DNA from: Chryseobacterium gleum
Lineage (GTDB): Bacteria > Bacteroidota > Bacteroidia > Flavobacteriales_D > Sanyastnellaceae
NCBI GenBank assembly: GCA_945874695.1
Contig: CAMCHP010000019.1
Coordinates: forward strand, 1-44,610
Length of the DNA stretch: 44,610 nucleotides
Direction of reading: 5' to 3'
Made by a program: the position numbers and the translations under genes. The notes below the pieces were generated by a model. The model did not search any database. It was not told the origin of the DNA and saw only the letters and a list, made by a program, of their open reading frames with translations. Position 1 is the first letter of the stretch; the number at the start of each line of letters is the position of its first letter. Shown here piece after piece: positions 1 through 44,610 of the stretch.

Positions 1-581
1 CAGACAATGCCGTCTACAACACCTTCTTCCAACGCCCATTCGGATTGCTCGTGTTCAATTGCGACGCAACCGTAGCCCTGCGGGCCGACTGGTTCAATTC
101 TTGGATCGCTCAAAACCAACAAACCATGGTCTCGTTTGCCCAAAATTATGTGGCTTGTGGTTTCACATGGGATCCAGTTGTAGAGGAAGAAGAAGAAACC
201 GAAGAGGAAACCGAGGAGGAAACTGACGAGGAAACCGACGAAGAAACTGACGAGGAAGAGGATGAAACAGAAGACCCTTACACCGGCCCTGAAGCAACAC
301 TCGGTAACGTTACCTCCGTGCTCAACGTCACAGGCGATGCACCCGTTCTCATTTTCCCTAATCCTGCTGCGCTCAATACAACTGTAGTACTGCCGTCAAT
401 GTGGGCTCACACGGGCATGACTTTGCGGGTTTTCGGCCTAAACGGCCGGATGGTCTATGAAACACAGGTCACGCAAGAGCGCACCCTGCTTGATGTTTCA
501 GCGTGGAGCAAAGGGATGTATTTGGTTGAACTGACCCGCCTCGATGGACATCGCATGGTTCAGCGCTTGGCCGTTCACTGA
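1..581 (+). CDS. Secreted protein with T9SS type A sorting domain (3' part only)
   Basis: The frame is open from base 3, so the 5' end lies outside the window; a TTG at 45 is not a credible start. About 192 residues are visible. The first ~55 are a cysteine-containing segment I do not recognise. They are followed by a very acidic Glu/Asp/Thr tract (about residues 60-92) made of a 12-nt tandem repeat. The last ~80 residues are a T9SS type A signal: PNPA, a LRVFGLNGRMVYE strand, a GMYLVEL strand and a basic end. By family knowledge such proteins cross the outer membrane through the type IX system and are cleaved and anchored at the surface. The stop overlaps the convergent thiL stop by 7 bp. 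One dispersed palindrome (430-454) encodes the FGLNGRMV strand. The passenger function is unknown. Confidence 0.8.
   Translation, partial: DNAVYNTFFQRPFGLLVFNCDATVALRADWFNSWIAQNQQTMVSFAQNYVACGFTWDPVVEEEEETEEETEEETDEETDEETDEEEDETEDPYTGPEATLGNVTSVLNVTGDAPVLIFPNPAALNTTVVLPSMWAHTGMTLRVFGLNGRMVYETQVTQERTLLDVSAWSKGMYLVELTRLDGHRMVQRLAVH
178..275 (+). repeat. Acidic tandem repeat, ~12-nt unit GAGGAAACYGAN
   Basis: Near-perfect in-frame copies of a 12-nt unit encode an EETE/EETD linker between the passenger segment and the T9SS sorting domain. Such tracts change length readily by slippage. Confidence 0.75.
430..454 (+). repeat. Dispersed palindrome, stem CGGCC/GGCCG (in CDS)
   Basis: TTTTCGGCC-TAAAC-GGCCG followed by GATGGT, in frame in the T9SS sorting domain of the first gene. 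Nearly identical over ~24 nt to the copy at 37921-37945. Confidence 0.78.
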
Positions 582-1612
582 GCGGGTTTAAATGCGTCCC
601 ATCCTTGGGCTACCAAAGGCGTTTCGCCGCCATTCTTGAACGTTAGAGAACAACCTTCTGCAACATCGCGCATATAACCGATGATCGAAAAATGAGGGTC
701 ATTCTTGATCTTCTCGAAATCGGCCTGCGAAATCGTCATTAATAGCTCGTAATCTTCACCGCCACTTAAGGCACACAAGGTGGGGTCGAGGTTGAAATCA
801 CGAGCTGTATCATACGTTTGCTGATCGATCGGAATTTTCTCTTCATAGATGCGGCAACCGAGGTTCGACTCCGCACAAATGTGCAGAACCTCCGATGCCA
901 GTCCATCTGAAATGTCGATCATCGCTGTGGGCTTCACCTTTATTTCAGCCAAATGCCGAACGATATCCACGCGGGCTTCGGGCTTCAACTGGCGCTCCAA
1001 AATGTACTCGAAGCCGGTTAAATCGGGCTGAATTCCCGGTGCTTCTTGGTACACATGCTTCTCACGCTCGAGGAGCTGCAAGCCCATGTAAGCGCCGCCT
1101 ACGTCACCGCTCACAACAATCAAATCACCCGATTTCGCAGTCGAACGGTAAGTGATTTGCTCGCGCTGTACACTACCAATCGCCGTGATCGAAAGCACAA
1201 GACCGCCCAAAGAACTTGTTGTATCGCCACCAATCAAATCAACCTTGTATACTGCGCATGCCGTTCGAATGCCTTCGTACAACTCATCCATGGCCTCAAC
1301 CGAAAAGCGGTTTGAAATAGCCACAGATACAGTTATGTATCGCGGACTCGCATTCATGGCACAAAGATCAGATATATTGGCTGCTACGGCTTTGTAACCT
1401 AAGTGCTTCAAGGGCGTGTACATGAGGTTGAAGTGTACTCCTTCGGTGAGCATGTCGGTGGTTACCACAGATAGAATGTCTCCCTCACCTACAATCGCGG
1501 CGTCGTCGCCCACACCTAGAATCGTGGTGTCGTGATGCTGCGGCCATTGCGCTGTCAAACGTTTGATAAGCCCGAACTCGCCTAGTTCTTTGATTTCAGT
1601 GCGTGATTCCAT
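575..1612 (-). CDS. thiL: Thiamine-monophosphate kinase
   Basis: Phosphorylates thiamine monophosphate to thiamine diphosphate with ATP, the last step of cofactor biosynthesis, in the cytoplasm. The 345-residue protein has the family length and the PurM/AIR-synthase-like motifs: GVGDDAAIV near residue 35, TTDMLTEGVHF, ANISDLCAMNA, GGDTTSS and the C-terminal DISDGLASE, which place Mg-ATP and substrate. I chose the ATG at 1612 (MESRTEIKELGEFGLI); the longer frame needs a TTG start just before the stop of the upstream adhesin gene. It follows that gene at 29 bp on the same strand and converges with the T9SS gene at 1-581. No other thiamine gene and no TPP riboswitch is visible nearby. Confidence 0.95.
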   Translation of the reverse strand: MESRTEIKELGEFGLIKRLTAQWPQHHDTTILGVGDDAAIVGEGDILSVVTTDMLTEGVHFNLMYTPLKHLGYKAVAANISDLCAMNASPRYITVSVAISNRFSVEAMDELYEGIRTACAVYKVDLIGGDTTSSLGGLVLSITAIGSVQREQITYRSTAKSGDLIVVSGDVGGAYMGLQLLEREKHVYQEAPGIQPDLTGFEYILERQLKPEARVDIVRHLAEIKVKPTAMIDISDGLASEVLHICAESNLGCRIYEEKIPIDQQTYDTARDFNLDPTLCALSGGEDYELLMTISQADFEKIKNDPHFSIIGYMRDVAEGCSLTFKNGGETPLVAQGWDAFKPAQ

Positions 1613-1641
1613 GCCGCGAAGATACGCAACAGGCAGCAAGC

Positions 1642-4600
1642 TTAGCGCACGAGTATGACGTGCCCTTTCAACTCACGTTTCTCGCCAGAGTCAATTTCGC
1701 GGTAAACCACACGCCAAATGTAGGCTTCTGCTTCGACGTAGTAGCTGCCTCTATTCACTGAACCATTCCAACCTACACCGATTTGATCGGTTTCGAAGAG
1801 CTTCTCACCCCAGCGGTCCCAAATGCTGAAGCTGAAGTCTTGCGTGCTGATGCCGCCGCCGATTACGGGGTAAAACAACTCATTCAAGTTGTCATTGTCT
1901 GGCGTAAATGCATTGGGGACGTAAATCAACACTTCGCTTTGCATATCAATGAAATAGCAAATCGAATCGGTACAACCCACTAAGTTGGTCACCTTCAAGC
2001 AGGTGATCCATGTGGTAGCATCATCCGATGGATACGTTACTGAAGGGTTCTGATCTTCACTGGTTCCTATGCCTTCAAATGTCCACTCATAACTCACTGC
2101 ACCTGTGCTTCGATCCTCATACCGCAAAGTCGTTTGCAAAGTGGTCAACTGCGGCGACCACGAAAAATCAGCGATAGGATAGCCACTCACTTCAATGGGG
2201 ACATCAATCTCAGCGGTGCCAACACAACCAAAGGGTGATGTCACAGTCAAGCTCGGCACATAGGTGCCGGGTGAATTGTAGGTATAGGTGACATCGGTGC
2301 AAGCGGGCAAGGTATTGCCATCGTTAAAGTTCCATTCACAGTTCCCAAAGAAACTGGGGTCGGTCAAATTCTCGAAATTCACCGTAACAGGGAAACATCC
2401 TTCAGACACATCATAGCCGATCAGCGGAACGGGTTGGTTATAAATGAATACGAACACAGTATCTGTTGCCGGTGCCACGCAACCATCGTCAACGGTGGCA
2501 ACATAATACATTTCAAGGGTACCCGGCGGACAGAAATTAGCGCTATTCCCTGTTGCGAGTACAGCAGCGCCCGTTAACGACGAGGTCCACTCAACGTTCA
2601 AATTGCCGTTGCCTCCGGCAGTTTCAGCAAACAAATCAATGCACTCATTCTCACAAATCTCGATGTTTTGATTCTCTCCTAAATCAATGGTGAGCGGATC
2701 TTGAAAATAAATGGATGCGCTCAAAGTATCAGAATTACAGCCCAATCCGTCGGTTGCAACCACAAAAAGTGTCAGCGAATCTTGGGCCACCCAGTTGAAC
2801 GGGTTATCGTTTGAGACCAAATCCGTCGCGGCTGCATCGGCATACCATGCGTAGTTGAAAATCCCATCACCACCAAATGCATTGGCCCCAAAGACCACGG
2901 CATCGCCAACACAAATGATCAGCGTTTCAAAGTCAACAGCGATATCAATCGGTGCTGACGAATTGGTGAATGAAACAGTGGTATCAGCCTGACATCCCAA
3001 GCCGTCTGTTACAACAATGGTGTAGTCACCGGCTGCCAAATTGGTGAAAGCTCCAGATCCATTCGAAACCGCACCTGCGTTCAAATCAAAAAGCACGGCT
3101 TCGGGGGAAGTAACGTTAATAGTTCCGGTGTTTTCGCCAAAACAAGCACCTGGAATAATCTCAACATCGGCGATGAAGTAGGGAGCATTCTCTGCCAAAC
3201 TCACCACGTCTGTCGCGGTGCATCCCTCGCTATCCGTAATGGTATAGGTGTAGTCACCCGCACATAAGTTCTCGAGCAGGGCGGTGTTTTCTGCGACTTC
3301 AGCCCATGAAACTTCGTAGCCGCCATATCCGCCCGTTAGGGCGAGATCAATAATCCCATCGCACGCGTCATAACAAACTACTGCGCTTACCGTGACCTGT
3401 ACATCGATCGGGTCAGCAACACTTACATCAACGGTTGCCGTAGCTACACAGTTGTTTGCATCGGTTACGGTGACCTCATATACCGTATCCGCAAGGGGCT
3501 CAACCGTTGGGTTCGCTGTGCCTTGACCACCTGAGGTAAACGTGCCATTGTCGGTCCAAAGGTAACTTACCCCACCTGCTGCCTGCAAGGTATAGGTGTC
3601 GCCTGAGCAAATGCTACCGGGCAGCCCAGCGTCAGCTAATGGCAAGGGTTCAACAGTGATCACAACCTCATCAAGCGAAACACAACCTGCTGCCGAAACC
3701 TCGAGTTCGAAGGTGTAGGTAGTTTGCACATTCACCGCTGGGGCAGTAAACGTAGGTTGTGCCAAGGCACCGTCATCAAGGAGGGAGGCATCTGTCCAAG
3801 TATAAGTCAATAAGGGATCGCCAAGGGTGCCCAACATCGTGCTTTCACCCACACAAATACTAAGGTCTGCGCCTGCATCAGCTACCGGCACCGGCAACAC
3901 CGTGAGTTCTATACAGGGGTTGTTTGCTGCCACACAGCCGTTTGCATCGGTGAGTGTACTCACACAAACAGAACCATTTTCACCCGTAGTAAACGTATAC
4001 GGTGAAGTGTTTACCACCTCATTGAACGGACCGCCCGCCACGCCGTAATCGAGATTCCACGGTGCTTCACCAGTCAACTCAATGCTGATATCAATGGTTG
4101 TACCGGCACAAAAACTTGTGTCTCCGAAAGTAAACTGCGCTTCGGGCAATGGAACAATTTCAACGTTCACCAACGCCCCATTGGAGGTGTTGACGCAGCC
4201 AGTGGCATCTTCTACCGACAGCACAAACCAATCGCCACCCAACGATACAGTGACCACATCTGGAGTCGCATTGAAAGGCAATGTCGAGCTGGCGTCACTG
4301 CTGCCATCACCGTTGATGTCGTGGCCGATTGTCACCGTCCAAGGTGCAGTGCCCGTAAGCGCAATCGGCAGGTCGATGCTCGAACCTTCACATAAAGTTC
4401 CACCTCCTGACAAGTCGGCGGTTGGCAAAGGATTCACGACCACATCGGCTTGGCCATCAAAAACTCCGGCGCACACGTCATTGCTTACGCTCAATAAGGT
4501 ATAGCTGCCCGCTGTTCCCGTGTTCAGTAGATATGGCGAGGTGTTGATGGGTGTGATCGGATTATCAAATGCCGGAAAGCCATCGATTGCATATTCAATG

Positions 4601-7600
4601 GTATACGGGCCTGTTCCTGTGAAATCTATTACGAGGTCTAAGGTTTCACCTTCGCAAAGTGATCCGCCACCTGAAATGCTAGCCGTTGGTGATTCAATTA
4701 CTGTAAAAGGCATGCCTTGCGACACATTCACAATTCCTGAGTTCAGATCGGCCAAGCCAGTGCCGTCATTGTCTGCAGCAACAGCGGAGAGGTAGTAAGT
4801 GGTTCCAAAAGTCAGTACGCCAGGAAAATCGAGGTCATTGGCAATGTCCCATTGTGGAACGTTGCTGATGTAATACACTGTACCGAGCTGCGTACCTGAA
4901 CCCGAGTGTATCACAAAAGAGAGCACATCGTCTGAATCGAGGTTCTCATCACCGTTTGCCGTAGTCGATAAAATGCCTTCGTTGCAGTACGATTGCGGGG
5001 TAACATCAACCGTTCCGGCGAAGGTTATGCTCGGACATGTAAACGGATCAATGGTAATCACTGCAGACCCGCAACCGAAGGCATCCGTAGCGGTGAAGGT
5101 GGTTGCAACCGAAGGATCAAGCGGATTCGAAAGGAAAACTTGATCTGGTCCACCATTGAACGGGGTCAAACCTCCTGCGACATCAACAGCATAAGATGCG
5201 GGCGATCCGCCTGAAACAACAAAAGAAAGTTGATACGACAGCGCATTCGGCGCACACAAGGTATCAACCTCTGAAATGGCCAAAGGAAAACCGACATCAA
5301 CTGTAACCGATGCGTTGGGTGCTGTGGCGCACTGTGCAGGCGTATTGGGGTCGCTGACCGATACAACGGCATACACCGTATTTTCAACAGGTGATACACT
5401 GAACAGGTCACCGAGGTTCACTCCGTTCACCGTCGTTTGTGTTGCCGGGTTCGTCCCAGCAGTAACCTCAATTACCACATCGAGTGGATTGGCGGTGTTG
5501 GTGTTAAACACTAAATCAACACTTTCACCGTTGCAAATGCTTGCACCACCAGTAAATTCAACGTCTGGCAAAGCATAGATGTTTACGTCGACTGAGGCAT
5601 TGCCGATGGCCACACATGCATTTCCATCATCGCTGTATGCGCTTACCGTGTAGGTCGTATTCGCGAGTGGACAAACATTGTACGTAAATACCCCGTTGAT
5701 CAAGTCAACCGCAGGGTCAACACCTGTGAAGGGGGAACCATCGATGGTGAAATTTAATGGGCCAACCGCATCGGTAAAAACAAGCTCCAAATCGGTGCAC
5801 TCTCCTGCACAAAGGTCTGCCGCTCCACTCAAACTCACGGTTGAGATGCTGGTCACACTGATGTTCACTACCGTCGCCGACGCGAGGGTAGCTGTGCAGT
5901 TGTCGCCCTGGTCAACGGCACCTACCAATTCTATCGTTACCGCTTCGGTCGGACAAACGGTATATGTTTCTCCGGAATTGAGAATAACCACATCGGTTGC
6001 AGTGCCATTGCCATCGGTGAGTTCCAAAGTGAGCTCCCACGGACCACTGCCATTGGTGAAATCAAACGCCAAGTCAAGGCAATCGCCGAGGCACACAGCC
6101 CCGTCGGTCGACGAAAACGCGACCGTTGATTCAGGAAGCACATCTACTGTTACGCAGTTTCCTGGTGCAGTGGTACAGCTATTATCATCTGTAACACTTT
6201 CGATGCAGTAGTTTGTCGTTGCCAAGGGAGAAACCGCCAAGCTGTGCTGGTCATTGATACCTAACAACGAAAGGTCTGGGCCACCTGCGTTGTAAAGCAC
6301 ATCAAACGGACCATCACCCATTAATTCAAACAGCAAGTTTCCTGACCCGCCAAAACAGAGGGTTTGGTTGCCGAGCAAATTCACCACCGGCGCTGGGTTC
6401 GAGGTTATAGCTATGACCTCATTAATGTTGGAGCTGCAGTTTGTGCCTAGATCAAGCACGTTGGTGAGCGTGATCACTTGATCAAGCGGCAAGAGGTTTG
6501 TGAAATTCCATGTGTACGGACTTGCAGCGATGAGCAATGGCGATGCTTCTCCAGCAAAATCATGGGTCACTTCCCAGGGCCCTGTTCCTGTGAGCATAAT
6601 CTCCAATGCCAGCAATTCATTGCTGCAAACCTCAACATCATCGTCAGCGGTCGCTGTTGGGAGGTTATTGACAACGAGGTTCACTGCAGGTAAAACCGTA
6701 CCCGGACAAAACGGCGCGGTTGTGTACTGCACTGAAGTCACATTGTAGTTCCCTGCGGCCGCAGCGGCGAATGTAATCGCAGTCCCATCTGCAGCAGCCA
6801 AGGGAGAAGCCGGTACGCCGCCCAATGGAGCGTAGGTCAAATCAAAGATTCCCGGTTGATCAATATTGAGAACGAGCACTGCAGCATCGCCCGCGCAAAT
6901 TGTGGTTGGCGCATCGAAGCCCGCTGTAACTTCAGGGCGGACGGTAATGGTAACCGTGCTTTCGATCGCATACGTGCACGCCGGATTGTTTGCATCGGTG
7001 ACCGATTCAAGTGTATAAGTTGTGGTGGTCGGCGGACAAACCTGAAACGTATTTCCGTTTTGCACCGCAGGAACAGCCTCGAGCAATCCCGTGGTTTCAT
7101 TCCGCAGGTTTACTGTAAATGGCCCCGTTCCGCTCAGGGCGAACGTGATCAACGTGCAGTCTCCCTCACACAGGGTCGCATTGCCGCTTATGCTGCCTGA
7201 TGGCGGCGGCGTGGTTGTTAAAGACAAAAGTGTGTCGCGGGTGCATCCGGCCGTTAGGCCGAGATCGCTTACCGTAACCAAATAATCGCCGCCAGCGAGG
7301 TTGGTTGGGTTGGCCCCATTGAAAGGAATACCCGGCCAATTGTAATCGTAATTTCCGCTACCGCCAAGCGCTCCGATGGTAATTGCACCGTCGTTTAGTG
7401 CGCACGATTCATTGGTTAGTTGAACCTGAAAATCGCTCAAGGCAACAGCAATGAGCACCGTATCGGCTGCCGGACAAGCCGGAACGCCGTTTAAGGCAAT
7501 AACCTGAATCTCCGTGTCAATGTTCGGCGTAATCGTTTGCGTGCTGCCTGAACCCGAAAGACCGGGGTTTGGGTCACCTGACAGCACGTTCCAGGTGAAT

Positions 7601-8835
7601 GCCGCATCGCCACTCGCGATTAACTCTACAGATTCGCCAAAACAAATGAGTGTATCGGGAATGTTTAGCGCGGCAGACGGACTAACCGTAAGCGTGAACT
7701 GCGTTTGCGCGGTGCCGGGTGTAGGGCAGGCATCATCAAGCGCATTCACGGTAACCACCGTGCTGCCTATCATAGCTTCAGTCACCAAAACACAGAATTC
7801 ACCAATGGCTGGGTTGATACCCGTTTGCGTGAAACTTCCACTTGGAAACAAGGTTGTAAAGTTGGTGGTGAGATCGATCGAGCGGAAAATGTTGTTATTG
7901 GTCGATTCTACCGTGAAGCAGAGGTCATCGCCAACACAAGCCTGAATCGAGTTGGCGGATAGAAGGGTACCACCGCCGTCGAGGGACTGAATGGTCGGAT
8001 TCGAAAACACGGTTGGTGATACAGCACAGAGGCGCACAATGAACGCGAGCGATTGAACAATCGTACCCACATAGTCGCCGTTATCGAACATGTCGATTTC
8101 AACGGCAACGCTGTAATTGCCGAACAAATTAGGTGATGTAAATGCAATTTGACCGGTCACCGGGTTCATTGTCAAACCAGCGATAAGCTGATTGCACGGA
8201 GCAAACATCGGCGCGTCCACACCACCTGAAGTTTGCGGGCAAATCAGGGTGTAGGTGAGGTCGTAGTTGTTTGGGTTGTCGATTTGAAGATCATAAGTTA
8301 CTGCATCACCGGTGCAAGAATAATTCACCGGTAAAGGGTTTGCAGGCACCACCGAATCTGCGCACCCTACCGTTGTTGGGTCGATCGTGGCAGCAATGAA
8401 TGCTGTTGGAAGCATGCCATTGTCCATGTTAAGGAAGTAATTCCAGTCACCTGCGGCCCAGTTGATGTTCCAAAGGCAAGCATCTGTGAGCGTAATAGCA
8501 GCCGAATATATCAGCAACTCAGCGCCTGGAATGAAGCCCCCATTGCAGCTTGAATTCACCAATTCAGATGGACACAAATCACTGATCTCAGTAACGCTCT
8601 GCAATTGCAAATTCGCCGAGAATGGCAACGCGCATCCTTGCGGAAAAAAGAAAACAGACTCCTGCGAAGGTGCGTTGGTTGCTCCGAAGCAGTCTTTGTA
8701 AATTGTGAGGGTGATTTGATAACTGTTACCGCCCAAACAGACATAGGTTATATTCCCACCTAGAATGTGGTTGGCATAGCTGTCGTTTATGAACATGGTC
8801 ATAAAGACGGTTAGCAACATAGCGGCAAACCTCAT
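1642..8835 (-). CDS. Giant PKD/SprB-like adhesin with gliding-motility type B C-terminal domain
   Basis: A 2397-residue surface protein. Residues 1-21 are a signal peptide ending SYA. Next comes the module (about 22-290) starting NHILGGNITYVC that opens many large Bacteroidota cell-surface proteins. About 390-1750 is a run of roughly 14 diverged units of ~90-100 residues, each starting with a C-x-G-(E/D) motif and most containing DL...TGTGPW or similar. SprB-like repeats (CYDACDGIIDL, LAAGDYTIVVTDGLGC) fill about 1805-1960. Two PKD-like domains occupy about 2135-2300. The type B T9SS domain begins VPNAFTPDNDNLNELF and ends GHVILVR. Known relatives are gliding adhesins or matrix proteins exported by T9SS with PorP/SprF-type partners; no such partner is visible here. 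Two dispersed palindromes (3323-3346, 7244-7264) lie in frame. The exact ligand is unknown. Confidence 0.88.
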   Translation of the reverse strand: MRFAAMLLTVFMTMFINDSYANHILGGNITYVCLGGNSYQITLTIYKDCFGATNAPSQESVFFFPQGCALPFSANLQLQSVTEISDLCPSELVNSSCNGGFIPGAELLIYSAAITLTDACLWNINWAAGDWNYFLNMDNGMLPTAFIAATIDPTTVGCADSVVPANPLPVNYSCTGDAVTYDLQIDNPNNYDLTYTLICPQTSGGVDAPMFAPCNQLIAGLTMNPVTGQIAFTSPNLFGNYSVAVEIDMFDNGDYVGTIVQSLAFIVRLCAVSPTVFSNPTIQSLDGGGTLLSANSIQACVGDDLCFTVESTNNNIFRSIDLTTNFTTLFPSGSFTQTGINPAIGEFCVLVTEAMIGSTVVTVNALDDACPTPGTAQTQFTLTVSPSAALNIPDTLICFGESVELIASGDAAFTWNVLSGDPNPGLSGSGSTQTITPNIDTEIQVIALNGVPACPAADTVLIAVALSDFQVQLTNESCALNDGAITIGALGGSGNYDYNWPGIPFNGANPTNLAGGDYLVTVSDLGLTAGCTRDTLLSLTTTPPPSGSISGNATLCEGDCTLITFALSGTGPFTVNLRNETTGLLEAVPAVQNGNTFQVCPPTTTTYTLESVTDANNPACTYAIESTVTITVRPEVTAGFDAPTTICAGDAAVLVLNIDQPGIFDLTYAPLGGVPASPLAAADGTAITFAAAAAGNYNVTSVQYTTAPFCPGTVLPAVNLVVNNLPTATADDDVEVCSNELLALEIMLTGTGPWEVTHDFAGEASPLLIAASPYTWNFTNLLPLDQVITLTNVLDLGTNCSSNINEVIAITSNPAPVVNLLGNQTLCFGGSGNLLFELMGDGPFDVLYNAGGPDLSLLGINDQHSLAVSPLATTNYCIESVTDDNSCTTAPGNCVTVDVLPESTVAFSSTDGAVCLGDCLDLAFDFTNGSGPWELTLELTDGNGTATDVVILNSGETYTVCPTEAVTIELVGAVDQGDNCTATLASATVVNISVTSISTVSLSGAADLCAGECTDLELVFTDAVGPLNFTIDGSPFTGVDPAVDLINGVFTYNVCPLANTTYTVSAYSDDGNACVAIGNASVDVNIYALPDVEFTGGASICNGESVDLVFNTNTANPLDVVIEVTAGTNPATQTTVNGVNLGDLFSVSPVENTVYAVVSVSDPNTPAQCATAPNASVTVDVGFPLAISEVDTLCAPNALSYQLSFVVSGGSPASYAVDVAGGLTPFNGGPDQVFLSNPLDPSVATTFTATDAFGCGSAVITIDPFTCPSITFAGTVDVTPQSYCNEGILSTTANGDENLDSDDVLSFVIHSGSGTQLGTVYYISNVPQWDIANDLDFPGVLTFGTTYYLSAVAADNDGTGLADLNSGIVNVSQGMPFTVIESPTASISGGGSLCEGETLDLVIDFTGTGPYTIEYAIDGFPAFDNPITPINTSPYLLNTGTAGSYTLLSVSNDVCAGVFDGQADVVVNPLPTADLSGGGTLCEGSSIDLPIALTGTAPWTVTIGHDINGDGSSDASSTLPFNATPDVVTVSLGGDWFVLSVEDATGCVNTSNGALVNVEIVPLPEAQFTFGDTSFCAGTTIDISIELTGEAPWNLDYGVAGGPFNEVVNTSPYTFTTGENGSVCVSTLTDANGCVAANNPCIELTVLPVPVADAGADLSICVGESTMLGTLGDPLLTYTWTDASLLDDGALAQPTFTAPAVNVQTTYTFELEVSAAGCVSLDEVVITVEPLPLADAGLPGSICSGDTYTLQAAGGVSYLWTDNGTFTSGGQGTANPTVEPLADTVYEVTVTDANNCVATATVDVSVADPIDVQVTVSAVVCYDACDGIIDLALTGGYGGYEVSWAEVAENTALLENLCAGDYTYTITDSEGCTATDVVSLAENAPYFIADVEIIPGACFGENTGTINVTSPEAVLFDLNAGAVSNGSGAFTNLAAGDYTIVVTDGLGCQADTTVSFTNSSAPIDIAVDFETLIICVGDAVVFGANAFGGDGIFNYAWYADAAATDLVSNDNPFNWVAQDSLTLFVVATDGLGCNSDTLSASIYFQDPLTIDLGENQNIEICENECIDLFAETAGGNGNLNVEWTSSLTGAAVLATGNSANFCPPGTLEMYYVATVDDGCVAPATDTVFVFIYNQPVPLIGYDVSEGCFPVTVNFENLTDPSFFGNCEWNFNDGNTLPACTDVTYTYNSPGTYVPSLTVTSPFGCVGTAEIDVPIEVSGYPIADFSWSPQLTTLQTTLRYEDRSTGAVSYEWTFEGIGTSEDQNPSVTYPSDDATTWITCLKVTNLVGCTDSICYFIDMQSEVLIYVPNAFTPDNDNLNELFYPVIGGGISTQDFSFSIWDRWGEKLFETDQIGVGWNGSVNRGSYYVEAEAYIWRVVYREIDSGEKRELKGHVILVR
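3323..3346 (-). repeat. Dispersed palindrome, stem CGCCC/GGGCG (in CDS)
   Basis: Minus strand TCTCGCCC-TAAC-GGGCG followed by GATATGG. In frame in a SprB-like repeat of the adhesin, read as ALTGGYG. Its 3' flank is GGATA instead of GGATG. Confidence 0.65.
7244..7264 (-). repeat. Dispersed palindrome, stem CGGCC/GGCCG (in CDS)
   Basis: Minus strand TCTCGGCC-TAAC-GGCCGGATG, in frame in the adhesin, read as GLTAGC. Confidence 0.72.
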
Positions 8836-8971
8836 GTAGTCCTACTCCCCTTACTAGTAAGTTATTCGAAAAGTTGTTTTCGTTGCAGCTGTCGGTTACA
8901 AAAGTGCTGCATCGGTAAAGTTAACAATCCATATGAGTTATCGGCACATTTTGGCCACGAAGTACAAAGAA

Positions 8972-9007
8972 AAGCGACCAAAGTCCTAAATATGACGATG
9001 GTCGCTT
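8972..9007 (-). terminator. Intrinsic terminator of the EEP nuclease gene
   Basis: AAGCGACCA and TGGTCGCTT form a perfect 9-bp stem with an 18-nt loop. Read on the minus strand the hairpin is followed by TTTTCTTT, about 100 nt past the stop of the nuclease gene. The long loop makes this less certain than the other terminators here. Confidence 0.5.
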
Positions 9008-9013
9008 CCAATT

Positions 9014-9049
9014 GAGAGAGAGAGAGAAATAATTCAAAGCTTTGAATTA
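9014..9049. promoter_or_regulatory. GA tract plus 20-bp perfect palindrome, possible operator
   Basis: A (GA)7 tract at 9014-9027 is followed by the perfect palindrome TAATTCAAAGCTTTGAATTA at 9030-9049. It lies in the 273-bp gap between the nuclease stop and the adhesin start, about 195 bp upstream of the adhesin. It could be a protein-binding site or a cruciform. No bound regulator can be named. Confidence 0.35.
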
Positions 9050-9081
9050 ACTCCGTAACGCGCACAAAGCACATTGGGTTG

Positions 9082-9103
9082 TTTTCTGCCTGACGGCAGG
9101 ATG
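9082..9103 (+). repeat. Dispersed palindrome, stem CTGCC/GGCAG
   Basis: TTTTCTGCCTGACGGCAGG then ATG: hairpin CTGCC-TGAC-GGCAG with the family's 5' T-run and 3' GGATG. Intergenic, 5 bp beyond the stop of the nuclease gene. On the transcribed strand the hairpin is followed by A residues, so it is not a terminator. Confidence 0.8.
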
Positions 9104-9108
9104 TGCAT

Positions 9109-10173
9109 TTACTCGGCTTCACGCACTAGAATTACATACACGGGAAAGTGGTCACTGTACCCCCCCCTGTAATTGCTACCAACATAGGTTCGGAATGGAT
9201 ATCCTGCAAAGTTACCATCTTGTTGACGCAAATAGGGTTTGTTGAATACTTTGGCCCCGAAATAGCGATAGCGGCCCCCGTCACCAGAAACTAAGCCTGA
9301 AGAGAGGATGGTTTGGTCGAATAAGTTCCAGCTGTCACGCCAAGCCAAGGTGCCGATTCCCTTATTATAAAGGTCAACCATCGGATTGTAGAGCATATCC
9401 CCAACCGCGGCTTCCTTTCTTCCGTCAGACTTCAAAAACCGCTTCACACTTGCGTTTACAGGGTCATCATTTAAGTCGCCCATGTATACAATGCGTGCAT
9501 TGGCATTTTCAGTGAGCAGTGAATCAACGATGTGACGTCCGAGTTTGCCTGCTTCGATGCGCGCAGGCTGACTGCGCTTTTCACCTCCACTGCGTGAAGG
9601 CCAGTGTGCCACTATCACGTGAATTGTATCACCATCGGCAACGCCGCTCACCAACAATTGATCGCGCGAGAAAAAGTCGTCGCGTCCGGGGATCGTCAAT
9701 TCGTAGCTTTTCGTGTTGTAAACCTCAAAGAACTCAGGTTGATAAATCAAGGCGACGTCAATACCCCTTTTATCCGGTGAGTTATAATGCACGATGTCGT
9801 AGTTGCGTGGAGCAAGCGCTGGGGTCGCGATGAGGTCTTCGATCACGCCGCGATTTTCAACTTCTGACAACCCGAGAATTTGCATCCCCATTGGGTGGAT
9901 ATCTGTACCCATTTCACTGATCACCTGCGCCAAACTAGTGAGCTTGGCTTGATAACGTTCAGCGTTCCAGCGTTTGTCGCTGTCAGGCATGTACTCTTCA
10001 TCGTTAATTTCTGGGTCATCTTCTGTATCGAACAGGTTCTCAACGTTGTAGAACCCTACACAAAACGGCACGTACTCTTGCGCGTGAACATGCAACATGT
10101 TCGCGGAGAACAAAAAAACAAAAGCCGCACGCAGCGCAGTTTGGATGGTAACATGAATCGAATAAACAGCCAT
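9109..10173 (-). CDS. Secreted endonuclease/exonuclease/phosphatase family protein
   Basis: An EEP-fold (DNase I-like) phosphodiesterase of about 354 residues, exported by a signal peptide ending HVHAQ (start MAVYSIHV at 10173; an in-frame extension to 10245 is possible but would bury the signal sequence). Motifs seen: FYNVENLFD at the mature N-terminus, the metal-binding Glu in LGLSEVENRG, GIDVALIY, VAHWPSRSGG with the catalytic His, MGDLNDDP, and a C-terminal GGYSDHFPVYV with the catalytic Asp-His pair. All key EEP residues are present, so activity on a phosphodiester or phosphomonoester (nucleic acid, lipid or inositol phosphate) is likely. It is divergent from a TonB receptor/DUF5689/OB-fold T9SS operon, suggesting extracellular or periplasmic scavenging. 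The exact substrate is not determinable. Confidence 0.88.
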   Translation of the reverse strand: MAVYSIHVTIQTALRAAFVFLFSANMLHVHAQEYVPFCVGFYNVENLFDTEDDPEINDEEYMPDSDKRWNAERYQAKLTSLAQVISEMGTDIHPMGMQILGLSEVENRGVIEDLIATPALAPRNYDIVHYNSPDKRGIDVALIYQPEFFEVYNTKSYELTIPGRDDFFSRDQLLVSGVADGDTIHVIVAHWPSRSGGEKRSQPARIEAGKLGRHIVDSLLTENANARIVYMGDLNDDPVNASVKRFLKSDGRKEAAVGDMLYNPMVDLYNKGIGTLAWRDSWNLFDQTILSSGLVSGDGGRYRYFGAKVFNKPYLRQQDGNFAGYPFRTYVGSNYRGGYSDHFPVYVILVREAE

Positions 10174-10333
10174 TCGGTGATCCTTATTTCGGGGGCGCAA
10201 CATACACATTTCTAACGTGACGCGCGATAGTTTGCGGGTGACCATTGGTTTAGAATTTTGTTAACTTTCGGAGGAACAACTGTCAATTCGTAGGCTATGC
10301 GTATCATTGCACCCCATATAAGCCGAGTTTCAA

Positions 10334-12883
10334 ATGAACGCAATGCATAAAGCGGTGTTAAGCACCGTGCTCATCTTGACAACGGCATTTCTTGCCACAG
10401 CTCAAGATGCAATAATCGCTCCAAAATCCATGCCCGATACAACTGGATTAGAACGCCAGCCTAGAACATCGGTATTTACAGTTACTGCAGAAGATCTCGA
10501 CTCAGAACTTCAGTCACAAGACGTCTCGGGCTTGTTGCAATCGTCACGCGATGTATTTACGTCAACCGCAGGATTCAACTTTGGTTCAGCACGCTTTAGA
10601 ATTCGCGGCTATGATTCTGAACACACCCGCGTTTCAATGAATGGCGTAATGGTTAACGACCTCGAAAGCGGTTGGGCGCAATGGTTTCGTTGGGGAGGAT
10701 TAAATGATGTGACTCGCCTCATCACAGTGCGAACGGGTGTTCAAACTTCAGAATATAACTTTGGTGGTATCGGCGGGTATTCGAACATGAACCTCCGCGC
10801 AAGCGAAATGCGCCCTGGCACACGTGTTTCTTACGCTAACTCGAATCGCGCCTATCGCAATCGCGTGATGCTCACCCACTCAACGGGCATGATGAATAAC
10901 GACTGGGCATTTACCATCTCAATTACCCGCCGCTGGGCCAATGAAGGCTATGTAGAAGGCACCTATTTCGATGCAGGCGGCTACTTCTTGTCTGCAGAAA
11001 AACGCATCAATGACCAACACAGTTTAGGGTTCGTTGGATTTGGAGCTCCTGTTGTGCAGGGTCGCCAAGGCCTTGCCATTCAAGAATCGTATGATTTAGC
11101 CGGCAGCAATTTCTACAACCCATTCTGGGGCTATCAAGATGGCGAAAAACGTAACGCACGGGTGAGCAATAACCACACCCCCATGTTTTTGCTGACTCAC
11201 TATTACACACCCAAACGAAACACCTCGCTCAACACCACTGCATTTTTAACAACCGGTAGAGGCGGCATCACGGGGATCAACTGGTACGATGCGGCAGACC
11301 CACGTCCAGACTACTACCGTTACTTACCGAGCTACTTCAGCAATGTAAACGACATGGAGGGCTTTACACAAGCCACCGATGCATGGACCAACGACCCTGC
11401 GAGTCGTCAAATCGACTGGGATCAAATGTATTTCGCAAACAGCAAAAACCTCTTCACTATAGAAAATGCCAACGGCGTTGAAGGAAATAACGTGACTGGA
11501 AACCGCAGCAAGTACATCCTCGAAGAACTTCGAAACGACCTTACCCAGTACGGTATAAATTCAGTTTACCGCACCACCTTGAATGACCGCGCTAAACTCA
11601 CGGTTGGCGGAAGCGCACATTTGCAGAGCACGCGTTACTATCGCATCGTTGATGACCTCTTAGGCGGTGATTTTTGGGTAGACGTTGACCAATTCGCGTT
11701 GCGTGATTTCAACGACGAAGATTTGGCGCAAAACGACCTTGATAACCCAAACCGGATCATTTATGAAGGCGATGTTTTTGGTTTCGACTACAAAACACAT
11801 GTAAACCGCTACAACGCATTCGCTCAGTACGAGTATGCTGTTGGAAAATGGGAATTCTATGGCGGCGCCGAGGTATCAACAACCAGTTTCTGGCGGAACA
11901 GTGCCATGCGTAACGGACGTTTTCCCGATGATTCGTTCGGGGAATCACCAAAAACTACATTCTTTCACTACGGTGTAAAAGGTGGCGTCACATATAAAGT
12001 TACTGGCCGTCACTTCATCACAGCCAACTTGGTGCACCAAACCATGCCGCCAACTCCGCGTTTTGCCTTCTTGTCACCACGTACACGCGATGAATTGGTT
12101 CCAGGCTTAACAACTGAAAAAATCTTCGGTGGAGACATCAACTACCTCGTGCGCTTCCCGCGCTTGAAGGCGCGTGCTACACTCTTCTATACCGAAATCA
12201 ATGACCAAGTGTGGGCACGTAGCTTTTACCACGATGAATTGCGCACCTTCGTGAATTACAGCATGACCGGGGTGAACCACCTCCACATGGGTACAGAAAT
12301 TGGTGTTGAGGCCAATGTGACTCCAACAACGGTGGTTAATGCCGTATTTGCTGGCGGGCAATACCTCTGGAACTCACGACCAACTGCAAAAATCACACGT
12401 GACAACTCTGAAGAAGTACTTGCTGAAAACCGTACTGTTTATCTCAAGAACTACCGCATCGGCGGGATGCCTCAAACAGCGGCATCACTGGGTGTGCGCT
12501 ACAATTCACCGAAGTACTGGTTTGCTGGTATTAACGCAAACTACTTTGCCGACATTTACCTCGATCCAAATCCTGATCGCCGTACCATAGATGCACTTGC
12601 AAATTACGTTACCGACGATCCACAATGGAATGCCCTGCTCGAGCAAACGAAACTCGACAACAATGCCACCGTTGATGCCTACATCGGTAAATCATGGCGC
12701 ATTCAACGCAAGTACTTCATTAACCTGAACGTGAGCATCAGCAACTTGCTCGATAACCAAGATTTTGCGATCGGTGGCTTTGAGCAATTGCGTTATGACC
12801 GTACCGACGTGAACCGATTCCCTCCTCGCTTGAGTTACCTCTTCGGAAGAACTTATTTTGCCCAAATTGCATTCAGTTTTTAA
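10334..12883 (+). CDS. TonB-dependent outer-membrane receptor
   Basis: An 849-residue outer-membrane transporter. A signal peptide (to about residue 23, FLATAQ) is followed by a plug: VFTVTAEDLDSE, then DVSGLLQSSRDVF and RFRIRGYDSEHTRVSMNGVMVND, the usual plug strands. The rest is a long beta-barrel rich in Tyr/Asn/Arg that ends in a terminal Phe (FAQIAFSF). It lacks the N-terminal carboxypeptidase-regulatory extension of most SusC proteins and has no SusD gene beside it. One base separates it from the DUF5689 lipoprotein gene, so the two are co-transcribed. The imported substrate is unknown; the neighbouring nuclease and OB-fold proteins suggest nucleic-acid products or phosphate compounds (inference). 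Confidence 0.93.
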   Translation: MNAMHKAVLSTVLILTTAFLATAQDAIIAPKSMPDTTGLERQPRTSVFTVTAEDLDSELQSQDVSGLLQSSRDVFTSTAGFNFGSARFRIRGYDSEHTRVSMNGVMVNDLESGWAQWFRWGGLNDVTRLITVRTGVQTSEYNFGGIGGYSNMNLRASEMRPGTRVSYANSNRAYRNRVMLTHSTGMMNNDWAFTISITRRWANEGYVEGTYFDAGGYFLSAEKRINDQHSLGFVGFGAPVVQGRQGLAIQESYDLAGSNFYNPFWGYQDGEKRNARVSNNHTPMFLLTHYYTPKRNTSLNTTAFLTTGRGGITGINWYDAADPRPDYYRYLPSYFSNVNDMEGFTQATDAWTNDPASRQIDWDQMYFANSKNLFTIENANGVEGNNVTGNRSKYILEELRNDLTQYGINSVYRTTLNDRAKLTVGGSAHLQSTRYYRIVDDLLGGDFWVDVDQFALRDFNDEDLAQNDLDNPNRIIYEGDVFGFDYKTHVNRYNAFAQYEYAVGKWEFYGGAEVSTTSFWRNSAMRNGRFPDDSFGESPKTTFFHYGVKGGVTYKVTGRHFITANLVHQTMPPTPRFAFLSPRTRDELVPGLTTEKIFGGDINYLVRFPRLKARATLFYTEINDQVWARSFYHDELRTFVNYSMTGVNHLHMGTEIGVEANVTPTTVVNAVFAGGQYLWNSRPTAKITRDNSEEVLAENRTVYLKNYRIGGMPQTAASLGVRYNSPKYWFAGINANYFADIYLDPNPDRRTIDALANYVTDDPQWNALLEQTKLDNNATVDAYIGKSWRIQRKYFINLNVSISNLLDNQDFAIGGFEQLRYDRTDVNRFPPRLSYLFGRTYFAQIAFSF

Positions 12884-12884
12884 T

Positions 12885-14195
12885 ATGAAATCGATATCTC
12901 ACTTTTTCTTGAGCACTATGCTAATCAGCCTTGTCGTATTGCCTGGCTGCAAACGCGAGTATGATTCTCCGCCTGCTCGTGTTCTTCCCGTTGGTCAAGT
13001 CTTGACCATACAAGAGTTGCGCGACCTCTACGTTGACCAACCGATCACCTTTACCGAAGACTATTCGGTTTACGGCGTAGTTACTGGAGATGAAGCGAAC
13101 GGCAACCTATACCGCAGCATTTACGTGCAAGACGGTGACGCCGCGATTAACCTACGCTTGCAAAACCCAGGCGGTTTGTACCAAGGCGACTCGGTGCGCA
13201 TTTACCTGCCCGGAACCATCTTGAGTGTTTTCAGCGGCATGATGCAACTCGATAACGTGAATGTCGACGAAAACATCATCAAGCAGGCGACGCAAGTGTC
13301 CTTTCCAGCAGCGACCTTGAGCATCAACGAAATAACACCCGATGTGCAAGGCCAACTTATCCGGCTTGAAAATGTTGAGTTCGTGGCCAGTGAACTTGGA
13401 ACTACCTACGCAAACGCAATCACTCAAGACTCCGAAAACAGAACCTTAACTGATTGTGATGGCAATACCATTATTGTGCGCTCGTCTGGGTTCGCAAACT
13501 TCGCAGCGCTTGAAATACCAGAAGGAAACGGCTCTTTTGTTGCCATCGTTGGTCAATTCAACGACGAAATGCAGCTTTACATTCGCGACCTCAACGAGGT
13601 TCAACTGAGCGGCGAGCGGTGCACCGAAGGCGGTGGCGGTGGTGGTCCATGTGAATACGAAGTGCAACCCGTTTTTGTCGTAAATCAAGACTTCACTGAC
13701 GTTGCATCAAATGATACCGATTACAACAACCCCAGTTGGGTGAATATCGCTGCAGAAGGTTCACGTGTATGGCGCGGACGAATTTTCCAAGACACGAAAT
13801 ACCTGCGTGCAACTTCATTCGGCTCGAACCAAACCAACGAGGCTTGGTTCATCACCCCTCCAGTGCAACTCAGCGGCCCACAACTTGGGCTCAGCTTTGA
13901 ATCTGCCACCGCGTTTTGGAATGACGCTTCTTGGCCGCACCCGCTCACGGTTTATGTATCAACCAATTTTGACGGCTGTGATATTCAAGCCGCTGATTGG
14001 GTAACAATAACCGGCTACAACACATCGAATCAAGGAACGGCCAATTATGCCTTCATTCCGAGCGGCACTGTTGATGTGACTGCCTTTTTACCAAGCGGCT
14101 ACGATGGTGCAGTTCATATTGCATTCGTTTACCGTGGGTCACACCCTGACGGTGTTACCACTTCACTCGATCTCGACAACATCATAATTCAGTAA
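12885..14195 (+). CDS. DUF5689 domain lipoprotein with C-terminal choice-of-anchor J-like domain
   Basis: A 436-residue lipoprotein. A type II signal peptide ends in lipobox LPGC (Cys22). Residues about 38-245 match DUF5689 (TIQELRDLY, YGVVTGDEANGNLYRSIYVQD, GDSVRIYLPG, IRDLNEVQL), a family thought to have an OB-like fold and commonly encoded beside TonB receptors. A glycine run leads to a C-terminal jelly-roll-like domain (about 255-436; NQDFTDV, WFITPPVQL, VYVSTNFDG, DLDNIIIQ) resembling the cleaved-adhesin/choice-of-anchor J group. The ATG at 12885 lies one base after the receptor stop; a TTG start inside the receptor gene would precede the signal peptide. Likely the surface ligand-binding partner of the receptor, in the place SusD usually takes (inference). 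Confidence 0.85.
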   Translation: MKSISHFFLSTMLISLVVLPGCKREYDSPPARVLPVGQVLTIQELRDLYVDQPITFTEDYSVYGVVTGDEANGNLYRSIYVQDGDAAINLRLQNPGGLYQGDSVRIYLPGTILSVFSGMMQLDNVNVDENIIKQATQVSFPAATLSINEITPDVQGQLIRLENVEFVASELGTTYANAITQDSENRTLTDCDGNTIIVRSSGFANFAALEIPEGNGSFVAIVGQFNDEMQLYIRDLNEVQLSGERCTEGGGGGGPCEYEVQPVFVVNQDFTDVASNDTDYNNPSWVNIAAEGSRVWRGRIFQDTKYLRATSFGSNQTNEAWFITPPVQLSGPQLGLSFESATAFWNDASWPHPLTVYVSTNFDGCDIQAADWVTITGYNTSNQGTANYAFIPSGTVDVTAFLPSGYDGAVHIAFVYRGSHPDGVTTSLDLDNIIIQ

Positions 14196-14197
14196 TC

Positions 14198-15538
14198 ATG
14201 ACTCGTATCTATTCTTTACTCATCTGCGCAATTCTAAGCACCATGCTCAGCACGGTTGCCACCGCGCAAATTTTCGAATCTGACTTTAGCACTTGGGGCA
14301 ATGGGGTTCCTACCGGTTGGAACGGATCACGCACCAATATCGGCGGAGAAAACATCATCCAAATCGACAACGACATCGCGGTTGGCGATTACGGCGTGCG
14401 CTTGGTCAATACAGAAACAGACCACAAACGCTTCACCACACAACCACTTTCTGTGAACGCTGGAGAAGCTTACGAAGTAACCATGTATGTGCGTGGTACT
14501 GGGCAAATTCGGACGGGATTGTTCGACAACCGCCCTGATGCTTTTGGTTTCGTTTACCAAAGCTGGATCACCGTCAACTCAACTGACTGGACCACTTATT
14601 CACAAACCATCACAGCTGCTGAGACAACCGACATCGCTGAATTTATTCTTTCAATCAGCAACTCTTCAGCTGACGCTCACGTTGAAGTTGACTACGTTGT
14701 AATCAATCCGAGCGTCCTCGAAGTCGTAAGCATTTATGACATTCAGTACAGCGAAGCTGCTGATGGATCTTCGCCTTTGGCCGATCAAAACGTGACTACC
14801 GGCGGCATCGTGAGTGCTGTTGGTGCTGGCGGTTTCTTTGTGCAAGACGGCGTGGGCCCATGGCGAGGGGTGTTCGTGTTCACCAACCAATCTGTAAGCC
14901 GTGGCGATAGCGTTATCTTCTCTGGAGGTGTTGTAGAATACTTCAACAGCACACAAATTTCAGGTGTTGCAGGCTTAACCATTGTATCGTCAAACAACAC
15001 CCTTCACGCACCTGTGGTTATTCCAACTGCAGATGTGAACACCGAACAGTACGAAGGTGTACTGGTTACGGTTCAAAATGCAACCTGCACGGATGCAAAC
15101 TCGGGCTTCGGTCAGTGGATCGTTAACGATGGAAGTGGCTCTTGCCTCATCAACTCAACCATTTACACAGCGACACGCAGCCAAGGGTTAATGTACAATG
15201 TTACGGGCCCTGTTTTTTACTCGTTCGACGAGTTTAAAATTATGCCGCGTGATGCCGCAGACGTTGATGGTGACACCCATGTTAACGAATTCAGCGCAGT
15301 TGCGCCGCTCACCGTATTCCCGAATCCAACCGCTGAAACCCTTCAATGGAACGCGAATGGAAACACCTTGAACGGTTGGGTAAACATCACCGACATGACA
15401 GGCCGCACAGTGCTTCAAACGCAAGTGGGTAGCATCAATCCTGTTTTGTATGTTGGCGGCCTAACGGCCGGATGGTACAACCTCGTGTTGACCACCCCAA
15501 ACGGAACTGTTCACCACGCTCGTTTCCTCCGCCAATAA
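14198..15538 (+). CDS. Secreted YhcR-type OB-fold protein with T9SS type A sorting domain
   Basis: A 446-residue exported protein starting 2 bp after the DUF5689 gene. Signal peptide 1-23 (STVATA). Residues about 25-170 resemble a carbohydrate-binding-like jelly roll (FESDFSTWGNGVPTGW, VEVDYVVI). Residues about 177-350 have the pattern seen in OB-fold segments attached to extracellular nucleases such as YhcR: SIYDIQY, SPLADQNVTTGGIVSAV, GGFFVQD, GDSVIFSGGVVEYFNSTQIS. A type A sorting domain (about 370-446; VFPNPTAETLQW, GWYNLVL) ends the protein. There is no nuclease catalytic domain, so it may bind nucleic acid for the EEP enzyme encoded nearby (inference). A dispersed palindrome at 15457-15475 encodes GLTAGW in the sorting domain. 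Confidence 0.82.
   Translation: MTRIYSLLICAILSTMLSTVATAQIFESDFSTWGNGVPTGWNGSRTNIGGENIIQIDNDIAVGDYGVRLVNTETDHKRFTTQPLSVNAGEAYEVTMYVRGTGQIRTGLFDNRPDAFGFVYQSWITVNSTDWTTYSQTITAAETTDIAEFILSISNSSADAHVEVDYVVINPSVLEVVSIYDIQYSEAADGSSPLADQNVTTGGIVSAVGAGGFFVQDGVGPWRGVFVFTNQSVSRGDSVIFSGGVVEYFNSTQISGVAGLTIVSSNNTLHAPVVIPTADVNTEQYEGVLVTVQNATCTDANSGFGQWIVNDGSGSCLINSTIYTATRSQGLMYNVTGPVFYSFDEFKIMPRDAADVDGDTHVNEFSAVAPLTVFPNPTAETLQWNANGNTLNGWVNITDMTGRTVLQTQVGSINPVLYVGGLTAGWYNLVLTTPNGTVHHARFLRQ
15457..15475 (+). repeat. Dispersed palindrome, stem CGGCC/GGCCG (in CDS)
   Basis: CGGCCTAACGGCCGGATGG: 5-bp stem, TAAC loop, 3' GGATGG. In frame inside the T9SS sorting domain of the OB-fold protein, read as GLTAGW. Confidence 0.75.
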
Positions 15539-15561
15539 GCGGTCGATTCTAAGGATAATTT

Positions 15562-15596
15562 AACCCCGATGAGTTCGCCTCATCGGGGTTTTTTCT
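15562..15596 (+). terminator. Intrinsic terminator after the TonB receptor operon
   Basis: CCCCGATGAG, a short TTCGC loop, and CTCATCGGGG followed by six T, 24 nt after the stop of the OB-fold T9SS gene. A strong Rho-independent terminator closing the three-gene operon. Confidence 0.9.
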
Positions 15597-15672
15597 TGGT
15601 TTGGATGGGTGACGCGAGTCACATCCCACATCCAAAGCAATGTGCATCTTTGTAATTCACAATCCATCAAAC

Positions 15673-16140
15673 ATGAATTCCATGATCGTACGTTCTTTCA
15701 CCCTGCTTGCTGCTGTTTTCTTGATTTCTTGTGGCACGGCAACCGACCATCCGGCCGTTCAGGCCGAAAACCAAAACACCGACTCTGCGCAAACGCAACA
15801 AGATGTTCAAACCATCGCTACCATTCCGGCGAATGAATTTGACGCATTGCTTAAATCGACCGCCAATGCGCGTTTGATCGACGTGCGCACCCCCGAAGAA
15901 GTGGCAGGCGGCGTAATCAACTGTGCCGACAATTATGATTTTTACGATGCCGACTTCAGCCAACGCATTGCTGAACTCGATCGCAACCAACCCGTTTTCG
16001 TGTATTGTGCTGTGGGCGGGCGCAGCGGACAGGCAACCAAGGTGTTCAAAGATGCCGGCTTTAAGACCGTGTACAACCTCGATGGCGGTATTCGCGGATG
16101 GGCAGGCAGCGGCTTACCCGTTGCACCTTGTACCAAATAA
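15673..16140 (+). CDS. Rhodanese-like domain lipoprotein
   Basis: A 155-residue lipoprotein: MNSMIVRSFT leads into a hydrophobic stretch and lipobox LISC (Cys20). The ATG at 15673 was chosen; 15682 is also possible. A rhodanese domain covers about residues 50-150, with LIDVRTPEEVAGG and the active-site loop YCAVGGRSGQA (Cys112), then VYNLDGGIRGWAGSGLP. The family transfers sulfane sulfur (thiosulfate or persulfide), and this copy keeps the catalytic Cys, so it is probably active in the cell envelope. It is followed after 8 bp by a small membrane protein. A dispersed palindrome at 15747-15772 encodes the HPAVQAEN linker just after the lipobox, on the strand opposite to the element's orientation. 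Confidence 0.9.
   Translation: MNSMIVRSFTLLAAVFLISCGTATDHPAVQAENQNTDSAQTQQDVQTIATIPANEFDALLKSTANARLIDVRTPEEVAGGVINCADNYDFYDADFSQRIAELDRNQPVFVYCAVGGRSGQATKVFKDAGFKTVYNLDGGIRGWAGSGLPVAPCTK
15747..15772 (-). repeat. Dispersed palindrome, stem CGGCC/GGCCG (in CDS, antisense)
   Basis: Minus strand TTTTCGGCC-TGAAC-GGCCG followed by GATGG. It lies in the post-lipobox linker of the rhodanese gene, opposite to the direction of translation. Confidence 0.77.
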
Positions 16141-16148
16141 GGCGAAGC

Positions 16149-16385
16149 ATGAAAAACATACTCAATGACTGGCGTCTGCTGGTGATGATGAGCTTAACTC
16201 TCGGGCTCGCTCCGTTCTTTCCTGAACCCCATTTGGCGGGCAAAATCAGATGGATTGCAGGAGGCGCCCATGGCATGCAAACCCTCGATTGGCTTGACGC
16301 GGCATGGCATGCGCTGCCGTGGATTTTGTTGATCCGCTACCTCGTATTGCGCTTTATTCTGAAGCGCGACTTCAACGCAGCTTAA
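16149..16385 (+). CDS. Small conserved inner-membrane protein
   Basis: A 78-residue protein with two hydrophobic segments (about residues 8-25 and 53-70) around a central stretch with PEPHLAGKIRWIAGG. I recognise this as the short family (LGLAPFxPEPHxxxKL ... DxxxHxxPWxLL) often mislabelled 'RND transporter' in databases; it is far too short to be one. Function unknown. It starts 8 bp after the rhodanese gene and is probably co-transcribed with it. Its stop overlaps the convergent gldH stop by 4 bp. Confidence 0.75.
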   Translation: MKNILNDWRLLVMMSLTLGLAPFFPEPHLAGKIRWIAGGAHGMQTLDWLDAAWHALPWILLIRYLVLRFILKRDFNAA

Positions 16386-16873
16386 TTCGCTGGCTTCCAG
16401 TTTTCAAGAGAGAAACCCAAATCGTGCACCTCGGGTAAGGGATCAACCCGCATCGCGTGGTAAACACGCACTGCATATCGTCCAGATAAGGGGAACATCT
16501 TGCGCTCATTAATTTGGATGCGATGATCCACGAGCTGTCCGGTGGTTTTTCCCGACCAACGTCCGTAAGTATCCGCAAGCACACACTCCAGGGTGTCAAC
16601 CGACTTCTTCCCATTCGGAAAGTCGAGCTCAACGAAGAGGTATAAGTTGCTATATGGGTAGCTTTGTGAATGCCGCAAGTGCAAGAAAAAATTGTAGGCT
16701 TGCGTGGTATCGTTCACCTGAAACTCGAAAACCTCAGGCTGGTCAGCAGCCCAAGACGCCGGTTCGAGTCGGTGATTTTCATGATAAAACGGCGCATCTT
16801 CACAGGCTGTGAGCCAAAGCATGGCAGCACAGCCTATGAAGTAAAGCGCACGATTGAATGTTGTTTTATGCAT
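16382..16873 (-). CDS. gldH: Gliding motility lipoprotein GldH
   Basis: A 163-residue outer-envelope lipoprotein required for gliding in studied Flavobacteria. A type II signal peptide has lipobox LTAC (Cys24). Further family features: FYHENHRLEPASW, FEFQVNDTTQAYNFFLHLRHSQSYPYSNLYLFVELDFPNGK, the WSGKTTG segment and PLSGRYAVRVYHAMR. The start at 16873 overlaps the end of ricT by 8 bp, and the ricT-gldH order is one I recall from other Bacteroidota genomes, which supports the call. A much longer open frame running back into ricT is an out-of-frame extension and is ignored. GldH works with GldB/GldD/GldJ-type lipoproteins, none of which are in the window. Confidence 0.9.
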   Translation of the reverse strand: MHKTTFNRALYFIGCAAMLWLTACEDAPFYHENHRLEPASWAADQPEVFEFQVNDTTQAYNFFLHLRHSQSYPYSNLYLFVELDFPNGKKSVDTLECVLADTYGRWSGKTTGQLVDHRIQINERKMFPLSGRYAVRVYHAMRVDPLPEVHDLGFSLENWKPAN

Positions 16874-18311
16874 CGGCCGCAGGAGCTGAGTTTCCACCTT
16901 GTCCTTCACCACGAGGTCCGCGAGGTTTGCGGTTTCGTGAGCGGTTATTGTTTCTTCGGCGCTCGCCTTGTTCGCCTCCACCTTCGCGGGGTGGTTGTGC
17001 AGCTCCCTCAGGTTTGCTCGCCCCGCTGTTGCCCTCTGGACGCGGCTTGTTACGATTGCGGTCATTGCGATTGCGGTCAGGACGATCAGGCCGCGGTTGG
17101 TTGTCGCGCTGCTGCGGTGCGACAGCCCCTGCCTCACCTTGGGGTGTGGCTTTGCGGTTATCGCGACCTTCAGGTCGGCGTGACCCCGAGCGTTGATTTC
17201 CACGACGTTTTGAGCTCTTACTGCGGTCAAAACGGGTGAGGCTGTCTTGTCCCACTACGTTTTGGTAGGTAACCTCTTCAACGGTTTCCACAGCAGCCAC
17301 AAACTCACGGATATGGCCTGGCTTCTCGCCGCGCTTGTTCATTTCAATGATCTCCCACACTTCATCAATGCCCAAGGCCAGCGGCGAACCGCCGTATTCG
17401 CCCTCCACCATGAAATACATGATGCGCTTGAAAATGTCGGTTTTGAAGTGATTTGCACGTCCAGCCGCCGTTTCCAGTCGCGTATTGGCTGGTGGAAACT
17501 CTTTCACCGCGTCGCGGTACTGATCGAGCTCGTAGTTGAGGCAACACTTCAACTTGCCGCATTGGCCCGCAAGCTTTTGCGGATTGAGCGATAGCTGCTG
17601 ATAGCGCGCAGCACTTGTTGACACACTGCGGAAATCAGTAAGCCATGTCGAACAACAAAGTTCGCGGCCACACGAACCAATGCCGCCTAAACGACCTGCT
17701 TCTTGGCGCATGCCGATTTGACGCATCTCAATGCGCACTTTGAATGCCTCGGCCAACTTGCGAATCAAGTCACGGAAGTCAACCCGGTCTTCAGCCGTGT
17801 AGAAAAACGTCGCTTTTCCGCCGTCGCCTTGATACTCAACGTCGCTGATCTTCATTTGAAGGTTGCAACCTCCAGCGATTTCACGCGCATGGATCATGGT
17901 TTCGGTTTCACGTTTGCGGGCTCCTTGCCAAGCCTCCAAATCATCGTTGGTAGCCTTTCGCAATACTTTTTTAATCTCGATGGTGTCTTTCACCGCTCGA
18001 CGATTCATTTGAATCCGAACGAGCTCACCCGTTAGGGAAACAACACCTACGTCATATCCAGGTGCCGCATCGACAGCAATAACGTCGCCGATGTGCAATT
18101 CCAATCCTTCTGCGTTACGGTAAAACACCTTTCGGCTGTTTTTGAACCGTACTTCAACTATATCAAAGGGTTTGACGTGATCGGGCAATTGCATGCCTGC
18201 CAACCAGTCAAATACTTCGAGTTTCTCACATCCTGATATGCCGCAAGCCCCGTTGTTTTTACATCCCTTAGGTAAGCCGCTCGCATTGTTCGAACAACTT
18301 TCACATCCCAT
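16866..18311 (-). CDS. ricT: PSP1/RicT (YaaT) family protein with long basic tail
   Basis: A 481-residue cytoplasmic protein. The N-terminus is cysteine-rich (GCESCSN, KGCKNNGACGISGCEK). The PSP1 core (about 50-330) carries MRQIGMRQEAGRLGGIGSCGRELCC and CGKLKCCLNYELDQYRD, the hallmark cysteine motifs. In Bacillus the homologue is part of the RicAFT complex, binds Fe-S clusters and affects RNase Y and mRNA processing; RicA and RicF partners are not seen here. The last ~110 residues are low-complexity Arg/Asn/Gly/Pro (RNRNDRNRNKPRPEG, RRRNNNRSRNRK), which looks RNA-binding. ATG at 18311 chosen (MGCESC); an upstream TTG/CTG-type extension adds nine residues. Its 3' end overlaps gldH. Confidence 0.88.
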   Translation of the reverse strand: MGCESCSNNASGLPKGCKNNGACGISGCEKLEVFDWLAGMQLPDHVKPFDIVEVRFKNSRKVFYRNAEGLELHIGDVIAVDAAPGYDVGVVSLTGELVRIQMNRRAVKDTIEIKKVLRKATNDDLEAWQGARKRETETMIHAREIAGGCNLQMKISDVEYQGDGGKATFFYTAEDRVDFRDLIRKLAEAFKVRIEMRQIGMRQEAGRLGGIGSCGRELCCSTWLTDFRSVSTSAARYQQLSLNPQKLAGQCGKLKCCLNYELDQYRDAVKEFPPANTRLETAAGRANHFKTDIFKRIMYFMVEGEYGGSPLALGIDEVWEIIEMNKRGEKPGHIREFVAAVETVEEVTYQNVVGQDSLTRFDRSKSSKRRGNQRSGSRRPEGRDNRKATPQGEAGAVAPQQRDNQPRPDRPDRNRNDRNRNKPRPEGNSGASKPEGAAQPPREGGGEQGERRRNNNRSRNRKPRGPRGEGQGGNSAPAADA

Positions 18312-18374
18312 AAGGCGCGGTTTTTTTGGTTGATGCAACGTGCATCAAGGCTCAAAGATACGAAACGAAGCGGT

Positions 18375-19499
18375 TCACCTCCGCAGCTCACTGTGGAGTT
18401 TCAACGAGAGGTCGAGAAAAACAAGTTTACCATTGGCATTTCCATCGACGTCGCGAATGGCCTCGTTGATGAGATCACTCATGGCCATCACGTTCTTGTG
18501 GTTAATGAAGGGCGCAAAGCGGTTCGCAAAAGCCCGCTCGTCACGCGTAAAACGAGCCAAGTCATGCTGTCCGTAATTGTTTACGATGCACTGCCGAAAA
18601 AAGTGCAAGGTGTAAGACAAAAAGCGCTTCTGCAATTCTCGAGAGCCTGCACCAATGTCACCTGCAAAATCCACGAGCTGCGCAGCATCGCGGGCGTAGC
18701 AAGCGCGCATCCAGCCCGTAAACTTGCCCAAAAATGCAGCTTGTCCGTCAGCGTCACGCGCAATCGCACGTGCGCGGGCGTAGTCGCCTTCAACAAAGTG
18801 TGCTATGTCTCGCGCTGCTTCAATATCAAGGCCCTCTTTTTCAGCGATTGCTTGGGCGATGGACTCATCGTCAATGGCTGGCACCTTCACCAATTGGGTA
18901 CGTGAAAGAATGGTCGGCAAAATTCGCTCAGCCGATTCACTGATCATTAAGAACAAGGTCTGCGCAGGGGGCTCCTCGATCAGTTTGAGCAACTTATTGG
19001 CCGTGTCTTCACGCATGAGCTCAGGCAACCAAATCACCTGAATGATATAACGCCCCTCATACGAGCGCAAGGCCAAGCGTTGGGCAATGGCACCCGCCTC
19101 TGCCACAAAGATCATGAGTTGCTTCTTTTCCGCATCGAGCCTTTCGTTCCAAGCGCTCAAGGTGGGGTATGCCTCTCCTTCAATGAAGTTGCGCCATTCG
19201 GTGTTGAACTCAGTCGAAAGACCTTTGGCTGGCTCCGGCCTTTTAAAAACAGGAAATGTGAAATGTAAATCAGCGTACTGCAAGGTTTCAAATTTGCGGC
19301 ACACATCGCAATTGCCGCATGCGTCGGTCTCCGTGCGGTGATCACAGCACGCATACTGCGCAAAAGCCATCGCCAAGGCGAAATTGCCTGATCCTTCCGG
19401 ACCCAAAAACAAACTCGCATGCGGCACCATCCCCGATTGAACACGCGAACGCAGCTGGGTTTTTAACTGCTCATGGCCGACGACGTCAGAAAAACGCAT
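18375..19499 (-). CDS. holB: DNA polymerase III subunit delta'
   Basis: A 374-residue clamp-loader ATPase-like subunit. MRFSDVVGHEQLKTQL opens the AAA+ domain. The P-loop region GPEGSGNFALA is degenerate, as expected for delta'. A zinc module CCDHRTETDACGNCDVC follows, then TANKLLKLIEEPP and ILSRTQLVKVP (sensor/SRC region). The C-terminal helical collar covers about 225-374. It acts with gamma/tau and delta to load the sliding clamp. ATG at 19499 chosen; an in-frame TTG three codons upstream is less likely. It lies 30 bp downstream of recO on the same strand and 63 bp upstream of ricT. A TATTTTTG box at 19506-19513 could give it a nearly leaderless start of its own. Confidence 0.92.
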   Translation of the reverse strand: MRFSDVVGHEQLKTQLRSRVQSGMVPHASLFLGPEGSGNFALAMAFAQYACCDHRTETDACGNCDVCRKFETLQYADLHFTFPVFKRPEPAKGLSTEFNTEWRNFIEGEAYPTLSAWNERLDAEKKQLMIFVAEAGAIAQRLALRSYEGRYIIQVIWLPELMREDTANKLLKLIEEPPAQTLFLMISESAERILPTILSRTQLVKVPAIDDESIAQAIAEKEGLDIEAARDIAHFVEGDYARARAIARDADGQAAFLGKFTGWMRACYARDAAQLVDFAGDIGAGSRELQKRFLSYTLHFFRQCIVNNYGQHDLARFTRDERAFANRFAPFINHKNVMAMSDLINEAIRDVDGNANGKLVFLDLSLKLHSELRR

Positions 19500-19529
19500 A
19501 GAACGCAAAAATAGGAAATGCGCAGTGGC

Positions 19530-20222
19530 TCAAGCGAACACTTCGGCAAGAATCGCAAAAGATCGTACTTTTCGATCGTTCGTTAAGTGCAACTGAATGT
19601 AGCGCAAGAGTTTATGAAGCACCTCATTGCGCTGAGCACGGGTTGTCGACAAAGCATCGAGCTCATCTACCGATTGCACTGCGCAGGCGCACAAAAGCTG
19701 CGCCTCCGCACCCTGCAACCAATCACCGTGTGGCGGGGGCATCATGCGCCATTCGCCTTGGCGCAAATCAAAAAACACATGCTCCGCTTCCAGGGCCGCA
19801 CTGGGCGCGACGCCCATGAAGCGCAGTACGCGCCCCATAAACAACAACGGATACAAACCCACGCGCTGATCAACCTCTAAAGCCTGAACCGTATGCCACA
19901 CATAATCGAACAAGGGTGCATTGGCCTGGTCTTCAACCAAACACTGGCTCAAAACTTCAGCCATAAACAGCGCAATCGCAGCGCGAGCCGGCTCTGTTGC
20001 AATGCGGCCCAAAACCACCGCTCTGCGCACCTCTGAAAGCGCCGCCATGCCCGTTTGCTTGCGACTGCGTTCTTCAACCTCCAACAACGACATGGCCTGA
20101 AAAAGGTGCGCCTGCTGACCCAAGGCCGCATAATAGGCCCGTTGACCGTGCAATTCAGTGAATAAACGCACTACGCCGCCGCGGTCGTTTGTTGGTACGG
20201 TATGAAGGGCTATTGCTCGCAT
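19530..20222 (-). CDS. recO: DNA repair protein RecO
   Basis: A 230-residue protein that loads RecA onto SSB-coated single-stranded DNA with RecR in the RecFOR pathway. The N-terminal OB fold starts MRAIALHTVPTNDRGGVVRLFTELHGQRAYYA. A helical domain follows (SLLEVEERSRKQTGMAALSEVRRAVV; FMAEVLSQCLVEDQANAPLFDYV), and the C-terminal segment ends in LLRYIQLHL. As in Bacteroidota RecO, the zinc-finger cysteines of Proteobacterial/Deinococcus forms are not evident. ATG at 20222 chosen; a GTG nine codons upstream is possible. It heads the recO-holB run. Confidence 0.88.
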   Translation of the reverse strand: MRAIALHTVPTNDRGGVVRLFTELHGQRAYYAALGQQAHLFQAMSLLEVEERSRKQTGMAALSEVRRAVVLGRIATEPARAAIALFMAEVLSQCLVEDQANAPLFDYVWHTVQALEVDQRVGLYPLLFMGRVLRFMGVAPSAALEAEHVFFDLRQGEWRMMPPPHGDWLQGAEAQLLCACAVQSVDELDALSTTRAQRNEVLHKLLRYIQLHLTNDRKVRSFAILAEVFA

Positions 20223-20301
20223 CTTCGAGTTATTCACAGCTATTAACACCCTGTTGTTGACTTTTCAGCTTAACCGCCCGTTTCAGATGTAAGATTCGAC
20301 C

Positions 20302-20309
20302 TACATTTG
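20302..20309 (+). promoter_or_regulatory. Possible -7 element for the candidate small RNA
   Basis: TACATTTG matches the Bacteroidota -7 consensus TAnnTTTG. The -33 region has only GTTTC at about 17 nt spacing, which is weak. Confidence 0.35.
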
Positions 20310-20315
20310 GCGTGG

Positions 20316-20429
20316 ATAAAGCATTGAAGTACACCTTCATCAAGATATTAACGGCGCTAGTGTAATTCATTTGCACATAGTTTAAAGTTAGGTTAGGCAG
20401 GGCAACCTTAAGGGTTGTCCTGTTTTTTT
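20316..20429 (+). ncRNA. Candidate small RNA between recO and the deaminase-like gene
   Basis: The ~205-bp gap between two minus-strand genes holds a complete plus-strand transcription unit with no reading frame of note: a TACATTTG box at 20302-20309, a small hairpin TGAAG-TACAC-CTTCA near 20344-20358, and a strong intrinsic terminator (CAGGGCAACC-TTAAG-GGTTGTCCTG then eight T). The predicted transcript is about 110 nt. The terminator has a full stem only when read on the plus strand (one G.U pair there becomes A.C on the minus strand), so it serves a plus-strand RNA. No known RNA family was identified by eye. Confidence 0.4.
20394..20429 (+). terminator. Plus-strand intrinsic terminator with no plus-strand gene upstream
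   Basis: A 10-bp stem CAGGGCAACC/GGTTGTCCTG (one G.U), a 5-nt loop, and a run of T. The T-run touches the stop codon (20429-20431) of the convergent deaminase-like gene. Confidence 0.75.
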
Positions 20430-21280
20430 TATCCCAACTGTACAAGCCCGCGATTCCCTTGCAAACCTCCGGTGTGAATCGCACGCACGCGCTCCCCCGT
20501 TTTGATTTCGCCTTTCGAATGCAAGTCGTATAAACCCATCATCATCTTCGCCGTGTACACGCGATCAAGCGGCAAGTTATGATGGAGCTGCTGATCGTGA
20601 ATAAACGCACGAAGCGCGTCGTTCATCTTCGCAAAGCCACCACATGTGTAAGCATACTTCCACTCTACGCGGGCCGCAAGCTCCGCTGCCAACTCTTCGT
20701 CGAGGGTCGTCCAATACAACGCTTCTTGCAAGCGCTCTGGTAAACTAAAATCATTGAGCGCCGGAAAAGCTAAAATGCGCTGATTCAAACCCGCCGTGAG
20801 CAATAAACCCGCCAGTGTAGTTCCCGTGCCAACCGGCACTGCCAGCGTGTCGCACATGCGGTCATCATCGTTTAAGATCTCCATGCAGCCGTTGATCCCG
20901 AGGTAATTGCTCCCACCCTCGGGTATGAAATAACTCATCGGGTACCGCGCGTGAATTTCCTGCTTAAAGGCTTCTGTGCTGCATTCGTCATACGCCTCAC
21001 GCTCCATAAACTCCAGATGCATGCCCATATCTAGGCAATCGCGCAAGGTTTCAGTTAAAACGGGCATTTCTTCGCCGCGCACAATACCTATGCAAGAGAT
21101 TTCTGCCTGTCGGCAGGATGCGGCTGTAGCATGCAAGTGGTTGCTGAAGGCGCCGCCCACCGTAACAATGCGTTCGGCTCCTTTCTCGCGAGCTTTAAGG
21201 ATGTTGTATTTCAACTTGAAATACTTGTTGCCTGGTGCCTCGGGGTGCAGTAAATCAAGTCGCTTAACCGTGAGTTGCAT
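20429..21280 (-). CDS. 1-aminocyclopropane-1-carboxylate deaminase/D-cysteine desulfhydrase family protein
   Basis: A 283-residue PLP enzyme of the tryptophan-synthase-beta fold. LHPEAPGNKYFKLKYN carries the PLP lysine (about Lys19); GGAFSNHLHATAA is the cofactor/substrate Ser-Asn-His loop; IPEGGSNYLG and PVGTGTTLAGLL form the phosphate-binding region; HTGGLQGNRGL ends the protein. Relatives deaminate ACC or desulfhydrate D-cysteine; the residues needed to tell these apart cannot be judged by eye, so the substrate is left open. ATG at 21280 chosen, 8 bp after the purF stop; the longer open frame lies inside purF. At the place where relatives have a variable helix, a dispersed palindrome (21100-21120) encodes SCRQAEI without changing the length. 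Confidence 0.86.
   Translation of the reverse strand: MQLTVKRLDLLHPEAPGNKYFKLKYNILKAREKGAERIVTVGGAFSNHLHATAASCRQAEISCIGIVRGEEMPVLTETLRDCLDMGMHLEFMEREAYDECSTEAFKQEIHARYPMSYFIPEGGSNYLGINGCMEILNDDDRMCDTLAVPVGTGTTLAGLLLTAGLNQRILAFPALNDFSLPERLQEALYWTTLDEELAAELAARVEWKYAYTCGGFAKMNDALRAFIHDQQLHHNLPLDRVYTAKMMMGLYDLHSKGEIKTGERVRAIHTGGLQGNRGLVQLG
21100..21120 (+). repeat. Dispersed palindrome, stem CTGCC/GGCAG (in CDS, antisense)
   Basis: TTTCTGCC-TGTC-GGCAGGATG in the deaminase-like gene, opposite to translation, read as SCRQAEI. Confidence 0.78.
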
Positions 21281-21288
21281 GCTGCGCG

Positions 21289-23190
21289 TTAGTATGCGCG
21301 TTCGTTGCGCCCTTCCATGTAATTGATGAAGGCCTTGTTGACAACCTTGTTCCCGCCAGGGGTTGGGTAGTCGCCCGTGAAGTACCAGTCTCCGCGGTGA
21401 TTCGGACACGCGGCATGCAGGTTCTCTACCGTTTGATAGAGGATCGAAACCTTCGCTTTCACGCCCGGAGGCGCCAAAAGTTCGCTGATTTCTGCACTTA
21501 CTTCATCCGGTGTGAAAGGGGCATATACCTCCTTTACATAGTTCTTCACTTGCTCTTTGGGCAAGTGTTCTTGCTCCTTACACTTGCGATACACCAATTG
21601 CAAAAGGTCTTCTTTGCCCTGTTTCCGAAGCAACGAAACGGCTGCTTGAAATGCAATGAAGTCGCCCATCTTGGCCATGTCAATGCCATAGCAATCGGGA
21701 TAACGAATTTGCGGCGCCGAGCTTACTACCACGATATGCACCGGGTCAAGGCGATCAAGAATGCGAATAATTGACTTTTTCAAGGTCGTGCCGCGTACAA
21801 TCGAATCGTCGATTACTACCAAACTATCGATGGTGCGACGCACTGCACCGTAGGTGACATCATATACATGTGCTACCATGTCATCGCGGGCATCATCTTG
21901 CGTGATGAAGGTGCGAAGCTTAACGTCTTTGATGGCGATTTTCTCTACCCGCGGACGAACTTCCAAAATGGCACGAAGGGCCTCGGGCGTTGTTGCTTGA
22001 CCGGCCTTCTGAATCTGTTTAAACTTCCACCCGTTCAGGTAGTCTTCAAGTCCTTTCAACATCCCCAAAAATGCTGTTTCAGCCGTATTTGGGATGAATG
22101 AAAACACAGTGCGATCTAAGTCATGGTCAACCGCATCGAGCACCTGTGGAACAACCAAGCGTCCGAGCTCTTTGCGCTCCTTATATATATCGGCATCGCT
22201 GCCACGCGAGAAGTAAATGCGCTCAAAACTACAGGCTTTATTGGCCTCTCGGGGCAAAATCTCTTCGGTATGTACACGATTGTCTTTACGAATAATCAGG
22301 GCGTGCCCAGGGGTAAGCTCTTGCACCTGGTCAACCTTCACTTTGAACGCGGTTTGAATCACCGGTCGTTCGCTAGCAACAACAACCACCTCGTCGTCTT
22401 CATACCAAAAGGTCGGACGAATTCCGTTCGGGTCGCGCAATACAAATGCATCACCGTGCCCGATCAACCCAGCCATGGCATAGCCACCATCCCATTTATC
22501 AGCTGCTCGACGCAAAATATCGCCGATGTTCATGTTTTGTGCAATCAAATGAGTGATTTGCTGATTCGAATAGCCTTGATCTTTGTAAACACGAAACAAG
22601 CGATCGTTCTCAGCATCGAGAAAGTGTCCGATTTTTTCCATCACCGTCACGGTGTCGGCCATTTCTTTCGGGTACTGCCCCAACTCAACCAATTGATTGA
22701 AGAGTTCTTCAACGTTGGTCAAGTTGAAATTGCCGGCAACTACGAGGTTGCGGGTCATCCAGTTATTCTGACGCAAGAATGGGTGAATGCTTTCAATGCT
22801 GTTTTTGCCAAAAGTTCCGTAACGCAAGTGGCCCAGAAAAAGCTCGCCCGTAAAGCCATAATTGGCCTTGAGGTATTCAGGATCATTAAGCTTCTCAGGG
22901 TCATTCGCTTCGAGTTCTTTGAAGCGGCTGCTGGCCTGTTCAAAAATGTCTTGAATGGGGCGACTGCTGTTTGAGCGCACACGCGAGATGTAGCGATTAC
23001 CAGGTTCAACGTCGAACTTGACGTTCGCTAAACCAGCCCCATCTTGACCTCGATTGTGCTGTTTCTCCATGAGAAGATACATCTTGTTCAGGCCGTAAAA
23101 CGATGTACCGTATTTTTCGCGGTAAAAAGTGAGGGGTTTCTTGAGTCGCAGCAGTGCTATGCCGCACTCGTGCTTGATCGCGTCGCTCAT
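21289..23190 (-). CDS. purF: Amidophosphoribosyltransferase (PurF)
   Basis: Catalyses the first committed step of purine synthesis, PRPP plus glutamine to phosphoribosylamine. The 633-residue protein is longer than E. coli PurF (505), as in Bacteroidota. MSDAIKHECGIALL shows the N-terminal nucleophile Cys9 after a short propeptide that must be removed. The glutaminase domain follows (EKQHNRGQDGAGLAN, GHLRYGTFG, NGIRPTFWYED). The PRPP-binding loop is SLVVIDDSIVRGTTLKKSI, with YGIDMAKMGDFIAF after it. It is transcribed from the side of tRNA-Leu, whose 3' end is 48 bp upstream, and shares its operon with the deaminase-like gene (8-bp gap). Confidence 0.94.
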   Translation of the reverse strand: MSDAIKHECGIALLRLKKPLTFYREKYGTSFYGLNKMYLLMEKQHNRGQDGAGLANVKFDVEPGNRYISRVRSNSSRPIQDIFEQASSRFKELEANDPEKLNDPEYLKANYGFTGELFLGHLRYGTFGKNSIESIHPFLRQNNWMTRNLVVAGNFNLTNVEELFNQLVELGQYPKEMADTVTVMEKIGHFLDAENDRLFRVYKDQGYSNQQITHLIAQNMNIGDILRRAADKWDGGYAMAGLIGHGDAFVLRDPNGIRPTFWYEDDEVVVVASERPVIQTAFKVKVDQVQELTPGHALIIRKDNRVHTEEILPREANKACSFERIYFSRGSDADIYKERKELGRLVVPQVLDAVDHDLDRTVFSFIPNTAETAFLGMLKGLEDYLNGWKFKQIQKAGQATTPEALRAILEVRPRVEKIAIKDVKLRTFITQDDARDDMVAHVYDVTYGAVRRTIDSLVVIDDSIVRGTTLKKSIIRILDRLDPVHIVVVSSAPQIRYPDCYGIDMAKMGDFIAFQAAVSLLRKQGKEDLLQLVYRKCKEQEHLPKEQVKNYVKEVYAPFTPDEVSAEISELLAPPGVKAKVSILYQTVENLHAACPNHRGDWYFTGDYPTPGGNKVVNKAFINYMEGRNERAY

Positions 23191-23237
23191 TTGAGGTGCT
23201 CTTCAATATCCTGAGCAAGGTGTATTGAGAAGTTTAG

Positions 23238-23318
23238 TACCCGGAGTGGGAATCGAACCCACACTCCAAAGGAACACGAGTTTGAGTCGTGCGCGTCTAC
23301 CAATTCCGCCATCCGGGC
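23238..23318 (-). tRNA. tRNA-Leu (anticodon CAA)
   Basis: An 81-nt cloverleaf on the minus strand: acceptor GCCCGGA/TCCGGGT, D-arm with GGTAGACGC, anticodon stem CACGA/TCGTG with loop CTCAAAC (anticodon CAA), a variable arm typical of class II tRNA, T-arm GGGTTCGATTCCC, discriminator A. CCA is not encoded. Confidence 0.95.
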
Positions 23319-23363
23319 CTTTAGGTCTAATCAAAAACGCGTGTTTGTTTCTGATCAGGGGCG

Positions 23364-23394
23364 CAAAGATAATACTTTCTTGAAAGTTTGACAA
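23364..23394 (-). promoter_or_regulatory. Promoter for tRNA-Leu and probably purF
   Basis: Read on the minus strand: TTGT, 19 nt, TATCTTTG, a near-ideal Bacteroidota -33/-7 pair. The predicted start lies about 40 nt before the tRNA 5' end. Confidence 0.6.
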
Positions 23395-23396
23395 CG

Positions 23397-24989
23397 TTAG
23401 AAACGAAGTCTTCCAATTCGGTACAATTTTCTTGACTGCCCGTACAAAAATAAGGTCCTCGTATCGGGTGAAAAATGAACTTTCGGGCGTAAAATGACGT
23501 CGAAATCACGCATTGAAAAGAGGGCCTCGCGCACTTGATTGCCCGCACGATCGAGGGTAACCAAGGTGGCAATGGCCTTGCGCATGCCGTACAATTGACG
23601 CGGATCAGCTTGCGGATTCGCTTTGAGCAATTCAATATTCTCCGGATTGTCGTTGAAAACAATGTACACGTGCGCCTCATCGGCTGCGAGAGCATACGAG
23701 CTATACTGCCCGCTGTCATTCACACTCATTTGCTCTTTGGGTACGCGAACTGTCCACTGCACTTCGCCCTCCCGATTCACATCAACAACCAACAAGTCGT
23801 TATAATAGTAATAATAAAGCATCTCTTGCCTTCCCGTGGCAATGTCGGTTCGAAAGGATTGCTGCACAAAATATTGCTCGGCCACAAAGGTCGCACCGCC
23901 ATCGGCATGCGTGATGAAGTAGTCAAAGTAGAAGTCGCTCAACTCTCTTCCGCGTTCGACTTGTTTCGGTCGCAAAAAAAGTCGCTTCACGTCGTCATTA
24001 AAAGGCATCATGCCAGTCGCTTCAATTTCTTTCGTGCTGCTGTTGATGCGGAAATAAAACGCTCCCCCAATGCTGAACTGGCGCTCATTGCTATAAAATC
24101 CGCCTACCGTTATATCGTCATTTAACGACACGTCAAAGGCTGTGGCCGATACCCATTTGCCATCAACAGCTACCTCATATTCCTTGATTTTATTCAGCTC
24201 TGGGTCATAACTGATGAGCGTATAGCCCTGCTCGGCCGCTCCCCGCTCGCTGCCACGCAAGGTTTTGTCGCGGTTTCCACCGCCTGTGAGCAGGTACAAA
24301 TGTCCGCGTGAATCTATGCGGTATTGATTGATTTCTGTCACCGCTTCGTGGTCAGGAAAAGTCAAGTCTTTCTCCCACAGGGTTTCGAGGTTTTGGTCGA
24401 TGACTTTGAATGCAAGCCGGTCAGCGATGCGTCGTTCGCTCAATACTTCGGGATAGATCAACAAGAGCTTCTGATCGCGCGAAGGCTGAACGGCAAATCC
24501 ACCAGTTTTGCGCCGCGCCGCATACTCTGCCAACACCACCGCATCGCCGGTGAGAAGCCCTGTTTGATCGAGCCATTGGCCGTAAAGCCGCACATAACCG
24601 GCAACCGTATCCCACACATGAAAGAGCACCACCAAGCGGTTGTTGAGCATCATCACATCAACAACCTCGACAAATTGCCGATCAAAGGGTGCGAATTGAA
24701 TGGGCGTGGAAGCGATAAAATCCAGCGATGTGACATCGTAAATATCGAGTTGCAAGTTGGGTTCGCGGTCATCCCATGCGCCGCCGCCTATCGCTCCGCG
24801 CAAAACATAGAGTTGCAGGCTATCGGCTGCGACCATCTCAACCGCACCCATTCTGCGCTTCAACTTGGATGGCGGTGACCATTTGACTTCAGGGGGCTGC
24901 GCCCATCCGCCCGTTAGGGCGAAACCCAAATCAAGGATTAGGACTGCTAACCATGACCTATATGTCGCTGCTTTTAGCAACTTGGTCAT
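23397..24989 (-). CDS. Secreted protein, probable beta-propeller, function unknown
   Basis: A 530-residue exported protein. ATG at 24989 (MTKLLKAATYR) chosen; a GTG four codons upstream is possible. The signal peptide ends near FALTGGWAQ, a segment encoded by a dispersed palindrome (24901-24926). The mature part is all-beta in character, with recurring strand patterns such as LQLYVLRGA, NRLVVLFHVWD, GHLYLLTGGG, ITVGGFYSN, GATFVAEQYFV, AHVYIVFNDN and RTLFLYGQ, as in propeller or WD-like proteins. There is no sorting domain and no catalytic motif I can name. Its stop lies close to the tRNA-Leu promoter. It follows the YadA-head-repeat gene with 12 bp between them (overlapping if the GTG start is used), so both are likely co-transcribed. 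Confidence 0.7.
   Translation of the reverse strand: MTKLLKAATYRSWLAVLILDLGFALTGGWAQPPEVKWSPPSKLKRRMGAVEMVAADSLQLYVLRGAIGGGAWDDREPNLQLDIYDVTSLDFIASTPIQFAPFDRQFVEVVDVMMLNNRLVVLFHVWDTVAGYVRLYGQWLDQTGLLTGDAVVLAEYAARRKTGGFAVQPSRDQKLLLIYPEVLSERRIADRLAFKVIDQNLETLWEKDLTFPDHEAVTEINQYRIDSRGHLYLLTGGGNRDKTLRGSERGAAEQGYTLISYDPELNKIKEYEVAVDGKWVSATAFDVSLNDDITVGGFYSNERQFSIGGAFYFRINSSTKEIEATGMMPFNDDVKRLFLRPKQVERGRELSDFYFDYFITHADGGATFVAEQYFVQQSFRTDIATGRQEMLYYYYYNDLLVVDVNREGEVQWTVRVPKEQMSVNDSGQYSSYALAADEAHVYIVFNDNPENIELLKANPQADPRQLYGMRKAIATLVTLDRAGNQVREALFSMRDFDVILRPKVHFSPDTRTLFLYGQSRKLYRIGRLRF
24901..24926 (-). repeat. Dispersed palindrome, stem CGCCC/GGGCG (in CDS)
   Basis: Minus strand TTTCGCCC-TAAC-GGGCG followed by GATGGGC, in frame at the end of a signal peptide, read as FALTGGWA. 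Confidence 0.77.
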
Positions 24990-25001
24990 GTGCTGAATCA
25001 C

Positions 25002-26129
25002 TTATTGACCAATCTGATCGACCTGCTCTTGCAAAGCATTTACTTGTTGCTGCAATAATGCGTTGGCAGTTTGCAATTCCTGAATAATGAGTAACAAATC
25101 GTTGCCATTGACAATGATGTTGCCGTTAACACTCATGTCTCCAGCAACCATTGCATTACCGCTAGCCGTGACTTTGAACGCATCACTTCTTGCATCATTC
25201 GTTGTTCCGTTGCCCACTACGAAAAGCACATCAGCTTGATCAGCTAAGTTAAAACGCCCAAGCGCTGTTTGATCATTCTGATCTGCGATGGTACCATTGC
25301 CTCCTGAATGACTTCTTTGTCCAGAAGCAATGGTATTCAGGCCTGCCGCATGCGAATTTTGACCTGATGCAGCATTGCCTCGGTTCTGAGCATGCGCATA
25401 CAAACCAGTTGTTACCGATTGATATCCCTCGGCGTGCGAGGCGAAAGCAAGCGCTTCGGTTTGGTACCCTTCACTGTGTGCAGCATCCGCTAAGGCCTCT
25501 GTACCTTCTCCCTCTGCATGTGCACAGGTTCCATCTGCAATGGTATTTCGATTCGCCGCATGAGAATATAGGCCCAAGGCTTGCGTCTGATAACCCTCTG
25601 CATGCGCTGCTGTAGCTGTCGCGGTTGTTTGAAAGCCCTCTGCGTGAGAGGCTGTGCCTGAAGAAGTCGTACCTTCTCCTTCGGCGTGTGCACAGGTTCC
25701 GGATGCTGTTGTGAATCGATTCTGGCTATGGCTAAAGTTGCCCGTTGCTTCGGTATCATAACCCTCAGCGTGTGCGTAGCTTCCAGAAGCTACGGTTTGG
25801 TAACCCTCAATAATGCTATTTGTAACCCGTAAGCGACCGTTCACCCAACCTATTGGTTGTATGCTCATACCTATTGTGATAACACTGTCTTTGAACATGG
25901 CCAACCCTAGAGAATCTCGCGCTGCTTCTGCACTTGCAGCCCCTGTACCACCATTTATAACGGGCACAACACCTTCTGCTTGGAACTCTTGCCCAAAGAA
26001 GCTTAATATCCCAAGCACGTCCGGAATACCAATAATCTCATCGCCATTTTCATCTGGATTATAAGGAAGTTGAGCATTCATCGTTAACGCGAAGAAAGCA
26101 ACAATAACAGTTAAGGATAAAGAGCGCAT
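25002..26129 (-). CDS. Secreted protein with YadA-head-like repeats and C-terminal coiled coil
   Basis: A 375-residue exported protein. Signal peptide 1-19 (FFALTMNAQ). Residues about 22-48 (YNPDENGDEIIGIPDVLGILSFFG) resemble a short Ca-binding, dockerin-like motif frequent at the N-terminus of Bacteroidota secreted proteins. The segment GGTGAASAEAARDSLG is typical of phage-fibre-like and cell-surface trimers. About 110-290 is a run of ~14-residue units of the form SHAEGYQTxAxGxYAHAxN, the YadA/Hia head left-handed beta-roll. A neck (FKVTASGNAMVAGDMSVNGN) and a heptad coiled coil ending in LLQQQVNALQEQVDQ follow. This predicts a trimeric fibre. There is no membrane anchor or T9SS signal, so how it reaches or stays on the surface is unclear. 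Confidence 0.8.
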   Translation of the reverse strand: MRSLSLTVIVAFFALTMNAQLPYNPDENGDEIIGIPDVLGILSFFGQEFQAEGVVPVINGGTGAASAEAARDSLGLAMFKDSVITIGMSIQPIGWVNGRLRVTNSIIEGYQTVASGSYAHAEGYDTEATGNFSHSQNRFTTASGTCAHAEGEGTTSSGTASHAEGFQTTATATAAHAEGYQTQALGLYSHAANRNTIADGTCAHAEGEGTEALADAAHSEGYQTEALAFASHAEGYQSVTTGLYAHAQNRGNAASGQNSHAAGLNTIASGQRSHSGGNGTIADQNDQTALGRFNLADQADVLFVVGNGTTNDARSDAFKVTASGNAMVAGDMSVNGNIIVNGNDLLLIIQELQTANALLQQQVNALQEQVDQIGQ

Positions 26130-26268
26130 GATTATTCAAATTTCATGTTTAACATTAATCTTTTCAATATGTTTACCAAACCCGACATTGCCGTCTAGAA
26201 AAGGAGCATAAATATACAATTAATCCCTAAGAAATACTCAATACGAAAGCGTTAAATCTATGCTATTT

Positions 26269-27780
26269 TTACGCCATACGGTCTGCACGGCGAAAAAGTA
26301 TACGGAAGGTGGTTCCTTTGCCCGGCTCAGAGTGTTTGATGAAGATCTTTCCGCCGTGGTATGACTCTACAATGCGCTTCACCAACGATAAACCCAACCC
26401 CCAACCTCGCTTTTTGGTGGTAAAACCAGGTTCAAAAATGGTGGTGTGCTGTGATTTGGGTATGCCCTTTCCAGTATCTGAGAGGTCGATGTAGAGTTTA
26501 TTGCCCTCCGTACCCAAGGTCGCACGCAATTCACCCTCGCCCTCCATGGCGTCAACTGCATTCTTTACGAGGTTTTCAATCACCCAGCTGAAAAGCGGCA
26601 CCGATACCATGACCTTGCTGGCAACATCCCCGCGGTCAATGATGAAATGCACTTTGCGAGACGTTCGCGTTTTGAGGTATGAGAATGACTGTTCAAGCAA
26701 GTCAACCAAATCATGTGCTTCGAGGTCGGGTTTTGATCCGATCTTCGAAAAGCGATCGGTTATGGTGTTTAACCGAACGATGTCTTTGTTGATTTCAGTG
26801 AGCGTTTCCTCATCTACCCCTTGCGCACCGAGCAATTCAACCCAAGCCATGAGCGACGAAATAGGTGTGCCCAATTGGTGCGCGGTTTCTTTCGCCATGC
26901 CCACCCACACTTGATTTTGTTCAGCCTTGCGGAAGGTCGAAAAAATGAGGTACGCTGTAAATAAAAACAGCGCAATCAACACCAATTGCACCACTGGGAA
27001 GTATTGCAGCTGCTTCAACACCACGCTGTCTTCAAAGAAAATGTAATGGGTGCCCGAATCGGGAAGTTGAATGGCAATGGGGGCATTTTGCGCGGCCATG
27101 CGATCGAGGCGCTGCGCTCGCAAGGTGCTGTCGGCCAGGGTGAGGCTGTCAATACGCTCAGCACGCACCACTTGACTGCGTGTACTATCAGTAAGTATAA
27201 CCGGAACACTGGCCGAATTGATCACCGTTTCGCTGATGAACGAGTTGATCAGGTCTTGCATCACCGATTTCAACTCGGAGAAGCGATAACTTTCGTTGTA
27301 GTATATGGTATGCCCCACATCGCGCAATAAAATGGGTGCATTGCGCTCGGCCATGACCGTACGAATAGAGTCGGTATACCATTTGTCAAACATCTTCGTT
27401 GGCGGCAAATTAATGCGGTAAAGGATCGAATCACGCGCATCGCAAATAAGCACCGGAATGGTTTTGTTTGACCACAAGTAATCAGTGACAAACGTAAGAT
27501 CCATGTCGGGCGGCGGATCGTTGATCAACCGGTAAGCGGTGGCCAGCCGATCGGCCTTCTCACGTTCTTCGCGCCGGAGGTCTTCAAACAGTTCTTGGGT
27601 ATAGGTTACCAGTTGCGCGCGCTGGAGAATGGCCTCTGACCAGAGTTTCACCTTCAGCTGTTCTTCTTCGCGAATGCGATCGGCAATGTCGTTGGAGTAC
27701 CAAAGGGTGATTCCTGCGATAACCAGCGCAGCGATTAGCAGCACTATTTTCCACCGTTGTTTGTTGCTGTAAAGGTTCAC
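26269..27780 (-). CDS. Orphan sensor histidine kinase
   Basis: A 503-residue membrane histidine kinase. TM1 is at about 12-29, a periplasmic sensor region of ~230 residues (not recognised) follows, and TM2 is at about 265-283. The H-box ETAHQLGTPISSL (His near 302) leads to a dimerisation helix. The HATPase domain has an N-box NLVKNAVDAMEG, G1 DTGKGIP, F-box FEPGFTTKKRGWGLGLSLVKRI and a final GTTFRILF. All catalytic motifs are intact. No response regulator or target is encoded beside it, so the pathway cannot be assigned. Flanking gaps of 139 and 172 bp suggest it is transcribed alone. I saw no recognisable signals in those gaps. Confidence 0.9.
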   Translation of the reverse strand: MNLYSNKQRWKIVLLIAALVIAGITLWYSNDIADRIREEEQLKVKLWSEAILQRAQLVTYTQELFEDLRREEREKADRLATAYRLINDPPPDMDLTFVTDYLWSNKTIPVLICDARDSILYRINLPPTKMFDKWYTDSIRTVMAERNAPILLRDVGHTIYYNESYRFSELKSVMQDLINSFISETVINSASVPVILTDSTRSQVVRAERIDSLTLADSTLRAQRLDRMAAQNAPIAIQLPDSGTHYIFFEDSVVLKQLQYFPVVQLVLIALFLFTAYLIFSTFRKAEQNQVWVGMAKETAHQLGTPISSLMAWVELLGAQGVDEETLTEINKDIVRLNTITDRFSKIGSKPDLEAHDLVDLLEQSFSYLKTRTSRKVHFIIDRGDVASKVMVSVPLFSWVIENLVKNAVDAMEGEGELRATLGTEGNKLYIDLSDTGKGIPKSQHTTIFEPGFTTKKRGWGLGLSLVKRIVESYHGGKIFIKHSEPGKGTTFRILFRRADRMA

Positions 27781-27952
27781 AAGTTGTTCAGCTTAGGCTG
27801 CTTCTTAAAATGGCTACTCGAATCACTTCGCTAAGGTACAGAAGCTACGAACGAATTGCTAACACCGATTATTGCAGCAGTTCAGCTTCGGCAAGTAAAG
27901 CTGGTGCTTGGTGGGTTGTTTACGCCCACTTGATCATTGCACAGAATGCCCG

Positions 27953-28363
27953 TTAATCGACACCCGGAAAATGATCAACGACTTTAACTTTAAGGTCGGG
28001 AAAATGATCAACCACCTTGATTTTTATATCGGGAAATTGATCGACAACCTGCCACAAGCCGCAGCGATCGGGGAAATGTTCGACGTATTTGACCTTGATG
28101 TCTGGAAAATGGTCGACAAACTGAATTTTGATATCCGGAAAATGGTCAACAAACTGCACTTTGCCCCACAAGTTAATTCCTTCAAATGTGCAGTCGCCCT
28201 TAGAAAAGGCTTCAATCAGGGCGGCGCGCTGAGTTTCGCTCAGGGGTGCGGCCTCGCTCGCACTGCTACACACAAGAGGTTGCGTAGGCAACATCTCTTG
28301 AGCGGAGAGGCCCATCCACCCCAAAAACAAACCGAAAACGAAAACGTGTGCGCGAATGTGCAT
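27953..28363 (-). CDS. Small secreted protein with VDHFPD repeats, probable 7(1) septoil-knot domain
   Basis: A 136-residue exported protein with signal peptide 1-22 (GLSAQ). After a short helical segment (LSETQRAALIEAFSKGDC) come six copies of a ~10-residue unit: FVDHFPDIKI, QFVDHFPDIKV, KYVEHFPD, VVDQFPDIKI, KVVDHFPDLKV, KVVDHFPG. A CGLW insertion splits the array 3+3. I recall this (V/F)(V/D)xFPD pattern as the hallmark of the family named '7(1) septoil knot domain', predicted to form one of the most complex protein knots. Function unknown. The antisense strand has a longer open frame, but this strand carries the signal peptide and family pattern. It lies 9 bp after the DUF2200 gene. Confidence 0.72.
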   Translation of the reverse strand: MHIRAHVFVFGLFLGWMGLSAQEMLPTQPLVCSSASEAAPLSETQRAALIEAFSKGDCTFEGINLWGKVQFVDHFPDIKIQFVDHFPDIKVKYVEHFPDRCGLWQVVDQFPDIKIKVVDHFPDLKVKVVDHFPGVD

Positions 28364-28372
28364 ATGAACAAT

Positions 28373-28732
28373 TTAGCGCAAAATCTTTGCCAAGCTTTTT
28401 CCTTTGGCCAATTCATCAACCAATTTGTCTAAATAACGCACGTTTCGGGTGAGTTCATTTTCAATTTCTTCAATGCGATAGCCACAAATTACACCTTTAA
28501 TTGTGGTCGCGTTCGGGTGCAATTGGGCGCGTTCAAAGAAGATCTCAAAGTTCACGTTCTCTTGGATGAGCGCCTCCAATTCGTTGGCCGAAAAGCCAGT
28601 CAGCCATGTGATTACGGCGTTCAATTCGTCAACCGTTCTGCCTTTGCGCTGAACCTTAGCTACATAGTGTGGGTACACCGAAGCAAAGGTCAATTGCGCC
28701 ATGCGTTGATTGTGTTCAGCTGTAGGTTTCAT
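28373..28732 (-). CDS. DUF2200 family protein
   Basis: A 119-residue cytoplasmic protein matching DUF2200 throughout: MAQLTFASVYPHYVAKVQRKGRTVDELNAVITWLTG, FFERAQLHPNATTIKGVICGYRIEEIE and YLDKLVDELAKGKSLAKILR. The family has no known function. The start lies 1 bp after the stop of the DUF1801 gene and the two are clearly one transcription unit. Confidence 0.88.
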   Translation of the reverse strand: MKPTAEHNQRMAQLTFASVYPHYVAKVQRKGRTVDELNAVITWLTGFSANELEALIQENVNFEIFFERAQLHPNATTIKGVICGYRIEEIENELTRNVRYLDKLVDELAKGKSLAKILR

Positions 28733-28733
28733 G

Positions 28734-29129
28734 TTATTTAAGGCGCTCCAGTTTTCCCTTGCGCTTCACAATGTTCTTGTAATCCCATTGGATTTCGCGT
28801 GATTGCTCTAACCAATGCACGAGTTCATCGGTGAGCACCTCATCAACCGCCGTGTAAACGACCGATGCGTCTTTGAATTTGCCCGAACCAGGCTTCAACT
28901 TGGGCGCTTCAAAATCAGCGCCACTCCAAAACATAAGGCGAATGCCTGCCTTAATCTTACTGTAGCCCACAGTCGGATTTCCATCTAAAAACCAAACAGG
29001 GTGTGCGTGCCAAATTTTACATTCGGCCTTGGTCAAAAAGGCATCTATTTGTGCTGCCAACAGGTCGCAAATCGCACGATCTTTGTTGCTTTGTGCGGCG
29101 TTGTAGGCTAAAATCGCTTCGTCAATCAT
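28734..29129 (-). CDS. DUF1801 (YdhG-like) family protein
   Basis: A 131-residue protein. WHAHPVWFLDGNPTVGYSKIKAGIRLMFWSGADF and the KFKDASVVYTAVDEV segment match the DUF1801/YdhG-like group, which has a frataxin-like fold and no firm function. First gene of a DUF1801-DUF2200-septoil-knot run. Confidence 0.8.
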   Translation of the reverse strand: MIDEAILAYNAAQSNKDRAICDLLAAQIDAFLTKAECKIWHAHPVWFLDGNPTVGYSKIKAGIRLMFWSGADFEAPKLKPGSGKFKDASVVYTAVDEVLTDELVHWLEQSREIQWDYKNIVKRKGKLERLK

Positions 29130-29227
29130 GCGCTTGGTTTATTCGAACAACTTTTCGGCTTCACGATGAAATGTACGTTGTTCAGATCCAAATTGCAAGG
29201 CTACCTCAACAGGTTACTTTTTGGGTG

Positions 29228-29250
29228 TTCTGCCTAACGGCAGGATGGGT
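29228..29250 (+). repeat. Dispersed palindrome, stem CTGCC/GGCAG
   Basis: TTCTGCC-TAAC-GGCAGGATGG, intergenic in the 215-bp divergent gap between the DUF1801 gene and the BNR-like T9SS gene. The rest of that gap holds only a TAACTTTC box at 29318-29325, a weak -7 candidate for the plus-strand gene. Confidence 0.8.
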
Positions 29251-29344
29251 TAGGGCCCAATAAAACAATTCACCTAAAGTTCTCAGGTCATCTGAAGGAG
29301 TCAAAGCCCCTCTGTTGTAACTTTCGAGCACAAGACTCAATTTT

Positions 29345-31975
29345 ATGCGTAACCAACTTCTCTTCTTTGGATTGCTTCTTGCAACAACCTTCACCGCTTG
29401 TTCTTCGCACTCCACGGATGGCACAAATGATGCGCCATTTCCAGAGCGAACCAAAGCGCGCTTCGGAAAAGAGCGCTTGCTTGGCGACAAACGCCCTGCC
29501 GAATGGATGCACACAATCAACCGGTGCAGTCCTGAAACCGACTGGCAAGCGCTTGAAGCGCAAAGCCTTGCATCGCTCATCCGAGCGCGAGGTGAAAGAT
29601 CACGTACCGAAGAACTTGCTGACGGCAACCTCGCGGGCGATTGGTTCGAGCGCGGACCAATTGATATCCCTGGGCGGGTAACCGACTTGCACGCATTTCC
29701 AGAAGACGATGTGCTTTTTGCTCTTGCTGATCACGGCATTGTATTCAAGGGAAGCATGGCCGGTGAAAACTGGATTGCACTCAATGATCAATTCCCCTTG
29801 GCGCTCGACGTCGCTCCGGTTTTCGACGTCTTTAAAACAGACACCGGATATCGAATTTTATGCGGCGGTTGGATCAAGGTGATTAACCAATGGGGCCTCT
29901 TCTGGAGCGATGATGAAGGTTCAACTTGGACACAGTCAACGGGCTACAATCCCTATCCAATCATGGGTATTCGCCGTATGTTCAGTCGTGATGAAGGCGC
30001 TGAAATCCCAAGCACCTACCTTTTCACCCACGAGTACAATCCGAACCAACCCACCGACTATTACAGTGTTTTTAAATCAACAGATTACGGACAGAATTTC
30101 GAGCTCTTGTATCGTTCGGCCATACCCGTTGGCGATGGCTGGCGTCACAATAAAAGTGACATGTGGCTCGACACAAATACACCTGATTCACCGATTTACC
30201 TCGCCTTGGAAGACAGTCTATTCGAGGTGTCTCCAGCCAACGGTACGCGTGAGTTGAAAGGTCTGATTACTGAAAACCCGAACATGACCATGTGCCTTTT
30301 GCAAGGTGCAACAACTGCAAATGGCACCGTACTTTATGCCTGGGCAGGCATCGACGGGCAAGGCGGCACCTGCTGGCGAAGCACTGAATCAGGCAGCAAT
30401 TGGACGTTTAGAAATACCATTCCTTACGATTGGGCCAATTATCCCTTCGGACAAAACTCATTTGGAATTGCGGGCGATAACGCGGATGAAATTGTATTGG
30501 GTGGCGTTTTGATGAGTCATTCAAGCGATGGCGGCTTAACGTGGACCATCCCAAACACCGATCCGAATGGGTGGTACACCTTATACCATGGTGACGTTCC
30601 TTATACAGGCACCTTTGAACTCGACGGAGAAACAAAGTGGATAATCGGCACCGATGGCGGCATTTACACCGAAGAAACAGGTGCCGGCTTTGCGATTACA
30701 CCCAATGGTGTTGAAGCTTTTTCGCTCTTGTTTAACAACATCAGTCGCCCGGGCATGAACAACACGCAGATCTACAAAATGGCCACTGATCTCAACGCAC
30801 CTGAACGCATGTTTGTGGGCACCCAAGACAACGGCTATGTAATGACCAACACGGGCGCTGATGCAGAGGCCGCAGCCAGCTTCGACTACATTTGGGGTGG
30901 TGACGTAACCGCTCTTGAAACTGGTGATGGCGGTGCAAGTTTTTGGTGCTGGTGGTTGGGTGATGGCACAAATTACGTGACTGATCCCGCTAACAGTGGT
31001 GTTGAATCAACCTGGTCGCCGTATTGGGTCGAAGGATCAATTCCATATTGGGAGGCTCCGGTGCATATTAAACCCAATCAACCTGATGTTTGCATAACTG
31101 CTGGTTACATCAACAACGCTGGAGGCAGCAGGCTCGTAAGGCTTCAGGCGGTTGCAGGCAACGATGCGCAGGCCACACAAAGTGATTTTGACTTCGAAGC
31201 GGCCTCAAACGGGGCAATTATTTCAGCAATTGCGAGTGACCCAAATGATCCGAACCGCCTTTACGTTACAACCGGGAACGGACGGCTCTTCTACTCCACG
31301 AACGACGGTGCAAGCTGGGCACAAACCAACTTGGGTGCTCCTTATTTTTGGTGCCGCCATATTTTGGTGTCGTCGCAAAATCCGGGTGAAATTTGGCTTG
31401 GCGGCAGCGGCTATGACAATGCTGCCGTATTCAAAAGCACCGATTACGGACTCACGTTTGAAGCTGTAGCTGCAGGTATGCCTGCAACGATCGTAGAGCG
31501 AATGGCATTCAACGCCGATGAAAGTGTGGTTTTTGCAGCGACGGGCATTGCACCATTTGCTTTCGTGACCGCAACAAATACGTGGTACGAAATCGCAGGT
31601 GCTAATGCGCCTTTGGTGCATTACATGGATGTTGAATATTTAGAAGCCCAAAACACCATGCGTTTTGCGACTTATGCTCGCGGTGTTTGGGATTTGCGAC
31701 TCGACAATGAGGTGAGTGTGAACGATCAGGCGCGTGCAAGCTCGACCATGTATCCAAACCCGGCCTACGACCTTGTCTTTTGGAATGGCTTACCTGAAAC
31801 AGTGGTGCGCGCCGAGGCATTCAATTTATCAGGCCAGCGCTTTGCGTTGCCCATGGTCACCGGTGCTTCACATACATCGGTTGCGGGCCTCGCACAAGGT
31901 GTTTACCTCATCTGTCTCTACAATGTGAAGGGCCAGCTGTTGCAAACCTCAAAAGTGATTGTTGGCGCGCTGTAA
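29345..31975 (+). CDS. Large BNR/sialidase-like beta-propeller protein with lipobox and T9SS type A domain
   Basis: An 876-residue exported protein. The N-terminus MRNQLLFFGLLLATTFTACSS has a lipobox-like FTAC (Cys19). About 95-780 contains BNR/VPS10-type propeller strands with Asp-box-like motifs: SDDEGSTWTQS, STDYGQNFELL, STESGSNWTF, SSDGGLTWTIP, STNDGASWAQT, STDYGLTFEAV. The WFERGPIDIPGRVTDLHAFP opening recalls secreted glycosidase-like propellers. A type A sorting domain ends the protein (TMYPNPAYDLVFW, GVYLICLYN). No catalytic residues can be assigned, so a binding or glycan-related role is only possible. Having both a lipid-attachment motif and a T9SS signal is unusual. It is followed by a strong terminator. 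Confidence 0.82.
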   Translation: MRNQLLFFGLLLATTFTACSSHSTDGTNDAPFPERTKARFGKERLLGDKRPAEWMHTINRCSPETDWQALEAQSLASLIRARGERSRTEELADGNLAGDWFERGPIDIPGRVTDLHAFPEDDVLFALADHGIVFKGSMAGENWIALNDQFPLALDVAPVFDVFKTDTGYRILCGGWIKVINQWGLFWSDDEGSTWTQSTGYNPYPIMGIRRMFSRDEGAEIPSTYLFTHEYNPNQPTDYYSVFKSTDYGQNFELLYRSAIPVGDGWRHNKSDMWLDTNTPDSPIYLALEDSLFEVSPANGTRELKGLITENPNMTMCLLQGATTANGTVLYAWAGIDGQGGTCWRSTESGSNWTFRNTIPYDWANYPFGQNSFGIAGDNADEIVLGGVLMSHSSDGGLTWTIPNTDPNGWYTLYHGDVPYTGTFELDGETKWIIGTDGGIYTEETGAGFAITPNGVEAFSLLFNNISRPGMNNTQIYKMATDLNAPERMFVGTQDNGYVMTNTGADAEAAASFDYIWGGDVTALETGDGGASFWCWWLGDGTNYVTDPANSGVESTWSPYWVEGSIPYWEAPVHIKPNQPDVCITAGYINNAGGSRLVRLQAVAGNDAQATQSDFDFEAASNGAIISAIASDPNDPNRLYVTTGNGRLFYSTNDGASWAQTNLGAPYFWCRHILVSSQNPGEIWLGGSGYDNAAVFKSTDYGLTFEAVAAGMPATIVERMAFNADESVVFAATGIAPFAFVTATNTWYEIAGANAPLVHYMDVEYLEAQNTMRFATYARGVWDLRLDNEVSVNDQARASSTMYPNPAYDLVFWNGLPETVVRAEAFNLSGQRFALPMVTGASHTSVAGLAQGVYLICLYNVKGQLLQTSKVIVGAL

Positions 31976-32036
31976 TTGCGCTGCTGCTTTGCAATCCAAG
32001 GTTATTCAGCCCAAAGACTCCCCATCAAAACTTCAC

Positions 32037-32079
32037 AAAAAAAAGAAGCTAACTCACTGAGAGTTAGCTTCTTCTTTTG
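32037..32079. terminator. Bidirectional terminator between the propeller gene and tRNA-Cys
   Basis: GAAGCTAACTC-ACTGA-GAGTTAGCTTC, an 11-bp perfect stem flanked by eight A on one side and a T-rich run on the other. It can end both the plus-strand gene and the minus-strand tRNA, whose 3' end abuts it. Confidence 0.9.
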
Positions 32080-32150
32080 AGGTCCCGAGCGGACTTGAAC
32101 CGCTGTAGCAGGTTTTGCAGACCTGTGCCTAGCCACTCGGCCACAGGACC
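32080..32150 (-). tRNA. tRNA-Cys (anticodon GCA)
   Basis: A 71-nt cloverleaf on the minus strand: acceptor GGTCCTG/CGGGACC, D-arm with GAGTGGCTAGGC, anticodon stem CAGGT/ACCTG with loop CTGCAAA (anticodon GCA), T-arm GCGGTTCAAGTCCGC, and discriminator U, the identity base for tRNA-Cys. CCA is not encoded. Confidence 0.95.
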
Positions 32151-32169
32151 ATTTTTCATTATAGGAGTG

Positions 32170-32199
32170 CAAATATAATAATTCCACTCAGCTTCCAAG
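32170..32199 (-). promoter_or_regulatory. Promoter for tRNA-Cys
   Basis: Minus strand CTTG, 18 nt, TATATTTG: a good -33/-7 pair about 20 nt before the tRNA 5' end. Confidence 0.55.
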
Positions 32200-32238
32200 C
32201 ATTCAACGCAAGCTCTTCAAAAAGGTTTCGAAATTTTC

Positions 32239-33243
32239 TTACGCTTCGTCGAGCCATACAATGTCGACAGCCTTCATGCGACCCTCAGGCCCGTAACCAA
32301 TCAGGTACGACAACCGATCGCCCAAGCGCAAATCATTGAAATCGCAATTCGTTAAGTCGCTGTAATGAAAAAACGTGCCGTTGGGTGGCTCGCCAATGAA
32401 GCCATACCCTTCTTTCAAGACAAAAACCTCGCCTTCAATTCGCTCCGATGGATCAATCGGCGCACTCGGCTTCCGATCTTCATCGTTCGCCTGATTGCCG
32501 AACCCTTCGTTCTCGGCTTCAATCACGTCATAGCCATCTTCTTCTTCAAAGGCCACCTCACGCGCTACAAAATCGCGCTCTCGACTGAATACAAACAAGC
32601 GATCAATCACTGGATTATTAGCATTGGCCGGATCATTGATCAACTCATGCATCGCAATCGGATAGGTGACCTCCTCAAGCAATTCATGCGATGTGCGCGT
32701 TGAAAACTGCTTGCCAAAATCATTCACGGTCTCAAAATCCCAGCCCAAAACCATCACCCGTGTGCCCAAAGTGTTCAACTTGCGAATCAAAGGCACATAA
32801 TCGCCGTCGCCCGCAATCAACACTACCACATTGAAACGCTTGTAAAAGGCCAACTCATAGGCCTCCAAAGCCAACCATACATCAATGCCCTTTTCTTGGT
32901 ACTTGCCACCGTATGACTTCAACGGCGAGTAGTGCGTGGTCACACCTGACGATACCAAAATGTCGTCAAACACACGCTCATGATAAATCAGCTTCTCACG
33001 CGAACTCGCCTCTGCCGCTGACAAGCGTCCGCGAAAATAATGCGCATCAACAATTTGACACAGCTTAATGTCTTGCTGAAACGCCCCTGCAACTTGATGC
33101 CGAATAAAACGATGCAAACCATCAATGCTGATGCGCGCGCGACGTTCGTGGGCATAGCTGTAATAATTGCTAACGTGATAAAAGAAATTGCCATCGTAAA
33201 AAACACCGATGCGCACTAAATTACTGCGAGTTTCTGAATTCAT
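32239..33243 (-). CDS. NYN-domain ribonuclease-like protein with C-terminal cold-shock domain
   Basis: A 334-residue cytoplasmic protein. Residues about 10-190 form a NYN (PIN-like) nuclease domain with the acidic residues in place: GVFYDGNFFYH, EKGIDVWLALEAYELAF, VLIAGDGDYVPLIRKL, GTRVMVLGWDFE. An acidic linker (about 225-262) leads to a cold-shock/OB domain: EGEVFVLKEGYGFIGEP, GTFFHYSDLTNCDFNDLRLGDRLSYLIGYGPEGRMKAVDI. Metal-dependent RNase activity guided by the RNA-binding CSD is a reasonable inference; the target is unknown. A TACCTTTG box at 33262-33269 lies 19 nt upstream and is a plausible -7 element. Confidence 0.87.
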   Translation of the reverse strand: MNSETRSNLVRIGVFYDGNFFYHVSNYYSYAHERRARISIDGLHRFIRHQVAGAFQQDIKLCQIVDAHYFRGRLSAAEASSREKLIYHERVFDDILVSSGVTTHYSPLKSYGGKYQEKGIDVWLALEAYELAFYKRFNVVVLIAGDGDYVPLIRKLNTLGTRVMVLGWDFETVNDFGKQFSTRTSHELLEEVTYPIAMHELINDPANANNPVIDRLFVFSRERDFVAREVAFEEEDGYDVIEAENEGFGNQANDEDRKPSAPIDPSERIEGEVFVLKEGYGFIGEPPNGTFFHYSDLTNCDFNDLRLGDRLSYLIGYGPEGRMKAVDIVWLDEA

Positions 33244-33261
33244 CTCAACTATAGGTTAGCA

Positions 33262-33269
33262 CAAAGGTA
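33262..33269 (-). promoter_or_regulatory. -7 element for the NYN-CSD gene
   Basis: TACCTTTG on the minus strand matches TAnnTTTG. No clear -33 TTG at the expected spacing. Confidence 0.4.
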
Positions 33270-33337
33270 CACTTTTGTGGTGCTGCCACTCTGCATGCAT
33301 ACCATCCTTTCAACCCCTTGGCTCAATTTTTGTTTAA

Positions 33338-33398
33338 AGGTTTTGGCCTAACGGCCAGATGGGTGAGCGCGCCCATCCGCCCGACAGGGCGAAAACCC
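33338..33398. repeat. REPIN-like inverted pair of dispersed palindromes
   Basis: Two copies face each other in the 240-bp gap upstream of the lipoprotein gene. Copy 1 (33340-33362, plus): TTTTGGCC-TAAC-GGCCAGATGGG. Copy 2 (33371-33397, minus): TTTTCGCCC-TGTC-GGGCG then GATGGG. They are separated by 8 bp, so outer AGGTTTT/AAAACCCT and inner GATGGG/CCCATC arms pair and the whole ~61 bp can fold as one long imperfect hairpin. This is the layout of REPIN/BIME elements. I saw no other signal in this gap. Confidence 0.8.
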
Positions 33399-33483
33399 TA
33401 ATCACGCCCTTTTCATCGGTCAAATTAAACCTTTCACCCGCCGCATAGTCTTAATGCATGTAACTCATTAACAATGTGAAACC

Positions 33484-34293
33484 ATGAAAAAAACACTCCT
33501 CCTGATGACTGCTGCCGCACTCATCTTTACCGCTTGCCGAAAAGATGAAGAAGAGCCGGCACTCGATACCGACCTCGCAGCAAACGAACAAGCACTGGCC
33601 GCAAGTGAACGATCCTATTCGAGTGAAGTTGATGCCTATGTTTTCCCACTGAGCCTCAATTCATCGCTTTGTTTCCCCGGAAATGGCAACGGCACCGTTG
33701 ATTGCGTAACCGTTACCGATTCGGGTGCTGACGTGTACCCGCGCACCATCACCCTCGACTACGGTGATGCCTGCGAAGGCATTGGAGGCAACATTCGCAG
33801 CGGGGTGATCACCATTACGTGGTCGGCCGCGCCCGATGAAATCAACGCGCAACGCACGGTGACTTTCGTTGATTTCGCCTTCAACAACCGCGCAATTACC
33901 GGTACGCGCACCGTAACATACACGGGCTTGAACGCTGATGAAAATCCGACATATACCCTCGTGGTCGATACCGACATTGAAACCGCCAACGGAACCCTCG
34001 GCCACAATGCTACCCAAAGCATTGTGTGGTTGAGCGGACATGAAACCGCAGCGTGTTTCGACAATATTTTCGAGATCTCTGGTGTATCTACCGTGGTTCG
34101 TCCGAACGGCTTGCCCGTTACCCGCACCATCACCACGCCGCTCATTGTTGATCGGGTGTGTGGTTATACCATCGCTGGAGTGATACAAGTAACGGGGGTT
34201 CTAAATCCGCGCAGCCTCAATTACGGCGATGGCACATGCGACAACATCGCAGTGCTTACGATGAACGGCAACACATACGAGATTACACTTTAA
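33484..34293 (+). CDS. Lipoprotein of unknown function with paired cysteines
   Basis: A 269-residue lipoprotein: MKKTLLLMTAAALIFTAC with lipobox FTAC (Cys18), then an acidic, likely flexible linker (KDEEEPALDTDLAANEQ). The mature domain is beta-rich with five or six further cysteines (SLCFPGNG, VDCVTV, DYGDACEGIGG, AACFDNIF, RVCGYTI, GTCDNIAV), an even spread that suggests disulfides. The TITLDYGDAC...RSGVITITW pattern recurs in Bacteroidota lipoproteins without a known function. Monocistronic: a REPIN-like element upstream and a strong terminator downstream. Confidence 0.8.
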   Translation: MKKTLLLMTAAALIFTACRKDEEEPALDTDLAANEQALAASERSYSSEVDAYVFPLSLNSSLCFPGNGNGTVDCVTVTDSGADVYPRTITLDYGDACEGIGGNIRSGVITITWSAAPDEINAQRTVTFVDFAFNNRAITGTRTVTYTGLNADENPTYTLVVDTDIETANGTLGHNATQSIVWLSGHETAACFDNIFEISGVSTVVRPNGLPVTRTITTPLIVDRVCGYTIAGVIQVTGVLNPRSLNYGDGTCDNIAVLTMNGNTYEITL

Positions 34294-34306
34294 GCTGAAT
34301 CAATTG

Positions 34307-34337
34307 CAAAAAAAGGGCCGCTCAACGCGGCCCTTTT
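34307..34337. terminator. Bidirectional intrinsic terminator
   Basis: GGGCCGC-TCAAC-GCGGCCC, a 7-bp GC-rich stem with seven A before and four T after. It separates the convergent lipoprotein (+) and EGF-like lipoprotein (-) genes. Confidence 0.88.
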
Positions 34338-34359
34338 CATTTGCAATGTTTTGCAATGC

Positions 34360-34845
34360 TTATTGCTTGGTGCAAGTAGCGGTACAAGTATCGCTATCTG
34401 CGCCTGCAGAAATGGTGTAAGTCATGGTCAAAATGTTGCCCGTGATTTGACCGCTTCCGCTAATGGTCAATGCGGTTCCACCTGAAGTTACAGTTTGGTT
34501 CGGAATGTTGAGTGAATTCCCTGAAACCGTAGCGTTCACGGCGATGCCGATGTCGTAGAAGTTATTGATGATTACGTTACGCACACCTGTTGAAGATGTA
34601 GTCACAGTTAAGCTGAAGGTGTAGTTACCTGATTCGCAGCTTTCAGAAACGTTGTACGTACCTAAGAATTTAGCGCGGGTTTCAGTTGCACACTCAGTGC
34701 CTTCATAACCGGTAGCACATGCACAAATGCCTTCGTTGCACGTACCACCATTTTGGCACACAACATCATCACATTCGTCTTTACAGCCTGTAAGTGCCAA
34801 AGCACCAAAGCTCAATGAGATCAAGAAAAGTTTGAAATTTTTCAT
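34360..34845 (-). CDS. Small lipoprotein with one EGF-like domain
   Basis: A 161-residue lipoprotein. Lipobox LTGC (Cys21). Residues about 24-53 form an EGF-like module with six cysteines in canonical spacing (CDDVVCQNGGTCNEGICAC, then GYEGTEC). The rest (about 58-155) is a small beta-rich domain (TYNVSESCESGNYTFSLTV, SLNIPNQTVTSGG, ISGSGQITGN) related to 'lipocalin-like/NlpE-like' Bacteroidota domains, with a CTATC end. Likely surface or periplasmic binding; ligand unknown. Last gene of the 37.9-34.4 kb minus-strand run, 62 bp after the collagen-like gene. Confidence 0.8.
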   Translation of the reverse strand: MKNFKLFLISLSFGALALTGCKDECDDVVCQNGGTCNEGICACATGYEGTECATETRAKFLGTYNVSESCESGNYTFSLTVTTSSTGVRNVIINNFYDIGIAVNATVSGNSLNIPNQTVTSGGTALTISGSGQITGNILTMTYTISAGADSDTCTATCTKQ

Positions 34846-34907
34846 TGGAATAGAAATTTAATTGGGTGCAAGGGTACAAAAATTTAATCAAATAATGTTG
34901 ATTCGCC

Positions 34908-36107
34908 TTATCGCGTGCGCACAGCTTGTTCAAAGGTGCCCGTCAAAACTTGGCTGTACCACAAGATATTATCGGCCAAATTGCGGCTCATCCCGTACGC
35001 CTGCGTAGGGGTGATGAGGGTGATCATTTCGGCTGCAGCAATGGCTTCGATCACCGAGCCGGCCAGCACTTGCGAATACCACGCCCCATTTAACGCGCTG
35101 TTTCGGCTGAAGCCGTAGGCCATTTGATCGGTGTACACAACGACTTTATCTTTTGATGCAATGGTGCCCAACAAAACGCCTGATGTTGATGTGCTGTACC
35201 ACGTGCCGTTGCCTGAACTGTTGCGGCGAAATCCATAAGCCATGCCATTGGTCACGAGCACAATGCCTTCTTCGCTCGCCTCGGTTGCAATAACAGGCGA
35301 GTCTAAAACCTGTTCGGTAAAAGCGGCATTGTCGGCTTGGTTGCGCGCAAACCCGTAAGCGGTTTGATCGGTATACACGACAATGTAGTCGCCCACACTC
35401 AAGGTGGTGCAACTGCCATCGCCGGGCTGCCCTGCGATGCCTTGCGCACCTTGCGGACCGGGCAAGCCGATGGGGCCTTGTGCACCCGTTTCACCCGCCG
35501 GCCCAACGGGGCCCGCGACACCTGCAACACCCGCAACGCCTTGCTGACCTTGCGGTCCAACGGGGCCTATTGCTCCGGCTGGGCCGGGAACGCCTTGCAT
35601 GCCTTGCACTCCGGGAACGCCCTGCGCGCCCTGTGCACCCGTTGCTCCGGGTGGGCCTTGTAAACCCGGTTCGCCCTGAGGTCCGGGCTCGCCCTGAACA
35701 CCGCCATTTGCAGCATACAAGGCGTATGGCACGCTCAACAATTGGCTGGCACCCGTTATGGAGAAGTCATTGCCACCATTCGGATCAGTGGCTGAAACGA
35801 GGTAGTAAGGACCATTGGCCCAGTTAATGGAAGCGATGCTGCCCAATTCAGCGGCTCCATCGCCAGCGACCAGGCTGATGAGCCCGTTTGGGTTGGTTTG
35901 TGCCGTATGCACCTCGGCAAAAACTTCGATGCCATTTTCACTTCCTTGCACAATGGCGATGCGCGTGCTCACTGTCGCATTCACAAGCAACTGACTTTCA
36001 GCGTTGCGCAGAACGGCCTGGTACGACATCAATTGGGGTGCTTGCGCACGCACGCTTTCAGCAAAGAGTAGCACCGCAAGTAAGAGCAGGTAATTTATTC
36101 GACGCAT
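34908..36107 (-). CDS. Secreted collagen-like (Gly-X-Y) protein
   Basis: A 399-residue exported protein. Signal peptide 1-21 (AESVRAQ). The N-terminal domain (about 22-132) is the Bacteroidota module APQLMSYQAVLRNAESQLLV ... NPNGLISLVAGDG ... WANGPYYLVSATDPNGG ... QLLSVPYALYA. About 135-232 is an uninterrupted run of about 32 Gly-X-Y triplets (GEPGPQGEPGLQGPPG and on), a collagen-like triple helix predicted to trimerise. The C-terminal ~165 residues hold four ~42-residue repeats with YTDQ(T/M)AYGF(A/S)RN...WYSQVL. There is no sorting domain. The gene lies 2 bp after a small T9SS protein gene in one operon; an exported trimeric fibre is the best inference. Confidence 0.85.
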   Translation of the reverse strand: MRRINYLLLLAVLLFAESVRAQAPQLMSYQAVLRNAESQLLVNATVSTRIAIVQGSENGIEVFAEVHTAQTNPNGLISLVAGDGAAELGSIASINWANGPYYLVSATDPNGGNDFSITGASQLLSVPYALYAANGGVQGEPGPQGEPGLQGPPGATGAQGAQGVPGVQGMQGVPGPAGAIGPVGPQGQQGVAGVAGVAGPVGPAGETGAQGPIGLPGPQGAQGIAGQPGDGSCTTLSVGDYIVVYTDQTAYGFARNQADNAAFTEQVLDSPVIATEASEEGIVLVTNGMAYGFRRNSSGNGTWYSTSTSGVLLGTIASKDKVVVYTDQMAYGFSRNSALNGAWYSQVLAGSVIEAIAAAEMITLITPTQAYGMSRNLADNILWYSQVLTGTFEQAVRTR

Positions 36108-36109
36108 GA

Positions 36110-36592
36110 CTAGTTGGTTTTCAAGATGATGAAATGAACTTGGTAAACATCGTCGATATACAGCTGCGCTGTGTAAGCCCCCGATGCGAAAGTAGAAAGA
36201 TCAAGTTGCGAAAGCCCGCTGGGCAATGTTTGCACGGCAATTAGTCGTCCGCCCAAATCGTGCATGTAAAGTTGATACACGGCATTACCCGCTTCAGGGA
36301 GTTGCAAAAAAGCGTTGCCCCGATTCGGATTGGGATACAAGTTGTACGCAAACGACTCGGCGAGTTCAGGTACGCGAATCTCAAGCTCAAGATAGGTTTG
36401 CTGCACGCCACGGGCCGCGCTGCCACTGGCATTTGCCGAGGTGGTGTATGCCACTTGGCCCAACGAAAAACTCACTGAACCCGCGGCAGACGTACTCGAA
36501 GTGCCTCCTGCACCGAGGTTGTGTTGTGCGCTTACTTGGCTCACCCATAGCGTGCACACAAAAAGCAAAAACATTGCGCTGCTCAATTTCAT
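36110..36592 (-). CDS. Small secreted protein with T9SS type A sorting domain
   Basis: A 160-residue exported protein. Signal peptide to about residue 22 (SQVSAQ). Residues 25-70 (GGTSSTSAAGSVSFSLGQVAYTTS ... ARGVQQTYLELE) are a recurrent short module of Bacteroidota surface proteins. The remainder is a type A sorting domain (YNLYPNPNRGNAFLQLP, YMHDLGGRLIAV, GAYTAQLYIDD). It is almost nothing but a sorting domain, so it may act as an anchor or adaptor for the collagen-like protein encoded 2 bp downstream (inference). Its ATG overlaps the PqiA-like stop (ATGA, 36589-36592). Confidence 0.83.
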   Translation of the reverse strand: MKLSSAMFLLFVCTLWVSQVSAQHNLGAGGTSSTSAAGSVSFSLGQVAYTTSANASGSAARGVQQTYLELEIRVPELAESFAYNLYPNPNRGNAFLQLPEAGNAVYQLYMHDLGGRLIAVQTLPSGLSQLDLSTFASGAYTAQLYIDDVYQVHFIILKTN

Positions 36593-37869
36593 TCGATTAC
36601 CGTGGGTTGATTGGCGTGTGGTTCAGTGCGAATAACCTGCTTTAAGCGTTCACTGAGCAGCAAGCCCGCCAAGGCATAAGCCGTAAACATATAAAAACCC
36701 AAACGCAAGGTCGATTGGTTGGTGGTAAACACCTCTAAGGTAGCAGAACCGCGCTCAATTTGGGTGAGTTGGTTGTTGATGATGCCGCTGAAGCCAATAA
36801 ACGCCATGAACAAAGCCACTACAAGCACATCGGCCATTGACCATTTGGCCGAGCGAAACAGCACGGCATGCAGCACACGTGATTGCGGCAAGCGGTTGCG
36901 CAAAACCGCGATCAAGGTCAGGGTGAGTTTCACGGCGGGCAGCAAAATACTGAAGCTGAACACCAAAAACGACACCACGATCAAGGGCAAGTCGCCATTG
37001 ATTAAAAGTAAGTGCACCACCTCGGCAATGCTTTTGCTTTGAAAAAAAAGCACCTGGTCGTGAAAAGCCACCGGCTCACCCATGAGTAAGAAAGAAAACT
37101 CGGCGATGGTGGCTTCAATATCGATCATGGGAAGGCTTACACCGGCAACGAGTAAAACCAAGGCTACCAGCGTCAATGCACTGTAAATAATCCGATCGCG
37201 CGTTCCCCAAAGCATCCAAGCAAGGGCTGCGATCACCAGCACGGCGAAAATATACACCGCGGTTCGGCTTTGTTGCCGCGCATCCTGCCGATAGGCAGAA
37301 ATCAACGTTAAACAACCCTCGCGATCGTCGCAGCCGTAACGAAGCAGTACGGCGTTGAGGGCGCTGTAATCCATGCTGCCTACCGTTTCATCGGCAAAGG
37401 TTTGAATGCGCTCTACAAGCCACTGTTTCAGCGCGGCTTTGGTTTCGGGGGTATCTAAACGGTCAACGATGGCTTCAGCATAAGAAGGGATGCCGGCACG
37501 AATGTCGTCGAAAGAGATTAGCAGGTCGGCAAAGAATTGTTTAAACACGCCCCCCAGACTTTTGCTGTTGCGCTCACGCATGAGCTGCTCAACCTCGTTG
37601 ATGAGTACCTCGAGAATTTCTTCGGTTTTGCGCAGCAAATCTTTTCGGTTGGCGGGCGTCACTTCAAATTCATCAACTTTCTTGGTGATCACCGTAGCGG
37701 CGATATCTTTCCAAGCATCGATGCTGAACAATCCGTAACTGATATGGCTGAGCACCACGCGGTCGGCATTGAGGTTGCGCTGCACACGCTCAAGGCGGTA
37801 CACATGCACGGTGAAAATAACCAGCACGGCCAAAAGGCTTATTGCAGCAGCTCGGGCAAGGGTTTGCAT
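36589..37869 (-). CDS. PqiA-domain membrane protein
   Basis: A 426-residue inner-membrane protein. TM1 is at about 7-23. A ~180-residue, largely helical periplasmic region follows (VDEFEVTPANRKDLLRKTEEI, QLMRERNSKSLGGVFKQFFADLL). Four further TMs carry the PqiA-type core: VLLVAGVSLPMIDIEA, LFFQSKSIAEVVHLLLINGDLPLIVVSFLVFSFSILLPAVKLTLTL, RSAKWSMADVLVVALFMAFIGF. PqiA proteins work with MCE proteins in envelope lipid transport; no MCE gene is present. A dispersed palindrome (37281-37302) encodes ISAYRQDA in the periplasmic region. Translationally coupled to the small T9SS gene. Confidence 0.8.
   Translation of the reverse strand: MQTLARAAAISLLAVLVIFTVHVYRLERVQRNLNADRVVLSHISYGLFSIDAWKDIAATVITKKVDEFEVTPANRKDLLRKTEEILEVLINEVEQLMRERNSKSLGGVFKQFFADLLISFDDIRAGIPSYAEAIVDRLDTPETKAALKQWLVERIQTFADETVGSMDYSALNAVLLRYGCDDREGCLTLISAYRQDARQQSRTAVYIFAVLVIAALAWMLWGTRDRIIYSALTLVALVLLVAGVSLPMIDIEATIAEFSFLLMGEPVAFHDQVLFFQSKSIAEVVHLLLINGDLPLIVVSFLVFSFSILLPAVKLTLTLIAVLRNRLPQSRVLHAVLFRSAKWSMADVLVVALFMAFIGFSGIINNQLTQIERGSATLEVFTTNQSTLRLGFYMFTAYALAGLLLSERLKQVIRTEPHANQPTVIE
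37281..37302 (-). repeat. Dispersed palindrome, stem CTGCC/GGCAG (in CDS)
   Basis: Minus strand ATTTCTGCC-TATC-GGCAGGATG, in frame in the PqiA-like gene, read as ISAYRQDA, a different frame from the GLTAGW copies. Confidence 0.77.
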
Positions 37870-37920
37870 GCGGCAATTTAAACAATGCCGATCAGGTAGC
37901 GTCGTGTGAATTTGTATATG

Positions 37921-37945
37921 GTTTTCGGCCTAAACGGCCGGATGG
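37921..37945 (+). repeat. Dispersed palindrome, stem CGGCC/GGCCG
   Basis: GTTTTCGGCC-TAAAC-GGCCG followed by GATGGT, intergenic, ending 2 bp before the stop codon of the XRE gene. Nearly identical to the copy at 430-454. Confidence 0.8.
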
Positions 37946-37947
37946 TC

Positions 37948-38235
37948 TCAGTCTTTTTTTCGACGAACCGGAGAATACGTTGTGGGTTGCTCTAAAAACG
38001 CGCTAAGATTTGTAATTTTGGGCAGGAGTTCAGTCAGGTTGACGTCGAGTGCGGCACTGAGGCGAACCAATGTGAGAATGTGCGGGTTTGTTTTTCCGTT
38101 TTCGATGATGCTCAAATTGGGCACATCCATGTCGATGCGATAAGCCAAATCTGCCTGCGAAAGACCCAGTTCTTTTCGCCGATCCACAATGGCCGCGCCC
38201 AGTTTTTGCAAGTATTCCCCGTCACTCATTGGCAT
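37948..38235 (-). CDS. XRE-family transcriptional regulator
   Basis: A 95-residue protein that is almost entirely one helix-turn-helix domain (about 10-66): LGAAIVDRRKELGLSQADLAYRIDMDVPNLSIIENGKTNPHILTLVRLSAALDV, the classic Cro/CI pattern with LSQ...LA turn and SxIExGK recognition helix. The tail is short and basic (PVRRKKD). Either ATG (38235 or 38229) could be used. It is divergent from an unknown gene across an 18-bp palindrome that is its likely operator, giving autoregulation plus control of the neighbour (inference). Confidence 0.9.
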   Translation of the reverse strand: MPMSDGEYLQKLGAAIVDRRKELGLSQADLAYRIDMDVPNLSIIENGKTNPHILTLVRLSAALDVNLTELLPKITNLSAFLEQPTTYSPVRRKKD

Positions 38236-38268
38236 GTGACCAAATAAGATAGGTCTAACTTGGCGCTT

Positions 38269-38286
38269 GTTATGTTATAACATAAC
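38269..38286. promoter_or_regulatory. 18-bp perfect palindrome, probable XRE operator
   Basis: GTTATGTTATAACATAAC is its own reverse complement, with partial outer arms CGCT/AGCG. It lies in the 81-bp gap between the divergent XRE and unknown genes, 33 bp and 30 bp from their starts, where promoters of both should be. Confidence 0.65.
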
Positions 38287-38316
38287 TTAGCGAGAAAGAC
38301 TTGACAAACGACTAAC

Positions 38317-38805
38317 ATGAAAGACCACACGTTCAACGAGCTCGGATTTTACTACGCCCACGTGGCCGACCGGTCCACCGCGCCCCTTTTTAGCTCATTG
38401 AATGCGGCAGGTGGCGCGGGTCACGCGGCGACACGCCAGTTCATTTGCTTGATATTCTTTAGAGAATACGTGGGCATGCAACTGCAAGATGTGAAAGGTC
38501 CCATATCGGTCGACGCTGATTTAGCACACCACATTTACTTGTGGCATCACGACCTCCGAAAATCAATTGCACAAGGGCAATCGGAGACCATAGCGTTCAA
38601 AACGCAACATGGCAAGTTAATCAAAGAGTCTGAGACCCATTTTTCCTGCATCTTTCAACGCGAACCGAAAACGAGCATCAACCTTTTTACTGATGTGGCG
38701 GGCATTATTCAATTGATTGCTTGCCTAGGTAACGAGGTGCTCAGTCCGGTTAACCTTTCATTTGCCGACTACGCATCCCTCATTGAGGGCAAAGAGAGGA
38801 ACTGA
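38317..38805 (+). CDS. Hypothetical protein divergent from XRE regulator
   Basis: A 162-residue protein I do not recognise. There is no signal peptide, membrane segment or catalytic motif. Visible traits: an aromatic N-terminus (FNELGFYYAHVADRS), AGHAATRQFICLIFFREYVGMQLQD, a His-rich stretch (DLAHHIYLWHHDLRKS) and KTQHGKLIKESETHFSCIFQRE. The C-terminal half is mixed alpha/beta. Divergence from a small XRE regulator over a palindrome suggests a controlled function, possibly a toxin-antitoxin-like or stress gene, but nothing in the sequence proves that. A 104-bp gap separates it from sdhC, which has its own promoter. Confidence 0.65.
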   Translation: MKDHTFNELGFYYAHVADRSTAPLFSSLNAAGGAGHAATRQFICLIFFREYVGMQLQDVKGPISVDADLAHHIYLWHHDLRKSIAQGQSETIAFKTQHGKLIKESETHFSCIFQREPKTSINLFTDVAGIIQLIACLGNEVLSPVNLSFADYASLIEGKERN

Positions 38806-38854
38806 ATGTTCAATATTTGTGCTTATCGAGAACATTTCTAAATAAATACAGGTA

Positions 38855-38885
38855 TTGGTTCTAACTTTATTCAGGGCTAATTTTG
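38855..38885 (+). promoter_or_regulatory. Promoter of sdhCAB
   Basis: TTGG at 38855-38858, a 19-nt spacer, and TAATTTTG at 38878-38885: an excellent Bacteroidota -33/-7 pair, 24 nt before the sdhC ATG. Confidence 0.6.
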
Positions 38886-38909
38886 CCCCACATTAGAATG
38901 TAAACCTGT

Positions 38910-39629
38910 ATGAGCCAATCTGCACTTTTGAAATCATCACTGGCCAAGAAATACTGGATGGCCTTGACCGGCTTGTTCCTGTGTGTTTTCCTGCTCGGGC
39001 ACTTGGCCGGCAACTTGCAACTCTTCATGACCGATGAGGCGGGCAAACTACAATTTAATGAATATGCGCGCTTCATGACGACCAATCCGGTGGTGAAGAT
39101 TTTATCTTACGTGACCTACATCAGCATCCTCTTTCACGCCATTGACGGCATCGCATTAACGATTCAAAACCGCAAAGCACGTCCTGTGAAGTACGCCTAC
39201 AACAAACCGGGTACGAACTCAGGTTGGGCTTCGCGCAACATGGCTGTTCTTGGCACCGTGATTTTGGTCTTTTTGGCAACTCACATGACCAATTTCTGGG
39301 CGAAAATGCACTTTACCGAAATGCCGATGCAAACCAGCGGACCTGACGGCCCCTTGGATGCTCCATTGAAAGACCTGCACTTAATCGTGATGGAGTTTTT
39401 CAATCCGGCAACCAACAACCTTGCCTTGGTTGCAGCCTTGTTTTATGCTGTGAGCATGCTCGGCTTGGCCTTTCACTTGTGGCATGGTTTTTCAAGCGCA
39501 TTTCAATCGTTGGGTGCAAAACACCCCAAATACAATAAACTCATTCGCGGCGCAGGTTACGGCTTCAGCGTGCTTGTGCCCGCGCTTTTCGCAATCATTC
39601 CGCTCTACCTGTACTTTACTCAGGCATGA
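38910..39629 (+). CDS. sdhC: Succinate dehydrogenase cytochrome b subunit
   Basis: A 239-residue five-helix membrane anchor of the single-subunit (type B, di-heme) kind. MALTGLFLCVFLLGHLAGNLQLF, ISILFHAIDGIALTIQNRKARP, FLATHMTNFWAKMHF and LAFHLWHGFSSAFQSLG supply the heme-ligand histidines. It carries electrons between menaquinone and the flavoprotein/iron-sulfur pair. First gene of sdhCAB, with its own promoter; 40 bp to sdhA. Confidence 0.94.
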   Translation: MSQSALLKSSLAKKYWMALTGLFLCVFLLGHLAGNLQLFMTDEAGKLQFNEYARFMTTNPVVKILSYVTYISILFHAIDGIALTIQNRKARPVKYAYNKPGTNSGWASRNMAVLGTVILVFLATHMTNFWAKMHFTEMPMQTSGPDGPLDAPLKDLHLIVMEFFNPATNNLALVAALFYAVSMLGLAFHLWHGFSSAFQSLGAKHPKYNKLIRGAGYGFSVLVPALFAIIPLYLYFTQA

Positions 39630-39669
39630 TGAACTTTACCGATAAATCACGGTAGTTTTAAAGGTAATT

Positions 39670-41673
39670 ATGGCAAAACTTGATGCAAAAACCCCATCCG
39701 GCCCTTTGGCCGAAAAATGGACCCACCACAAGAACACCATTCGCTTGGTTAACCCAGCGAACAAACGTTCAATTGATGTAATCGTGGTTGGCACTGGCCT
39801 CGCCGGTGGCGCTGCTGCTGCATCGCTAGGTGAAATGGGATACAACGTGAAAGCTTTCTGCTTTCAAGACTCTCCACGTCGTGCGCACTCCATTGCGGCA
39901 CAGGGTGGAATCAACGCAGCAAAGAACTACCAAAACGACGGTGACTCAACCTATCGTTTGTTTTACGACACCATCAAAGGTGGCGATTACCGTTCGCGTG
40001 AGGCGAATGTGTACCGCCTTGCAGAGGTATCGGCCAACATCATTGACCAATGTGTTGCGCAAGGTGTACCCTTTGCACGCGATTACGGCGGCTTGCTCGA
40101 CAACCGTTCTTTTGGAGGCGTGCTCGTTTCACGAACGTTTTACGCGAAGGGACAAACCGGCCAACAACTGTTGTTGGGTGCCTACAGTGCCCTTTCACGC
40201 CAAATTTCAAAAGGCAAGGTTGAGATGCTCAACCGCCACGAAGTGCTCGATGTCGTAATCGTTGACGGCAAATGCCGCGGTGTAATCGCACGCAACTTGA
40301 TCACGGGTGCCATCGAACGCCACGGGGCGCACGCTGTGATTCTTGCAACAGGCGGATACGGCAACGTATTCTACCTCTCAACCAACGCCATGGGTTCAAA
40401 CGTAACCGCAGCGTGGAAGGCCCACATGAAAGGCGCTTTCTTCGCGAATCCGTGCTTTACCCAAATTCACCCAACTTGCATTCCGGTGTCAGGCGAGTAC
40501 CAGTCGAAGCTGACGTTGATGTCAGAGTCACTCCGCAACGATGGCCGAATTTGGGTGCCGAAGAAAAAAGAAGACGTAGCAGCCGTTCGAAACGGCAGCA
40601 AAAGTCCGGTTGATATTCCTGAAGAAGACCGCGACTACTACCTCGAGCGCCGGTACCCGTCGTTTGGAAACTTGGTGCCACGCGACGTGGCTTCACGTGC
40701 GGCCAAAGAGCGTTGCGATGAGGGCTACGGAGTAAATAAAACTGGCGAAGCGGTTTACCTCGATTTCAGTAGTGCAATTATGCGCTACGGAGCCACTGAA
40801 GCCAAAATGCGCGGCATCGAAAATCCGTCGCAAGAACAGGTGCGAAGCCTTGGAGAAGACGTCGTTCGCGCGAAGTACGGCAACCTGTTTCAGATGTACG
40901 AGAAGATCACCGATGATGATCCGTACAAAACACCGATGATGATTTACCCTGCGGTTCACTACACCATGGGCGGCTTGTGGGTTGATTACAACCTCATGAC
41001 CACCGTGCCTGGTTTATTTGCCGCCGGTGAAGCGAACTTCTCTGACCACGGGGCAAACCGCTTGGGTGCAAGTGCACTCATGCAAGGTTTGGCCGATGGC
41101 TATTTTGTGCTCCCTTACACCGTAGGCGAATACTTGGCCGATGACATCCGAACCGGAAAAATCAACACCAATTCACCCGAATTTGTGGCGGCCGAAAAAA
41201 ACGTGAGCGACCGCATCAGCAAGTTGATGAATAACAATGGCACCAAGCCGGTTGACGATTTCCATCGCCGTTTGGGCCGCATCATGTGGGACGAATGTGG
41301 CATGGCGCGCAGTGAGGCCGGCTTAAAAAAGGCCATTGCTGATATTCAAGCTTTGCGTGAAGAATTTTGGCGCGATGCGCGTGTGCCGGGCAAGGCTGAC
41401 GGCCTGAACCCTGAGCTTGAAAAGGCCGGACGTGTGGCCGACTTTATCGACCTCGGTGAGCTCATGTGCCGCGATGCACTGGAGCGTTTGGAGTCGTGCG
41501 GCGGACACTTCCGGGTCGAGTATCAAACCGAAGACGGCGAAGCTTTGCGCGACGACGATAACTTCGCATTTGTCTCGGCTTGGGAATACACCGGCAAACC
41601 TTCTGAAGCCATTCTTCATAAAGAAGACCTCGTTTACGAAAATGTTAAATTGGTCCAGCGCAGCTACAAGTAA
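39670..41673 (+). CDS. sdhA: Succinate dehydrogenase flavoprotein subunit
   Basis: A 667-residue FAD subunit oxidising succinate to fumarate. [22 protein letters not shown] is the dinucleotide fold. [20 protein letters not shown] carries the covalent-FAD His (about residue 75). [19 protein letters not shown] and [19 protein letters not shown] are active-site and FAD-contact regions. Length is normal for the type B enzyme. The N-terminal PSGPLAEKW, conserved in relatives as I recall them, happens to be written in codons that resemble the dispersed palindrome (see rejected items). Confidence 0.96.
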
Positions 41674-41697
41674 GCTGCAGGCATAAAATACCGTGTT

Positions 41698-42450
41698 ATG
41701 AATATCACGTTGAAAGTTTGGAGACAGAGTGGACCGCAAGACAGTGGCCGCATGGAGACCTATCCCGTCGCCGAGGTCTCTCCTGATATGTCGTTTTTGG
41801 AAATGATCGACGTTTTAAATGATCGACTCATTCGCGAGGGCGTCGATCCGATAGCATTTGACCACGACTGCCGTGAAGGCATTTGCGGCATGTGCAGCAT
41901 GTACATCAACGGTGAAGCACACGGCCCAGGTCGTGGTGTCACAACCTGTCAATTGCACATGCGCTCGTTCAATGACGGCGACACCATTTATGTAGAGCCT
42001 TGGCGTGCGAAAGCCTTCCCAGTGGTGAAAGACTTGGTGGTTGATCGCGGAGCATTTGATCGCATCATTCAGGCGGGTGGTTACATTTCAGTAAACACCA
42101 GCGGAAACACGCAAGATGCCAACGCGACGCCCATCCCGAAAGACGATGCCGATAAGGCCTTCGACGCGGCAACCTGCATTGGTTGCGGCGCTTGCGTAGC
42201 AACCTGCAAGAACTCGTCGGCGATGCTTTTCGTATCGGCGAAAGTTTCACAATTGGCGCTTCTTCCGCAAGGTGAGCCTGAACGCAAACGCCGTGTGTTG
42301 CGCATGGTTGAGCAAATGGATAAAGAAGGTTTCGGAAACTGCACCAACACCGGCGCATGTGAAGTTGAATGTCCGAAAGGCATCTCGCTTGAAAACATCG
42401 CCCGCATGAACCGCGAGTACTTGCGTGCAGCGGTATCGTCAGAAGATTAA
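41698..42450 (+). CDS. sdhB: Succinate dehydrogenase iron-sulfur subunit
   Basis: A 250-residue iron-sulfur subunit. [15 protein letters not shown] and the later TTCQLHM Cys bind [2Fe-2S]. [13 protein letters not shown] and [15 protein letters not shown] bind the [4Fe-4S] and [3Fe-4S] clusters. It passes electrons from SdhA to SdhC. It starts 24 bp after sdhA and ends the operon at a bidirectional terminator. Confidence 0.95.
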
Positions 42451-42473
42451 CACCTCATATTCTATGAGCAAAG

Positions 42474-42499
42474 AAAAGGGAGCCGACGCTCCCTTTTTT
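42474..42499. terminator. Bidirectional terminator between sdhB and glyS
   Basis: GGGAGC-CGAC-GCTCCC with AAAA before and TTTTTT after; the T-run touches the glyS stop codon. Serves both convergent transcripts. Confidence 0.9.
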
Positions 42500-42500
42500 G

Positions 42501-44039
42501 TTACTTCTTCTCAAACAAGCCTCTGAAGCTAACTTTTGCGCTAATGCGCGCCGCCACCTCGGCAATCGCAACGCGCTCTTGCGTCATGGCATCGCGCTCG
42601 CGAATGGTGACTGTATGGTCTTCGAGGGTTTGATGATCAATGGTAATGCAGAAAGGCGTGCCAATCGCGTCTTGGCGGCGGTAGCGTCGTCCAATCGCAT
42701 CTTTCTCGTCGTACTGACAATTGAAATCAAACTGCAATTCACGCATGAGCTCGCGCGCCTTTTCGGGCAAACCATCTTTCTTTAAGAGGGGCAATACCGC
42801 GGCCTTCACAGGTGCTAAAGCAGGTGGAATACGCAACACCGTTCGCTCGCTGCCATCTTCAAGCTGTTCTTCAACGTATGCAGCACTCAACACGGCAAGG
42901 AACATGCGGTCAAGGCCAATTGACGTTTCAACCACATACGGCACATAGCTGCGGTTCTCTTCGGTATCGAAATATTGCAGTTTGCGGCCGCTGAACTTCT
43001 CGTGGTTCGCCAAGTCGAAGTCGGTGCGGCTGTGAATACCCTCGAGTTCTTTGAACCCCATCGGAAAGTCGAACTCAATGTCGCATGCGGCATCTGCATA
43101 GTGGGCAAGCTTCACGTGATCGTGAAAACGGTAGTTCTCAGTGCCCAATTCAAGGGCCTTATGCCATTGAATGCGTGCGTTCTTCCAATACTCGTACCAC
43201 TCTTTCTGCGTGCCGGGCTTGATGAAAAACTGCATTTCCATTTGTTCAAATTCACGCATGCGGAAGATAAATTGCCGCGCGATGATCTCGTTACGGAAGG
43301 CCTTTCCTACTTGCGCTATGCCAAACGGAATCTTCATGCGCCCGCTCTTCTGTACATTCAAGAAGTTGACGAAAATGCCTTGCGCGGTTTCAGGTCGCAG
43401 ATAAATGATGCCGCTGTCACCCGACACGGCGCCCAGCTCTGTTTTGAACATGAGGTTGAACTGGCGAACTTCCGTCCAATTGCGTGAACCTGTTTCTGGA
43501 TCTGCAATCTGCAAATCGTCAATCAATTGCTTCACACCTGCCAGGTCGTTCTCCTCCATGGAAGTTTTAAAGCGCTGATTGATGGCGTTAATCTCCTCCT
43601 GACGGCGAATGACGTTCGCGTTGGTTTCACGAAACTGGGCCTCATCAAAGGCATCACCAAAGCGTTCACGCGCCTTGTCAATGTCTTTCTGAATCTTCGC
43701 GTCGATTTTATTCACATGCTCTTCGATTAACACGTCAGCACGGTAACGCTTCTTGCTGTCTTTGTTGTCAATCAACGGGTCGTTAAACGCATCCACGTGA
43801 CCCGAAGCCTTCCATGTGGTCGGATGCATAAAAATGGCGGCATCGAGCCCTACAATGTTCTCGTGCATCTTCACCATGGCCGTCCACCAATAGGCCTTGA
43901 TGTTGTTCTTAAGTTCAACGCCCAGTTGTCCGTAGTCGTATGCGGCACTGAGGCCATCATAAATTTCGCTACTTGGAAATACAAATCCGTACTCTTTCGA
44001 GTGCGCGATGACCTTTTTGAGTTTGTCGTCTTGAGCCAT
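42501..44039 (-). CDS. glyS: Glycine--tRNA ligase (alpha2 type)
   Basis: A 512-residue class II synthetase charging tRNA-Gly, the single-chain form common in Bacteroidota. EYGFVFPSSEIYDGLSAAYDYGQLG opens the catalytic core. Motif 2 region: FGIAQVGKAFRNEI and FRMREFEQMEMQFF. Motif 3 region: VVETSIGLDRMFLAVL. The anticodon-binding domain is at the C-terminus (RIPPALAPVKAAVLPLLKKDGLPEKA, GRRYRRQDAIGTPFCITID). A TATCTTTG -7 box at 44058-44065 lies 18 nt upstream of the ATG, giving a very short leader. Confidence 0.96.
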   Translation of the reverse strand: MAQDDKLKKVIAHSKEYGFVFPSSEIYDGLSAAYDYGQLGVELKNNIKAYWWTAMVKMHENIVGLDAAIFMHPTTWKASGHVDAFNDPLIDNKDSKKRYRADVLIEEHVNKIDAKIQKDIDKARERFGDAFDEAQFRETNANVIRRQEEINAINQRFKTSMEENDLAGVKQLIDDLQIADPETGSRNWTEVRQFNLMFKTELGAVSGDSGIIYLRPETAQGIFVNFLNVQKSGRMKIPFGIAQVGKAFRNEIIARQFIFRMREFEQMEMQFFIKPGTQKEWYEYWKNARIQWHKALELGTENYRFHDHVKLAHYADAACDIEFDFPMGFKELEGIHSRTDFDLANHEKFSGRKLQYFDTEENRSYVPYVVETSIGLDRMFLAVLSAAYVEEQLEDGSERTVLRIPPALAPVKAAVLPLLKKDGLPEKARELMRELQFDFNCQYDEKDAIGRRYRRQDAIGTPFCITIDHQTLEDHTVTIRERDAMTQERVAIAEVAARISAKVSFRGLFEKK

Positions 44040-44057
44040 GGTTGCCTAAATAGGCCG

Positions 44058-44065
44058 CAAAGATA
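44058..44065 (-). promoter_or_regulatory. -7 element for glyS
   Basis: TATCTTTG on the minus strand, matching TAnnTTTG; the -33 region is weak. Confidence 0.45.
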
Positions 44066-44135
44066 GCAATCGGCCAATTAAAAACGCATGAAATTCAACC
44101 TGTTCAAGTGTTTGAATCAAGCCTGCAACACCCGG

Positions 44136-44610
44136 CTATCGGAGGATGGTTACATGCCCAGTCTTGCGAATCCGCTCTGCTCCTTGGGTGTAGGTGATCA
44201 CCCAAACGTACACATCGGTTTGACTGTAGAATTCGCCGCCATCAACCGCTCCATTCCAACCTTCATTGATGTTGTCGGTCACGAAAATGCGCTGCCCCCA
44301 ACGGTTGTAAATTTCAAATATGAAATCTTCAAAATCAGGGCCGTATGCTTTAAAAACTTCGTTCAAGTTGTCATTGTCAGGCGTAAACGCATTCGGAACA
44401 AAGAGCTGGTCATCTTCCAAAATCACTTCGATCACCCGCTGGGTTGTATCGACACACCCAAAACCGTCGTCGGCAACTAAGGTAACTTCATACAAACCCG
44501 GGTAGGTAAACTCTCGCCACCAATTCACAGTCAGTGCCACGGGCGTTTCGTTTAAAAACCATTGATAGTTTGCGCCTCCGGCGGATGTATTCGTGAACTG
44601 CACCCCAAGC
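44136..44610 (-). CDS. C-terminus of a PKD-domain surface protein with T9SS type B signal (5' end outside window)
   Basis: The frame is open to the right edge; about 157 residues are visible. A PKD-like end (QFTNTSAGGANYQWFLN, YPGLYEVTLVADDGFGCVDTTQRV) is followed by the gliding-motility-associated type B domain: LFVPNAFTPDNDNLNEVFKAYG, FEIYNRWGQRIFVTD, GWNGAVDGG, YVWVITYTQG and a final GHVTILR. It is a sibling of the 1642-8835 adhesin in this domain but diverged elsewhere. Expected at the cell surface or in the medium through T9SS. Confidence 0.88.
   Translation of the reverse strand, partial: LGVQFTNTSAGGANYQWFLNETPVALTVNWWREFTYPGLYEVTLVADDGFGCVDTTQRVIEVILEDDQLFVPNAFTPDNDNLNEVFKAYGPDFEDFIFEIYNRWGQRIFVTDNINEGWNGAVDGGEFYSQTDVYVWVITYTQGAERIRKTGHVTILR

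Follow-up and report, generated by a model that had tools for sequence, protein, structure and literature searches.

The window, by which we mean the whole stretch of DNA analysed (44,610 bp), carries at 33338–33399 an inverted pair of short hairpin units, GGTTT-TGGCC-TAAC-GGCCA-GATGGG + TGAGCGCG + CCCATC-CGCCC-GACA-GGGCG-AAAACCCT, lying in a 240-bp gap between two divergent genes. The left gene (32239–33243, minus strand) encodes a protein with an NYN domain in Pfam and a cold-shock domain match below its cut-off, and the right gene (33484–34293, plus strand) has no Pfam match at 0.001 and a 45% identical homolog in relative G012. In three loci of relatives that carry the left gene (L182–L184, 3.7–3.9 kb each), the right gene is not adjacent. 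The left unit (33344–33361, plus strand, with its CATC-first reading on the minus strand) has the stem TGGCC/GGCCA, the loop TAAC and the tag GATG; the right unit (33374–33391, minus strand, CATC-first reading on the plus strand) has the stem CGCCC/GGGCG, the loop TGTC and the same tag. The two tags face each other, and the 8-bp spacer TGAGCGCG (33364–33371) separates GATGGG from CCCATC. The first-pass annotation had described such a pair with different stems (TGGCC and CGCCC) 8 bp apart, and the sequence reads as described, with a span one base longer than the 33338–33398 first stated.

A covariance model places both units far above background (37.6 bits for the left and 42.0 bits for the right), and both are among the 44 units from which this model was built. 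The computed DNA fold of 33325–33410 is a three-hairpin clover closed by GGTTT/AAACC, with an energy of −19.9 kcal/mol and a z of −3.4, and none of 200 shuffles folds equally well.

Fourteen units in the window reach at least 27 bits with the covariance model, and the next match scores 16.1. The singlets recovered by the model together with a scanner lie at 3326–3343 (minus, tag GATA) and 7244–7261 (minus), both inside the same long ORF, and at 9086–9103 (plus), 15457–15474 (plus, close to the 3′ terminus of a gene whose product has a Por_Secre_tail domain in Pfam), 15748–15766 (minus, 5-nt loop), 21103–21120 (plus) and 29230–29247 (plus, intergenic by ORF calls). The singlet at 24904–24921 (minus) has the top model score in the window, 43.8 bits. 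The one at 37281–37298 (minus) lies in a PqiA-domain gene whose protein aligns to homologs with no gap at the unit, and a weak one with the loop AAAG, at 39695–39712 (minus) in a flavoprotein gene, is ungapped at the unit against an 84% identical homolog. A unit with a 5-nt loop at 434–452 (plus) overlies the codons for VFGLNGRMV, close to the C-terminus of an ORF that looks sorting-domain-like by its motif, and shares an identical 29-mer with the unit at 37926–37944 (plus, intergenic by ORF calls); the two copies span 428–456, on the sorting-domain-like codons, and 37920–37948, between ORFs, and a third place, 15745–15773, is 97% complementary to 37920–37948. Repeats of other kinds were also noticed in the window: repeats spaced 84 and 168 bp in a minus-strand ORF at 25488–25806 and runs of a 33-nt repeat (67–76% alike) over a small minus-strand ORF at 27959–28162, each probably belonging to a repeat protein, and a gene for a collagen-like repeat protein at 34908–36107 (Pfam Collagen, E 6e-15).

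Anatomy and census of the units

The covariance model and the scanner were built from 44 units, taken from the window and from loci that were BLAST matches to the pair, some of which fall inside the counted sample. In 844,610 bp, or 27% of the 3,086,477-bp genome, 245 units were counted, one per 3.4 kb, which would amount to about 900 genome-wide if the remainder is alike; the first 444,610 bp hold 134, and one shuffle of this part held none. The scanner is biased towards T..C loops, the tag and paired stems; the tests of tag, stem and loop were repeated without these preferences. When tetramers 3′ of perfect 5-bp hairpins were counted with no tag preset, GATG was the most enriched (253 against 29 in shuffled sequence), and in the scanner's own matches the four tag positions are 93–100% conserved.

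Read from the T-run side, a unit consists of a T/G-rich stretch, GTTTT, a 5-bp stem, a T..C loop, the other arm of the stem and GATG, often followed by GG; on the complementary strand it reads CATC, 5-bp stem, G..A loop, other arm, AAAAC. The hairpin thus has a T-run before it on one strand and an A-run behind it on the other, and no T-run follows it. Loops are of 4 nt (159 units), 5 nt (74), 3 nt (11) or 6 nt (1), and the tetraloop of the CATC strand is mostly GNYA. The letters of the stem vary (CGGCC, CGCCC, CTGCC, CGACC, CCGCC and others), yet pairing is kept: 1205 of the 1225 stem pairs are Watson-Crick, one is G-T and 19 are mismatches, with a scanner that itself favours pairing. Without stem scoring, all five pairs form in 190 sites (1.0 in shuffles) and four of five in 36 (15.3 in shuffles), and three of five show no excess, so that pairing is all-or-none in this test. 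The outermost stem pair is C-G in 229 of the 245 units, and the next pair outward is as a rule not complementary, a T standing beside G in 202 of the 245 and the flank being A-rich. Without loop scoring, the CATC strand has G..A in 123 of 135 four-base, 67 of 82 five-base, 7 of 19 three-base and 2 of 26 longer loops, and a control with ten other tags gave G..A in 11 of 105 four-base loops.

The near-absence of G-T pairs and the GNNA type of loop point to single-stranded DNA as the form in which the hairpin probably acts; GNA and GNNA loops are described as making extraordinarily stable DNA mini-hairpins (PMC4686876). Hairpins acting in transcripts, as terminators, stabilisers or translation elements, would fit the excess of genic units on the coding strand (115, against 75 on the opposite strand) and an RNA fold of the pair that beats 199 of 200 shuffles. 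We nevertheless set an RNA element aside as very improbable because a single G-T pair occurs in 1225; in addition, the hairpin lacks a following T-run, its tetraloop is not of the RNA GNRA type, and the same-strand exclusion described below has no obvious reason at the RNA level. The units very probably form a real family that is defined at the DNA level and oriented by strand.

Among the 233 units with 4- or 5-nt loops, no two are identical over the 30–31 columns compared. Pairs with at most two differences are commoner than independent columns predict (12 against 1.4 for 5-nt loops, 4 against 0.67 for 4-nt loops), which leaves room for subfamilies or some past copying; the near-identical pairs listed have little in common beyond the motif.

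The family was not seen in the relatives searched, all of which lie outside the genus. No unit occurs in 1.2 Mb of relative G012, and 28 of 29 relatives gave no match at 0.001 with at most 150 candidates scored in each, a depth at which weak members could be missed; the remaining one, G005, has four weak matches to the unit model under the same limit, the best at 28.3 bits. A further 394 genomes of the phylum gave no match at 1e-5 under stricter filters, with at most 18 candidates scored, where weak members could likewise be missed. A similar family of hairpin and tag was not clearly present in the pieces of relatives that were read (800 kb for G012). Public collections, from which the source genome and records near it may be absent, returned one and zero viral matches and two genome_contigs (GTDB) stretches with a degenerate pattern, and all three matches are taken as chance because their stems do not pair. 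The strong hairpin-and-tag signal in G005 comes from contig C3 (L156), which holds 44 hairpin-bearing repeats at a spacing of about 71 bp, probably a CRISPR array.

Position in genes, origin and transposase candidates

Mechanically called ORFs of at least 100 aa cover 92% of the sample and hold 190 of the 245 units, against 225.5 expected; the 55 intergenic units are thus over-represented 2.8 times. The origin of the genic ones was examined by comparing 359 stop-to-stop ORFs (every frame over a unit; 65 rows) with G012, keeping the best homolog per unit and dropping alignments with stops, which left 55 units, 33 of them at no less than 40% identity. A whole inserted unit would add about 8–10 aa. 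Among the 33, 25 show no indel, one an insertion of at least 4 aa and none an insertion of at least 8 aa; over all 55 the corresponding counts are 33, 3 and 1, with fractions of 0.812, 0.027 and 0.006 at control positions. For comparison, published intragenic REPs are described as inserts, more than half of which encode 20–30 or more amino acids (PMC3733652).

Small changes of length are nonetheless commoner at units than at controls (any indel in 8 of 33, or 24%, against 6%), so that pure base substitution is not the whole story, and identity drops to 39% at units from 53% in their flanks. Partial stems are almost absent, unlike what a gradual process in place would leave. The C-terminal motifs that we take to be sorting-domain-like, on the basis of a motif modelled on T9SS tails and not of a domain search, give a closer view: nine of 27 carry a unit, always with the tag in a single codon register, and the stem is CGACC in seven, CGGCC in one and CTGCC in one, the last with a shorter loop (VFSASGRMV). 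The other 18 motifs have varied codons. CGACC, the usual stem there, fits the local Asp codon.

These observations could also be explained by old mobile palindromes, that is, units that in the past inserted, or took the place of DNA of about the same length through conversion by a hairpin oligonucleotide, and that are now immobile and trimmed in frame. The lowered identity and surplus of small indels at units, the perfect stems with few intermediates and the near-identical units would all suit such a history; it is hard to square with a stem that fits the local Asp codon in the sorting-domain-like motifs and with the near-identical pairs listed, which share little besides the motif, and we consider it distinctly unlikely. 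The units were probably made mainly in place. They illustrate how genes can carry a DNA-level signal within their codons, in one register in the case of the sorting-domain-like motifs.

The first-pass annotation had read the pair as a REPIN, a replicating unit mobilised by a RAYT transposase, with the singlets either remnants of such units or independent. Its architecture is indeed REP-like, with a tag beside a hairpin and a clover fold of the pair, an identical 29-mer occurs at two places in the window, and a genome search for other inverted pairs, as it had suggested, found six in 845 kb, four of which have 10–14 bp between tags, a number above chance (6 against 1.0). Mobilisation by a RAYT, with the singlets as decayed halves, is not supported. 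Singlets dominate by about 39 to 1 (233 against 6 doublets), the stems differ in five of the six close pairs and are equal in one, the spacers are unlike, the 233 units whose loops have 4 or 5 nt include no two that agree over all 30–31 columns, 190 of the 245 units are intragenic, and none of the 33 comparisons contains an insertion of unit size. No RAYT above cut-off was found in the 97%-complete assembly. After tests of how often units form doublets, whether their arms match, where they lie, whether they look inserted and which transposases the genome encodes, a REPIN was rejected as the main reading and is very improbable; the singlets behave as independent units.

The sole Y1 transposase gene found in the genome (contig C123, L031, 1200–2291) is IS200-like, reaching 36.9 bits with the RAYT model (cut-off 80) and 68.6 with the IS200 model (cut-off 55); its motifs DHCH and YICSQPEHH resemble subclass 1.2 as described in PMC6006769. 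Within the 2.3 kb examined around this gene, the nearest unit is about 0.9 kb off. The gene is surrounded by other short palindromes, GCTCCGTAGGAGC, GACCCTACGGGTC and GACATAAATGTC; with one mismatch allowed, GCTCCGTAGGAGC and GACCCTACGGGTC occur in the sample only around it and GACATAAATGTC also in five other stretches, and they look like a repeat cluster of that gene's own. Of 29 relatives, 13 have Y1 genes and none of these 13 shows the unit family; G005, with its four weak matches, has no Y1 gene. Since the genome yielded one Y1 gene and 27% of its sequence already holds 245 units, the units are not ends of tnpA/tnpB elements of the IS200/IS605 kind, and the Y1 protein of contig C123 is a candidate factor only. 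Integron integrase models gave matches only far below cut-off, and all 14 control genomes likewise match below it.

Spacing, strand and a proposed explanation

The arrangement of the units depends on their strand. At 60–2000 bp, 18 of 94 pairs of units are on the same strand, against 41.0 (sd 4.7) under strand permutation, and none of 5000 permutations is as low; the deficit is also seen at 60–1000 bp (4 of 40 against 16.7), the count is near normal at 2–3 kb (19 of 47 against 20.6), normal at 3–6 kb (72 of 160 against 69.1) and slightly higher than expected at 6–12 kb (111 of 224 against 98.2). Against random placement, the 60–2000 bp range holds 18 same-strand pairs for 52.5 expected and 76 opposite-strand pairs for 67.7 expected. 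This exclusion rests on one sample of 844,610 bp, the halves of which agree (11 same-strand to 45 opposite-strand pairs below 2 kb in one, 7 to 37 in the other), and very likely holds genome-wide. Neighbours alternate in orientation in 148 of 204 cases (115.2 when permuted, sd 6.6), which we attribute to the same-strand depletion. At the shortest range, below 60 bp, tag-to-tag neighbours number 6 against 1.0 expected in the 844,610 bp (Poisson P 0.0006), the pair at 33338 being one of them; they hold 12 of the 245 units, and no tail-facing or same-strand pairs occur at this distance.

Three other accounts of this spacing were rejected. An attraction between inverted units beyond 60 bp is at odds with opposite-strand pairs that stand at random expectation from 60 to 2000 bp. 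Local copying between neighbours leaves no sign: of the 82 opposite-strand neighbours in the first sample, 12 have equal stems, where stem frequencies predict a share of about 0.16. Deletion by homology is not indicated either: 4 of the 18 surviving same-strand pairs at 60–2000 bp share a stem, a test of low power that gives no dependence on homology.

The rarity of close same-strand copies suggests reading of the marks on a single DNA strand by some agent. We tentatively favour, while holding it to be somewhat less than an even bet, the explanation that the facing pair is two neighbours in a genome-wide family of strand-oriented DNA hairpin sites, which arose largely in place and would be bound by a putative factor recognising single-stranded DNA hairpins. 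The hairpin would form where DNA becomes single-stranded, on the lagging strand, in incoming DNA or at resected ends, and a structure-reading factor may bind it on the CATC strand, by analogy with TnpAREP, which reads REP on one strand only. Such a putative factor might resemble HUH/Y1 enzymes, or it might serve recombination or uptake in a directional manner. Where two sites on one strand lie within a few kb of each other, they would then be harmful, if the factor acts on both and removes or joins the intervening DNA, or redundant. Most new units would be made by local changes, in many cases at places that already come close to the motif, as in the sorting-domain codons. The pair at 33338 would be tolerated because its members are on opposite strands.

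With an IS200/IS605-like factor, same-strand neighbours within its reach would be a danger and those on opposite strands would be unaffected; the responsibility of an HUH/Y1-type factor is possible and in our judgement somewhat unlikely. IS200/IS605 enzymes recognise the hairpins that terminate their elements and transfer single strands, with higher efficiency when the lagging-strand template is the source (PMC6006769, PMC5371812). Here, orientation does not correlate with the GC skew of the stretch (Spearman 0.11, P 0.51), which argues against a simple lagging-strand model. For a directional site of the Chi or uptake kind, same-strand neighbours would be redundant instead. The present data do not separate the excision-type from the redundancy-type reading.

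A directional Chi or DNA-uptake signal, kept by selection or biased uptake and acting in one direction over 1–2 kb so that a second same-strand site is redundant and lost, is also an explanation in its own right. It would agree with the lack of unit-size insertions, with many units in coding sequence and an intergenic share 2.8 times expectation, and with a same-strand exclusion of limited range and no replichore bias. Of the known uptake sequences, too, a part falls within reading frames, 65% of them in H. influenzae and 35% in N. gonorrhoeae, and about 10% form inverted repeats (PMC1939737); the same source describes them as non-palindromic and orientation-independent, with a graded series of one-mismatch forms, whereas the stems here covary and are all-or-none. 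Redundant sites should moreover leave decayed remnants, which are scarce. We regard this signal, taken alone, as rather unlikely.

Our proposal can be taken further, to a genome-wide single-stranded DNA code of hundreds of hairpin marks made in place, in which the stem is free and the tag and loop are fixed. A dedicated factor with a reach of about 2 kb would read these marks on one strand, so that selection forbids same-strand neighbours. This stronger form is speculative and, as we see it, on the unlikely side. If true, the code would correspond, in hairpin form, to Chi or uptake sequences and would be distinct from both repeat elements and RNA structures. Short hairpin repeats are generally classed as selfish REPs; in this genome the spacing itself is informative and provides a measurable footprint of a one-strand process, with same-strand neighbours avoided to about 2 kb and opposite-strand ones at the random rate. 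The same spacing test is applicable to other genomes with REPs, Chi sites or uptake sequences. Our searches of the open-access literature, which mostly targeted other questions, found nothing on same-strand exclusion of hairpins, and there is a real chance that the rule marks something new.

Comparison with known systems

Judged on the features tested, the family belongs neither to the REPINs nor to the GTAG or CGTC REPs, and it is not a terminator or, by the customary marks, an uptake sequence; no T-run follows the hairpin as in an intrinsic terminator. REPINs with RAYTs (Bertels and Rainey 2011, PMC3116915) resemble the pair in their two facing hairpins and clover fold, and differ from the units here, in which doublets are few, arms and spacers unlike and intragenic singlets dominant, with no RAYT above cut-off.

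The REPs tagged by GTAG or CGTC (Di Nocera 2013, PMC3733652) share with the units a tetranucleotide tag by a short hairpin, many copies, some of them intragenic, and the formation of heterodimers and of predominantly head-to-head dimers, taking the tagged end as head; the CGTC families include Bacteroidetes and lack a dedicated transposase. The units differ from them in the CATC tag, a 5-bp stem with C-G first and an A-rich tail, as well as in being mostly intragenic without added amino acids and in the same-strand exclusion. The enriched tag is GATG and not GTAG, CGTC or the variants TGTC and CCTC, and the units have neither the 8–9 bp stem starting with A-T pairs nor the CCA tail of the CGTC REPs. 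The strings CATC and GATG have no occurrence in PMC3733652.

The uptake sequences USS and DUS (PMC1939737 and PMC2346458) are like the units in numbering hundreds to thousands per genome, in being partly coding and evolved in place, and in forming some inverted pairs. The units are hairpins with a covarying stem and not a fixed non-palindromic core, their orientation affects spacing, and they show no graded series of mismatches, sites with five of five pairs numbering 190 and those with four of five 36 (15.3 in shuffles).

Among systems with a cognate enzyme, the group 3 REPtron of Marinomonas (PMC8266576) has a perfect 5-bp stem whose sequence is slightly important and a 4-nt loop with essential end bases, like the units; its GTAG tag stands two bases off the stem and it has a cognate TnpAREP, unlike the present family, for which no such enzyme was found. 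The same source reports that TnpAREPs bind REP and not its complement, that tag and loop bases matter to a degree that varies by system, and that exchanging the entire stem in one system had only a moderate effect. The pattern of constraint on the units is of the same kind as in TnpAREP recognition. The family looks like a strand-read REP in its anatomy and like a signal of the uptake or Chi type in its distribution.
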